A stretch of 64,000 nt of DNA, taken from positions 23,835,437 through 23,899,436 of the forward strand of contig CM026426.1 in the NCBI GenBank assembly GCA_014871385.1. The letters run 5' to 3'. How positions within the stretch are numbered: the stretch's first letter is position 1; each line of letters begins with the position of its first letter. This document shows positions 1 through 64,000 of this stretch, one piece after another. The translations under genes were made by a program, and so were the position numbers. This DNA comes from Ceratodon purpureus (lineage: Eukaryota; Streptophyta; Bryopsida; Pseudoditrichales; Ditrichaceae). The notes under the pieces are model-generated. The model made no database searches. It was given only the letters and a program-made list of their open reading frames with translations, and was not told where the DNA came from.

Positions 1-754
1 GGCTTTGCCACCCTTTCTAGATTGGTTGACTGCCGCGGTTGCCACCGACCGTGCCACTGCATGGAGGCGCATCGACCAACCCACATTTGATTTTTCAAGG
101 CCTTCGTTGCTTAATGCAACCGCGTACTGGTCAATGAAGGCTTATGGCATGCACTTTTGTTGCCGCTCAGTTAAAGTTTCAAACACCACCATAGACAATG
201 GAGTGCATGCATCCTTTACAAATGATGGAGGGGCAGAGACAGAGGAGTACGTGGGCCATGTTGAAGAAATACTGGAATTAGACTACATGCGTACGTGCGT
301 CGTAGTTCTTGTATGTTCATGTGCTTAAGGAAGAACAGGAGGTGCTGCTCCTACAATGAAGCGGGATGAACACAAGTTCCTTACTGTGAACTTTGCAGAT
401 CACTATAGAGCACCTCTTGGTCCCTAGTCGTTTGCTTTTCTCATTCATGTACAGCAAGTGTTTTTTGCGACGGATGACGGGCCATGGAAGGTGGTATGCA
501 AGGTTGATGTTTGAGGCAGCCGTAGATGTTGCGCATTTGCAGAAAAAGAGAACGACGCAGACGCACAGATCACTGGCCCTATTTCATCACGTGCCAATAA
601 CATAGAGACCAATAGACTCGAAGCTTTAGACTTGGACGACTTCATAGTAAACGAGTCCTTTGTAGAAGGGCACATGGAGAAGCCAGCAGCAGCGGACAGT
701 GACGATGAGGAAGCGAACCACCTCCTCGGCGATTCATCAGATAGTGAGCATTGA
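1..754 (+). pseudogene. CACTA (En/Spm) transposase gene, 3' end fragment with DUF4216-like domain
   Basis: The window opens inside a coding region resembling the C-terminal DUF4216 region of plant CACTA transposases. About residues 40-95 read 'AYWSMKAYGMHFCCRSVKVS' and then an EEYVGHVEEILELDY stretch, which parallels the SYTSMYAYGYHFGV and ILKDILEVDY segments of the longer CACTA gene at 49.2-49.7 kb. After a likely intron (about 300-450) the frame resumes with a DDGPWKVVCKVD segment and ends in an acidic tail (DSDDEEANHLL) with a TGA at 752-754. The acidic C-terminus matches the acidic tail of the 50-kb copy. The N-terminal transposase domain lies outside the window. I infer a relic or the end of a neighbouring element. 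It could still be expressed from outside the window. Confidence 0.7.
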
Positions 755-2760
755 CGCTCCACAGATTTGATGACACATGACTTTAAATGATGTTTCAAGT
801 GTATGATGCATACAATCTGTTGCGACACTTTAAATGATGCATACAAACTGTCGCGTTCACGTTGAAAACTACGTCAGTAGTGACACGTTCACATCAAATC
901 AGTCAGCAATGCATCTCACGTTTAAGTTAACGCGCGCGTCAATTAGACGCATTTTTATGTCACTCAAAACGCGCTCGTCACTATTGACACCCCCTAGAAC
1001 ATAGACCTTGTCAAAACCTAGCCGCCACGTCATCCGCAGCTTACATGCATAGGGGACACGTCAACTACGTCCATATGTTTCTTGAAACGTAGTGGGACGC
1101 GTTTTTTTGTCACCCAAAACGCAGGCGTCATCATTGACACCCCCTAGTATCTGAACCCTACGTTCTAGGTCAGCCGTATTGTCCACCCGTCGTTCCAAGT
1201 CAGTAGGACATTCCACATTGGATTTGTTAATATATTTTTAGTAACAGAGTTGAACGTTTCCCATGTCACCCTAAACGCCCTCTACGTCAAAAGAAACGTG
1301 CTGACGTCGGATGTGACTAAATTCATCCATCAAAAAACTACTGTGAGGTAAAAATCTCTTTGGAAAAGTTACTTTCCACAAAGTAGACCACTGTTGAAGT
1401 TGACTCGTCCTTGTCTCGCGTTGTATCTTTAACGCTGATTTGTCACTACAATATTCAAGTTGACACTCTTTGATAGAACCCGTTAAAGCAATGCAAAAAG
1501 TGACGCGTGCACGTTAAAACGTGTAACCTGCAGTATGTTTATTTGGATCACATTTCCACACTAATTTCTATAAGTCCAAGTTTACGTTTCAGATGACGCA
1601 ATTTAACGCAGGACAGAATGTTGTTTTGCTCTAGTGTTTGGTCCTAGAAGGAATCTCTCTTCACAAACTTCTTGAAGTTTTGTATGTGCATTGTTGTCTG
1701 TCTACCTCTTTTTTGCATGTGTTTGAATGCGCCCACCTCTGTCCACCACTTTTACATCAACTACAAGAGTGATTTATCTCTAGTGACCAATTTGATACTT
1801 GTAACCTTATAGGACTTCTCAATCTTCTTTAGACTTTAAGTTTCAGGTGAGCAAGAACTCTTGATATAACTGGTCAAAACCTATGATGTCAAACAAATAC
1901 CTCTCAAACCCAACGTTAGAGCCTCAAAGCTCAAGCCACCAAAAGAAATTTGCACGCTTGCACTTCATCTTTACATATCATCAAAGATGTCAAAAGACTT
2001 CGTCCACCCGTATCATTTTTTGTCCACTCCTACCAGCTTCTCTAGATTCGGCCCCTTGTCCATCTGTCTTTTCCGCACATCCCCTCACATCCATCACTTT
2101 CCCTGTCCGACCCTAACCCAACCCTTGTTGGCTCCTCAGTAGCCACCATCAAATCCTACTCTAACCTTGTCTGCACCACCTCGTTTGCTCTTATCTAGTC
2201 TGTAGTGCTCCTTGTTGGACCCATGTCTACATCTTTTTTTTCCCCCTCGCTCAACCGTTCTCCGCCCCTTCTTTGGACGTTCTCCGCCTCTTGTCTGATA
2301 CTAGTCCGCATCACCTTCCTTGGTGCTCTTCTTAATTCGCGAATTCCTTTACCGAACGCATCGCTGCATTAGAGAAAGTTTGAGATCTCAACTTGCCTAC
2401 TAAGGATTTCTAATATCCGACTTTTATAAATCCAAAAATGCTCCCTCCACCCTGGCGTATAAGGTGATGACATTGGATTCTGAGTATATTCCACTATTGA
2501 GAGCAAAGTGTGGAAAACCGTAAAAAATAGTGGTATCATTAGTCGTCGTACTGTTGGGAGCAATATAAATTTATGAACCACAATTGTGGTAGCACCGTCC
2601 TGTGCGGGGAGCCGCCAACAATGTGTGTACGTTTGAGGAGCCGTCACCAACAAAGTGACCACAACAGTCATTGCTGTGACCATGGATGCATTTTTAATTT
2701 GGGCAATATTAAATAGTTGAGCCGCTGTTGTTGCCAGCATTGACTAATCCCGACTAGCCT
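755..2760. repeat. Non-coding, repetitive flank of the CACTA fragment
   Basis: No credible gene. A block of about 62 bp occurs twice as a direct repeat at roughly 947-1010 and 1092-1155. Both copies carry GACGC-rich sequence, GTCACYCAAAACGC and then ATTGACACCCCCTAG. A weaker third echo (GTCACCCTAAACGCC) follows near 1264. Short repeats just downstream of a CACTA coding region are what subterminal transposase-binding repeats look like, but I could not locate a CACTA terminus. From 1850 to 2760 I see only T/C-rich unique sequence and no supported feature. Confidence 0.45.
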
Positions 2761-2763
2761 CTC

Positions 2764-3585
2764 CTACACATGACCACTAGGGAATTGTTTTGGTACAAGC
2801 TTCGGACGGATTTCCAAGCTGTGACAAAGCCCACCATTGTCTGCCGCATGGGCCACCTCCAATGGTTCATGCCGTTGCATGTGCTTATTGATCTTTTTGC
2901 GTGTGGAGAAGAGACGGTCAGACGCACATCCGCCTTCTATGTTGTCAAAATTCACTTAGATGAGTTGTAGACAAGCCTCATGGATGCAGGTTGGCATCAA
3001 AAAATTGTCCTTAGTAAAGACATTGTGAGGTGCACAATATCCATGGACACCGTACCCTTCAAGTACGGAAACTTCTCGAGGCAAATACTTCTGTCGGAAG
3101 CTACTGTTGCAGGCAACTTTGTGTTGGCACAACGTGTTGGCAAAATTGTTAGGATTGCATGAAACTAATGCCATTAGAGTTTCATCTACAGTTGAATTGT
3201 TGAAGGAATTCACATCACGCTTGCTAAGATGTGCTTTGTGCTATGACCTAAGTACTACATAGATCGTGCAACATTATACACCAACTTCAAATACAGCAAA
3301 GAACGATTGGTACAAGATGGTGTGTGTTGGCAAAATATAGACGGAGTGCAAGAGGAGGACACGGTAATGCTTCCCTATCTGTTTGAAGGGGTGTCGGTGG
3401 CAATGTTTCAAGTAGGTCGATCATGGCCGTTGTCACATATTTGCAAAGAGGTTGTTATCACCTTAGGAGGTGTGATTCCAGAATATGTAGGCTTTAGAGT
3501 TAAACGGACAGGGTTTCCGGACGTGTATGTGAAGCGCAGACATGAGGAAGCAAATTTGGTACAACAAGTCCTCTTTCTATAGACA
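2764..3585 (+). pseudogene. Decayed paralogue of the unknown gene at 13.3-14.5 kb
   Basis: Three in-order segments match the intact gene in the 11-kb element. They are QWFMPLHVLIDLFA (against QWFMPIHVMVDLFA), then TSLMDAGWHQK...KDIVRC (against SSLMNPGWNEK...QDVIKC), then FQVGRSWPLSHICKEV (against FEVGKGSPVSHLRQEI). They lie in one direction over about 820 bp with stops and frame changes between them, for example a TAG after HLDEL near 2968. This is therefore a dead copy of the same family. A GTTGCCAGC sits just upstream at 2730-2738, a near-match to the palindrome that marks the 11-kb element. Function unknown. Confidence 0.75.
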
Positions 3586-3973
3586 TTTGAAATAGTAGCA
3601 GCTATTATCTAGGTAGAATAGCTCAAAGTTGAAAAAAATGTATCACCAGGAGTTTTATACGTTGGAAACATCTCTGTGTAATGGGGATTGTCTCAGACTT
3701 AGTATGTTGGAAACATGATAGAACTTAAGGTAGTGCGTCTTAAAAACAATATCACCTTGGCAACAAGGTGAGGGAGAGTACTTTTTGAACTACCTTGATG
3801 GAAACAAGTGCACTATTTTAGATAATGCCCCTTAGAGCAATTCATTGGAAACGCGTAAGAGTCATGTAGAATGCTTGTTTTACTAGACGATTAGAAACTC
3901 AACAGTTTTTTGAGCATGATAAGTAGAAATGGACGTATATGTAACCAACTATTGTGATAGTAAATTTGTAAGG

Positions 3974-4007
<34 letters not shown>

Positions 4008-4700
4008 ATAAACCTATTTTTTGTACATTGCAAACTACAACAGAAATGGAAGTGTCCAAGCGCATCATGGCTCTTTTGTGTATACATCCATACATTGAAT
4101 GTTCATCAATACAAATATAAAAAACACTATATCCATATAAGATAGAAGTAGTTCAAGGTCTACTCCCACGGAGATTCATTTGCAAAACTTAGAGTGGGAA
4201 AATTTAACATGATGGAAACACTCATGAGTACTTCTAACGTGTAAGTCTAGATAATCGAGTAACGCCTAAAAAGTCATTAAGTCTAGACTGAAATTTCACA
4301 AGCTCTATTTGACTGTACATTAGCAGTGGCATTGGCAATATGCCGCAAAGCATAGTCAACTACGACTTCAAAATGTACATGGTGAACAACGTAGTATATG
4401 CAAACTAATCAGCCTATAAACGGCTAGGAAAAATAAATAAAAAGTTACGAATTGTCTACTTGCCGGTACATACCTGCAAAGGTCTTTGTACGCTTCCACT
4501 GTTGGTCATCATCCGGATCAGAAGTCGGCCCTCTGGATAACGCAACAAGATTATCTGCGATGACTGCTGTATCATTCTATCCGAGTTGGAGAACTGTTAT
4601 GTAGGAAGATACTGAGTCATCCATAGATTGGAGCTCGGTCAAATTTTCTCATCCTTTGACACCCACAGCTCACTGTTCGCGGGATCATTTAGATGCGTGC
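3586..4700. repeat. Non-coding tail of the decayed copy with short inverted-repeat motifs
   Basis: No gene seen. The tail carries several TGGAAAC-centred motifs (near 3661, 3706, 3798, 3845 and 4212), one of them TGTTGGAAACA with TGTT/AACA arms. At 3753-3770 there is a perfect 7-bp inverted repeat CACCTTG-GCAA-CAAGGTG. Their spacing resembles the palindrome spacing in the related 11-kb element, but the sequence differs. Confidence 0.4.
3975..4005. repeat. (TA)n microsatellite
   Basis: About 31 bp of uninterrupted alternating T and A. Confidence 0.95.
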
Positions 4701-6200
4701 GCAAGTTATTCAGCTCCGCGCTAGAAAGCTCCGCGAGAGGCATGTGAATAAGTCTTGGGTTTAGGATAGGTACAGCCAGTTTGAGGTGCGAGAGAAGAGG
4801 TCCCACGATAATTTGAACTTAAATGCGAGAAATTCTTCTTTCGGCATCCAATGTCCGCCGTCGCTAAACTCATAATCCCAGCGGGAAAGGCGCATAGTGG
4901 CGTATTCCGCGCTAGAATCGATTGTGTCCCACCACAGCCGGGAGACATTGCGGGCGCACTTGACGTCACTGAAAGTCACAAGGACAGGCGGGATCTACGA
5001 GTCATTTCTCTCCAAGTTCACCAGGTCCCACCGCTCAAGACCCTCAGCCACAAGACAAAGAAGGTTTTGGAGAACACCACAGCAGTCTTTTTTTTTTGTG
5101 GCAAAAAAGAGCCAGTTGGCGAAATAATTTAGATGTGGTACCAAAAAGTAACCAAAACAGAGTAAGAAGCAATTTACATGGAGCCAGGAACTTACCCGAA
5201 GTTGCCAGGCAATTGCCACCGTTCGATCTCCCTGACCGTCTCGTCGCCCCCACTTCTGGTGATGATTCACCCGCCCTTTCCCTGATGGGGCCAGATGGCA
5301 AAACATCTCAAGTCAATTGGACATTTGGAAGCCTGTGAAAATGGGTTTGACATACATTGAGTACCCACTCCCCAAGTGGTGTTCGCCACTACGTCTCTCC
5401 CAAATTGGGAGTGGTTGTCGCCTGTTTTATATTGTTGCTTCCTTGTCTGTACAGCGCTTCCCATTTTGGGTGAAATATTGAGATCAATCAGATGATGAGT
5501 GGGAGTGGAACTTAGTTTTACATGAAACTTGTACGTGGTTGAGAATCTAAATGGAGGTTGTACGTGGTTGAGAATCTAAATGGAGGGTTGGATTCTTTGT
5601 ATTGCAAACTCTCGGAAACGTTGTGACACATATCTGCCCAAGACTTACATGCAGCGCTGCATGCATGCTTTAAAAATCTTCCCGTTGTGCCGGCTGTGTG
5701 TAGCCCCCGCATTTCTTTCATGTGCTGTTTTGAAGCATTGCAGCAAGTCTTCAGTCGTGCACGTAGTTTGCAACTCAGAACTCAGGGTGATGCACAAGTT
5801 TACTGCTATCAAAAAGCTACTTGGACCTTCTCCACTCTCTCAGTGATCTTCGTGACCAATTCCAACGCATTGGTGTGATGCATGGTGCGATCGTTGTGTT
5901 GCGATTGATGTGTGAAAAACGTTGTGTTGCGATTGTTGTGCACTCTCGAAAAGCTGCCAATCGGTGGTTGATGCAGTCCAAGACTCCGAAGTCTCCAATT
6001 CGGTATCATCTTCCTCACTTCTAAATACTAAGTTTTGCGTTAGGTTTTATCTTCTCGTGAGTTCTGTCATGTGAGTTGTCGAGGTGCAATGGTGAAAGTG
6101 GTGTCTGCTAGGGACAGAGTCATCGTCTTCTTTGTCCGGGCTCACCCCAACCACACTTCTTTCTGGGTCGATGGCTTCAAGCACATCTCAATCTGTCGCT
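4701..6200. other. No supported gene; one short tandem duplication
   Basis: Several overlapping ORFs of 60-100 codons occur on both strands, but none shows a recognisable domain or splice structure. The only clear structure is a 29-bp unit (TTGTACGTGGTTGAGAATCT plus nine bases) repeated twice in tandem at about 5529-5586. Confidence 0.6.
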
Positions 6201-6828
6201 TAGTGCAGTGAAAGCGCACAGATTGAATGCTCCAGTTAAGGGTAAGCGTTTCTCTGTATGTGAAAGTCGGAGGAAAAGAAAGGCAAACGGTCCTGCATGT
6301 AAGCGTCATAGGTCAAATCACGCCATGACTTTGTTAAATGAAGATGCCGAGACAATTTGGTTGTGCACTACGCCAGTGAGTCCAGTATCATGCATCAAGG
6401 TAATTGCCTTGTCGTCAGATGGATCCCTGGAAACTGCTGCGAGTACTAACACTGTCAAGACTGTTGAGGCGGCCATGGTTCAGAAAGGGAAGAGTAAGTT
6501 GCCTGTTATCGAGGAGCTTGATGACATGTCTGATGATGAGTTTGAACCCGATACGAAGGAGAAAGTGACGAAAAAGAACTATGATGCAACACGGAAGTTC
6601 CAAGTCTGCCAAATTGCCCTGGGCGGAATTGTATAGGGGTTCTGACGGTTTGTACGAGTCTGTAAAGTGTTTGGTGTGTTCACAGATAATAGGGAAGCCA
6701 AAAATCCTTGGACCAAAAGAGGATACTCTTGTAAAGCACAGCGGCAAATGCAAGGCAACAAAGATCATGGCGTTGGGCATTAAAAAAGGGCAATGGTATA
6801 TGGCTAAAAGCTGCAAACACTTGAGATG

Positions 6829-6957
6829 CGAGAAACACTGTCACTGTGGCGCAGCAGGTTGCTGTCATCAAAGGAGATGCGAGAAACACTGTCACTGTGG
6901 CTCTTTGCAGCGAGAAACACTGTCACTGTGGCGCAGCAGGTTGCTGTCATCAAAGGA
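6829..6957 (+). repeat. Tandem repeat inside the hAT gene
   Basis: A unit starting CGAGAAACACTGTCACTGTG begins at 6829, 6880 and 6911. The first and third units continue through GCGCAGCAGGTTGCTGTCAT; the middle unit is truncated. The period is 51 bp and then 31 bp. This internal expansion alters the frame just after the zinc-finger segment. Confidence 0.9.
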
Positions 6958-7641
6958 GAGCAAGCCAGAAAGAGACTCCAGTATGCCACAATTTTGCACA
7001 TGTTGCAAGAGGGCCACCCAATGTTGGAGTATGCAACTCTGCTGCCACTGCTCACCTTCTTGGACGTTCCAATATTGCCGAGGCGGCATTGGTCGGATAG
7101 TGCGGGCTGGGGTTTAGCAGAGTGTCTGTGGAGTCAGGTGCAGCTCAAGACAAAGGCTATTATATGTAAGGCTCGGTTCTCTTCAGTGACCTGCAATGAA
7201 GTTACTACTCTCGACACCCAGAGTTCGATTTCGATCCATGGATACGTATGTGACAATTGGGAGATGAAGCCAATGCTTCTGTACTTGGAGCGAGACATGG
7301 ACGCTCGTGGGAGCGATAATCTCACAGCAATGATCATAGGAGCGCTGAAAGACCATGCCGGCTTCAAGGAAGCTGACTTGGTAACACGACTTGTGTCTTT
7401 TGATGTGTTGATGTAACAAAGACAGAAGTCGTCAAAGGAGATGTTGATGTGTCTCGTTGCATTCTTTGCCAAATCACCTAAGCGGCACTTAGAGTTCGTA
7501 GAGCTTGCGGAGCTCATGCATTTGAAGGGCTTGAAAATACTAAAGAATATAAAAACTTGTTGGATCTCAATGCTGTCACCTGCCGTGCGTGTCATGAGCG
7601 AGTATCGACCGCTCATCGTGAAGATCTCGTTGGATCATTAC

Positions 7642-8030
7642 GTGCAAAAAGGGGTCTGGAAAAGGCCGTGTAAGCCTGCCCTTTCTAGTTGAACCCCCTG
7701 CTGCCCTCCGCATTGTTGCTAGCAGCAGGTGCCAGAGTTGCTGCCCGCACAGAACTGCGTGGCGCACTGTGAACAATCCTCCGAGGAATAATTCTTGAGA
7801 CATAAATGACTTGTCTCGGGGTTTGGTCCCAAGTGGGCAGATGGTGTCAGCCCGGCACTGTAGATTGTGCCCTCCACACGCCTCGCGGGGAGGTCATTGG
7901 TTCAAGCCCCCGTGGCAGTTGCTGGCACCACGCTGGCACAGGACGTGCCACGTCAAAAAGTACGCGGGCAACGCCTGTTTTTTTCTCTCACGTGCCGCTT
8001 ACACGGCCTTTTCTTGACCTGTTTTTGCAC
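7642..8030. mobile_element. 389-bp MITE with 34-bp terminal inverted repeats, inserted in the hAT gene
   Basis: The left end (7642-7675) and the reverse complement of the right end (7997-8030) match at 30 of 34 positions. Both begin GTGCAAAAA and end GAAAAGGCCGTGTAAGC. The hAT protein reads into the element from the left (VKISLDHY) and resumes on the right (QHVQDVLGNI), so this is an insertion. No convincing target duplication is visible. Inside are TGCTGGCACCA (7920-7930), GCTAGCAGC and other CTGCC/GGCAG repeats, plus a B-box-like GGTTCAAGCCC near 7900. It has no coding capacity. Its subterminal GGTCT..AA..GGCC pattern and the TGCTGGCACCA shared with 12494-12504 hint at a relation to the 11-kb element; that is inference. 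Confidence 0.85.
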
Positions 8031-9314
8031 CTAATGTTGGTCCAACATGTGCAAGACGTTTTGGGCAATATAGTGAAAGTGGACAAGAAACTCATGGAGA
8101 TAGCCAAGAAGAATCTTGAGCATCTCACGGACATCCAGATTTTGCTGGGACTTGCGGGCTTGTTGCTTCTCCAGAAATCTATACACAGCTTGATGCAGTT
8201 TGCCCAAATTCGAGACGTTTTTTTTCTGTGACTACGTCTCGGCAATCCAAATGTGCATCGCAGATGTCTACTCTTTCTATCTAGAAGAGACACATGCTTT
8301 CACACAGGATGTCTTTTTTGACTTCAAGGGCTTGGTTAATGTTAAACACGATGCCATCCCAATGGGCTGGGTGCACGGATCGTTTGATCTGAAGATTGAA
8401 ACTGCAGAGGTCCTGCATTTCACACCGACTGGGCATAGCATCCCCGCAATTCATAGAGCTATCGGCAAAGACTTCGCTGAGTCGGTCACGTGGGAGGTGT
8501 ATGCATCGATTGTGGACAATGTGAAGAAGCTGTGCCGCGGTAAGCACCCTGATCTTGGCACTATGTTTTTTTTTTTTTTAAATTTTAATTTTGTAAAACC
8601 TAAGTCATGAATCCTAACCTCGTTGCATCGTGGTGTTGTGGGAGGGGCAGCATCGCAGTTGATTGCTGAACTAGAGGGGTGCTTTCCTTCGTTGTCTCTC
8701 ATGGACGCCTTCCGGTTTCTCTACCTCCAATAATGGCAAAGAGACGAGGCAGAGTTGGACTTCGATAAACACATTGTTGTGATCAAGGAGCATTACGGGC
8801 TTGTAAAGACTTACGACCTTTTGAAGAAAGCCGGTCTGAAGAACCTAATGGCTTTGTTGCCGAAACAGTTGCCGTTGCCTCCCCCGGGCCTCTGGCTTAG
8901 AGAGCAAAAGGGAAAGAGGCTCTTCTAGTTCTGTCAATCGCTAAGCTGGACGAACAAGCGTGCTTGTTCAAGATTGCGATGAGGGCCAATTGTCATGTTG
9001 CTATGCAAGGGGATCTCCCCCTCAACCTTTTGACACGATTGTGGCGTCGCATTGAGGCCAATGGCGTACTTTGGCACAAGTTGTCTGAATACTTCAATGT
9101 GGTGGACCTAGCCGTAGTTACGGTTCTCGGCTCTGTAGAATACAAGAGAACCTTCTCTACTCTGAGCTTTATGAAAAACAAACTCCGTAATTGCTTGTCC
9201 ACGCACTTGCCTCTCGTAGTGGAGATGCATGCCTGGGAGTTTTACCGGCTCGATGACTTCCCTTATGACGCTGCATATGACAAGTGGAAGAATTTGGTGA
9301 GGAAGGGAGACTAA

Positions 9315-11315
9315 CATGTGTGCTTTGTCGCTGTGTGCATTCTGCACGTAACTGTGTCGATGATGAAATCCAGTGTGTTTGGACGATTGTCTGGCATTCA
9401 CTAGAAAATGCGAGTTCACCAGGCCCTCTTCTTGACTCGTTTTCCCCACTTCAATCTGTAATTTGTATGCTTTGGTTGCCCTGTCTTATGATGTATCTCT
9501 TCATCTGTAATCTGTAATTTTTATCTTCTCTTACTTCAATCTATAATTTCTATCCTTTGCTTGCCCTTGCTTATGCTTGTATGTGTTTGCGGTTTTGGGT
9601 GCTTGCTTTGTTTGCTTCCATTCATCGGTTTTGCTTTTTTTTTTTTTTTTTTTTTTAACTAATCCTGGAGAAAGAGGACTGGTGAACCAATTTTTAAAAA
9701 CTGCCGCTGAAGTTCAATGTATGGGAATAGAAGACGAGCCATCCCATTCCTAATCCAAACCAACCGAAGAAGACTGAAGACAGAGGAGGATAGATTTTAA
9801 TTTATTCCGTGAACTCATGAACTCTGTTAGAAATTTTAATCTCACCAGCTTTTGCTTTAATTCATGTTAGTGTCTCCATGGATTATATAAATGTGTGGCT
9901 GAAATTAGTATGGTGTTGCCAACGAGTGCCATGAAATTTCAAGACGGTGCACCTATTGGCTCATCAAAAAATTAGAATAGTGCCAGAAATGTTGTCTGTT
10001 ATTGGGAGTAGCAAGAACAGTTTCCTTCAAATAAAATGAATGGAAGCCAAAGATTTGCTCCACGAATTGCACATGTTGCCACAGTAGCTCTAAATATGAA
10101 ATCCTAAAAAAAACGCCGCACCACAGCACGCGACTAACTCCATCGATCGAAACGGCGTCCTGGACTGAAGTGCTGCACTAACAAATTTGCTTACACTTCA
10201 ATATTAGCCTAATGTTGTAGACAAAGGGATTTGAAGAGGAAACAGATGTGTACTAATGTACCAATCCATGCTGAATCAGCTATTACTTGATTAATATAAT
10301 TCAAGTACATAAAACCAAATCAGAGTAATCAGTGGAGCGTGTAGAGGATACCTGGTAACTTGGCAAGAAGACATACTTACTTAGGTCCTCTACTAAACTC
10401 TACTCCATGGCTACCTCCAGGCTAGGAACCTTGAAGATGTCTAATACTATTATTTCATCACAAGACGAGACAGGTCACAGCTCGGGGCACTCGAGTGGCA
10501 TGCACCGCACGTCAGTAGTTTTTTTTTACTGTTCTATGACATCCACTTGTTAGTTGGAAAAAACCAAAAAAAAAATTTGATGTACGTTTACAGAGAAAAG
10601 CCCATCATGCTAAAACGTTGCAGGTCCTTCCTTCATGGCAATAGCACAGACAGGACTCCACCAATCTTTCCTATTATTGTATTATTGTTCAGGCTGAACA
10701 TTTTAAAGCACATGGAAATCTTTGAACAACCAGATTGCAAGAAGTAGGGCTTTGAAAGGATACTAACCAATTCATGCTCCGAATTCTATGTAAAGAAGAC
10801 CTTCATGACAGTACCAAAATTTTCTTCAACTACATATATTTGACCCGTAAAAAATTAGAATATTGCAAAGTCAATTTATCAAACAATTTCTGATGGTGAG
10901 TAACTATCCACCGACGGGCCTCATTATAAACATGTCCACTCACTAGACAAGCTTCAAACAATACTTGAACTGACTACTGACCTGCGTCAACGTCCAGGAT
11001 ATAAGAACGACCGCATAAAAAGGCTTATAATGAACTAAACAAATCACCAATACCAAATCAATGAAATCGGTGGATAAGTCTTCGGGAATAACAGTTTTGG
11101 CAAAAGCGTTAAGAGGAATGTCTAAATTAATAGATAATCACTTACTTGTGTACTGAGCTCCGGAGGTTTTAATCAGATTCCAATGACTCTCCAAGTGCTC
11201 TGTCGAATGCCACATCGGTGTCTGGTTCCACATTGTCGAAAATAGTATCCACTTGAAGTACCCGCCTTCCTACTGATGGAGGGGCCAGATCCTCTGAAAT
11301 GGTATTAGGGGCCCT
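9315..11315. other. Intergenic, no supported gene; poly-T tract
   Basis: AT-rich sequence with a T22 tract at 9635-9656 downstream of the hAT relic. No ORF with domain signals and no clear repeat structure were found. Confidence 0.6.
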
Positions 11316-11990
11316 TCAACCCTCGTAGTCATCATCACGTCCGGTTTGGAAAAGATGACCCTCTTCTATCTCTGTTGCAGACGCTACAACTCGTTTTCCT
11401 TTTGGCTGGGTACGGATAACAACTTTCCATCCTGCGGCTTCAGGATAGTTTAAATAGAAAACCTGTTCAACGTGGGAAGGGAGAGCAAAAGAGGCAGCAC
11501 CGAAATTGATCATCCTGTTGAAGTTGGCCACTATAAATCCCCATATGTCTTTTTTCACGGTCGCAGACGGGTCTCTGTAGTTAACCTTCACCCATGACGC
11601 GACTAGAACAACTTGTTTAAATATCTTGTACTAGTCAAGTTCAATTATTTCATTAAGACTACTGACGTACTCCACCGGGGCCATAATCATGTTCTTGTCC
11701 CCTATACCGGATCTACACGGCCGTATAAAAGTGTCTGCAATTCCAGAGTCATAGGTATGTAAAGGCACCTCTGCACTTTTCACTTGTAGGTGATAGCCAT
11801 ACGCATACATGCTGCAATATTTTTGAGCAACAATGTTAGCTCCCACCATTTCATCAACTTCTATTCCGGACTGAATAACTTGTTTGACGGTTCCTGGAAG
11901 CCAGTCTGGGAATTGAGGGTGCTCTGCCAGATGTGCTGGAAAGTTTGGGGCCCTTGCTCCACCTCTGCCACTATGACGTGACCTCCACTT
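11316..11990 (-). pseudogene. CACTA transposase fragment, DUF4216-like region
   Basis: Read on the minus strand, the first part contains QKYCSMYAYGYHLQV, then a GIADTFIRPCRSG and VEYVSSLNEIIELD stretch. A second ORF follows with FGAASFALPSHVEQVFYLNY and GWKVVIRTQPKGKRV. The same order (MYAYGYHFGV ... GVACIASQTCRSS ... YVGILKDILEVDY ... HAKQ/VYFIQDP) is seen in the fuller CACTA gene at 49.2-49.9 kb. Upstream domains are absent here; the 11-kb element begins about 420 bp further on. Frame changes near 11850 make it a relic. Confidence 0.75.
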
Positions 11991-12411
11991 TTTATGATCC
12001 CTGGTTTTGCTCCTCTACCAGCGCTGAATATCGTCTAAGAACACATTAACAATTTACATAAGAGTGAGCATATAGCTGTCCGCGTTTGACTGCAAATTTG
12101 AAATAAAGTTTGTCTCGCTCAAACGGTCTGGAAAATTTGAAATAAAAAAACATGATGATTTCATTTGGCTCCATAACTAGAGAATAGTCGCACTAACATG
12201 GCGTAACGACCTACATTACATTACATGAATATTCAATAATGATGAGCCGCTCTTGCATACTGTCGAAATAAAAATAACATAATTTAAAAAAACTAAATTG
12301 ACAATGTCACACACCATGCACATTAATAAGACTACAAATAAAAAGACGATGAGCAGACAGGAGTCACTGACAGATGGTAAGGTTCAATCATGACAACATT
12401 TTCGAGAACAA
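11991..12411. other. AT-rich gap before the 11-kb element
   Basis: No gene or repeat is supported. The base composition here is clearly more AT-rich than the DNA that begins at the terminal repeat at 12412. Confidence 0.5.
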
Positions 12412-12445
12412 CATTAGGAGCAGTTTGGGGTCTCCAACGGGCCTT
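12412..12445 (+). repeat. Left terminal inverted repeat of the 11-kb element
   Basis: It starts CATTAGG and ends with GGTCTCCAACGGGCCTT (12429-12445). An ungapped comparison with the reverse complement of the right end gives 28 of 34 identical positions, including 17 consecutive bases at the inner end. Confidence 0.8.
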
Positions 12446-12491
12446 TTCCATGTTATTTGTGCCAAAATTTTGGGCATGCCCGTGCACTTTA

Positions 12492-12518
12492 CCTGCTGGC
12501 ACCAACTGTGCCAGCAGG
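12492..12518. repeat. Perfect 11-bp subterminal inverted repeat (hairpin)
   Basis: CCTGCTGGCAC, five spacer bases, then GTGCCAGCAGG. It lies 47 bp inside the left terminal repeat. It is an extended version of the palindrome found throughout the element, so it is a plausible binding site for an element-encoded protein. Just outward are GGGCATGCCC and another near-palindrome (TGCCAAAATTTTGGGCA), which make this end unusually palindrome-rich. Confidence 0.85.
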
Positions 12519-13329
12519 TCGCCAAAAGCGAGCCAAATCGCGAATGGGGGGGTCCGGCCAATAGTCGCGCAGGAAGGCTTCCCTCCCCCGCGCGTGTAGT
12601 CCCGCAGGTCGAGAACGGAGCCTCTTCGCGCACGGAATTCGAGCATTGCAGAAGGGTGTCAGCGGTGGTGGGCTTTATGAACTCCTGCAAAACTGACTCC
12701 ACAGGCCACCTACCGAAATCGAATTGCCGCTCCCCCTTTGAGATGCAACGTGCACAAGGTGTTGATGTCGAAATGCTGCCAACGGTCATTCCGAACCTCA
12801 TGCGTTCCCTGAGAGAGTTGTTGTCGTTGCGTTGTCAAGCAGGATGGAGCGGTGGAGGCCTCCAAAGGCTGGGCGAAGTTGTTCGATTTCGGTTGTGGGT
12901 GGTCACGCATTGTGCAGTAGAGATTTAGGGTTTAGCTGTAGTGGTCTTCCAACGCTGCCAGCGGTCTGCCATCCACATAGGTTGGAGAGAGTACCTGAGT
13001 TGGGAATTGGGGTTTCGGGATGAGGTTTTAGGGTAGGTCGTACCTTGGTTGCGAGGCCGTGGACGCAGGTTTTAGCCGTTCGTGATGGCGGAGGGTGTGT
13101 TGACAGCGTGTAGTTGTGGCGGTTGATGACAGCGACGACATCACTTGTAAGTTTTGAGTTCACAGTCGAAAATTTCGTGCATTCTAGTGGTATGGCTACG
13201 GCCAAACTCCCTCGTACAGAGTGTCATCCTGCATAATACTCAAGACTTGGAGGGCAACTGGATCCCCATGAGGGTGGATCGTGATTCATGGGTTATGCTG
13301 CAACCAACGTCGCATGGGCCTTGGTATAG

Positions 13330-14512
13330 AGAGGCAAGGCGGCATGGTGGAGAAAATTTTCGGCGGCCTTCAAAGCGCAGATCAGAGATTTCTCCTGGAT
13401 CTCCACGGAGCATGGAGCATGCGACCTCGATAAGGTGCTTGTGCAACATGCATATCAACCAAGGCATCTGCGCTTGGATCCTACGGAGGCAGCAACCAAA
13501 TTGGGAATGGCAAACTACCTGTACGCGTCGGTTTCGGAGGATTGGGTACATCCTGCATCTATCCTTGGTCCCATTCTTGTGCTCCATGTTGAGATTGGGG
13601 AGGCAACACGGAATCGACAGAGCCACGCGGAGTTGCTGGACATAGGTACATTCTTCCTTGGTGGTCTGTATTTGCCTCCAACAGGTGACACGCTGTACGG
13701 GAAGGTTGAAGCACTCCCGCTTCCAGGGTTCAACGATGTGGAGTGGCCTTTGCCAGACATGCACACATCTGAGGCGTTTAGAACAAAGCTCACTCTCGAT
13801 TTTGCAAATGCCATGAAAGCAACAACTAGTAGCAGCTTCGTCCACCACCAATGGTTTATGCCAATCCATGTTATGGTTGATTTGTTTGCGGTAGCTGCTG
13901 ACAGCATTAGGCGGACACCTACATTGTTTGTTTTGAGTAGTCCATCCGAGGCTCCGCTGAGCAGTCTAATGAACCCAGGGTGGAACGAGAAGTTCCACAT
14001 TGGCCAAGATGTCATCAAGTGCGTTGCCAACAGGACCAGCATTGTTTTCCGCTATCACGTGGGAAGACAAACATTATACACCAGGTTCATGTATACAAGG
14101 TATAGGGGGGCTGCCAACAGTCAGTGGGAAGCGTTGGATCACCTACCAGAAGAGGTGATGGTGGAAGTGTCTTGTATGTTTAGGGGGAACCTGCTGCCAA
14201 CATTCGAAGTTGGCAAGGGCTCGCCAGTATCCCACCTGCGGCAAGAAATTGCAATGGCACTTGGAGATGACGTACCTGGGCAGTACAACCTGGTTTTGAT
14301 AGAGGCCAACGGTGTTCGTGAGAAAAAGGTACGAGTCTAGCCGAATTCATGTAGTCGTTTTGATGTGTTGGGAATTGGCTGTTCAGAGCTCCTTGCTGCC
14401 AGCAAACGAAAATGACAGGATTTGTTGGATGCAGATCAACCAGCGCCATGAGAGACACCTTACAGCTGCGGATGTCACGGTTCCCAAAAGGATGAAGATT
14501 GTGGAGCTGTAG
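13330..14512 (+). CDS. Unknown element-encoded protein with a possible ubiquitin-like C-terminal fold
   Basis: The frame is open from about 13330 (after an in-frame TAG) to a donor at 14317. The 5' exon and start codon are not resolved; no ATG clearly marks the start. The open part includes the conserved block QWFMPIHVMVDLFAVAADSI, SSLMNPGWNEKF and RTSIVFRYHVGRQTLYTRF. A C-terminal stretch of about 60 residues (VEVSCMFRGN ... VSHLRQEIAMALG ... YNLVLIEANG) alternates like a ubiquitin/PB1-type beta-grasp; that fold is a guess. An 85-bp intron (14318-14402) begins GTGAGA and ends GCTGCCAG, inside a palindrome copy. It joins in phase 1 to a last exon (14403-14512) reading NENDRICWMQINQRHERHL and ending MKIVEL. 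A decayed paralogue lies at 2.76-3.59 kb, so this is a family. Its role is unknown; a partner of the transposase or a regulator is possible. Confidence 0.6.
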
Positions 14513-15491
14513 GAAAAGTGATTTCGGGGATGGGTAGTCACAGTATGTGGGAAGTCATTAGGTTCTTCGCGAAGTCGTTAGCGAGTTCAGGTAGTGGTTT
14601 TGCTTACCATTCAGGACTTTCTGTGGGACATCCTGTATTAACGTGTTATATGGAGGCAAATTTGTGATTACCCTTGATCTTCGTGCTGCCAGCGGAAATA
14701 GAAAAGAAAAACAGTTACAATTACCAGTGGTGAATCCTAGGGTGCAAAATGAAAAATAGAATAAAATACAAGAAGTCTGAAGAATGGCCGGGGTTTCAGA
14801 GGGCCTGGGTCTGAATCGCAAAATTGCTTCGAACTTGTGGTGGCGCCATTGACGCTGGAGCCTGCTGCCAGCGCAAAATAAGAAAAGAAAAACAATTGCA
14901 TACAATAGAGCACATGACCCTTCAGAGGCACAAAATGGAGTTTGGCACTTGACAAATATGAAGTAATTCGGAAGGAATGTAAAGTTTGTTACTTCCTCCG
15001 AAGAGGCTGGCTCCTTCGTGAACCTGGTGCTCTGAACTGGCAATGGCGGGCACAATGCAGCCCTTGGTGCCAACAAAGACGAAAAAATGAAGGTTGCAAA
15101 TAAAAAAAGAACCACGCTTGATTCTAATAGAACAAGATAAAAATAAAAAACAGTTGTACATAAGAGATGAAGTAGGTCGCAGATGGTAAATAACAACAAT
15201 GGCCAAAATTGAAAGGGACCATGGTGGCGAATAATGAAATAGGAAAAAAAAAAAAATGGCGGCTAAAGAGCAGCCCTTGCTGTCAGCAGTCCTCAATAAA
15301 GAAGAAATACAGTTGCGAATAAAAAGGAAGGGTTACAAGAATGCCATATCTTTCAAAGAGACATGGCAGTCCAGAGGCAAATTGTTTTCAAGTTCGGAAA
15401 AGTTTAAGAAATGTAGCCCATAAAAGTCCGGACAAAAAGTCGCTGCCAGCAAACCCCTAACCCCGCCTACGGAACTATCTAAGGTGGGAAT
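14513..15491. repeat. Tandem-like array between two convergent genes
   Basis: Four imperfect units of about 180-210 bp start with the palindrome or a variant at 14685, 14864, 15066 and 15279. Each is followed on the plus strand by an A-rich run (GAAATAGAAAAGAAAAACAG and relatives) and often TTGCRAATAAAA. On the minus strand each unit reads as a pyrimidine tract followed by GCTGGCAG, the form of a 3' splice site. I infer repeated duplication of an intron 3' end or of a protein-binding unit. No coding sequence is supported. Confidence 0.6.
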
Positions 15492-17428
15492 CTACTCCAC
15501 GACTGCATCTGTGGCAATTGCCTCAACAAGGCTGGACAGTCCCTCCATGTTGGTGTCGTCCTCGTTCTTCCAAGCTGCACCTGGTCCTTGCGTGGTGGCG
15601 GATGAGCCCTTGTTCCCTTCTCCGGATAGGGCTGCTTGGGTCTCATGAGGAGAGCGTTGCGTGGGATCGAACGCCAGGGAGTCTGAGTCGGGGAGAGCAT
15701 CCTCTGTAGTTGCTGCCAGCAAACAAGAATTAGAAAATAAGAATTATTCGGATGTAACAACGAATTAGGCAAGTAGCAATGGGCAGATAGGTTAAGGGGC
15801 AACAAACCTTGGTCGCCCTTGGTCTTCTTCCACGGAAGCGCGGCCACAGAGGGGGCAGCGGGCCTCTTGCTGCCAGCACGTGGTGAAGCAGGCTCGGCCA
15901 GGAAGATCTCCTCCGTGAGACGTAACTCCTCCGCGGCCTTGGAGTCGAGGTCGAAGCCCCACTGCCCAAGCCATCCTCCAGTCATCCCCCGCTCGCAACG
16001 ACGGCACCGGGCGTCTTGGGAGAAGACTGCCTCAAACATACAATGGGGATGTGCCAAGCAGCCGCAGAACAAAGGTACGCAGCAGGTGTCAACGAAGTAA
16101 CGCTCGCAGAAGGGGCATGGGTCGTTCAGGGCTATTGGCAACACCTGGAACACCAGTGGATAACGAGCCAGCACCTTCTTCGGGCGCAAGAAAGCTGAAG
16201 CCAACTCCAAGGCCGAGATCTCCGCTGTCAGCGCGGAGACCTCGGCGTGGCGTCTCTGCTCATCGGCTTCCATCTCCTCCAACTTCTTGTAGACCCTGTC
16301 AATGCGGGCTTGGGCCTCAAGGAGTGCCTTGCTTGCAAGCCCCAGCTTGTCTTGGCCTAAGCGGGCCGCGTGATCAAAGCGCCTCTTCTCTTGGTCGTTG
16401 CTAGCGACCGCGGCCTTCTTCGAGGCCTCGCGGGCGGAGAAGATGTCGTCATAGAGCTTCGACTCCTCGGCCTCCTTGGCTTTGATGTAGTCCCGCTGGG
16501 TTGCAAGGTCGACCTTCACGCGGTCCCGGCTGGCCTCCACCTTCAGAAGTGCCGCCTCCAAGGACTTCTTCTTGAGGCGCTGCTGTTCCAGGACCTGCTT
16601 CGGATCCGTTGCCACCAAGGGCTGCACCTTGATGGCAACGGCAGCAAGGGCCTTCACGGACTTCTTCTCAGCCACGGCCTTGGCAGGAGGGGGCAGGGAT
16701 CTAGGTCCCCTGACCTTCTTCGCCTCCGCGGCCGTGATCAAAGCCTTGGAGGTGGCTCCAACTGGCTTGGCTGCTCCGCTCGACTCCGCCCCTCCTCCCT
16801 TGCCCTTGCTGCCAGCACCGGGGATGTGGCCAGCGAGGAAGTCGATAATGGCTTCAATCTGCTCCCTCAAGGCCGGGGGAGTCAACTTCTGCGGATTACG
16901 CCCTGGCAGCTTCTCACGCCCCTTCACAATTGCCTCCGCCTTCTGGGCGAAGTTGACATCCACGCCCTTCTCAAAGTAGAGGTGGCAAGCCCGAAGAAAG
17001 GAGGTCCCGAATGCCCAGTTGTCGGGGTCACCTCCATAAGTCCACCGGTACATCTCGCAGTATTTCCTCTGGGCCTCCGGATCCTCACAGTCAGCAACGT
17101 AGTGCCGCCCAGAAGAACGCTCTGGCCATCTGTCGATGAAGTCGGCCTTCCTGCAATGCTTGTCGCCGCTGAGGTCACTGAACTTGAGCCCCTTGTTGGA
17201 GAGCTGCAAGGTGCGGGCGAAGAAGTCCTCATCGTAATCCGCAGCCTGCCTACCCAGCAGAAATGGGGCGAGGTGGTGGAGCTGTGCATGAAGTGCAGGG
17301 GGTAAGCCGTCCAAGTCGAAGGCGTCATCCCACGGCGTCTCAACATCGTTGCCATCCTCCTTGCTATCAGCAACCTCGACGACCTCCTTCTTCACGACGG
17401 CCTCCTTTCCCTTCCTACGGCTCGACAT
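15492..17428 (-). CDS. Element-encoded coiled-coil protein with RING-like zinc finger
   Basis: The chosen start is the ATG at 17428 (MSSRRKGKEAVVKKEV); an in-frame ATG at 17482 is also possible. The N-terminal 170 residues are acidic/aromatic with no family I know. A Gly/Ala/Ser-rich linker follows, then a long Lys/Glu/Ala-rich coiled coil (LEQQRLKKKSLEAALLKVEA onward to SALTAEISALELA). A Cys/His cluster comes next: CPFC, 13 residues, C-G-C-LAH-PH-C, then CRRC, resembling a RING or related cross-brace zinc finger. The C-terminus is basic (GSKRPAAP, PWKKTKG) and suggests a nuclear protein. Exon 1 ends at 15808. A 95-bp intron (15713-15807) starts GTTTGT and ends GCTGGCAG within a palindrome copy. 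It joins in phase 1 to the last exon (15492-15712), ending VEAIATDAVVE. The frame is intact. A ubiquitin ligase or DNA-binding accessory role is possible but not shown. Confidence 0.7.
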
Positions 17429-19549
17429 CCCTGGCGCTGGTAGTGCAAAAACAACACGTTTTACGAAAGGGGGATCGCGCATGGCAGCTGATAGGAGAGA
17501 AACGGACAGGGTATTATTCTTGCAGATTAGAGATTTAAGCTACACATCTCTAAACCATTACCCCCCGCGACCCTAGGAGCCATTGCTGAGCAACTCTATT
17601 CTCTTCACCATGGTCGGTACGCTCCAACATGGCCAACCGCAACATAAGGAGGAGCAAGGTTGCAAAAAAATAGACACGATCAGATCACTAACCTCGCAAT
17701 GCTTCACTGCCAGCGGTGGAAGACGGTGCAGCTTGAAGCCCCTCTCGCCGCGCGTGACAATGCGCCTCTAGATTCTGCAGCCGAGAAACCTCCACCTCAC
17801 CCCACGCTCCCAGCCCTGCTGCTCCACCCCGCTTCTTCTGCTATAGCTCACCCTCCCCTCTCTCCGGCTGGCCTCGGTTCTTCTCCACTCCGCTCCTCAC
17901 GCTGCAGCTCCACGCCCGCTCCTCACTTCGCCAATGAGCTCCACGCCTGCTCCTCACTATTCGAGAGCTCCACCCCGCTCCTTGTGCTGTACCCCCCTCC
18001 CCTCGGGCTCCCGACCGTGCTGCTCCTCCCCACACCTTGCGCTGTAGCTCCCAACCGCAAGAACTCGCCTTCAGCTCTACGGCCGCTCCTCACGTGACCC
18101 TCAACGCGAGCTCCGTGTAATGCAGCTCCGCCCCGCTCTATCACCTTCCGTGGCCCACCACAGTGCTTGCGCTTCCGTTTCTTCTTGCCAATGACGTTGC
18201 TGCTCTTCCTTCGTCCTCCTTGCTGTACCTCCCCGCAGCTCTCGACCCTGCTGCTACTCCTCGCTCCCGACCTTGCTGTACCTCCCCGCAGCTCTCGACC
18301 CTGCTGCTGCTGCTAACCGCTCCCGACCTTGCTGTACCTCCCCGCAGCTCTCGACCCTGCTGCTGCTCCTCGCTCCCGACCTTGCTGCTCCAAAACCGCT
18401 CACGACCCCCTTGCTCCACCTGCCGTTGAATCTCCACGGCCCTCCTCGACGGCTCGCTCCTCACGCTGTAGCTGCTTCGTGCAGTCGACCGCAACGGCCC
18501 CTTCCTTCAAAGTCGTTGCTGGCGGTACTCTTCGTCTCCTCACGCGATCTTCAACGACCCAAAGGGGGTGCGTGACTGTATCGCCCTCTGAACATCCAAC
18601 TTCCCCACGGCGCCCACAAAACTGCCAAGGTAATTGCAATCGCGAGGGCGCTTGCTGACAGCAAGAGGACGACTGAAGAAGACAGAGGAGCTGAAGAGGT
18701 GTTGGAGTCAACGGAGGGTGTCGTATGGGAACAAGGCAGGAAAAGAGAGAGGCCTTCCTGCCCGAGTCAACCACATGTGCGTCCTTGAAAACTAGGCCGG
18801 GTTTACTTCAAGAGGATATTGGAACGCTTTTAGAGGAGGTTTGGGGGGCTTAGAGGGAGTTGAGAGTCTCAAACAGAGTTTAATGAAGGGAGGTTGAGGA
18901 GTTGGTGCAAAGCTCTCAATTCTCCCTTAATTGCCACTCCATGCAAATGATTGCCATGGCCCTAAACCACACATCCCCATTTGATGTGGGTACTTAGAAA
19001 ATCGTCTTAGAAATTAAAATCTTAATTTGAGCGTGACTGGTACATATGATTACTAAGACCATTAATTATGAAGATTAATAATTGCATGGACTAGGCACTT
19101 TAGTGAGCTATCCACAAAACAAGTTTAGGGGAGAAACATGGCCTAACTCATTCAAAAAAAACATTGTTGCCAGCCACATTCTACATAGCTCTAACATAAT
19201 TACCAAAATACATTGCGGTCAAGTCACACACGGCCATTGCTCGCGTCATCACTGTCGTCATTGCTGCCAGCGACCTCACTGTCAGTGGACTCCCCTTCTT
19301 CTCCATGGGTGCCTCTTTAATAATTATCGAGATTAACTTAGCAATGGATAAGCCATTTTAGGGAATTGCTCGAAAAAATCCTCATTTTTTGATAAATCTA
19401 TCCGTAAATGGCTATTCTAGAATGAAACCAAAAAACATGTTAAAGAAGAACCACTGTCTACTCCGATCAAAAAAATTAAAAAAAATAAAAAACTTGCTAC
19501 ATTATAGATGTCCATCCAATGAGTTTAGAACGCATAATTTGTACTCAAT
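17429..19549. repeat. Non-coding interval with a CT-rich minisatellite
   Basis: This lies between the 5' end of the RING-like gene and the 3' end of the transposase gene. From 17.8 to 18.5 kb it is strongly C/T-rich. A unit beginning TGCTGTACCTCCCCGCAGCT recurs at 18221, 18274 and 18330 (period 53-56 bp), with partial copies to about 18400. Long ORFs here are low-complexity and I do not accept them as genes. Promoter elements of the minus-strand RING-like gene would lie just above 17428. Palindrome copies are at 18654 and 19263. Confidence 0.6.
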
Positions 19550-22500
19550 TCATACAGGCTCGTTGCCAGCGTCATCGCTGTCCACGTTGTTGCCAGCGTC
19601 GTCACCGTCAGTTGAGTTGCGTCCTTCCTCAAGATCCACATTGTTGCCCTCCTCCCCGGGGTCATCTTTGTTGGCAGATCCTCTTGCTTGATCATTGTTG
19701 GCTCCATCACCTCCAACGGTGTTATCACACACCCAAGCTTTGCCAACACGCCGTCGCCTTGACCGCCAATTCTTCAAAGCCCTGGCAGCATTTGATCGAT
19801 GCCACTGTTCTCGCCTTCTACGTGTAGCCTCCATGCGGGCCTCTTCGTCCGGGGTATTTAGAACCCTGGTGCACTCTAATTTCTTCTTATACCGATGCTG
19901 TATATTTCGGTACCAATGTTGGAATTGTTGCAAAATAACACTGATGCGCTCTTTGCCACCACCGTGAGCTGTATGCGCTTGATTCGCTGCCTTCGCTTGA
20001 TGATGGGATTTCTCCATACCCTGGCAACTCCATACGGCCAGACTACCGTATTCCTCCACAAACCAACTGCCATGCCTGACAATTACATGCTGTCAACAGC
20101 CACTCCAAGGTTAGTCCTGGATAGAGAATTGACAAAAGTGAGGTCAGCCATCAACCCCTAATTCATCCCAAACCTCGTTCATATAACTCACCATGTAGTG
20201 CGACACATGCTCCTCTCCGAAGGCCTCTAAAAATGTTCTCCCCCACGTTTCTATCTTCCCTTTGAACTGGAGTCGTTGTTCTGCTGTCAGCACCAAGCCG
20301 CTGAAATATGGTAGAACCTCTTCAAAGGCTTGCCACATAGCAGCCCTTGCCCTACGATGTGCACCGCCGCCACTATTATTGCTCTCTGCTTGACATATGT
20401 CTATCCAGGCCTTGTCGTTTCCAGACCATACGCTTGGTTTAAATAGTCTGCTAGCAACAACCCCACTGAAAGATGGCTTCTGTGGCACATTCCCTGTGCT
20501 GCCACTCAGTTTCGGATCCTTTCTAATCTCCACATTGCCACCGTGAGCCCCGATAGCTGACAAGGACTTCTCCATTTGCTCTATGGCTGTAGCCCTCAGT
20601 CTTTGATCTTGTATGTTCCAGACATAAATGATGTGTTGATGCACAATCTTCTCCGCTAGGCGAACTAGGGCGTGAAGTGTACAAATGTGCACTCTTTGCA
20701 ACGGAATTGGCAAGATAGGCCTCCACCTTGTATGTGCACGCATGTCACATGGTTCTGGCTCCACAGAGTTGACAAACAGTCCCCCCACCCAGTTCGGTTT
20801 CCCACGTTTTCTGATGGCAGCACTCGCCTGGCTTGCTGTCCCTACGGTAGGCTTAGCCCTCTTCTGCTCGCAGTATATGCAGTTCATCGCACACGACGGC
20901 CCCGACTGAAGCCCGTACATACACTTGATCGTCTTCATGTCCGCACCGAGATGCCATTCCACATGGAATTCTCCAACTTCAGGGACCGTGAGTTTCTCGC
21001 CACTGGACTGTGCTGCAATCACAAAGGAAATTTGGATTTCCCAAATATCCACGACAGAACTTCGTAGGACTCTTTCTCCACTTGAAAGGTTGCCACTGGC
21101 CAAATTTCCTGCTCCTACTGGACTGAGAAAAACAGGGCATGGTTTCTCTGAATGTCTGGGTCGAGCGCCCTATTCATCAATGTGATGCTGACCCGTTCAA
21201 ACTTCTTGCCATTGACAATCTCGGCCTCGTCCAATTTCATGACAAATACCAGCGGTGCCCCTCTTAACTCTGTGGAAACATGGCGAGTGGATGTGTAAGT
21301 CACGGTTAATTGATAAATAACCCTGCTGGCAGCAAACTCTGAAAACAACAGTCTGAGGTGATTACGTTACCTTCTTCCGTGATGCCGTAGAAGATCACCA
21401 TGCTCCTTTGGACCACCTCAAGGTCTGTGAATAGGGAATTCTTGTCAGTCAAAACGACTTCCTTTACCATGTCCTCGGACTTCTTGTTCTTCTTAGAACT
21501 TGCTGGCAGCGTAAGTCGACCTTCAGCATGGTAGTATTCGCCAATATACTGTGGCAGGTTTGCATTTAACTCCTGCCGAAGCAGTTTCACGTGATAGGGG
21601 CTCGGCAAAATACTCCCGGAGACTCCTTTGTTCAGAGCAGCAATGGGAGCCTTCACAGATTTGTAGAGAGCACCATATCCCCGATGGGAAACCCCTGCCT
21701 GGTCGCAAGCAGCAAGAGATTGTCCGGTCCAATACTCTTACCAATCGATTTGAGCACATTTTTCGCAATATCTGACTGAACATGTGCCATTGCAGGCTGA
21801 GAAGCGAGGGCTACACCTTCATGCCGTGACAAAATTTGAGCTAGTGCTACTGCAGTCCTATTTTGGGACTCTTTATCCCCCCGCAGTCGAGAGCACTTCC
21901 GGTTCTCTCGGTTTCTTTCGACAACAAACTGCACCACATCTGGTTGCAGCACTGTCTGCACAAGCTTCACTCTTGCTTTTGATCCACCTGATCCAGGTTT
22001 TAACTCGTGAATCCCTCTGAGAGCCCTCCTCCTATTTTGCATGCCCATGGGGGTCTCCTTCTCGAAGCTGGCCCTCCGCTGGCAGCGGTCAACGTCTTCT
22101 TGGAGACCCCGCACATGGCGCTCCAATTGCTCCACCCTTTGGGCATGGCAATCACGGACAGCCTGTAATTTAGCTTGCAAATCCCTGCATTTCTTCTCTA
22201 ACTCAAGGCAACGCATTCTCCCCAATTGGACATCTTGGGCTGCCCTTGAGTTGCTGGCCAGAGCTTCGCCTCTAAGCTGAAGCACTTCTTTGCTCAACTG
22301 TGCCAACTGGATCCACGTCTCCTCCTGTGTAGGACCATGTACACAATGATCCAGCAGCCTGTGTGTATATCCGCGAAGACCCTGCTCTCCATGACATATG
22401 AACACAACGAACTCTTTTAGCGACTTGATTGGAGGTGGCTTCCCTGTCATTGGGTCAACATGGTAAATGTCTCCATTGATCCACAAGTCAATGTTCGTGT

Positions 22501-22642
22501 CTCCACGCAACCTCCGTGTTGGAAACGAGCTCCTCATGCACAGCTCCACTTGCGTAGAACCTCGTCTCATGACCGGGGCATAACGTGTGTCCAGTGCAAA
22601 GTGGGGAATGTACTGATTGCTTCGTTCAGCCCTTGCTGCCAT
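19550..22642 (-). pseudogene. DDE-type transposase with zinc-knuckle insertion, frameshifted
   Basis: The first exon (22642 downward, MAARAERSNQ) encodes about 330 residues with a central coiled coil (LELEKKCRDLQAKLQ). The next segments give ALYKSVKAPIAALNKG and LPQYIGEYYHAEGRL. A first catalytic-Asp candidate follows at LVFVMKLDEAEI, about 21.2 kb. Then VEKESYEVLS and FHVEWHLGADMKTIK (second Asp) lead into NCIYCEQKR (C-x2-C) and VHICTLHALVRLAEKI (His). The final ORF (19550-20059) carries VWSCQGMEKSHHQAKAA, a good place for the catalytic Glu, and a basic and then acidic Gly/Asp/Asn-rich tail. Asp, Asp, C-x2-C, His, Glu is the layout of RNase H-fold transposases with an insertion domain (RAG1/Transib, CACTA and related groups). 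At least three frame changes (near 21.66, 21.35 and 21.05 kb) are not obvious introns, so this copy looks inactive. The superfamily is left open. Confidence 0.6.
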
Positions 22643-23492
22643 CGTGGACCCGATAGTCGGTAATCTTGATTGAATCTCCCCTGGTCACACATGGTGATTT
22701 GCTGTTATTCGAGAGAACTTGTTATGATCTTGGGACACCTCCTACACCCAATGAAAAACTAAATTCACAACCTCAAATACTCCGAACCTAATTCGATAGA
22801 CCTGCGTGGCATCTACAAGCGCTATCGACCACGAAACCTACATTGCCTTATGCCGTTGTGGCAGCAAGGGCTAATGAAATCGAAATTCAAATTGCTCAAA
22901 AACCCAGTAGCCCCTGAACACCCCACAAAGGTTTATCGAATTAGGTTAACTTACCTTCCCTTCAAGTACATCAGTTTTCATCTCTTCGTTGAAACCTTGG
23001 TCGCCAACTGAGAACAACCCCTCGCCGCCGTCGCTGCCAGCGGACGCTACCAAGAAATGAATTGCAATCTCAATTTTGCTCCTCCGGTCTGGGGCGCCAT
23101 CGCCACTCGGAATCTTTCTCGCAAATCACATACGATTGTGCGTCCCACAGTGCCAACAACGACTTGCTTGAAGCAGAACAGGGCGCTTCGTTTTCTTGGT
23201 GCTGAACGGCGTAGAGCCGGTGGCGCCATCGCGCCCAGACCGTTGTGGCAACAACTCGAACAATCCGTGGATCGAGGCAACGGATCGACGCACTTCATTA
23301 ATCGCCGAGCAATAAATCCCATTCCTTGGCGCTCAACAACCACCGTCCACGCCCTCTCGCCAACAAGGACCAACTATGCCACGCAACTCCCGTCCGTCTC
23401 CAAAAGGCCGCTTTGGGCAGCGTTTCAGACCCCTGCTGACAGCGACAGAGGGGGTTTTGGGCAGGCAGCCCACCTAACCCGGGCTGTCTTAC
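22643..23492. promoter_or_regulatory. Transposase 5' flank and right subterminal region
   Basis: GC-rich DNA between the transposase start and the right terminal repeat. It includes two copies of GGCGCCATCGC (about 23093 and 23222), palindrome copies at 23033 and 23435, and a GGGC-AGGCA-GCCC inverted repeat near 23457. A 155-codon plus-strand ORF here has no domain and is not called. I presume the transposase promoter lies here; no TATA box is obvious. Confidence 0.4.
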
Positions 23493-23526
23493 AAGGCCCG
23501 TTGGAGACCTCATTTTTCCCCTAATG
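23493..23526 (-). repeat. Right terminal inverted repeat of the 11-kb element
   Basis: AAGGCCCGTTGGAGACC at 23493-23509 is the exact reverse complement of the inner part of the left repeat. The outer part ends CCTAATG. Confidence 0.8.
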
Positions 23527-24503
23527 AGCTGTGCATTTGTGGATGAAGAGTATGGTCAAGAAGTCGTCTTTTGGGCTTCCCTTCTAAAACACAATCAATC
23601 CTTATAGGGTCCTCCTCTGAATCTCTCACTCTTCTGAAGGATCCCACTTCCTTTGACAGATACTCTGCGACATAGCCACAAGATTATTCCACTTCGTATC
23701 CTTTGGCAATACAACCCTCTAGTTTTGCCATGTTCCTAACACTAAAAGCAAAGCCAACGTTCTTGATTCCCCAGAATAGCAAATAAGCGACCAAAGCGAC
23801 ATGTTTTTGACTCGCGATCACTGCTGGGTTCGAAGCTGGTTTCCCGAGCACCCTCGGTCATGTTCGTCACAACAGACAAAACGTGGGGCCTGCCACCGTT
23901 TTTCTGTAGTACCTACGATGTCCAGCTCATTGTAACCTCGGAGTTGTGGATGCTCGTTGTGTGGCTGACGTGGTCCATTGGTAAATTCTGCCATCGCTCG
24001 TGGATGCAGTTCGCGCCGCTTTTGGAAGGATATCGGATCGTCAATTTCTAAATGTTGATGGAACTATTTTAGGTGAAGAATACAATGGTCGGACAGGTGA
24101 ATGTAACAATCTGAGGTTGAAAAACGCTGAGGTCTCCCGTTATATCCGCTCGTTGAGGACCTCATTCTCGGCATTCGGATTTTAGACCGCATGTGAAAAC
24201 GGAAATTGGGTATTTTGAATTTCTGGAAATGAAAATGACGTGGTCCAATCGGTTGGTATGTCACACGGATGAAGACTGGTTCATATTGGGGTGTGGAATA
24301 TTTGAGATTTCATAGAAAACAGTAATGTCGTGCATTGCGGCACGTTTCAAACAAGCATTTTTTCTGTAAATGCTAAATGTGTATTTCGCTCATAGGTACC
24401 CTGAAAATTGAGTAAACTAGGTGAATAATCACTAACGCTTGTTTTCCACCGGTGGCTTGTTTCTATTCCGTATACATTTGTTTCTCTGCTGCAATGTACT
24501 TAC
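23527..24503. other. No supported gene between the 11-kb element and the CHIP fragment
   Basis: The U-box exons of the adjacent CHIP-like gene would be expected on the minus strand here, but no U-box-like sequence can be read. No repeat structure was recognised. Confidence 0.5.
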
Positions 24504-26188
24504 ATTTCCTGGGGAATCAAGAGCGTCGGCTTTGCTTAATCCAGTGATATAAACGCACTTTAATGCAGATTGATGCCGACTACGGATTGTAGCCCCTTGT
24601 ACCCGCTCTGTATACTGAGCCGTGGCTAGCTCTTGCCATATATCCACTGCCATGCATGTAGTTACCGGGTAATCTTTCTCTTCCAGCATCCAATGCCTGC
24701 AGCAGACACACGCATATTCTGTAACTTCTTGCATATCTCGGTTCCGCACGTGTGCAACTATTTAGACAGACGACACAGAGCGAGGAAAACTTGAGCACCA
24801 AAACTTTACTCAAATAGAATACAATGTCTTCATCCGAGTAAGTAAATGCCATAGACATCTGCCACATTCCAATTTAACCTTTTTATATTATCAGAAATTT
24901 TTATAACGTAGTATGAACTGATAGTAGGCTGATATATTCTGTACGTAGAGCGAAACCTCAACAGATGATGCAATATATGTTTCATAAACTTTTTGTTGTT
25001 GCAAACGATCTTAAGAAGCACACCTTTTCAAGCTCCTTTGAACAGCATCTCCCTGCTTCTTTCTTTGCAGCAGCGCTAAGCCCCACATATAGTGTGCCTG
25101 CAATGTAGTTAACTGAATTTAGGCCCCATGCATCTCTCAAATTCAATGGCCTATTATGATCAGACACATCTAATTTTCCAAGTGCTTAGAGTAGCAATTA
25201 TGTTCAACGAGTTGATCTCGACGTGTTGATGTATATTACTAGTTTAAGCATCTTGATTTTCCTGCTCTAATAAAAAACGAACCCATTCCCAAAATACTGC
25301 ACAAGGGTGCCAGAGCCCTGTTGTACTAAAAGACTTTATTGAATTGCTCTAAAAAACACAATGATTATCTGGCCATTTCGTTTATACCTTGACAGACGTA
25401 TTGTCTAGCTCCAGAGCTTTCTTACAACCCCCTTCCACATTTACTCACTCGATGTCGAACAAAAGCAGTGGCACAGAAGTGAGTAATGGAATGCACTGCT
25501 CCAGTTTGTTGTTGGATTCTCCATGGCTCACATGAGCTATATTCTCAAGCAACTACTTGAAAAATTGTTATCAGGTTGTTCTATTATGTATCATAATATG
25601 AACATGTACCAGGCAAAACTCAGTTCTGAAAGAGGACACTGTGCACAGAGCACGAAAAGCAGTGCTTTGAGCCGGGAGCCTACTCTCAACCAAAACTATA
25701 ATTTGCAGTGCAAGACCGAAAAGGACAGACACTCTGGACAAAAATATAGCAGTAATTTGACTCCAAAATTTATTGACTTGCTTACTTGCGTCTCCGATGG
25801 CAGAGAGCACAGTTGGTCCAGTACATACCCGCTCATTCGGACACAGAGTAATTGCCTGCTCATAACACCCTATTTGTTAAAACATTTCCATGTGATCTTA
25901 GAACTGCAAGTACCTACGACTCTGGATATGTTGTTGACGACAATGGAGCATGCTATTACTTATATAGGCAGCAGTCCGGTTGCCCAACTCATATGCCGGA
26001 TACCAAAGACTGGAGCACATAATCCATGGTTACAAAGGTATATCAATATGGGAAAAAAAAATGGGAAGAGGAAGACCTCAGTGTAAGCCTTAATTGCTGC
26101 TGCTAGTCGGTCCTTCTTGAAGTACATGTTCCTCTGGGCCTTCAAAAGACTCCGCTTGTTTCTGCGGACTAGCCACCTCCCTCGCCAT
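24504..26188 (-). pseudogene. CHIP: CHIP-type TPR/U-box ubiquitin ligase gene fragment (U-box missing)
   Basis: Exons read on the minus strand. Exon 26077-26188 starts MAREVASPQKQAES and, after a 1-nt frame change, gives NMYFKKDRLAAAIKAYTE. A 27-bp exon at 25829-25855 encodes AITLCPNER. An exon ending at 25388 encodes VEGGCKKALELDNTSVK. Exon 25024-25097 encodes AHYMWGLALLQRKK. Exon 24504-24696 encodes ALDAGRERLPGNYM and, after another frame change, VDIWQELATAQYTERV. Together these are the TPR domain and the following helical region of plant CHIP, the Hsp70/Hsp90-binding E3 ligase of protein quality control. Splice sites (for example GTAAGT at 24503) are preserved. Frame changes, a stop in the third segment and loss of the U-box mark it as a pseudogene or captured fragment. 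Confidence 0.85.
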
Positions 26189-26861
26189 GTTTACTTTTCT
26201 CCCTGTCTCCCCTCTCTACTCAACTTTGCCTAAAGAACTTGAGAGGGTAATTCGACATCATCATGAACATGTGACAATGGTCACAAATAGCGTAGCTCTA
26301 ACTCGTCAACAAAATCGCAATGCACTTGATGACAGTGGACACAGTTAACCAAACTCCGAGCAATACCAACCAGAATCCGAGCAACCCAAACGCAGCATCA
26401 AACTCAGGCCCCTGTTCCTGAAAAAGTGCTTTCAACAACCAGCTCACACGCCGATTCTTCAACAACATCTTTGCCACTAAGGCCATTGCAAATAGCAATC
26501 AAGTGCCAGACGAATCCAATTATGGCCCGAGGTATGTACAAGCATCACACAAAATAAATCCCCCGCGAAAGAACCACTCAAAGAATAAGAGAGCACCAAG
26601 TATGATTCTCTGAATACAGCATTCCGCTCTAATGCCTAGGGAACTCTAGTTCGCCCATTATAACGCTCCGTAAGGATATACTTGGCAATTTCACTTGTTC
26701 AGTTGAAGTGGGATACACTAATTTCACGTGTACAAAAAAAGAAAAGAAAGGAGAACAGGGTGAAGTCGTCGACATTTCGACTCTTCATCATCAGGCAAAG
26801 GAATAGTTTAGTGTTCAATGAGATAATACAATGCACAGCCATTTGCTTGTAGGGCACTCAC

Positions 26862-27286
26862 CAAATCAAGGGGTGAAGGAAAGGCCATCATGACTGCAAA
26901 GCAATGTGTTGCTGTAACAACAACAACTTTCTTGTGCATCTCAGAAAGTTCAAATCCCTCTGCATATACAGCACACGTCGAAATTAAACGTCTTCATCCT
27001 CTCTAATAGTTACGCCGCCGTAATACTGACGAACTGAGTGCTGTGACTTTTAAGCTAAAGTGTACACATGAAGAGGAACTTAGACATGTCTGCGAGATCA
27101 ATAGGGTAGAGAATTCTCACCTAAAAGAGGCGAGTAAGCAGTCTGCCCAAAGAGAAGTTTAGCAGCACCTTTGTCAGCCACAACAACGGGATTGAATCTT
27201 CCCAGATTCTCCCCATCTTTGGATTTCAAGCACCATGAGCCCAAACCTTCATCCGCCCATTCAAGCCCAACTACTTGGACGCCATA
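26862..27286 (-). pseudogene. Two well-spliced exons of an unidentified plant gene
   Basis: Exon 27121-27286 reads YGVQVVGLEWADEGLGSWC, then GRFNPVVVADKGAAKLLFG, and ends at a strong GTGAGA donor. Exon 26862-26959 begins after TATGCAG, continues in the correct phase as GFELSEMHKKVVVVTATHC and FAVMMAFPSPLDL, and ends at GTGAGTG. Upstream, in-frame sequence IGTLVASKLPW (near 27.38 kb) may be a further exon. The coding quality is high, but I do not recognise the family. The rest of the gene is not found nearby, so I treat it as a fragment; an intact small gene is not excluded. Confidence 0.5.
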
Positions 27287-27289
27287 CTT

Positions 27290-27930
27290 GTATATTTTGT
27301 CATATTTTGTATGAACATGTCAAGTACCCGCTGAAAGTGCGAAGCACAGCGCCAGGGCAGCTTTGAAGCTACCAGTGTTCCGATCTGATCAGTCAACAGT
27401 CAGGTGTTCTGATTTCAACATGCGCTGTATATATGATCTTAGGTGATTTGTATTCTCCTGGTCACATGTGGCGATAAACCAAATCGGTGAAGAAAAGTTG
27501 ACAAAGCGACTCATGTAGCTAACACAAGTAAACAGGACTGCATCTTTACAAAAGTACGGTTTAGGGTTTACCCAGCCACATAAATGCCGCTGCTTCACAG
27601 AAGACATTCGCAAAGCCTGGAAAGACGTCAATGTCGTAGTAACTAGAAGTTCTGGAGTGACTTCACATGACATGACGTTCAGGTATCGGATAATAAAGGC
27701 GGACCCTTCCCAGCTACTTCAGCCGCAATCCTATTTAATTCCAGAATACGTCGAGATGAACCCGTGCTAATTGGAGAGCTCTTCTCCCTTGTGTATCAGT
27801 CCTGAGCGGTACACCACTTCATTCACATGAAACGCCAGGGAAATCATCTGATCCTCAGGAGGAAAGCATTTGTTCATCATATTGTAGTCGCATAGAATAT
27901 TGAGGAGCAATCGGACGTGTCTGTGCTTCC
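27290..27930. other. Possible further exons, unassigned
   Basis: Minus-strand open stretches occur near 27.6 kb (GFANVFCEAAAFMWLG behind a CTTTCCAG acceptor) and 27.76-27.90 kb (LNILCDYNMMNKCF, PPEDQMISLAFHVNEVVYR). They look codon-like but are short. I cannot link them to a product. Confidence 0.3.
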
Positions 27931-28413
27931 ATGTCGGGCCACATGTATTGCGGTACCACGCCTGCGGGAATGCCCACTATGGGGAAGAGTACTCTGTTAG
28001 GGTGGCTTGCAGCAGTCCACGGAATTTGTGAGAGATATCAGTTGGTGTTCCCTGAAGTTCCAGCGATCGGTCATTTCATAAACATGTCAAATGAAGAGGA
28101 GTGGAGCTTGGCAGTTTACCGCGAAGTTGACATGCTAGGAGAAATCAGTGAATTGCCTTACAGGAAATACGCTGAAACCCTCTGTGCCCAGAATCAGCAT
28201 GAGCTAAGTATGTTTGCATCACCGACATCTCCAATCGCTGATAATGACGACGATGACGGGCCTCCTCAAGCCAGGAACCAAAAAAAAAATTGTCGTACAT
28301 GTGTTTCGTTGTCCACTGTCGAGAGCACGGACAGTAGTGACACGGTAGATGCAAGAAGCGCCACTCCGAAGATGACAGGGACGACAGGAGAACACAGACC
28401 GCATAAAAGGTAA
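27931..28413 (+). CDS. Unknown acidic protein exon, paralogue of the ORF at 31.67 kb
   Basis: An open frame that aligns with the second ORF: LLGWLAAVHGICERYQLVFP (against LLGWLSEVHMRRESHSLMLP), VPAIGHFINMSNEEEWSLAV, and YRKYAETLC (against FGEYYRRHC). After about 75 residues both become acidic and Ser/Asp-rich. A GTAAGT donor sits at 28410, so the ORF is one exon of a spliced gene, probably ending near GEHRPHK. Start codon uncertain. No domain recognised. Two diverged copies 3.7 kb apart in the same direction suggest an old tandem duplication or two copies of one mobile unit. Confidence 0.5.
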   Translation: MSGHMYCGTTPAGMPTMGKSTLLGWLAAVHGICERYQLVFPEVPAIGHFINMSNEEEWSLAVYREVDMLGEISELPYRKYAETLCAQNQHELSMFASPTSPIADNDDDDGPPQARNQKKNCRTCVSLSTVESTDSSDTVDARSATPKMTGTTGEHRPHKR

Positions 28414-28505
28414 GTACACTCTATTGAATTTGAATCATGTGTGCTACGTTCATGGCCTAATTTGATTTTAGTTTCATTTTACCGTCTTCCATCTGCGATG
28501 CATTT

Positions 28506-28740
28506 TCAATTCAGGACACTATCGGAAATGTATGTAGGCGCAGATACTTCGTTTGAGGGAATCACTTGCGACTCTGGGGAGCCATTCTGTTTGTGAACAC
28601 CCAAGATGGAGGGCAGTTTGTTGAAGATGACAAATTTGGTGGACGGATCGGCCTGTTCTCCACTTCTGAGGCAGGTGTCGTAAAGGAGTGACAAAGTCCA
28701 CAGACCTTTTTTGGCTGCCACTTCGTTTTCCACGGTAGCA
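28506..28740 (-). pseudogene. Possible captured exon of unknown gene
   Basis: The minus-strand frame reads LWTLSLLYDTCLRSGEQADP, KFVIFNKLPSILGVHKQNG and then a polar tail to a stop at about 28506. The composition looks like real protein rather than a shadow ORF. Product not recognised. Confidence 0.35.
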
Positions 28741-28764
28741 CTCTGTAAGTCCGGACATAAACAT

Positions 28765-31660
28765 GATACTATATCTATTAGGGTATTACTCCTGATGGAA
28801 TTCCAAGAAGAACTATCATCTCATGGGAATCGGAGGTTTTGATACAGAGTGTACACTGTCATAGAACCTCCACCTGTAGCAAGGAAACGATAGACATGTT
28901 AAAATTCACCGTCATACATGGAGGGTTTGACCCCAAGTACGGTGGATCGCTACAGTGTTAGGCAGTTCACGTTTTGTTTTGTACACTTTCTTAGCTGAAC
29001 GAATACTCTGCATTCAGCATGGCATACTAATTTTGCTCCTACATATGAACTGTCAAAGTGGAAGCGGAAACATATCACGTCGTTGAGCCGTTCTAGTATG
29101 TTCAAAATACTTACTTCAGCTCTGGGCCTGCTTTAGGAAGTAGTTCTACATGATCTGGAAGTTGACGTCCGATAACCATTTCAAAATCACTAGTCCTGTG
29201 TCAAGAGGTAGATGTTACAAAATAAGATCTATACGTGGTGTTAACGTCAGAAAGGACATCGACTCTGCACACATGTTCTCATTCGGGGGATTGCAACTTT
29301 TTGTTTATTTAGTAATATGTGAATGCCTGTCAGTAGTTCACCATGTGACAATCTACAATTCCACATGAGAAATGAGTTACATATTCACTAATCTTTGACA
29401 TTATCCTTGGTATAGGTTTAGGTATTGGTGCGGATACTGTAACGAACATGGTGCCATGGCCAATGATGAACATTCATGGAAGTGAGTTTGACTGCAGATT
29501 TTTTTAAACGTAACATGTGAATGAGAATTGATGAGTTCCACGTATACGCACCTTCTCATTCGATGTTATGTAGCACTGTCTTTGGATTCTGCCATCGCAA
29601 CTCCTGTATTTGTGTCCACCGAATAAGAGACCTCTGCAATGAAATACCAATAACTTGCATTTTAGACCGAAATGAAAATCGTGAAAACAACACAGACATA
29701 CCACGACTCCAACTTGTTATTCTTCTCGATACTAAACCTCGAACAGAGTTTATTCCATGACGCGTAGCACTTCAACATCCGATGGTGCGTAATGTTTGTT
29801 ATTTTATCCTTGGCTCTATTTCTAATCATCCACCACGTCTGTTGATCATAAATCCAGTGAATTACGTAAAAAATATCTGAAGAACGCCTGCATCCCAAAG
29901 AAGAAGTCATGCATTCTCACGAGAAACAGAGGCCTAGGAGACCGGGTATGCAGCAGGGCCCGTGATATTTTAACCCTATCTTGCAAAACATTAGGTGCAA
30001 ATTTACAGAACCTTCTCCCTTATCTCCTTGACTGGAAAGCATAACTTGGCCTAGTCAGGTCAAATACGAGGTGGTGAGACTTTACAGAATTTCAAGTCAG
30101 ATAGCATCTTACCTACACTGTTGCCAGAATGAGGCTTGATCTACTTCTGGAATTACAAGTGTGCCGTTGAGTTATTGTGCAATGTTAACCATGTTGTGCG
30201 GAGTTGTGATAGAGGACAACATAACTCTTTAAAGTTCGAAACATCATTCTTATCTATGTCAGACGTCTTCATTATCACATGCACAAGCTGTATCACAGTT
30301 GCAACCAGTGAGAACTTGGGGCTATGGATTATTTTAAATACCTTGTTCAATTGGGAGGACAGAGGTCTTTACTGTATGCAACGCTCATAGTATCTGCAAA
30401 ATCTAGTGAGAAATCATCTCGTCACGACCGGAATCACAATAGGTGTTCAAAACTGCATCATTTTTTTTTCACCAAAAAAATTAGAAGACCACTGTCCAGG
30501 ACTTGTGAACCCAAACTCAAACAGGATGGAACCACTTGAGTTACATTCCACACTGAAAGAGTATCTGAGAAAGACATGGCAACTGTGATCATGAATCAAT
30601 TGATTGGAGTACGAGCTATATGATGTATACTTCTGCAAGCTTAGAATCAGGAGCATGTGAAGATCTGAAGGAGTTGATATCCTCCGAAATTCCTCATTGC
30701 TCACGCTGCAATCCCCGTCCGTGTCGATTGAATTGAACTATCCTTCTCCAAGAGATACACCTTTCAACAGTGAGCTCTCAAGTCATAAACCAGTTTAGCT
30801 CAAGATTTTTAATGCGGCAAAATAGTTGTCATTGCCCATCCTAACATGTCCTATATGTTAGTTATTCATCAGAGTGTTCACGCTAACTCAACTGCACGAA
30901 GCTCGTGCTCATCCAGACAGTCTCCATGAGAAGTTTTTACACTGGAACCCACGTCGCCTTCTTCTGGTTTTTTCCAGTACCTCAACATCCACCTATTCAG
31001 TTCATCCTGTGCAGCGACTGTTCTCGAATAACATACTGGTTGTCAGAAGTCCAGGTATACAAGTGTCGGTACATACAATAAATCCTTCACATACTCTACA
31101 AACACAAACATCCATAGGTTGAGAGTTTCACAGGGGGTTCATTACAAGTCAGATGGGCAATTTTCACACGTGCAAGCAAGGATATCCAAAATCTAAGGAT
31201 TGTACACATTATTTCCGAGAGGAGGTGGAGGTACACTGCAAGGACGTTATCTGTCTTAGATTTGTACGATGACAGGCCTCCCGGTTGCCTGTACAAGCTA
31301 GTTTTCATCAGTTCAATTGATAGCAATGACGTCAATTTCTTCTGTCTACTCCTATTTCAATCACTTCCATGGCATGGATTCGAAATTTAGTTGTAATTGA
31401 AAGATCTGCAAGCTTCACTTTCTGGAATCCTAATACTCTAGATGTAGGTTCTCTAGAAAGGACTCTATCTCAGAAGGCCAACTCAGACAACTACATACGT
31501 GCGGGTTTTAACGTTGGAGGTGATCACAATTTAGCATTCTCTTTCTGTTGCACTGTCTTTGATATCCCCTGGCAATTGTGGACTCTGTTTGCTGAGAGAG
31601 TCGCTCCACTCGTTTTCTCGCAGTGGTTTGATTCCGACTAGTTCTTGAACACCGCAATCC
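28765..31660. other. AT-rich interval without a supported gene
   Basis: ORFs of 60-90 codons occur on both strands, none with domain signals. The plus frame 31369-31641 (FCCTVFDIPWQLWTLFAERV) directly precedes the unknown ORF at 31668 and could be its upstream exon. Confidence 0.4.
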
Positions 31661-31667
31661 ATCTGAA

Positions 31668-32093
31668 ATGGATAAAGTTCTCCTTTTGGGTTGGTTATCG
31701 GAGGTCCATATGAGGAGAGAAAGTCACAGTCTCATGCTCCCCAATGTGCCAGCCCTTGCCATGTTCTTCCAGTTTTCTAACGAACATTGTTGGAGTGTTA
31801 TGTGTATACAGGAGGTGTTGTCGCTTGGCGCAGTGTCAGGCATTCACTTTGGCGAGTATTACCGACGTCACTGCCAATCTGCAAACCTCCGCGGATCATG
31901 TCATGAACACCCTATTCCCATCAGTGGAGATGGTGGCGATGATGATGCGAGCGACATCGGAGACTCGGCGCCATGGTCTGTGAGCTATACATCGATCGAA
32001 AGCAGTCGTGACTCTGCTCCATGGTTGCAGAGCTACGTAACATGCGAGAGCAGCGGTAGCAGCACGTCTCGAGCCCCGCATCCTCCGGAATAG
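31668..32093 (+). CDS. Unknown protein, second copy of the 27.9-kb ORF family
   Basis: 141 codons from ATG 31668. The N-terminal half aligns with the ORF at 27931 (LLGWLSEVH, NVPALAMFFQFSNEHCWSV, IHFGEYYRRHC). The C-terminal half is Ser/Asp-rich and contains an internal duplication: DSAPWSVSYTSIESS is followed by DSAPWLQSYVTCESS. It ends at a TAG (32091-32093), with no donor before it, unlike the first copy. Function unknown. Confidence 0.45.
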   Translation: MDKVLLLGWLSEVHMRRESHSLMLPNVPALAMFFQFSNEHCWSVMCIQEVLSLGAVSGIHFGEYYRRHCQSANLRGSCHEHPIPISGDGGDDDASDIGDSAPWSVSYTSIESSRDSAPWLQSYVTCESSGSSTSRAPHPPE

Positions 32094-33372
32094 CGAGCGA
32101 AATAGTTGGGCCAGCAGGATCCGGCGCCGTCCCTGGGCAGGTCTTGTCAACGGAGTCTCCACCTTGACTCTTTCCTGCGGGTGAGGTGAGTAAGTTACAC
32201 TGTACAAACCATCCCGACCAAGACGACAGTTTCCGAAGTTAAATGTTAGTCTAACAATGGCCGATCTTTTGCATTCTACGAAGCTCAAGTATTTACCTAC
32301 GTAGCCCTGTTCTGATTTCCCCTCTCATTTTGTACGAACGGTTCAAGGATTCCGACTTAGGGAGATTGGAAAATGTTAATCCAGTTTCTGCAGACTCGTA
32401 GGTAATCTTTTGGCTATGCACTTGAATGTGCAAATTTATGAACTTTCTACTTGGACTTTGTCTGTTAAACAATGTTGCTATTGTAAAAATTGATATTACA
32501 TCTTTCGGAACTTGCCTGCCTTTTGTCGCTGTGAAAGTGCTCATTTCGTTACGTCTGTAGCTCACTTACATCTGGTAGCACCACCGTATTTTTCTGCAAC
32601 CTGGTTTCCCTGCGAAGATTCCATGCAGTGGTATATGTCGAAAGATTTTGTTGCCATAGTTCAAAGAGAAATGTGTGAAATTCTTTTACATGAATTAGGA
32701 CTCTCTGTGGATATCCTAAACATTCAATTGCAGAGACGTAGTATCACCAAATCAGATTAAACCTAAGAAATAATTGAACATTATGCAATAGAGTAGGGAA
32801 TTAGAGAACTTACCGTTATCAATTCCGACCCCAACTCTCGCTCCCGCGCAAGCTTTTTGGCCCCTGCAAGAGAGAAAATAAATGTTACGACGCGTACATA
32901 GAGAATCCGTAGCAAGCTGCCATCACTTTTGAATTAAAATCATGGATATATTCCAACATTCGTGAAAGGGCATCCCATGAGTCTTAAGCCATCTTCTAAA
33001 CCAATAGTAAGAGAAGAAAAACCATAAATCATCCAGTCTAAGATGATTGAGATTTTACAGGCAAGCTCATTGCATTTGCACTGAAAGCTGAGAAATCAAG
33101 GCGTATTGAAAATGAGCAGGACTGGCATACTTCATGTACTGTATTAATTTCTGCACAAACCGTTGGGAAACTGTTTGATTTGACGTATTAACTCACAGCT
33201 AAGTTTACGTAGATACCGAAGACATGTCTCAAGTGTGGTTTCCAACTTTCCTAACGCTATACAGTGTACACAAACATGTGAAATTCCAGTTCAACATTGT
33301 GAGATGCATTTTTACTAAATTCTCTCGACAAATGACGAAGAATTTCAAAAAGGTTACTGATACCGAACATAC
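32094..33372. other. Interval with only faint exon-like pieces
   Basis: A minus-strand segment flanked by good splice sites at about 32828-32873 would encode AKKLARERELGSELIT. It could be part of an unidentified gene. Nothing else is supported. Confidence 0.3.
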
Positions 33373-33868
33373 CTCAGACCCTCCAGTGTACCCGCCGCAT
33401 GAGCCAAAATACTTCGTGAAGGTACCCATCATCACATCAATGTCAGCGGGGTCTACACCTTGCAGCTCACAACTGTCCTTTCCCGTTTTCCTATCCTGTG
33501 TGCTTCATCTAACTAAATGTAAGCCTGTGCGTTTGTAGAGAGGTCCTGGCTAGTGAAACTAAATACATTATATATATTGTGTCAATTGGTCAGGGAAAAA
33601 TAAGATTCCTATGAAGACGGGACAGAAATATTCGCTGTCAACACACTAAAGAGTTTTTGTACAGTAACAACAAGAGAATACAGATACTCTTCTACTCAAA
33701 AGGCAATTTGATAAACTATATTCGCGCTCAAGAACATCGAACAAGGACAGACAGACATACCTTATACTTCTTTGCCACTTGCACAATGTCCTTGAGTCGA
33801 CATAATTCGCCCTCCATACTGTAAATACCTTCAATAATAACAAGAATCTTATGCCATTTGAGGAATCA
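33373..33868 (-). pseudogene. LCB2: Serine palmitoyltransferase LCB2 subunit, two-exon fragment
   Basis: The upper exon (about 33761-33868) reads WHKILVIIEGIYSMEGELCR and DIVQVAKKYK before a GTATGT donor. The next exon (33373-33524) follows an AG acceptor. It reads AYI, an in-frame [11 protein letters not shown], a frame change, [18 protein letters not shown] and [18 protein letters not shown], and then a GT donor. This is the PLP-binding core of LCB2, which condenses serine with palmitoyl-CoA in the ER as the first step of sphingolipid synthesis. The DEAH and the TFTK lysine that holds PLP are both visible. The stop and frameshift make it a pseudogene. No convincing upstream or downstream exons were found, so only the centre of the gene is present. 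Confidence 0.88.
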
Positions 33869-35214
33869 CATCGCCAATGCAGTAAGTTGAACCTTCGGAA
33901 TGTCAAACTTGAGTTTCATAAAGAGTAGCGGGAGTTTGACATTCTGTATGTACATAACATTCAATCTTCCTGGATTGCCCTGCCGAGTATGCCTAAGAGA
34001 TCCAATATGCAGAGGCATTGAAAGTATCGCATAATGTCAGCATCAACTGAACACTTGAATAACAGTATCCCCTGTTACGCACGTCAGTAGTCTTATTAGA
34101 TGTATATGGAAGTAAGATACACATCTTGGGTAACAGATGACAAAGGGAGCAAAATGGTGTAAACGAGGTACAGAAGGCGTCAGTAGGAGCATGAAGGATC
34201 ACCACCGAATGGTGGATAATCGTTTCGGATATAAGATTAAAGTAGTGAATAATTGATGACCGATATATGGGTCACTACAAACTAGAATGTTGACAACGGA
34301 TCAGAATGCTCCGCACCATCCAATTATACCTGGAATATGACAGGAATCCAGAGCACGGAATGAAATATTAGTAGTGAAGTAAATTGTAGATGCCATTATT
34401 TGAATAAGTTATCAGGATAGTAAAGCTGTAGAATCACCCATGTGTTCTCCTAAGTATCCAACATAGTGGCATAACTAAAGCGGGTTCCAGCATTCCAGTG
34501 GTGGTAAAGAGAATTGGCTCCAACGAAGAACTGGATGGTTATAACGATATACATATACGGTTTCGTATACGGAATCGGGGTTGTGTCAAGTTTTAACACT
34601 GTAGACATTGGTCATCTGCACCGAGATACCGCACATTCATGTGCCACACGAAGTATCATGTTCCACTCAATCTCATCGAATTAGCTCAAACATCTTAATT
34701 ACGATTGTATAAGATTTTTTTAAAAATAACTGCCTGCACTATACGCACTATACACTATTGATGTCATCACAAATCATGCCAATTCCAGGTTGTAACTAAT
34801 TAAACCACATTTACATTTCCAGAGGAAGTAACTTAAACGTAGGTCATTAACGTTCAAGAATACACATAGAAAACCTTTATATATCAAAGCAACGACATAC
34901 ATTGTTACTTAGATAGACACTATACGTAAATCTATCTTAATGCGAATTCAATTCTGCAGAAGCAAAGAGTAAAAATGTCTTGTATCCATTACCATATCCA
35001 GAAAACACCAAAACTACAGCTTACAATGACTAAATGAAGTATACTGCAATCCTAAAAGCATCCTGCCCTCTGTGTACGTGCAATTGAATCATCGTGTAAG
35101 ATGCCCAAAGGTGTTCACGGGTGTGTCGAATCGGGCTTTTGCATTTCCCTTAAGGACTACAGAAGACATAAGTGAGTTGTGCAGTACCGTACCGTGAACG
35201 CTGTTGTAATCCTA
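33869..35214. other. AT-rich interval, nothing supported
   Basis: No LCB2 N-terminal exons could be read here, and there are no clear repeats or ORFs with domain signals. Confidence 0.5.
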
Positions 35215-38200
35215 CGGCGCGACGAGTTTTAGGTACCGAGTCTTCCAAACAATGGTGGCATCTTCGGCAAATTCGCCATCCAATGCGTCTTTGACTTTGA
35301 CAATTCCTTGTCGTTGCTGGTTGGGATACAAAACCTCCACGTGAGCATACTGAGGATAAACGTGGTCAATCGTCACTTGCTGCATTCCTATTTCCCAAAT
35401 CACTCCTTTCACATTCGGTATCCAGACCTTCTTATTTGAACGCCAATGTGAACCACTCTTCCCAATTGCGATTGTTTCGTTAGGAAACTCGGGGTGTAAG
35501 ACCTAGACATTACGTTTAGGTGGCAGTGGATCGCACTGCAGGTTAAGACATAGTCAGTACCATTGTGAATATAAGGCGTATTACTTCCAGAAAGCGGATG
35601 TTTTACTTATAACTGATTGAACGCGTACCTTGTCGCTTCTTGGCTTATTCTCACATGGCGGTACATATTGTAGGAATCGAGCAGGCTTGTTGATTTTCCT
35701 TTTTCCACGGCCGCTCCCATCAGCATCCTCTCCTTTCTTCAGCTTTGATGGCTGTTTACAGGAATTTTCTCCATCCACCCCGATCCGTGGCTTCTTCATC
35801 GAGGCCTCCGTTCCACCTGAAAGCAAAGAAGTTCGTGCCATTGTGAGCATCATCGGCTGTTTGTTTATACATTTCAATCTTCGAAGAACTAGACAACAGA
35901 GCGCATATTCCAGAACTGTCTTAGGTTAATCCGCATTGACTACGTATAACAAAGAGTTCGGGACTAACCTGCATCTGCGTCACGTGGCCTAGACGTAGTC
36001 AACAATGGGTCATTGAACGATCCAAATGCAGTTTGCATAACACTGGGTCCAACGCTTACGGTGTGTCCCGTCTCCATGGAAGTAGCATGGTTGGAGCGAA
36101 CTACAGGGTTTGCAATCTCCGGCGACACAGCGACGTTTGGCGCACTCGTGGACCCTAATATGTCAATTGTCCAGTGAGACTGCGTTAATTCAGCAGAGTG
36201 CTCTGCTCCCTCTGCGTACAAACGACGTGAAGAAATCAGTGTATCCTCAGAAAGGAATAACCACTATGCGGGAAACAAAGTATGGCCAGACAATACTTAT
36301 GACTAATCAACAATTTCGTTACCTGAGGCAGGCATTCCGTCCTCTCCACCCCTGTGTGAAGGACTGCAACTGGACGTCCTGTTTTCTGTGGCGGAGGGAG
36401 CTGTCTAGGTAGAGTTCGTCAGTTCCATGTCTCCAATGTTTTTTGTGACGTTATGCGTTTCAGCACTAACAAGCGGTGTTACAGGATTGAAATTTCTGGT
36501 GTCTTTTCCTCTGTCAGAACGGGCACCCGACTCATTCATCTTGATGATCAAATCCAGTTTTTGGCCCATGATCTCCATACTCTTCTCTGACGCTGTCATT
36601 CGTTCATCCATCAACAGCCTCCACTCGGATAGCGAAGTTAAACCTGTGCGCCATGTTCGAAGCTGTCGACCCAAGCTTCCCTCGTCTACGTTGCCACCCT
36701 CTTGGATTTTCCGCAAAGCCACATCGGTGTTCGCTGTGGCACTACCGAGTTCTTGAGGGTACTGTTTTTGGTATACATTGCATACATCTTCATATCCAGT
36801 TCCATCATTGCAATTACGTTCAATATAGAGAAGTGAAGTCGAGTTTTGAAGCAATGTTACGGTTACAAATTTGAAACATTAGTTTGGGAGAAGACTCACC
36901 TGATTACAAGTATTCTGGCTTGGCGTGGTCGAAGTAGCCCGAGTTCCGCTCTGGCGGTACATACATCAGTACCATGGTTATTGTAACGGAAGAATATGGA
37001 ACGTTACTGACTTAGAAAATCTCAGACTCAATGTTTTTATGTCCATAAAAGTTACCTGTAAGACCTTCCCTGATTCAGATGACTTCTTTTCAATATCGGT
37101 TAAGGAGTCTGAATCCATGACTGAGTCACTGTCATCCCACTGTAGAAATCCCGGATCCTGCTCCTCCACAAGCGGCTAAAACACAATTTACATTAACGAG
37201 TTGCTCAGCATCATGATTATGTGCATAATCGTCACTGACATCTTGGCTAATTTCCTCTGGAAAAATATGACTTCAAATTGACGCACAATTAATCAGCTGT
37301 ATCCAAAAGTTTCTCCCCTATAACTGTGTTACGCAATATATGTAGTATCCGTAAACATCACTCATACCGTCGAAATTTTGAATTCTCATATGATAAAGTA
37401 CCATTATGTACATTGAGATTAGTAAAAAAATAATTAGGGATATATTGCTGACTTACACTCCACTGATCGTCGGATGCCTCTGATGAAGCACACACTTTTT
37501 CCATTGCAGCTCTCAGTCTCTCTCTCTCTGCTGCCCATTCCGCCTTCTGTTCTCGAAGCTCCTGTTCTGCCTCTTTGGTCTTCCAGTACTTAACAAGTGC
37601 TGGAAAATATTTATCAGGACAATCTTCATGCTTTTCACCTCGTCCAGTATCAATCCAGTGCCTGTGGAACACGTACCTTATGTTTTTCATGCATTTCTCA
37701 ATGAAGCTTAGCACATAGTTGGGCTTCAGATTCGCATCAAACACAAATCTCTTGTCCAAGTCCTCTTTCAGATCTTGCAATGATTCATTAGAATGGTCTC
37801 TGAAAGGGATGACTGTCAACTTCAGGTAACGGCCCGCACTTGCTCTGATAATTCTGTGAACGAACATTCATATTGATGGTTCAATTTCTCCTTTAGCGGT
37901 TGCTGTCACAATCATGGACCACTTAGCTGATTGTATTAGGAAGTTCTTCTTGGATAGACGCTGTTGCTTACGCTGCGCTGTTTTTTTTGGATACACCCAA
38001 AGCCATGATCATCATGTCGCCGGAGCTGTCAGTGTACCAAGTGGGACTCCGCGTGGGGTAGCCATGCCGCCAACAATGCCTTCCTGGAAGTCGAAATTTG
38101 GTGGGACATTCTGGAACGGAGGGGTGATATCAGCTGGTTGCGTCCACGGAGGCCATAACGCGCTGTTCTGTAGGAGAATCTGATTTGCAAGAGAACCAAC

Positions 38201-38548
38201 ACCTGGGATGTTGCTCGCCACAGCACTGCCAGAGGTCGAGGACATAGATGGAACACTCGCTGGTGAAGTGGAACAGCCGGACGACAACGTCTGGCCAGCT
38301 GTTGCAGTTGGACACATCGGGGCTGCCGCAGGCGGAGTGGAAGCATTGCCCGTGTCAACTATGTGCTGAGGAGGTGCCATAATCGGCTGCCCAGAGGAAT
38401 TTCCCTGCGAGGAGAGGTAAGAGGGATACATAAACGGCATTTGATTTCTGGCTGCTAACTGTGCCGCTTGAGAATCAGCAAATCCATGTGGAAGCCCCCA
38501 CGGGGGCATGAACATGGCGCCCTGAGGATACGCCCGTGCCATTGCCAT
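35215..38548 (-). CDS. Ptta/En-Spm-like (Transposase_24-type) multi-exon gene
   Basis: Exon-like segments run in one direction. The first is a Pro/Ala/Ser/Gln-rich N-terminus (38012-38548; MFMPPWGLPHGFADSQAAQL). The second is a conserved domain (about 37458-37867): LKPNYVLSFIEKCMKNIRYV, FHRHWIDTGRG, CPDKYFPALVKYWKTKEAEQ, then a coiled coil, ending at a GTAAGT donor. Acidic segments follow at 36.98-37.17 kb. A segment at 36405-36854 carries YEDVCNVYQKQYPQELG and a basic/helical stretch. A Lys-rich segment (35630-35820) holds an NLS-like run and ends at a GTACGC donor. A last exon (35215-35412) reads HVYPQYAHVEVLYPN and VWKTRYLKLVAP. The order of a W/Y-rich domain, coiled coil and C-terminal beta-rich piece is that of the Ptta proteins that accompany plant CACTA elements. 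Exon joins are inferred and I saw no certain stop. It may be an element accessory gene rather than a transposase. Confidence 0.5.
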
Positions 38549-39104
38549 TGGGTTCGTATTTTGTCCCTGAAAACAAACAAGCCCAGTCTTTAACCACTAC
38601 TACTTTCGAGACATTGGAGGCAAACACGCTCTTTTCAAGATTTTCACAGCTATATAATTAAACTGTCAAGTGTAGGTATCTGCACGCGACTGCAGATTGC
38701 ATAAGTTAGACTCACATGATGTTTGTGCCCCGTGACGATACCTCATACAATGTCAGCATATAAAACAAACTATAAGCAATCACGCTACGAAGATATGGCA
38801 AGAAGGCGATCATAAGCGCAAGACTTGTACACTAGTTACGGTGGGAGCATTCACTCCAATAGACTCTATCTTTTTTTAACTGGGAGGTGACATTCCCTGG
38901 AAAATATCCCAAAGATCCCATTCCCAGGATTATATGAGTTGCGTTACTGCCAGATAGTAGCTGAAGCGTTAGTGGGTGCACTGCAAGTCCCTGTACAATC
39001 GGAAACATTGCTTCAATACATGATAACATACAATAGTATTGAATTGGAAAACAGATTCGTGTCCTCCTGTAGTCAGGGACCGTTCAGTTCAGCGGACGAA
39101 TAGA
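38549..39104. other. No supported feature
   Basis: Likely upstream/intron sequence of the Ptta-like gene. No promoter motif was recognised. Confidence 0.4.
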
Positions 39105-39850
39105 GGGGGGGGAAGCACAATAAAGTGGACCACAAAAGTGCTTAGCTCATTGCAAATTTCAGCCTGTTGTATAAACCCGCTAGAAAGTGGCATCTAAAAC
39201 TTCTTGATGGGAAATTAAGTTTAGGATACGGAAAGTAGACTTGATGTACTACAACTTCCGAAATTTGCGATCGTAGTTGTTGAGTTGAGACACCTCTATG
39301 AACACGACAAAGTTGAACAAAGTGAATGCAGTCATTTGGAAAAGTGACCGTATTACATTGTAGTTTTGACAGAAATCACTTTTAACTTTGTGGGGCCCTT
39401 TGTTTGTACATTACGCTTGTAGAAATGATCCGGGTGGTCGTGTTTGCAATCCTAGATTGGCGAAAAGTATCCCCGGGACGTTTTTAAAACACTGTTTTCG
39501 GTGAAACTTTTTGTGAAGTTTTTTTCACCGAAAATTGTTTTTTTAAATTGGAAAAAACATCCTCTAAAGACAATAGAGGGCCCCAAATGAAGAAATCAAG
39601 ACATTGGAAAAGTTCATTTTCATGATTTAGAACTGGGGGTTAAATAAAGTTTCAATTGAAGATGTTTTTTTCATTGAGATGTGTGTAAGATACCTTATGA
39701 CACCTTAGAGAGTGACTAAAATGCTCAAAAACTACACCAAAATGCTCAAAATTAGCTTTGAGCTATAAAAAACAGCACACTTCATATTCACTTCCTAGTG
39801 ATCACATATTGCACTTGGTGGTCCACTTTATTGTGCTTCTCCCCGAGGAT
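39105..39850. mobile_element. About 740-bp MITE with 34/35-bp terminal inverted repeats
   Basis: The left end contains AAGCACAATAAAGTGGACCA followed by CAAAAGTGC. The right end (39811-39844) is its reverse complement with a 1-base gap and two substitutions. Both ends have a G-rich (or C-rich) outer run. A TA dinucleotide lies just outside each end (39101-39102 and about 39850), compatible with a Tc1/mariner-type TA target duplication. The interior is AT-rich with a hairpin-forming CGGTGAAA/TTTCACCG pair near 39500-39530 and no coding capacity. Confidence 0.8.
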
Positions 39851-40113
39851 AAACACAAGCTTAGTATTGGCGAATTACAACATTGAAGATGGGAGACTCT
39901 TGTGAATCAATAATGTCATTCTTCAATTTTTATTTTTTTATAATTCAAGTAAACGCGTACATAGTCAGTCGACGGCCATTGGAGAATTGTCATTCTCACA
40001 TACTAGAATAAGAACACTACGAACAGTCCCTGAGGAGGCGAGATGATAGCTATTTTGCTGCTAGAAACTACATAGTGTGAATGTACTCGTTAATAGTGGC
40101 ACGGTGAACAAGA
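39851..40113. other. Short spacer, nothing supported
   Basis: AT-rich spacer between the MITE and the F-box-like ORF. Confidence 0.4.
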
Positions 40114-40611
40114 TCATTGCCACTTATCAGTGTCTGCATTATACGTCATCCGGGTGGCAGTATGACTACCATCCGGGTTAAGAACAAACTCCACACCATA
40201 AAACATTCCGTCGTCCTCAATGTCGCTTGAGTCATAGTCAAGTGCAGTCCTAGTTCCATCACTAGGTGATCCGAAAGGTCGATTCTCCCATGCTGTCATT
40301 CCTTCCCTCCATTCTCGGCGGTCCTGAACAAATTGCTTCCACCCTCGACACACCATTCGAATTTGCGTGCAAATTCGGAATTTTTGGAGGGCGTCTCCGT
40401 CCCGCATTAGGATTGGCCAGAGTTTGAACAGGACAATCTCAGGAGGTAGAGCGTCGACAAAGGACCGCTCGGCGTGAGGATCACCAAGTGGGTCGAACCT
40501 GTAAAACTGGTCTACCTCGTAATTATTGTCGTCGGAGAGAGTAACGACGACGTCATTGCGATCCTCTGAATTGACTGATAGCAATGGTGCACTAATTTCC
40601 ATACCGTCCAT
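40114..40611 (-). CDS. Small F-box-like protein
   Basis: 165 codons from the ATG at 40611 (MDGMEISAPLLSVNSEDRND). The centre reads VDALPPEIVLFKLWPILMRD, then FRICTQIRMVCRGWKQFVQD. This has the spacing of an F-box: LPPEI at the start and a V-C-RGW close. The C-terminus is acidic (DYDSSDIEDDGMFYG) and ends NADTDKW. An F-box would link a substrate to an SCF ubiquitin ligase through SKP1. No LRR or Kelch repeats follow, so substrate recognition is unclear. The single-exon frame is intact. It could be a host gene or cargo of a mobile element. Confidence 0.5.
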   Translation of the reverse strand: MDGMEISAPLLSVNSEDRNDVVVTLSDDNNYEVDQFYRFDPLGDPHAERSFVDALPPEIVLFKLWPILMRDGDALQKFRICTQIRMVCRGWKQFVQDRREWREGMTAWENRPFGSPSDGTRTALDYDSSDIEDDGMFYGVEFVLNPDGSHTATRMTYNADTDKWQ

Positions 40612-41670
40612 GACAAATGGTGCTCTCCTCCTCGATCTCTAATGTGGATGTTACACTGTCTACCAGCAATTTCGAAAGCGAGGTAGACTAAGGAGAGGTT
40701 GCCCTAGGCTGGGGTAGAAAACCCAATACAAAACATTGTCAGAGATTTCGGAAGAGGGAGCAGAAATTAGTGTAGGAGCAGTGGAGTACCTGGTGCGACG
40801 TTGGGGAGGGAAGAATGCTTTGTGGAGGACTCCCGGCGCAATCCCATAATGTACCCATGGTGAGGGTCGCGGGTAGGCTGTTGTAGCCACAGTGCGATTC
40901 GGCAAGAGGTGTAGCCAGACGATACTCTACGAAACCTAATCCATTCTATGGCACAAGCTCCGCCATAGCCAAAATACTGCGAATTCAAGGGCGGCTCCCA
41001 AAAATGGTCCGCTGTTATAAATTCGCAGCGTCTCTTGCAGGGCAGTAGGGTCCAAATACCAGCCGCCCTACTATGTAACCGAGACAATGTTGTCGGGTGT
41101 GTGAAAGTGGAAAACCTGCAAATCACATTGGCAACCCCATCGTGGTCCACTACAGTAAATATTGCTAATCAACACTTGCCATGTCGCAGGGCGCACTGCT
41201 CTGTGTATCCTACGGGGTAATACCCTCATCTAACGAGGAGATTGTCGTTTGTAGGGAGTGCATTTCTTGATCTCAATGAAATCACCTTCTCGTATCCTTG
41301 GCTATGTTTGGCTGTTTCTAATATTGGACCTTAGTGAAAGTCACACTGTTACTGGGGTTGATTCAGGTGTATTCCATTCTCCCATACGGGGGAGGGGACC
41401 ACATCCTAGTGCACTGCTTACGAGAACAGGAATCTTGCCTGCCAGAAGTCCTGTCATAATTCCGGACGGCGTTTCACTGCATAGCACATGCCAGGACAAG
41501 GCGGAATCTCTAAGAGAAATGCGGAGGTGGGGTAGAGGGCACGCTGACCCTGCGTCTGCGTTAGGTTGAGCTCCACAGTGAGGCCCCTTCAGCGTTCACT
41601 GGGAGGCCATCGTGCATCGAACACCATGCCAAGGTACGTTGCCTTCTCACATTCCTCCCATTCCGTCTGA
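40612..41670. other. No confident gene
   Basis: Overlapping ORFs of up to 127 codons on both strands without recognisable domains. Confidence 0.45.
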
Positions 41671-42168
41671 ATGAATCGATGTGATTCGGCACGTCTCTGT
41701 GCTTCATCTGTGGATAGGTTAAACTTTGGAGAGAGGGAGGATACCATGGTGATCGTTTACCAAAAGGATTTTGGGCAGAGGTTGGACAGACGAGATAGAT
41801 TCGATGGAAATCCCACCTGGATGCAGACGGTTATCAGAGAGTATGAATTGGGGCCTCTAGGGCCCCGACATGAGTGCGAAGCATGTGACTGTATCACATG
41901 CGGACGGTACAGATGGTTTCGGAGAGCAATTTGCGCGTGTGAGTTGTCATTGCGGTGGGGAAAAACGACCGGCTTAGAGGAAGCAATGCATCTAAAATGG
42001 TTAAGGTGCAATTGTGTTCCAGACTACGGATTCTTTAGCAATGACAACTGTTGTAAATGCATTCTCGAGATGACGACGCAAGAATGCGAGGACACTCGTG
42101 TAAGCTCGTATAGTTTGCCTTCCGAGTTTGATGGGTCCGACGCAGTGACAGTCCTAGGCAGTTTATAA
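41671..42168 (+). CDS. Cys-rich protein of unknown function
   Basis: 165 codons, intact frame. The first 60 residues are polar (a second ATG begins MVIVYQKDFGQRLDRRD). A cysteine-rich centre follows: HECEACDCITCGRY, then ICACELS, then LRCNCVPDYGF, and CCKCILEM. That gives eleven or more Cys with C-x2-C-x-C-x2-C spacing at the start, consistent with zinc binding. The tail is Ser/Asp-rich (SLPSEFDGSD). No family recognised. It lies about 1.2 kb upstream of the CACTA gene on the same strand and could belong to that element. Confidence 0.5.
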   Translation: MNRCDSARLCASSVDRLNFGEREDTMVIVYQKDFGQRLDRRDRFDGNPTWMQTVIREYELGPLGPRHECEACDCITCGRYRWFRRAICACELSLRWGKTTGLEEAMHLKWLRCNCVPDYGFFSNDNCCKCILEMTTQECEDTRVSSYSLPSEFDGSDAVTVLGSL

Positions 42169-43336
42169 TACCGTCCGGGGGAGAGATAAGGCGTATGCTG
42201 AATGTCGCAGACGAAGGAGAGATTCGGCTACTCAGCGGTGAAGACTCTTGGGGACGAACAGAGCTGCTAATAAAAGTACGCTCCACAGAACCTCTTCCAA
42301 CTGACTCGATGGATGCAGTGCGACTTGGAGAGAACAGAAATAAAAGTGAAGAAATTGATATCAACGACACAGCATCATCTGCATCTCATCCGGGCAAAAG
42401 ACATAGAATTTCTTGATCATAAGCATGTTTTCTTAGCGAGCGTAGGGCTTACGGTTGCGGGTCGATGTTCTCTGGAACCATTAATGGGACTCCACAACAG
42501 AGCGCGACTACTAGTGTGCTCCTGGTCGATTGTGAAGCGCCACCGTTGACGATGGCCTCATCTCTCCTAGGATGTCAAACGCCGGTAATTTAGAAGCCTA
42601 TTGCTAATGCCAATGTTTTAGCCGTTGAGGACGTCTTATATAGTTTACTGTGCTTCAGCGCAGAAGCATTCCTCTGGAGGACACTAAGCCAGCGTCATTA
42701 TTTCCTGTACGATCTCAGTGGAGGAATGTAGGAGGTCTGGATCCGCACAATTCCCATGCCATGCTTACATGGTTTGGACTACCATACGTCAATTGGCGTA
42801 ACGCCAGCTAGGTCCTGTCTTCCATACATAATGAAAGCTGATGTTGTTGCAAACTTTGTTTTCTTTTCCAGTAAATCATACAACTTCACGTAATGCACAT
42901 GTGTTACAAGATTTGCATACCTGCATTGCAGAAAGTTTCCTATGTACTGCTGTTATGTCTGAATGTCGTCTGCAATTTGTGAATTTCAATTCCCTTTCCT
43001 CGTCATTGCATGAAACGCTGCGTGATTGTTATTCTTGGTGTCTGACAGCGACCATGGTCACTGCTCTTCCCAAAAATACGAACCTCATTGCTTTTGGCAA
43101 TGCTTCATCTCCACACGAAAGTCCTCCATAAAGATCCATGCCTTTGTAATTAGTTACAATCATCGGCAATGATGATTCTAATTTGAACTGTTGGCGCGTT
43201 ACAGACATGTGAACCTCGTGTTCCCACACCATAATTTCCGATTACAACCGTTGATGGTATGTGCAGGACATCGAGGAAGTACCCGTTGGCTTCATCATTT
43301 TCTCTTACAGGATGTCTGAAGTCCACTCCATAGGCA
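42169..43336. other. 5' flank of the CACTA gene, nothing specific
   Basis: Short ORFs only. The CACTA element's 5' terminus may lie here, but I could not pair it with a 3' terminus. Confidence 0.4.
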
Positions 43337-45921
43337 GTGGTTGACATGGAAGGTGGCATTAGACGGCAGTCACCTGGGCAGAGGCGCATACGTGCGCGGT
43401 CCGTGAAACTCTTAGAGAGAGAAATCGCTCATGCTCAGAGACAGGGTTTAATCAAATTGAAATGTCCGTGTAATCTTCACGCACGTGGTCAGCGCTCTTC
43501 CCTGTCATTGACATCCTATCGACGTTGTGTGACACGAAATGGTCGACATCCGTGGTTCTACGGAAGCAGTGAGGTAAGTTTGTATCATGAACCATTGTTT
43601 GCCGATCACCTACTATATTTGAAATTTAGGGGCCTGATGTGCTATTCGAGGGAGAACGCTGTTGAGCAAGCGCAGACCATGTAATTGTCAGGATCCATGT
43701 TTTGTCGCGGTGTTGACATAATATGGGTTCAATATAACAAATGTAAGTTATGTCCAGTACACGTTCTAGCCGCGACATTCCCCTTTTCGCAGTCCATATC
43801 TTAAACTCCATGTGCACCCAAAAATTCGTTGCTTGCCATACGCATCCCCTTTGTTCACTTCCGCACTAGATGTTGGCTTCACTTCTACAATTTGCTACAC
43901 ATGAATTCCAGTTCATGCCGCTGCTATCTCTTTGATACCATTGGTTTATATTGACTTGTACATAGTTCGTTGCATTTTTATGTATATTTACAGGGGGTAT
44001 CTGATGTTCACGTTGTCTTCTTACAAATCCAGGGGTATGAAGACCACGTTTCCGACGTGGAATGGAATGATCATATACTGTGGTACCACGGGGAGAGGGC
44101 GAACGAGGAAATTCGAAGAGCTCGAGATATAACCCTAGACAATGGTATTAACATCGTGGACATGGTCACAGACACGTACGGCCTGGCGGACTTGAATCGT
44201 CGAGAAGCTGAGGTGGAAAGACATGGTTTGTGATACGATCCAGTCCCTGCGGAGGGCGTTGGTGGGGATTCAGAAGATTCAGCAGGACATGGCTTGCACC
44301 ATGTTCCGTCACCAAGGCGACATCGCAGTCCGCCCCTGGAGAATGCAACTGAGACCGGTGCAGAGAACGTATTCATGCCAGATGACGTGCAATCAGAGGC
44401 TGTGGAAAACGCAGAGCGACAGCAACCAGCTACAGCAGAAGAAGAGGGACAAGGAAGCCCACTCTCATCCGAGGATTTCAGCACAGGGACTCGGGACGAA
44501 TCTGACCTTGAGTGGGGAGACTCAAATAGCGAGACTGAGGCATCCGTAACAGCACTTCAAGAAGCCGCGGCCACCCCACTATTTTACGGCTCCACCATGT
44601 CCAGCTTGGGTTGTACATACTTATTGTTGAATTCATGGAAACTTCATGGTAGCACCGATGTGTCTATGGACGAGTTATTTCGACTCATGAGCAAGTCCAT
44701 TCTACCTCAACCGAATTCTCTTCCTTCCTCTTACAGAGAAGCCGCTGAATATGTAAAGCGTCTAGGGCACTCGTATACAAGTTTTGACGTGTGTCCTAAG
44801 GATTGCTGCTTATACAGGAACGAGTTGGAGGACGCCACATCATGTCCAAACTGCCGCTCACCAAGGAAAAATAGAGCAGGGAAGTCGCTTGTTCCGCAGA
44901 AGGTGCTGAGAGTGTTTCCCGTTACTCCCAGGCTGAAACGAATATTTCGGAGTCCTCTGCAAGCAGCAGCCATGACATGGCATGCAATGCGGCAGAGGAC
45001 TGATGGTCTGATGTCACATATTTCCCACTCCAAACAATGGCTGTGGATAAACGAACGCTACCGGGAGGAGTTTGCATACGATGACAGGTGAGTCCGGATG
45101 GGCCTCATTGCAGATGGTTTCAATCCATCTTCTGACAAACGCAGTACGTACTCTATTTGGCCAATCCTTCTTTTGAATTATAACATGGCTCCTTGGTTAA
45201 CCACAAAAAGATATTTTATCATTTTGGCAATGCTAATTCCGGGACCAAAGTCAGTGACGTCCGAGCACTTTGATGTCTACATGGCTCCTCTTATTGACGA
45301 GTTGTTGGAGTTGTGGACTTACGGAATATACTGCAAAGATGTTGCAAATTACAAGAACTCCTCTGCCTTTATTCTCCGTGCAATGGTCATATGGACAATC
45401 GGAGACTTTCCTGCGCACGGTATGTTGGCCGGGTGCACAACGAAGGGATTTCATGGCTGTTTTGTGTGCGGTGCTGGCTTTAGATCACGCCGAGCAAAAT
45501 TGCTTCACAAAAACGTTTTCGAGAACTTTGCACGGAGGTACCTTCCACCTGACCACCACATGCGACATGACTCTGCAAATTTTGGCACTGTCGAAGTGCG
45601 ACAGCCGCCGCTTCCGGTTTCAAGTGCCACTGCTTTGAGGTTAGGACGGGAGCGAGAACGGTGGCTTGGAGAGGAAGGGACACCACTTCACAATGATCCT
45701 GTTAGGGGGCATGGCATAAAACGTGTCTCCTGTTTTTTCCGGCTCCCGTACTGGCACGTAAAACGTCCTAACCCTCAAGAAAGTATCAGTTTTATTTTGT
45801 TATGTGTTTCTCTTACAGGTGCCTAAAATTGTTTTGCATGCTGATAGGGAAATGTATTACAGTCTGAATCCTGTACAGGATAATTCATGTTGGCTCCCCC
45901 ATACATTGCAGATTTTAGGAG

Positions 45922-46440
45922 GGTATCACCGATGTCCTGTCTTTAATTTCCTCGATGTTCTGTCATCAAGTTTCTCGATCTTCTGTCTGCAGCTCCCCCG
46001 TACATTTTATTAGAGTCTGCATCAGAGACTTGTTAAGTTGTATTCGAAACAGCAGTCCGTTAGCTGGTTACCTGAGCTTGCGATGGTTGCTGTTGTGAGA
46101 GAGGAGTGTACACTGTCACTCTGAGACATGTTTGGTACCTTGAGTGCATATATTTCTTTTAATTTTGGGTTGGTGGTTTTCAGTTTCTGATGGTATATTA
46201 CAATTGTTGGTGAAATGTGGGTCTGTGCTTGGGCGATTGGGAATGGGTGTTCGTTGGTGTGGGAGAAGGGATAGAAGCGTTTATGGAACAGAGTGTCAGG
46301 GTTGTAGCAATGCACATGTTATTGTGTTTATAGTTTCCTGGGCCGTGTGACTTGTGGTTGTTTTAAAGTGAGCGTTTCTTTTCTTCTGGAGCAGGGTGGC
46401 TTTGGGTATGTGGTTAATATGTAGCCAGTACCTGATCGGC
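45922..46440. repeat. 519-bp dispersed repeat, copy 1 (inside the CACTA gene)
   Basis: It begins GGTATCACCGATGTCCTGTC and ends GATCGGC. It is the same length as, and nearly identical to, 54379-54897, with only scattered substitutions. A minus-strand 97-codon frame is open in both copies, but it has no domain and is probably chance. No inverted termini were found on this copy. Confidence 0.9.
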
Positions 46441-47880
46441 CATTTTCGCTCACTTGAATTAGATATAGAATTCGGTTATATTGTTTCTTTATTTCAGTTT
46501 TGAAAGTTTATAGTCAAATTTTTTATGTCATCCACTACTCCGAGGTCCAATTCAGTAAATAACAAGTCTTTTCCAGCAGCTCCTTGGACTTTTGTTACTC
46601 TTGCTGTAGAGCTCGCTACATCTTTTATAGTTCGAGAATCATATTTAATTGTCTTGTTGGAGTGCTTTTGGTATTCAATTGTGTTTCTCCTGATTCGGAG
46701 TGTTGTTAGTAGCTTGTGAGGTGTAAGAGTGATGTGGAAATGCATAGGTTTGTTCTATGTTCTCTGCCGAAGCGTTGCGTTCTTGCAGGCTTGATCACAG
46801 TTGTACAAAGGTTTCACTGTATCAATTTGACATATTGAGCTTCAGATTACTGTTGTTTCTCCTATCACCACCTTTCTTTGAGTTGTGATTGATGATTTTG
46901 TTACACAGTGAACACAAGCTTATCCCTCTCTCAAGTAGAGTCGGTGTGTCCGTTACCAGGCACTTTGGACTGTCAACCTTTAGCCTTTTAATTGATGACC
47001 TTTAGCCTTTTAACTGAATGATAACGTTTTTGCTGCAAATGGGCTGTTCTATACAATTACGTTATACTTGCGAATTGATAGGATAATATGAATTCCCATC
47101 GGTGCTAGTTGCAAGCTTCTAAATTGGTGCATTAAACCCGGTAGGCAGTTGTCATTAATTCATAGAAGTTTTTGGAACCGTGGATAATTCGTTGACAAAT
47201 TTCCCATCTGATTGGGTAAGTTATCGGAGTACACATAGGTCCTAAGTCGTCTGAACTTAATTGTTTTTTTAAGTTGTACAAAGCTCAGTTTGATTCATGC
47301 TTTGGACATCAGTGATGTAGTATCGGTTGATCAGTTGCTTGAGGTGCCCACATTGGCGACGGCGGAGGGAAGTATAGCTGTTCGTGTGTCAGAATTGTTC
47401 GATTTGTAAACTTGGTCCAAGGTGTCTCGTGAAGTTTGCAAAATTGTACGCCTCACTTGCGAGTCATAACTAATTATACATTTTAGTTCTAGTAGTGACT
47501 TTGCTTTGTAGACAAGAAGTTGAATTTTCAAATTAGGGCAATTCTTTAGAGTGGTACATGAGCTAGAAGTGCGCTTGTGTATGTGAACAAATAGAAACGG
47601 TTGCTTTTGAGTGATGTGATCGAGGTGTAAGAGTGATGTGGTCGAGCATTGGTAGATTGTGGACATGTTTTCACGGAAGTGGTTACGAAGAGTGTATACG
47701 TGACAATTGCTGCGTCAGTATATAGTTTATTCATTTTTCGAATGGGGAAGTGGCCACTCGTTTTTTTTTTTGGCGCCTGTGTCACTAACGAAGTTTATAA
47801 CCTGTTCATTTGTAATGTCCTCTGTTGGCCGACGATGTGTAATGTCTGCTTTGCAATACAGGAACAGGTTATTCAGGTCA
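46441..47880. other. Insertion-like AT-rich interval within the CACTA gene
   Basis: No CACTA coding sequence can be read here, although the protein continues on both sides. A 20-bp direct repeat GAGGTGTAAGAGTGATGTGG occurs near 46719 and 47622, about 903 bp apart. That could mark a duplication or the edges of an insertion. Nothing else is supported. Confidence 0.5.
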
Positions 47881-50207
47881 ATGTACTTATACCTTTACTA
47901 TGTTGTACAGCAAGCAATCATCGAAACAGTAATGGAGAATTATGAATCATCCATAGTCCTTGCATACTCCTGTGAACTCTTTCCATCTTTGGCTCACGAA
48001 TTTTTGATCTTGTTACATGAACTGCCCGTGCGGCATGCATATTGAGAAAAGGGTGGTTGCCATAGCGATGGGATTTGTGATGGGTGACGCTGATACAATT
48101 GCAGTCAGAAAGGACATGCAACAAGCAAATGTGATGCATGATCTTCATCTTTAGAGGGACGGTGTTGATGGTACATTTAGAAAACCACATGCCCCTTATG
48201 TACTTCAGCGGGAACAAAAACGGAAGTTCGTGCGTACCATACACTCTGTGCAGACACCATCAGGACATTGCGCAAATTTTGAGAAGCTTGTGAACTTACA
48301 GAAGGAATGCCAGCAATTCATGAAAACGCATGATTGGCACGTTCTACTCCAAGAAATACTACCGGCTGCCATACGTGGATTACTACCAGAGGGTCCAATG
48401 GTGTGTCTCATTAGATTGGGTCACTGCTTTCGACGATTCTGTGCAAAGATTATCAATGTGGACGAGCTGACACAGCTGCAAACATACGTTGCAGAGACAA
48501 TGTCACTAATGGAGCTCCACTTCCCTCCAGCATTTTGGAACAGCATGCCACATTTGGTCAACCATGTGCTCCGTGAATTGTATTGGTGCGGTCCCGTACA
48601 TGCAAGGTGGATGTATTCTGGTGAGAGATACATGGGACATCTTAAAACATTGGTCTGAAACAAGGCGAGGCCTGAGGGCTCCATTGCAATGGGGTATATC
48701 ATTGAGGAAGCATTGGGATTTGTGACTGAACATTTTCGGTCATTTCCAATTCCTGCACGTGTAATCTGGGACATGGACGAAGATTTAAAGGACTGTAGCG
48801 AAGTTCTCGAGGGGAGGCCAGTGGAGGTGCGTTTGAGTGCGGCTGATTTGTTAGAGGTGCATGAGCACATTATCCGGCATTCAACTTTCATGGAGGCCTT
48901 ATACCGGTAATATCCTCTTCTCTGACTGTATTAGGACTCATAATGTTTCCATCCTGTTCTTGTTCCATTATGTCATGTTCTTTTGAGAAAGGTCATTGTG
49001 TTATTTATCCGCAGCAGTCGACAATGTTCGAGCCCTGATGGCCATGCTGAACTGAGATGTCTGTCCCGAAATCCATAAAGCCAAGTACATTACATTGTAC
49101 TTGCTGCACAGTTCGTCCGATGTCCGATTCTACCTTGTAATCTGCGTTCCTGAGTAGTTGAAATTGTGGTATAATTGTACACCCTTTTTTGCAGTGAGTA
49201 TTTAGACCTACGAAATGCGGAAGATACCAGACATCGGAGACGGTTCAGCCGATTCTCTAATTGGCTCAAGGAACGCGTGCAGTCGATGGCAGACCAGGGC
49301 CTGCCCAGAAATCTGTCTCTCACCACGCTCTCCAAGCTGCCTATCCCAGTAGTGAAAAGTTACACTTCAATGTACGCCTATGGATATCACTTCGGTGTGG
49401 ATGACGAGGAGGGACGGAGCAATGTTTCCTTTGATTCTGGAGTAGCATGCATTGCCAGTCAGACATGTAGGTCTTCAACGCGAGACAGACACCCTGTTGA
49501 GGCTCCATTGCAGTATGTTGGAATATTAAAGGATATACTTGAAGTGGATTATGGACACCTCCAATATACCGTACTTGAATGCTCTTGGATTAGGCCCAAT
49601 GTAGGAGGCAATCGAACCATCCGCGTAGATGACCATGGTTTCTGGTCTGTAAAGTTCAATGCCCGACAGTATCCCGCAATAGAACCGTACATCATGCCAC
49701 TCCATGCAAAACAGGTGCATGTCTTCCAAATTCTCATCGCCGGTTGCTTTTCTCTTCTCCTGCCAGCACTTATGCGAATGCTAATGTAATGATGCAGTTG
49801 TGAAACCGATATTACGTTGAATAACCTGAATAACATGTTTACATTGTTGGCAGGTGTACTTCATACAGGATCCTCTGGATCCAGATTGGAGGATAGTCCG
49901 TGATGTAGAGCCTCGCTCCAGGCGCGTGATAGCGGAGTCTATAGAGGAGTCATTAAGTGCCCCCGGTCGATCTGACGCCACGACGAACATATTCGCTGAC
50001 AGAAATCCGCAGGAAACCGAAGGACTACACCCCGTATTGGAGGCAGATGTAGCTCATGTTCTCGCACATGAAGAGGCTGATGACGAAGGCGTACACGAAC
50101 ACGGCGATGAAGAAGAGATGGATTCTGATTGGGACGAAGGCGATGCTGAGCAGCGGGAGGATGATCATTTAACAACGGAAGTTGAGGATGTCATAGATGA
50201 CCATTAG

Positions 50208-50748
50208 CAACAATTAAATGGTAATCCAAAGCAAACCTTAATTTTGAAGTGTGCAGTGTTATTGAGTCGGCAATGTTGGACATTCTTGTTTTTTGGTAAA
50301 TGCTGTTGATCGTGAACATATCAGCTAAATTTATATTATCAAGTGCACTATCGTTCAGTTGGCAATGTACGATGTTCATGTGCGAATGTGCACAACGTGG
50401 AGGGGCATGTTGTGATTGATGTGACCGAGAATAATGATGATCACTGACTGCAGACGGTAGCTCCAACAAGCAATCTCGTAGTTGCAAGTTAAAGACAACT
50501 ATCAAAATTTCCATTTAATATTCATTTGATTAAAGGGCTCAACCTACATTTAGTCCCTTCCCATGCATTAGCAGGAATAGATTACTCACGGCTTTGTAAT
50601 CTTTCAGGAGCATCGAAGTCTAGATCTCCTCATTTTGCATCATTTAATCAGATTAAGGGACTGACTTGGGTGGAATAATTGTATTTCAGCTGCCACGGTG
50701 TTCAGTATTGCTCAGTGTGCCCATGTGGGAGGTTCCTAAAAAATTGCT
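50208..50748. other. 3' flank of the CACTA gene
   Basis: No feature supported. The element's 3' terminus was not identified. Confidence 0.4.
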
Positions 50749-50910
50749 GGAGAGCTCTACGAAAAAGCTATTGCTATCATTCGAAACTGTAAGGAAGGTA
50801 ACGAGGTGACTCTGGCTTGAGTTGCAATAGCCCCCGATGAAGTTCACATTAGGGCTCTGGCAGGCTTAGTTCCACTTGCTGCTTACGAGGGGTACAACGA
50901 CTCACTCTAA
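50749..50910 (+). pseudogene. TPR-protein gene fragment with an in-frame TGA
   Basis: One frame reads GELYEKAIAIIRNCKEGNEV, TLA, a TGA, VAIAPDEVHIRALAGLVPLA and AYEGYNDSL before a TAA. LYEKAI and HIRALAGLVPLAAYEG have the helix pattern of tetratricopeptide repeats. Neighbouring exons were not found. Probably a captured or decayed exon; the parent gene is not identified. Confidence 0.5.
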
Positions 50911-52449
50911 ATTTTTTGAATGGTACCGTTATATGGCCTTGTTTAATGGATTCTTGGTGAAATCGTTGATAGTTAGGACCTGTGCCACAAGTTGTTTGTC
51001 TTATTCAGGTATATATGGGACAGCTGACCCTGAAGAGTGGTATTAACATGTGTGCTCACTAGATTTCTACTCCTGATGAGTCCTCTACAACCATCTCCGG
51101 GGATCCAGAGAGAAGTTGGGATATCGTGTTCGTGTCCTGTCCTTAACTTGTTTAGACACTGAGCAGGTTTGGTTGGGTTGTGAGCTCAGGGAGTGATGCT
51201 CTGCCTTCTTTTTTTCTGTTGAAGGATCGTTTGGAGGATTTTTGGTGAAGTGGAGAGTGGTTGAGGGAAGATGCGGTGAGTGTGAGAGGGATAACTTGAA
51301 TTTTTTGGTTTTAGTTTTGGTTTCGATTGCGTTTTTGAAGTTGACTGCATTTGGAGGAAAGGGTGATCCATGATTCCAGCACATGTGGTTATTTTTGTTC
51401 TAGCGTGTCTTCGGGATTGCAAAGGGTGGGTGTTAGCAACCTGAGAGCTAGATTTTTGTAATATTCGAGAAGCGGTGTCTAGTGACGTGAAATGAGGGAG
51501 GGGTGTGAGGTGGGAAGAAAGCTCAACACGAAGGTTCTTGTTTCAACTTTTGGCGCTTTGAATGAAGAGCGAGAGCCGCGGCACTTGTGTGAATTTTTTC
51601 TCTTTGTTCTTCCCTCCATCCTTCTTTTTGAATCCGTTGGGGCCACTTTCCTTCCCATAACAGAAATATTTTGCATGCTTGGGGAATTAAAGATTGCTTA
51701 TTTCGGAGCTTCGGGCAAAAGGTCATTGGCAGATACAAAACTACGGCTATCTAGGCAAGTAACGTTGCAGTAGAATCTGATTACTTCAAGTACTGCCTCA
51801 GAAACTTGAAGGTATTAGGCCCACGTTGTCTTTCTCAAAAAAACCGAAGTTAAGGTTGCGTTCCTGGTGGTTGATGTTGAAAGTTGTTCATGTCTTTTCG
51901 GTTTATCCCGGATGAGATTATCTTTCTTCACCTGAAATCTAGCCTAGGTTTTGTGTAGAAATAGAGCTTTTAATCATTCGGTTGAGTATGCTAGAGCGAT
52001 TTCTGTATCAGTGTTGTAGGGGACCTGTGAAAAGTATGTCTCAAGAGACTGTATATTTTTTTCACTAAGCTGAAGTTTCGTCTCACTGAAATTCTTATAA
52101 CATGTGAGCATGGCCAATCCATCACCCCTTTGTGCATGTCGACAATTCTTTGCAAATCAGGCCTTCAACATTCGAAACGAGTCCGGGCAATCTAATCTTT
52201 TGTTCTGATGGTTTTTCAGGTAATCAAACACCTGCTAGGCTGCTAGTATTGACCGGAGAAGACTGTCTGATTGAGCCTAGGAACTTTGGCTAATGGTGGC
52301 CGGCGATTCGTAGTCCAAGTGCGAGGTGTTCAATCCTCGATATGATCCATGCGACGGCGCAAGCATAGATGCGAACAAAACGCGAAACTACACCGCACTG
52401 AGACTGGTTTCATGTCTGTAGCAGGTAGCCAAGGTGTCACACATCCAAA
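50911..52449. other. No supported gene; possibly upstream sequence of the PP2C copy
   Basis: T-rich sequence without convincing ORFs. It could be the 5' UTR or promoter of the PP2C copy carried along with it. Confidence 0.35.
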
Positions 52450-53670
52450 ATGGGGGCCAGGATATCAACGGAGCGATGCGCAGCGGAGAATCCGTCCCCA
52501 ACAGATGAAGGAAGCGGGACGAGCTCAAAGTACACCTCCATGTACGACGAGGTCGTGGAGATTCGCAAAGAGGGCGACGCAATGGAGGAGCTGGGCGTGC
52601 ACTTTCGCTACCAATGCCAGTTCGGCCATGGAATTCAGCGGATGCGCTCCATCCCCACTGACACCATCTCTGAAACCAGCTCCGTGGACGACGCAATCTC
52701 CGTCACCTTGCCCAGCAACCCACTTACCCGCCGCAACTGCTTCTTCTCCTCCCTCCCGGGCGCTGCGTTGGGCGCGAACGCAACGTTGGCAAATTCCAGC
52801 ATCTTCAATGGCAAGCTCCGGGAGCAGATTCTCTCGGGTCTCGATTCCCCGAAGACGTTCTGCAAAATGGACCCCATCTACCGAACCTCATCCTTGAACT
52901 CCTCCTTGTCGTCTCTCACTCAAACACTAAGCCAAAGCATCGGCAGCCAATCGGTTCCAAGCGAGCTCAAAGCCTTAACCTCGTACGCAGACAGCCGAAG
53001 CAGTTTCCTGAGCGCGCGAGACGTGCAGATGGCGGGCGGGGCAGCTGGGGAGGACAGAGTGCAAGTCGTCTGCTCGGAGGACAACGGATGGCTGTTTTGC
53101 GGGATCTACAACGGCTTCAACGGCCGCGACGCGGCCGACTTCCTGGCGGGGACTCTGTACAAGAACATCGGCCTCAATCTGCGTCTGTTGGAGTGCAAAG
53201 CGCAGAAGAGGCAAGCACTCGTGGATGCCGACGACAGTGCGAATTCAGGCGAGGATGATGCCATGGCGGAGTCGGATTCCAGCTACATGGACACGGCCAT
53301 GGAGGAGATTTCCAACAATGAGGGCGTTGATCTCCCGCAGTTTTGAAACGGGGTGTTGGAAGAGCTCCGGCAGGCGTTCATCGAAAGTGATAATGATTTC
53401 TTGGAGAAAGTGGAGTAGGAGATGGAGGAGCGGCCGGACCTCGTCATGGTGGGCTCGTGTGTGCTGGTGGTGCTCATGTATGGGCGAAACTTGTATACTT
53501 TGAACGTGGGCGACAGCCGAGCGGTGCTTGCGACCTCGAAGCCTCCCAAGAAAGGATCGAAGAAGAGGATCAAGAGTAGCGGGTTGTACGCTCTAGAGTT
53601 GACAGAGCGTCATGTGATTGAGGATGCAAGAGAGAGAGAGCGGATCATCGGTGAGCACCCTGAGGATCCT
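52450..53670 (+). pseudogene. POLTERGEIST-type protein phosphatase 2C, truncated, with stops
   Basis: The frame starts [10 protein letters not shown] (52450). The N-terminal regulatory region includes [20 protein letters not shown] and [16 protein letters not shown]. The PP2C core follows: [20 protein letters not shown] (canonical FDGF-type metal site is altered to YNGFNG), [38 protein letters not shown] and VGDSRAVLA. Then LTERHVIEDARERERIIGEH and PEDPRAIS end at about 53670. This matches the POL/PLL group of plant PP2Cs, which act in stem-cell signalling near the plasma membrane. In-frame TGA (53344-53346) and TAG (53416-53418) codons, the replaced metal-site Asp and the loss of all downstream exons make it non-functional. 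It is probably a duplicated gene piece. Confidence 0.88.
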
Positions 53671-54378
53671 CGGGCCATCAGCAATATTATGTTTTTACTT
53701 ATTTTCCCTTGGATATTGTTTTCAGAAATCAGGATTCTTGTTGCCACGGTTCAAATCCAGGAATCCTGGGTACTTTGGTAATCATTCGTCATACTCTTCC
53801 TCCATATAGAATGGGACATGATGTCAATTGCATATTCATGCATCGTCAGCATGAATTCCATACAGGGACGTCCCAAGAACTAACGACATTATAGCCCTTC
53901 AGTAATCAATTTTACAAAAAACTTCAATTTTCATGATAGCCATATGTTGTATTGGTAATGTCAATCCTATGGAGTTGACGTCTCATGTCTCGTTCACCTC
54001 ACTGACAGGTTGAGGGTCTCCTTAGTGCAGGAAAACTCATCATTAAAGTGATGTCCTTAGGTGATTTGCATTCGGAATGGACATGACGGGAGGGCAGCAG
54101 AGAATCGAAGTGACACGTCGTGGGCGCAGGAAAGATTTAGCCCTCAAGGTCATTGTGTATCAACCTCAAGCAAAACTTGGAGTGCACTCTCTCCTTCTCC
54201 ATTGCATGTATATGTATGGTATCCTCACCTTTTTTGAGTCACAATTTCCTCACAGTGGTAGCGGAGGTAAGTGGAACTCCTCCTCCTGAGCCTTCATCGT
54301 CATTTCCCGGATTGAATCTCCGGAATCATTGAGTACCGAGGAAACTATATCAGTCTTCATTGTAGTAGCTCCCAGAAC
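53671..54378. other. Spacer, nothing supported
   Basis: Sequence after the last readable PP2C codon does not continue the phosphatase. Short ORFs only. Confidence 0.4.
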
Positions 54379-54897
54379 GGTATCACCGATGTCCTGTCTT
54401 TAATTTCCTCGATGTTTTGTCATCAAGTTCCTCGATCTTCTGTCTGCAGCTCCCCCATACATTTTATTAGAGTCTGCATCAGAGACTTGTTAAGTTGTAT
54501 TCGAAACAACAGTCTGTTTGCTGGTTACCTGAGCTTGCGATGGTCGTTGTTGTGAGAGAGGAGTGTACACTGTCACTCTGAGACATGTTTGGTACCTTGC
54601 GTGCATATATTTCTTTTAATTTTGGGTTGGTGGTTTTCAGTTTCTGATGGTATACTACAATTGTTGGTGATATGTGGGTCTGTGCTTGGGCGATTGGAAA
54701 TGGGTATTCGTTGGTGTGGGAGAAGGGATAGAAGCGTTTATGGAACAGAGTGTCAGGGTTGTAGCAATGCACGTGTTATTGTGTTTATAGTTTCCTAGGC
54801 CTTGTGACTTGTGGTTGTTTTGAAGTGAGCGTTTCTTTTCTTCTGGAGCAGGGTGGCTTTGGGTATGTGGTTAATATGTACCTAGTATTTGATCGGC
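54379..54897. repeat. 519-bp dispersed repeat, copy 2
   Basis: Near-identical to 45922-46440. This copy is flanked by an 8-bp inverted pair, TCCCAGAA (54370-54377) and TTCTGGGA (54898-54905). The other copy lacks these flanks, so their significance is doubtful. Confidence 0.9.
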
Positions 54898-55087
54898 TTC
54901 TGGGAATAGAACGTTTTTTATGAAACCACCTGATCTATTGCTGCGTCTGCAACATCTTGCACGAATACTGTATGGACTTCAGCTGTTGTGGGAGCAAGTG
55001 TATTCCATTTCTTGAGTTCTGAAAATCGGGCTTTTGATTGCCTGCGTGGCAGTTCTAATTCCTTGTTATGAATTGAATTTACCACAG

Positions 55088-55446
55088 GCAACAGTCGAGG
55101 ATTTGAAGAAGTCTATCCCAAGTAAGAGTAAGTATTATCTCCATCTTCGACGAGAACCTGCGTTTGTGCATTGTCCCTACATCTCTCATTTGCAGATCCT
55201 ATATCCTCCTTATACTGATTGGTTTCTCATTGTAAATGGTCATATGGTTTTATGTTTCCCATACCGCAGTCTCATGTGATTATGGCCTTGCAGATCGCAA
55301 GTATTATCCCGAAAGGAGGCAACTCACAGTGCCGCTGCAACCCTGCCAGACTCGCCTTTTTGCCCGTAGATGCAACCAAGGATTTGAAAGACTCCCTTGC
55401 CTCTGACACTCCCCAAGTGGTATTCAGGGACTTCTGCCTTCCTTAA
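55088..55446 (+). pseudogene. ECR: Very-long-chain enoyl-CoA reductase (ECR/CER10-type) fragment
   Basis: Exon 55088-55127 follows a CCACAG acceptor and reads ATVEDLKKSIPSK. An intron (55128-55293, GTAAGT...TTGCAG) joins in phase 1 to NRKYYPERRQLTVPLQP. A frame change follows, then LPVDATKDLKDSLASDTPQV and VFRDF. This is the N-terminal ubiquitin-like region of the trans-2-enoyl-CoA reductase that completes each cycle of very-long-chain fatty acid elongation in the ER. Only this region is present. The membrane domain with the catalytic residues is absent and the frame is broken, so it is a fragment. Confidence 0.82.
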
Positions 55447-55620
55447 AGAAGTTTTTGCAAATTTGCAATTCAGGTTCCTGGCTGATTCTCGCTTGAACAG
55501 AGTATTGGCCGGTCACAAACGTCACTGATATGTATCCCCTGTTACGTTTCCAGAATTTAATGCGTCTGTGACTTCTTCTCACTCGGCAATACAAAGCATC
55601 TGCTCATAACTAACCGTTGT

Positions 55621-56343
55621 TTGACACCGTCACGCATGCAGGTCCCAGCAACGAAGTCGGCCATCACGATGCATTCACAAAGTGAGGAAGTTGCGCATCC
55701 CGTGCCTCGGACTCCCGCTTGGTTCCACCAAGAGTACGGACTGAACGACGTAGGATTTCTACCTGGCTTCCCACGCACGAACCCGCTACATCTCCCGACA
55801 TCATTGGTTTCAGAGGGCGACTGTATTGCCCGATGGAACAGAGACGCGTCTGGGTTTCAGTATGCTTCGCCTGGCAGCTCGGAAAACCCTCGTATGCAGG
55901 TTCGGATAGAGGATCTTTTTCTTACCACACATCAGCGCGACATTGGACAGACCAAGGCCATTGGTTTATCATTTGCACGGGGACTTCTAGCAAAGAAGAA
56001 GGGTCTGCCTATTAACTAGGCGGAGTTTGCGACTAAACAGACCAACCGGAGGAAGAAGTCTGATACATCAATTGTACCGCCAGCTCTCAAGAGCCGCGCA
56101 GGACACAAATTCCACAAGTACTGGGTCTTCAACAAAGAATCTAAGACATTGAAGTTCAACTACGAGGGAGCTGTGGATGACTGGGATCTAAACTCAACGA
56201 GAGTAACGCGGTCCGCACTTGCAGAATTTGGGAAAAGTATCTATTCTTCTTTGCTCCAGAATTACACCTCAGAAGTCATCAGACGCCCCCTTCACAAACG
56301 AGGTCTAATGTGGCAGGGTAGAACACAAACACTCACTACATGA
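55621..56343 (+). pseudogene. Unknown ORF with one in-frame TAG
   Basis: A single frame of about 240 codons broken only by TAG at 56017-56019. The first part includes PRTPAWFHQEYGLNDVGFLP and RIEDLFLTTHQRDIGQTKAI. The second part is basic and then aromatic (ALKSRAGHKFHKYWVFNKES, TLKFNYEGAVDDWDLNSTRV). The composition looks like a genuine protein. I do not recognise it. The stop may be decay, or the end of a shorter protein of 132 codons (if the frame opens at 55621). Confidence 0.45.
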
Positions 56344-57462
56344 GTTTCATCATTAGTAATTCCCCAAGTCTGAGGCTCATGTAGTTAACGTTGTTTTCTG
56401 AGGGCCACGTCATTTGCTTCATTAGAGATTCAGTGTCTGTTAGATTCACGTAATGGCCATTATTGATTTATCGTGATGATCTTTCCTATGCAGGAATCTC
56501 TAATGCGGATTCCAAGGCAGGTTCTGTCACAAGCACTGCCTCACAGGGGATCTGCATAGCGCAGCAAGGTCTATTTACTTACCAAATTCGGTGAATTTCG
56601 TGGCCCTGTTTCTGAAGGGCTTCAAGTAGCATTGTATGATATATACTTCTGAGTCTATCATCATATTCCATCAGCAGTTTTGGCATTGCCCGGTGCTATG
56701 TTGGCTTTTGATTCTAAACAAACAGACAAGAAAATTAGATGTTCCTCTTGTTATAAACACTTTAAGTGATGTGAGATGTGACCCGTGTGTTTCATTCTTG
56801 ACTTTGTGTAGACTCGGAAATAGGAACGCATCAGAAACAAGGACAGTGCTCAGGGGCTGCCGGTCTTAACTCAGAAGTGATGGAAGGCGGTAACCCAAAA
56901 CAGACTGACACAACTGTCCCAGTACATGGAGGTCTGGGACACCAAGGAAGCAGTTCCGAACCCACCTAGAAAGACAAGGGCCACGAACTCCTCCTGTCCA
57001 CATACGAAGATGAAGTGGGAGCCACTAACACAGTCAATTCCTTGAAAATTGATTGTCCTAGAGGAGGGTGGAAACGGAAGATTAAATATTCCGATGGAAT
57101 TGGCCGTCGTCTCCGACGCAAAGTAGAAGGTGTCTTATACTGACCTTGATTGCTTTTAACACACCTCAATTCGAGGGGACTTTCGAATTCGTTACAGTGG
57201 ATACACACAATGGTTGGCTGGAATAGGTCGTCCATATACCCAAGTCATATGTGATATTTTTTATATATCATGAATCAAATTTTTCATAGCCTAGTTAAGA
57301 GAACCTGCAATCTATTTCTTCAGATGTTGCACTTACAAACACTAGTAATAATAGCGTTATCTGATCAAGTGTATCAAGCGAAGTTGTGGATGATGGATCG
57401 CCACAGTATACGGCCATTGGTGGTGTCAAAGTGGAAGATGGATCAACATCCGATTCTTCATA
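56344..57462. other. No confident gene
   Basis: A plus-strand stretch near 57.00-57.14 kb (SLKIDCPRGGWKRKIKYSDG) looks protein-like but is short and unassigned. The rest is featureless. Confidence 0.35.
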
Positions 57463-57900
57463 TTAATTACTGCGACCTAGAGGAGTTGGTGAGAATAACT
57501 GAACTAACCCTTTCCTTTCTCTGCCTGTTTCCAAACATACCAGCTCATTATCTTCTATGTAGTCCATGCTTATTCGGAAGTATTTCCTCTCCGCAACTGT
57601 GACATAATTTAAATTTTGCTCTTTGTTGTCGGGTATGGAGAACAGAGAATGCTTTATTTTGACCTGCCATGTATCCGAATACTGAGAGTATGTTCTGCTT
57701 TTAATCCGTGTGACGCAGAACCCTAAACCTACGTGAATGTCCGGGTTTTCAAATTGCGATGTATCAACTACGAGGAGCTCCAACTCAGATGACAGTGCAG
57801 ACAAACCGTCGACTTCAATTTTTTGTTTTTGGTATACAATAGGAATGCACGTTAGTTTCGAAGGTGCTCTTACCTGGACACCTTTCACATTGCTGGACAT
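57463..57900 (-). pseudogene. Unknown ORF downstream of a CACTA fragment
   Basis: 145 codons (MSSNVKGVQVRAPSKLTCIP ... LSSELELLVVDTSQFENPDI ... TWQVKIKHSLFSIPD). It lies just beyond the minus-strand DUF4218 fragment, where a CACTA C-terminal region would be expected, but I cannot match it to DUF4216. Product unknown. Confidence 0.35.
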
Positions 57901-58478
57901 CTGTTACCTCTCAACAATTCAGAATTAGACATCTCCGAGTAGGAAGTGCATTTAAAAAAAATTAGGAGCTCTTTAATGACTCAAATGTTAAACATACAGC
58001 TCTCGCACTTCTATTATATGTTAATCGCAGTACGCTTACACTCTAGGCATTTTAGATTGCAAGCGCGGATTTACAGACATTGTAATGTGCTACTTTTCTT
58101 AATATGAAAGACAAGCACATCTGACTGTCAATGCAAAACTTTTTTCACCGAGTACCACGACTTGCACATTCTACTATTACGTTTAGTTTGTTATTCTCTG
58201 TACGTCATTGCAGTCTTTCATCCGTACTGAACAGAGATCTCCAAAACAACCTCCTCCTTGACGAGGTCTCATTCTCCCACTTTCACCTAAACACCTAGGT
58301 TCCGGAGAATTGAAGGCAGCCAAAAAAAATGTCATTGAAATATTGCACTACTTTCCCTTACCATGTAAGATCATGGCCCCACCGCACTATGTTTACACTA
58401 TCTCGATTTTGTAGCCACTCGCCATTGGCCGATCCCGCTCGTCACTCCTGCTCATTGTCACTTTGTTCCGAAACCCCC

Positions 58479-59208
58479 CTACGGTTGCGCACCGCGGTCC
58501 AAAACGACAGCCATGGTCAGAACCGGAGTTGAAAACGACAGGTTTCCTCCCAGTGTAACAAAACCTTTTAATGTTTTAAAGTACCTTTCATATGGGTACA
58601 TCCTGCGGACGTGGACAAGTCCGCATATGAAAAGCTCTTGGACTAAATGTATTGTCAAGTGGACCTTGACGTCGAAGAACAATGGAGGAAACTCTTTCTC
58701 TAGAAGACACAATCTCGATACAGTCTTCAAACTGAGACTCACGTTCCTGTACATTGCTTGTTTTACAACAAAACTTTCTGAAAATTTGGCTAAGTTGGAT
58801 AATGGCTGAGGTAACACTACTATCCCCTATAATCCTTAGACAAAGAGGTAAGATGTCCCGTATGAGGACATGATAGTCGTGCGATTTTAGACCACAAAGC
58901 TTACCTTTGCTGATTTTAATGTAAAGAACACTACTATAATGAGTTGGAAGCTTGAACGACTTCAAACACTTCAGAAACCTCTCTCGATCAGGTTTAGAGA
59001 GTACATACTTAGCGTCTGGCATGTAAGCTCTGTTAATGTCTTCACCCACACACTGAAGCCATAAGTGTGACCTAATTTGCCTGTTCTGCATGTCTAAGCG
59101 TACCTTTGGTGTGTCTTTCTCCCCTAGTAGAGTCTTCACCAGGTTCTCTGCTATGTTTTCTTCCGTATGCATGACGTCTATGGTATATCTAACTGGGAAA
59201 TCCTGCAC
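58479..59208 (-). pseudogene. CACTA transposase fragment (end of TNP2 domain and DUF4218)
   Basis: The minus strand reads DFPVRYTIDVMHTEENIAEN, LVKTLLGEK, then KLCGLKSHDYHVLIRDILPL, and in another frame LEKEFPPLFFDVKVHLTIHL, VQELFICGLVHVRRMYPYER and YFKTLKGFV. These are the DVMH-EKN motif and the DUF4218 core of CACTA transposases, diverged from the 43-50 kb gene. The frame changes once or more between the two parts. Upstream and downstream domains are absent, so this is a relic. Confidence 0.85.
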
Positions 59209-60388
59209 ACAATAATCCGACAGAAGTGGTTACTGACTAAACTTTCAAGCAAAACTGTAATCAAACAGAATTGCAGGTTCCTCTAATATTGATCAATGTC
59301 AAAAAGGCATACGGTAGGGGGCTCTGACCGTGTTTCACATAATCCGAAATAAGCTACTTGACATCAAAATCAATGAACAATTATCAAGACTTCTGCCAAC
59401 CGCGGATAAGTTAACGTTGGACTTCAGCTAAGATAGCATCTTCAATCAAATCAAATGTCTCAGCATAATATGTATGACTCCAACACTGGAGAAAACAGGG
59501 ACCATGCCGAAAAAGAAACGAAGCATGACCAGGTTCTCTATAAAAATTTCACGTCCACTTCAAGTTTCCACAAAACTTTATATTTACAAAAGAAGATTAT
59601 CATACGCATTGTCAACAAGGATTCTCACGTTGAAATTCGTTCAGATTAAGGACGCTTTCAAGGAACTGAAGAATTTGCAAGACGAAGTACGACATGTTCT
59701 ATTAGCTCTGTAAATGACTATAACCTCACCCTAATCACAAATTCTTATCCACATATGTAGCAAAACAAAACTCACACTCTGGAATAATTCACAGGTTTCA
59801 CGACAGCTTCTTACCGAGAGAGCTCGGTCAAAAAATAAATAAGACTGTATATGTGAACATACTTGACAACTCTGCTATATATTCAGACAACACTGACATC
59901 ATTACCAACTGTTGATTTCATAGGACAGCAAGCAGAACCTCTCTCGCTCAAACAGTCTGGCTACAACAAGATCTTGGATGCAAGCATAGCTTCCTTCGAT
60001 CCAGGTACACACATGATGTAACAAAAAAATTACATTTCACTAAAGAGATCCGAGTGCATCCCAAAAAATCCGAGGACAAAAAAAACAAAATAAAATTAAA
60101 GATAAGTACAGAATTTTGATAGTGCATACCGAACTTTAGGGTCAGCTTCGTCAGACAACATTAAGTCTACACCCACCACTATGTTCCAAGTTCACGTAAA
60201 TCCTATCACATTATAACCTACTCGAGGAACTATTTCCCTGAAAGCATAGCCGTAAGGTCAATGAGTAAATCATATATTTGAAGGCCGCACAAACGGATCG
60301 ACCAAGTCGGCGGGCAGCCGATGGAAGGTGTACTGTTGATCAGGAGGAGGGAAGAAGTGCAAGTTGTAGGCGCAAAACTCCGCCTAAC
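59209..60388. other. AT-rich spacer before the FCP1-like cluster
   Basis: No gene supported. It contains the first TCGGC-N5-GCCGA palindrome at 60307-60321, downstream of the third FCP1-like gene. Confidence 0.5.
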
Positions 60389-61066
60389 TCAGTCCCAGCA
60401 AACTTCAGTCCAGTCCACTCGTGCACGTCCAAACTTTCTCGCTGCTTCAATTGCCCAGTGCACTTGCCCCGGCCTACACGCCTGCGCCATATACTCCGGT
60501 ACAGATCCGAACTTGTGCAAGGGATAAACCAGAGGAAGGATATCTGTAGCAATGTTAGGTATATCGCCGTCATCGTTCAGAAAGTTTTGATGACCCTGAA
60601 AAGGCCAAGGAATGTAGCACATACAGTTTGGTGTCTTCCTCAATGACCTCGGGTCAACATCCACAAATAGCACCTGATCTAGTTTGCAGACGTTACGAGA
60701 CTGTACCTTGGAGCAAACTTGACCTAACGTCTTATAACTCCAAGGGAAATTCTCCCGGTCGATAAGGTCACTTTTGCTATACACGAAGGACAGCCTCTCC
60801 ATTACATCGGCCGGCAGAATATGTGTGAGTAAAGGCTTCAGTTCTCCCAAGGGCATCTTCGACCACAAACCAACATGGAAATGCAAGAAAAGCATGTCGA
60901 AAAGCTTCTTCAAACCTGGGCGCTTCACTACATTCCGATGCGTATCCCATGGCAAAGCCTCTATCCTGGGATCCACATAGCAGAGAAGGCCATTGACGCA
61001 TAGGACAATACATTTCTTGACATGATGGGGTGGACTGTGAAGGCATTTGAAATAAAACGAGGAACC
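60389..61066 (-). CDS. FCP1/NIF-type HAD phosphatase relative, copy 3, catalytic Asps lost
   Basis: An exon opens after an ATTCTTCAG acceptor at 61066 and runs to a stop at 60389. The HAD motif I region reads KKCIVLCVNGLLCYVD. The plant FCP1-like consensus here is a hydrophobic run then D-x-N/D-G, so the nucleophilic Asp is Cys and the second Asp is Asn. Then come VKRPGLKKLFDMLFLHFHVG and LWSKMP (motif II Ser/Thr position) and KLDQVLFVDVDPRSLRK in place of the usual VDD motif III. NIF-family proteins dephosphorylate Ser/Thr, classically on the RNA polymerase II C-terminal domain. With these substitutions catalysis is doubtful. The frame is open. It could be a pseudo-enzyme or a decaying copy. 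Any first exon lies upstream and is not resolved. Confidence 0.65.
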   Translation of the reverse strand, partial: GSSFYFKCLHSPPHHVKKCIVLCVNGLLCYVDPRIEALPWDTHRNVVKRPGLKKLFDMLFLHFHVGLWSKMPLGELKPLLTHILPADVMERLSFVYSKSDLIDRENFPWSYKTLGQVCSKVQSRNVCKLDQVLFVDVDPRSLRKTPNCMCYIPWPFQGHQNFLNDDGDIPNIATDILPLVYPLHKFGSVPEYMAQACRPGQVHWAIEAARKFGRARVDWTEVCWD

Positions 61067-61589
61067 CTGAAGAATATGAAGTGCAATCAGTGAAGGAAAT
61101 CAAGGAACAGGACGAAGTATATGAAAGAAATGGACTATATTCAAAGTCGTCGGCGACCCGCCGACAAAACGATGCATTGAAGAAACCTCAAAGGTAAATG
61201 TGCAGCAAGGGAAATGTTCATGCATGGATCTACAAAAAGAAGTACCGAACTGCAGCACTGGAAACAAATGTCTGGTGCAGGGAAGTTCAGAAAGGGAACA
61301 GTCTTAGCGTATTTAACTAAAGAGTGTAGAGTATCATATGTGATTTTTAAAACAAGTGGCGCCGCTGGTATAGGCCCTAATCAGTCGGCTGCCCGCCGAC
61401 AATGGAACTACGAGGGGCCTCCGTAGGACAAGGTAAATTCACAAACCAAGATCCAGGATTACTCGGGACGTCAAACCTGCATGCATGAGAAGGAATAACC
61501 TCCCTATACTTCTGGTATTCGCGAGATTCTGGAAAAAGACGTGGCTTCCCCACGCTAGAATTCTTCCTACAATACTCCCGGACATCCAA

Positions 61590-62507
61590 TCATGACTGCT
61601 TAAGTCCTGCAAGGAATGGTGTAACTACCCTAGTTAAATAGGGATTGGGGGTGGGTTGAGGTTCTTTGCACTCTACAGAGTCCCAGAAAAAAGAATTAGG
61701 ATGGACAGCGCTAAATGGATGATTAAGTACATTCCTATAAGGCCGGTCGTCTACCAGTAGGGTATTCTGGACACTGGCGCCTGATCCAGCCAGTAGCCTA
61801 GTGTCGCAGAAAAGTCTATCCAGACGCTTCAACAAGTACTCCCGTTTTCCATTTGAATTATTTCTTGTTGAGATATCACACCAGTATCCTGGAAGGCGTC
61901 TGTAATTGCTCCTGAGCAAAGGATGAATGGCTAATAGCTTCTGGAAGTGACGATCGAGATTCTTTTCAGAAACCGTGGACCAAAAGACTACCTCGAAATT
62001 CGTCGTGCAGAACTCTAGAAATGAAAGAAGTCCTGGTCTAGCTCGGATATGAATTTTTGTCTTCAGGTCATCACCGATATACCCGTGGTGCTCCGCGATG
62101 AGCAATCCCTTAATGTCAAGGACAAGGTAGTATCGTTGGAGAGGTACCTCAATATTACGCGCAATAATATCAGTGCTGATACTGACGGAATCATCGCGCG
62201 GGGAACCGGTGCGCGGAATCGCAACGTTGGTCTCGACGAAGGAGGTGGAAGCCATAGCACACCGGCCGGAGCTATGTGCAGCAGACAGCGTCGGCGGCCC
62301 GCCGACTAGATAGTCGTACTCGTCCTCCCCATCACTTTCGTTCTCGGCTTCCGCTCCCGGAGACTCTTCTTTGTGAGCATCACCATCATGAGATGTTGGG
62401 TACTGCTCCAAGAGCGTACTAAAAAGGGAAGGTCCCTGGTGCACTTCAATTTCAGCGTCATCCTCCAGTGACTCCTGAACAATGAAGGACAAATTCCAAG
62501 TAAACAT
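61590..62507 (-). pseudogene. FCP1/NIF-type HAD phosphatase relative, copy 2, with in-frame TGA
   Basis: ORF of 305 codons with an acidic N-terminal region (EAENESDGEDEYDYLVGGPP). The HAD core follows: YYLVLDIKGLLIAEHHGYIG (first Asp kept, second replaced by Lys), RARPGLLSFLEFCTTNFEVV, FWSTVSEKNLDRH, and NTLLVDDRPYRNVLNHPFSA for motif III. It ends FLAGLKQS at TGA 61590-61592. The same frame continues LDVREYCRKNSSVGKPRLFP, which matches the C-terminus of copy 1 (LPVPEYCQKH...CRLFPGN), so this TGA is premature. A palindrome copy (62290-62306) lies within the coding region and encodes LVGGPPTL. The copy order suggests local tandem duplication. Confidence 0.75.
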
Positions 62508-62734
62508 GGGTGATCAATCGCGTACTCACAATTCATACTTGCTCTAGTGTACAATAGGAGATACAATAAGACACCCACGACAGAATACACAGTGTCGACA
62601 CTGAGTTCCGTTCTCATATATATAAAAGGAGGAAAACTTTATTTACTGTATAAGTCTAAATACATGAAGATCCCATCGGCGGGCAGCCGACTGAATCATG
62701 TGCATGTTCTCTAAAACAGTTTCTACATCTCCTA

Positions 62735-63400
62735 TGTTCTCTTTCGTTTAGGGCAATCAATGTGTGGAGAGAAAAGACTATAAGCTTCATTCCCCGGAAA
62801 CAGACGACACTGACTGAATTCGGAGTGTTTTTGGCAGTACTCGGGCACGGGGAGTTTAGATTCTTTCAAACTGGTAAGCCAAGGAATCAATTCTCCAACC
62901 AGATAATTCCTCTTATTTTCCGACTCCTTCAAATCGAAGGTATATGGTGTAGGGTGCACAGCGTTCCAAGGAGTGTTTGCGACATTCTTATAAGGGGAAT
63001 CATCAACCAAGAGAGTGTAAATTGAAGACGCCCCCGTCCCCTTCAGCCCGTCATCGAGGTCGAAGAGGGTCTCGAGTCTCTTCAAATAAAACTCCCTACC
63101 AGCCTTATGTACGCAAGTCTCGCAGAAACTCTGGTCGAGCTTGTAGCGCACTTCAGCATCTACACGAGGACAGCGCTGCTGCAACACTTTCCACAGCATC
63201 CCGAACCTCTTTTCCTGAACGCAGCTCCAGAAGACCACCTTGAACTTGTCCAGGCAGAACTCTAGGAACTTCTCTAAACCTGGTCTAAGTTTAGTATTCC
63301 ACCTAGTGCCCTGCTTCGTGTGGACTTATAGCAGGCCGTTAATATCCTGAACCAGAAAGTACTTCAGCACTGGATCGTGTACCTGAGTACTAGCTTGTTC
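62735..63400 (-). pseudogene. FCP1/NIF-type HAD phosphatase relative, copy 1, with in-frame TAA
   Basis: Motif I reads KYFLVQDINGLL, directly followed by an in-frame TAA (63326-63328). The frame then continues VHTKQGTRWNTKLRPGLEKF, LEFCLDKFKVVFWSCVQEKR, TLLVDDSPYKNVANTPWNAV and a C-terminus rich in Lys/Arg (DCPKRKRT). Motif III (VDDSPYKN) is intact. Motif I keeps one Asp and has Asn at the second position, as in several plant FCP1-like proteins. The stop after motif I inactivates this copy. Its N-terminal part probably extends above 63400, toward a repeat-rich region. Confidence 0.75.
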
Positions 63401-64000
63401 CGGGGCTATATTGTGAACTGCATTCAGAGGTGGAGGTCCTGTTAACTGGGGATTTAAGGTAGTAGAATAGAGGGGCAGTAAAACTGTAGGGGGAGCAGTA
63501 AAACTGCAGTTACTGGGGGGGGCAGTAAACTGTTCAGTTACTGTCCTGCCCTGTAGTAACTCTGTTGGATGAAAACTGCATGTTTTGGATGAAAACTGCC
63601 AGATGGATGAAAACTGTCAGATGGATGAAATCTGGTGGTTGGATGAAATCTGGTGGTCGGATGAAAACTGTTGGCAGTTAGGGTTTTTGGGGGTGGCGGC
63701 TAGGGTTTTGGATGGGGTTGTGGGAGAGGGGGCTGCGAAGCTCATTCTCTCTCTCTCACCCTCTCAGTTCAGAGCTCTCAGATGGTAGTTTGTGTGTAGG
63801 ACATGTTGTAGGACTGTAGGAGGATGCTGTTAGAGCAGTTTTCAGGACTCTGGGGGTCCAGATAGTGATATCAGTAGGGAGCAGAATCATGTATGGATTT
63901 ACAGTGAGTAAAGGGAAGGAATTGATTACATTGGGTGTAAATGTCTGAAATTGCAGTTATGAGTGCTTGAGGGACCAGGTTAGTGGATTCACCTGGTGGG
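63401..64000. repeat. Minisatellite-like repeats upstream of the FCP1-like cluster
   Basis: GCAGTAAAACTG-type units lie at 63473-63560. GGATGAAAACTG/GGATGAAATCTG units of about 17-18 bp recur at least six times at 63566-63670. After that, a G-rich stretch and a short CT run (63748-63765). No gene is supported in the last 230 bp. Confidence 0.75.

Follow-up and report, generated by a model that had tools for sequence, protein, structure and literature searches.

A palindrome dispersed through a moss DNA transposon with a RAG1/Transib-like transposase fold, and its possible role in recognition by an element-encoded protein

En/Spm and Ac/Ds elements carry subterminal repeats that are bound by the transposase, and Transib elements have CAC... 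ends and a target duplication of 5 bp. To our knowledge, VANDALs are a well-characterised case of sequence-specific anti-silencing in which a transposon uses a motif and a protein of its own. In Arabidopsis, the VANC anti-silencing proteins of VANDALs provide the precedent (PMC5735166, PMC10398659); according to PMC5735166, the targets of VANC21 and VANC6 differ, and VANC motifs are found chiefly in tandem arrays of the same orientation in non-coding DNA. The window analysed here, a 64-kb stretch of Ceratodon purpureus DNA, contains a transposon (Table 1) that resembles the VANDALs in its length and in carrying accessory genes alongside the transposase gene, in having a short motif that is dense in one family and rare elsewhere, and in having related families with different motifs. 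Unlike the VANC motifs, the moss motif is palindromic, is also exonic and is scattered through the long element, with small tandem arrays in short derivatives only. Its accessory proteins are a BAH and a RING-like protein, its transposase fold is RAG1/Transib-like, and anti-silencing is here a putative role. The comparison with VANDAL/VANC made in the initial annotation holds in that a second family has its own, different element-wide palindrome, and differs in the palindromic, scattered and exonic sites.

Exact copies of GCTGNCAGC number 19 in the window, against 0.86 expected, all inside 12954-23443, and none was found in the remaining ~52.9 kb outside the transposon. Whole-window dinucleotide shuffles (n=100) gave a mean of 0.86 and at most 3 copies, and Markov models of the transposon itself (orders 1-4) gave means of 0.33-1.74 and at most 6; the palindrome is the top 4-N-4 word of the transposon, the runner-up AAAANAAAA reaching 9. 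A pyrimidine 5' and a purine 3' were found at 19/19 sites (Y...R flanks), and the palindrome measures 9-11 bases, without and with these flanks. Site spacing in the long element shows no periodicity (P 0.43), the smallest gap, 157 bp, departs from expectation (P 0.004), and the gaps in derivatives are ~16-27 bp. The earlier estimate of about 18 copies, spread over exons, introns and intergenic DNA with none outside the element, becomes an exact count of 19, the first at 12954 and the last ending at 23443, with sites in genes and between genes and with intron placement probable; the absence outside applies, within the window, to exact copies and not to altered ones, since the decayed relative at 7636-8036 reads GCTAGCAGC at a site that is GCTGGCAGC in L007. 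The predicted protein of one relative (P0054) reads through the site at 15711..15721. In homology-supported exons the sites are read in the frames A-x-S and L-x-A, and in an open frame without homology support as x-C-Q-x; the sites in coding DNA thus fall in two frames at the least, and probably in three, and therefore selection acts on the DNA. A peptide repeat as the cause was ruled out by the two homology-supported frames together with the third.

Table 1. Features of the transposon, its motif sites and a neighbouring relative, numbered from the first position of the window
Feature	Positions	Strand	Basis or context
DNA transposon, 11,115 bp, ends CATTAGG...CCTAATG	12412..23526	.	Inverted repeat; other copies
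Left terminal inverted repeat, 34 nt, 82% complementary to right	12412..12445	+	
Right terminal inverted repeat	23493..23526	-	
BAH-domain protein gene	13199..14337	+	Relatives, tblastn, fold
Coiled-coil RING-like protein gene (ORF 15479-17539)	15818..17482	-	Relatives, alignment, tblastn
Transposase exon, RAG1/Transib fold	20180..21303	-	Relatives, tblastn, fold
Open frame, probable N-terminal transposase exon	21653..22684	-	Inferred from position and strand
Open frame, probable C-terminal transposase exon	19550..20092	-	Inferred
Decayed 401-bp short derivative, related subfamily	7636..8036	.	81-84% identity to L007/L035 copies
Motif YGCTGNCAGCR (CGCTGCCAGCG)	12953..12963	.	
Motif	13896..13906	.	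BAH-gene exon, frame A-D-S (tblastn)
Motif	14394..14404	.	
Motif	14684..14694	.	
Motif	14863..14873	.	
Motif	15278..15288	.	
Motif	15441..15451	.	
Motif	15711..15721	.	3' edge of RING-like gene, probably intron
Motif	15868..15878	.	RING-like gene exon, frame A-G-S (tblastn)
Motif	16223..16233	.	RING-like gene exon, frame L-T-A (tblastn)
Motif	16807..16817	.	RING-like gene exon, frame A-G-S (tblastn)
Motif	18653..18663	.	
Motif	19262..19272	.	
Motif	20282..20292	.	Transposase exon, frame L-T-A (tblastn)
Motif	21324..21334	.	Probably transposase-gene intron
Motif	21501..21511	.	Transposase-gene open frame without homology support, frame L-P-A
Motif	22077..22087	.	Upstream open frame of transposase gene, without homology support, frame R-C-Q-R
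Motif	23032..23042	.	
Motif	23434..23444	.	~80 bp from right end
Degenerate motif YGYTGNCARCR (TGCTGCCAACG)	12774..12784	.	~360 bp from left end
Further degenerate motifs	13098, 14022, 14192, 19561, 19588, 20088		

Across the assembly, GCTGNCAGC was found 9987 times in 362.5 Mb, or once per 36 kb, against 2025 times for a reversed control. Of the 59 sites listed for C1:1-2.95 Mb, 57 were examined; 36 lay in this transposon family and 21 were isolated, and the Y...R flanks were present at 35/36 family sites versus 6/21 isolated ones (Fisher 3.4e-8). Four arbitrarily chosen 10-kb stretches contained no copy; with 21/57 sampled sites isolated, the motif is sparse elsewhere, in keeping with the element-specific density first proposed.

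The transposase has its closest fold in RAG1/Transib, and HGSWFVEEYGSLAVWSCQGMEK in the 19550..20092 frame resembles what we take to be the catalytic-glutamate stretch of RAG1. Its exon is broken in frame near 21022-21025 in the window copy, as is the BAH gene between ~13354 and 13426; the BAH fold now places the protein that the initial annotation had called unknown. The RING-like protein has a Cys/His block conserved in 5 sequences, but a Pfam search to E 1 gave it no RING domain. Pfam gave no names for the transposase, BAH and RING-like proteins, with sub-threshold matches only, and for the transposase exon, as for seven relatives, nothing matched at E up to 1; a transposase profile searched against PDB sequences found no RAG1/Transib match, only 2 unrelated hits at E 0.6. 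As to a MULE transposase of the Mutator/VANDAL kind, Pfam gave no match up to E 1 and the fold lay nearest RAG1/Transib, the MULE fold lying outside the direct comparison. With Transib and RAG-like elements it has the RAG1/Transib catalytic fold in common, but the moss element gave no sequence-level match in that PDB search, ends in CATTAGG, has a plant host and showed a target duplication of at least 4 bp in 0/9 insertions, with boundaries shifted by up to 9. CACTA/Chapaev (CMC) elements are likewise large plant elements with extra genes, and share an RNase H transposase with zinc residues of the CxxC-H type, but the moss transposase has no match to Pfam Transposase_21 (TNP2) and the moss element no 3-bp duplication at its ends; we know of no solved CMC structure for comparison. 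A CACTA element in the same window does give the Transposase_21 match and served as a positive control. With En/Spm and Ac/Ds the element shares repeated short motifs, also present in short non-autonomous copies, but here the motif is element-wide and lies also in coding DNA. No DNA relatives were found in viral and bacterial contig collections. The literature searched contains no account of such an element, which does not by itself make it novel.

Other copies and short derivatives have the same or near-same ends, and six two-ended copies hold 11-19 exact sites each. Related copies retain the motif at matching places, a check that the initial annotation had proposed, with decay in older copies; the degenerate forms are kept by most aligned copies, the one at 19561 varying. 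In the main count, which is majority-based over 9 copies, 28 changes fell on the six core bases where 52 were expected (P 0.003; run control 50, P 0.011). The two Y positions saw 4 class-breaking changes, with 15 expected (P 0.009). G1 and T3 were conserved in this count (7 and 4 changes in 418 cells) but G4 showed no constraint (17/418, or 4.1%, versus 4.7% for background G). With the window as reference, G4>A was rarer than background (4/242 versus 4.5%, P 0.04), base-2 C-to-T ran at the background rate (14/242 versus 5.3%), and intact sites amounted to 17/18, 9/17 and 11/18 against 80%, 59% and 56% of background words, counts that carry a bias, the sites having been chosen for being intact in the window. 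The within-site evidence of constraint is uneven.

This transposon (family A) was compared with three others, B, C and D, the last two being 94% identical where aligned and therefore counted as one family. GCTGNCAGC occurs 19/0/0/0 times in A/B/C/D and GTTNNNAAC 4/4/19/22 times; C and D, two copies of a family only distantly related to A, contain 19 and 22 copies of GTTNNNAAC per 10 kb, where 3.6 and 3.7 are expected from 200 shuffles apiece, none exceeding 10, and the centre base is C or G at 38/41 of these sites. Sites of C were kept in D no better than background (15/18 versus 80%, P 0.51). Family B, examined in one copy, has the same kind of transposase and no dispersed palindrome of either kind in its stretch. 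It does show a mild excess of GCANNNTGC (8 versus 2.8 per 10 kb of background), partly a local array. The RING-like gene accompanies A, C and D, and none turned up in 10 kb of B; a BAH gene accompanies A and B, and none turned up in the 10 kb of either C or D. The link between RING-like gene and motif is drawn from three families at 10-11 kb each. The genome holds a further set of RING-like genes, ~77% identical to P0055, with 69 matches, one of them at C2:1291554-1293491. Enrichment of the palindrome, its DNA-level nature, its concentration in family A and derivatives and the different motif of C/D are established. This suggests that each transposon family marks its own DNA for its own protein.

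The explanation we favour, tentatively and at a little short of even confidence, is that the palindrome is a dispersed, family-specific site bound by an element-encoded dimeric protein, likely the RING-like one, for local anti-silencing. The binder, its dimerisation and the anti-silencing are what we infer: the dimer would recognise YGYTGNCARCR at any location, be it exon, intron, spacer or short non-autonomous copy, and recognition would mark the DNA of the protein's own family. Our best guess for the binder is the RING-like coiled-coil protein, with the BAH protein, where present, probably contributing chromatin reading, and by analogy with VANC on VANDALs the likeliest use would be local anti-silencing along the entire element.

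A serious but rather unlikely alternative makes the motif a transposase binding site or transposition enhancer, whose interior copies are tolerated extras gathering transposase. Short derivatives, little more than ends, still carry small arrays of 1-5 motif-like sites, some in 16-bp tandem units; motifs lie near both ends of the long element, the left one degenerate; and families with different transposases have different motifs. However, the short copies were found through the presence of a motif, which biases the motif-bearing share, most motifs of the long element sit kilobases away from both ends and some are exonic, and family B combines the same kind of transposase with no dispersed palindrome in its stretch. 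The initial contrast with subterminal repeats is correct for the long element, not for the short derivatives, whose motifs sit between inverted ends.

Recruitment of a host transcription factor or chromatin protein, exploited by the element, is improbable. A 4-1-4 palindrome of this sort could be the target of a dimeric plant factor, and the genome-wide sites, more than a third of those sampled being outside the family, would agree with it, but different families have different palindromes within one nucleus, and the isolated sites mostly lack the Y...R flanks. Very improbable is a host silencing tag or methylation footprint (CTG and CAG, in CHG context) of no use to the element: base-2 C-to-T is the commonest change within the 19 sites (14/32), but selection would remove such a tag and not spread it, non-motif CTG decays equally fast (5.3%) yet forms no palindromes, and the arms of the C/D palindrome GTT...AAC have no CHG. 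Chance with base composition, or duplicated GC-rich blocks, can be dismissed: the 2-kb blocks of the transposon, at a G+C of 0.48-0.59, do exceed most other window blocks, but composition-preserving shuffle and Markov counts stop at 6 against 19, and the sequence around the sites looks unrelated from site to site.

Returning to the element-encoded dimer, a wider and doubtful extension is that plants have a RAG1/Transib-fold lineage in which element-wide palindromes and a dedicated dimeric RING-like protein evolve together for self-recognition, joined in some families by a BAH reader. Since the motif varies between C and T in CG and CHG contexts (YG, YTG), the protein of this extension may read the 5-methyl group, which T and methyl-cytosine have in common, and in this way find its family even when silenced. 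That the VANDAL/VANC pattern of family-specific motifs recurs in another kind of transposon is supported. Anti-silencing by the element's protein, if true, would be a second, independent instance, found in a transposon of the RAG1/Transib fold whose family-specific palindromes run through coding DNA; it would suggest that dispersed self-marking is a more general strategy, and natural protein-motif pairs would become available for sequence-directed chromatin work. In many copies the transposase exon is open and near-identical, and the family is therefore a testable system.

The window contains 19 copies of the palindrome GCTGNCAGC, every one within 12954-23443, in agreement with the about 18 element-wide copies, with none outside the element, of the initial annotation. 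Shuffles of the whole window give 0.86. Markov models of the element to order 4 yield a mean of 0.3-1.7 copies and a maximum of 6, and when all 4-N-4 words in the element were counted, the next commonest did not exceed 9. The motif is preceded by C/T and followed by A/G in 19/19 sites. Single-mismatch sites number 19 in the element versus 4.6 expected from the remainder of the window, with T at the second base in 8/19 as against 2/22 outside. These flanks and the T excess led to the working motif YGYTGNCARCR, present 26 times in the element and 4 times in the remaining window.

The motif had been seen in this element and not outside it, and in the parts of the genome sampled it is concentrated in the element's family. 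Four arbitrarily chosen 10-kb stretches contained no motif. In a census of the first 2.95 Mb of C1 (57 of 59 sites listed), 36/57 sites lie in copies or derivatives of the element's family (family A), 19 of these in one full copy; assignment was by end similarity, with two weak cases, L016 and L028, entered as family. Y...R flanks were found in 35/36 family sites and 6 of the 21 isolated ones. In eight short derivatives (318-451 bp), whose ends resemble those of the element, there are 1-5 motif-like sites each, in two of the eight within 16-bp tandem units, a content biased upward because the derivatives were found via the motif, so that the sites beyond the finding ones are informative. The window's short copy (7636-8036), obtained without motif bias, holds decayed sites only.

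Related copies keep the motif: exact sites number 19 in the window, c1 and c2, 14 in old1, 12 in c8 and 11 in c6b, the six copies with both ends (c12a, c12b and old2, with no aligned end, were excluded), while 7.4 kb of flanks from five fetched copies with both ends contain none. Conservation was counted over nine copies; the other eight share 89-97% identity with the window where aligned, two of them being aligned only in part. For the six core bases, base-matched columns predict 52 changes and a contiguous-run control gives 50, but 28 were seen (P 0.003 and P 0.011, respectively). Class-breaking changes at both Y positions number 4 versus 15 expected (P 0.009). These P values are optimistic because related copies were treated as independent. 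At base 2, the CHG letter, Y-to-Y changes run at background rate, with 1 transversion versus 7.9 expected. Constraint is uneven across the motif: in 418 cells each, G1 shows 7 changes, T3 4, and G4 17, near the G background (4.7%); when the window serves as reference, G4>A occurs in 4/242, below the background of 4.5% (P 0.04, likewise optimistic).

A search with a distant relative retrieved diverged transposase exons that share 53-58% identity with the query. Three 10-kb stretches, designated B, C and D, were read without fixed element ends, so that each may include some flanking DNA. Over 7.5 aligned kb, C and D are 94% identical. The transposase they carry has about 53% identity with that of the window, as judged via the relative protein P0017 (98% to C, 95% to D, 53% to the window). 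No GCTGNCAGC was found in the C or D stretches. Instead, GTTNNNAAC occurs 19 times in C and 22 in D versus 3.6 and 3.7 in shuffles (maximum 10), with C or G at the centre in 38/41 sites and almost never A as first spacer base, this GTT...AAC motif and its spacer rule being defined post hoc on the same stretches. Seven of the 19 C sites lie within stretches with coding homology. In the 10-kb stretch of B, GCTGNCAGC is absent and GTTNNNAAC is at background number (4). A local tandem array of GAGAGCAGAATGC at 4053-4308 of the B locus (L050), not far from the BAH gene, recalls VANC target arrays. Matches related to family C (C6:28868027-28869124 and dozens more) have two in-frame TGA codons in common in a transposase exon stretch, which would fit either a broken subfamily that multiplied or an intron there.

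A RING-like gene with 26-36% identity where aligned is present in C and D (L051 907-2262 and L052 796-2135, as reverse complement). There it and the transposase occupy opposite strands; in the window's family both share one strand, and by this orientation gene order varies between families. No BAH gene was found in the 10 kb of C or D. In B the BAH gene adjoins the transposase, and no RING-like gene was found within the 10-kb stretch. In these few cases (three families, two with a motif), the element-wide palindrome thus accompanies the RING-like gene, which is present in A and C/D and was not found in the stretch of B. The structure models are of middling confidence, and the matched folds stand out.

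The palindromes differ between families yet match in length and symmetry, for which the best explanation would be dimeric proteins encoded by the elements and diverged in specificity. In Arabidopsis, YAGTATTAY is reported as the VANC21 motif and AGTTGTCC/AGTTGTAC as that of VANC6, the same pattern of a family-specific motif differing between families (PMC5735166, PMC10398659). The likeness to VANDAL elements and VANC drawn earlier gains from a second family with its own palindrome, as in VANC21 versus VANC6 (PMC5735166); a difference is that sites here lie in exons too. Anti-silencing is the best guess for the predicted role, because a distribution along the whole element is more in keeping with a local effect on chromatin than with recognition of the ends; the chief rival, that the motif is the transposase's binding site, is less likely. 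On a bold and rather unlikely reading, the candidate binding protein would sense 5-methyl groups, because each of the variable letters, C or T, stands in a CG or CHG context; of the two, only the CHG letter combines C-to-T change at background rate with few other changes. A single peptide repeat as the cause of the motif is ruled out by the differing reading frames, which points to selection at the level of the DNA.

Coding context and reading frame of motif sites within the element
Position	Context	Frame
13897	exon with homology support	A-x-S
15869	exon with homology support	A-x-S
16808	exon with homology support	A-x-S
16224	exon with homology support	L-x-A
20283	exon with homology support	L-x-A
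21502	transposase-gene open frame without homology support	L-x-A
22078	transposase-gene open frame without homology support	third frame, x-C-Q-x

The element's 34-nt inverted ends, at 12412 and 23526, are found again, slightly altered, in every copy with an alignable end; both are present in 6/9 long copies, and the short derivatives have similar ones. Despite these well-kept ends, no target duplication of at least 4 bp flanks the nine insertions tested (window 12412-23526, L005/L006, L007-L010, L017, L035), which is unusual for a cut-and-paste element. A transposase exon query of the 362.5-Mb genome gave 107 matches scored among 1083 first-look candidates, 92-98% identical and many without stops. 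The window copy itself is probably not autonomous, because its transposase and BAH gene frames are broken relative to relatives. Three other copies align badly, if at all, with its central GC-rich, CTGCTG-rich segment (about 17530-18850), which looks like a replaced block. Elsewhere in the window, a separate CACTA element lies on the plus strand at 44234-49789 (Transposase_21, sub-threshold DUF4216 match), and an NLI/FCP-type phosphatase domain (NIF) is encoded by open frames at 60389-62513, which apparently represent a host gene or fragment.
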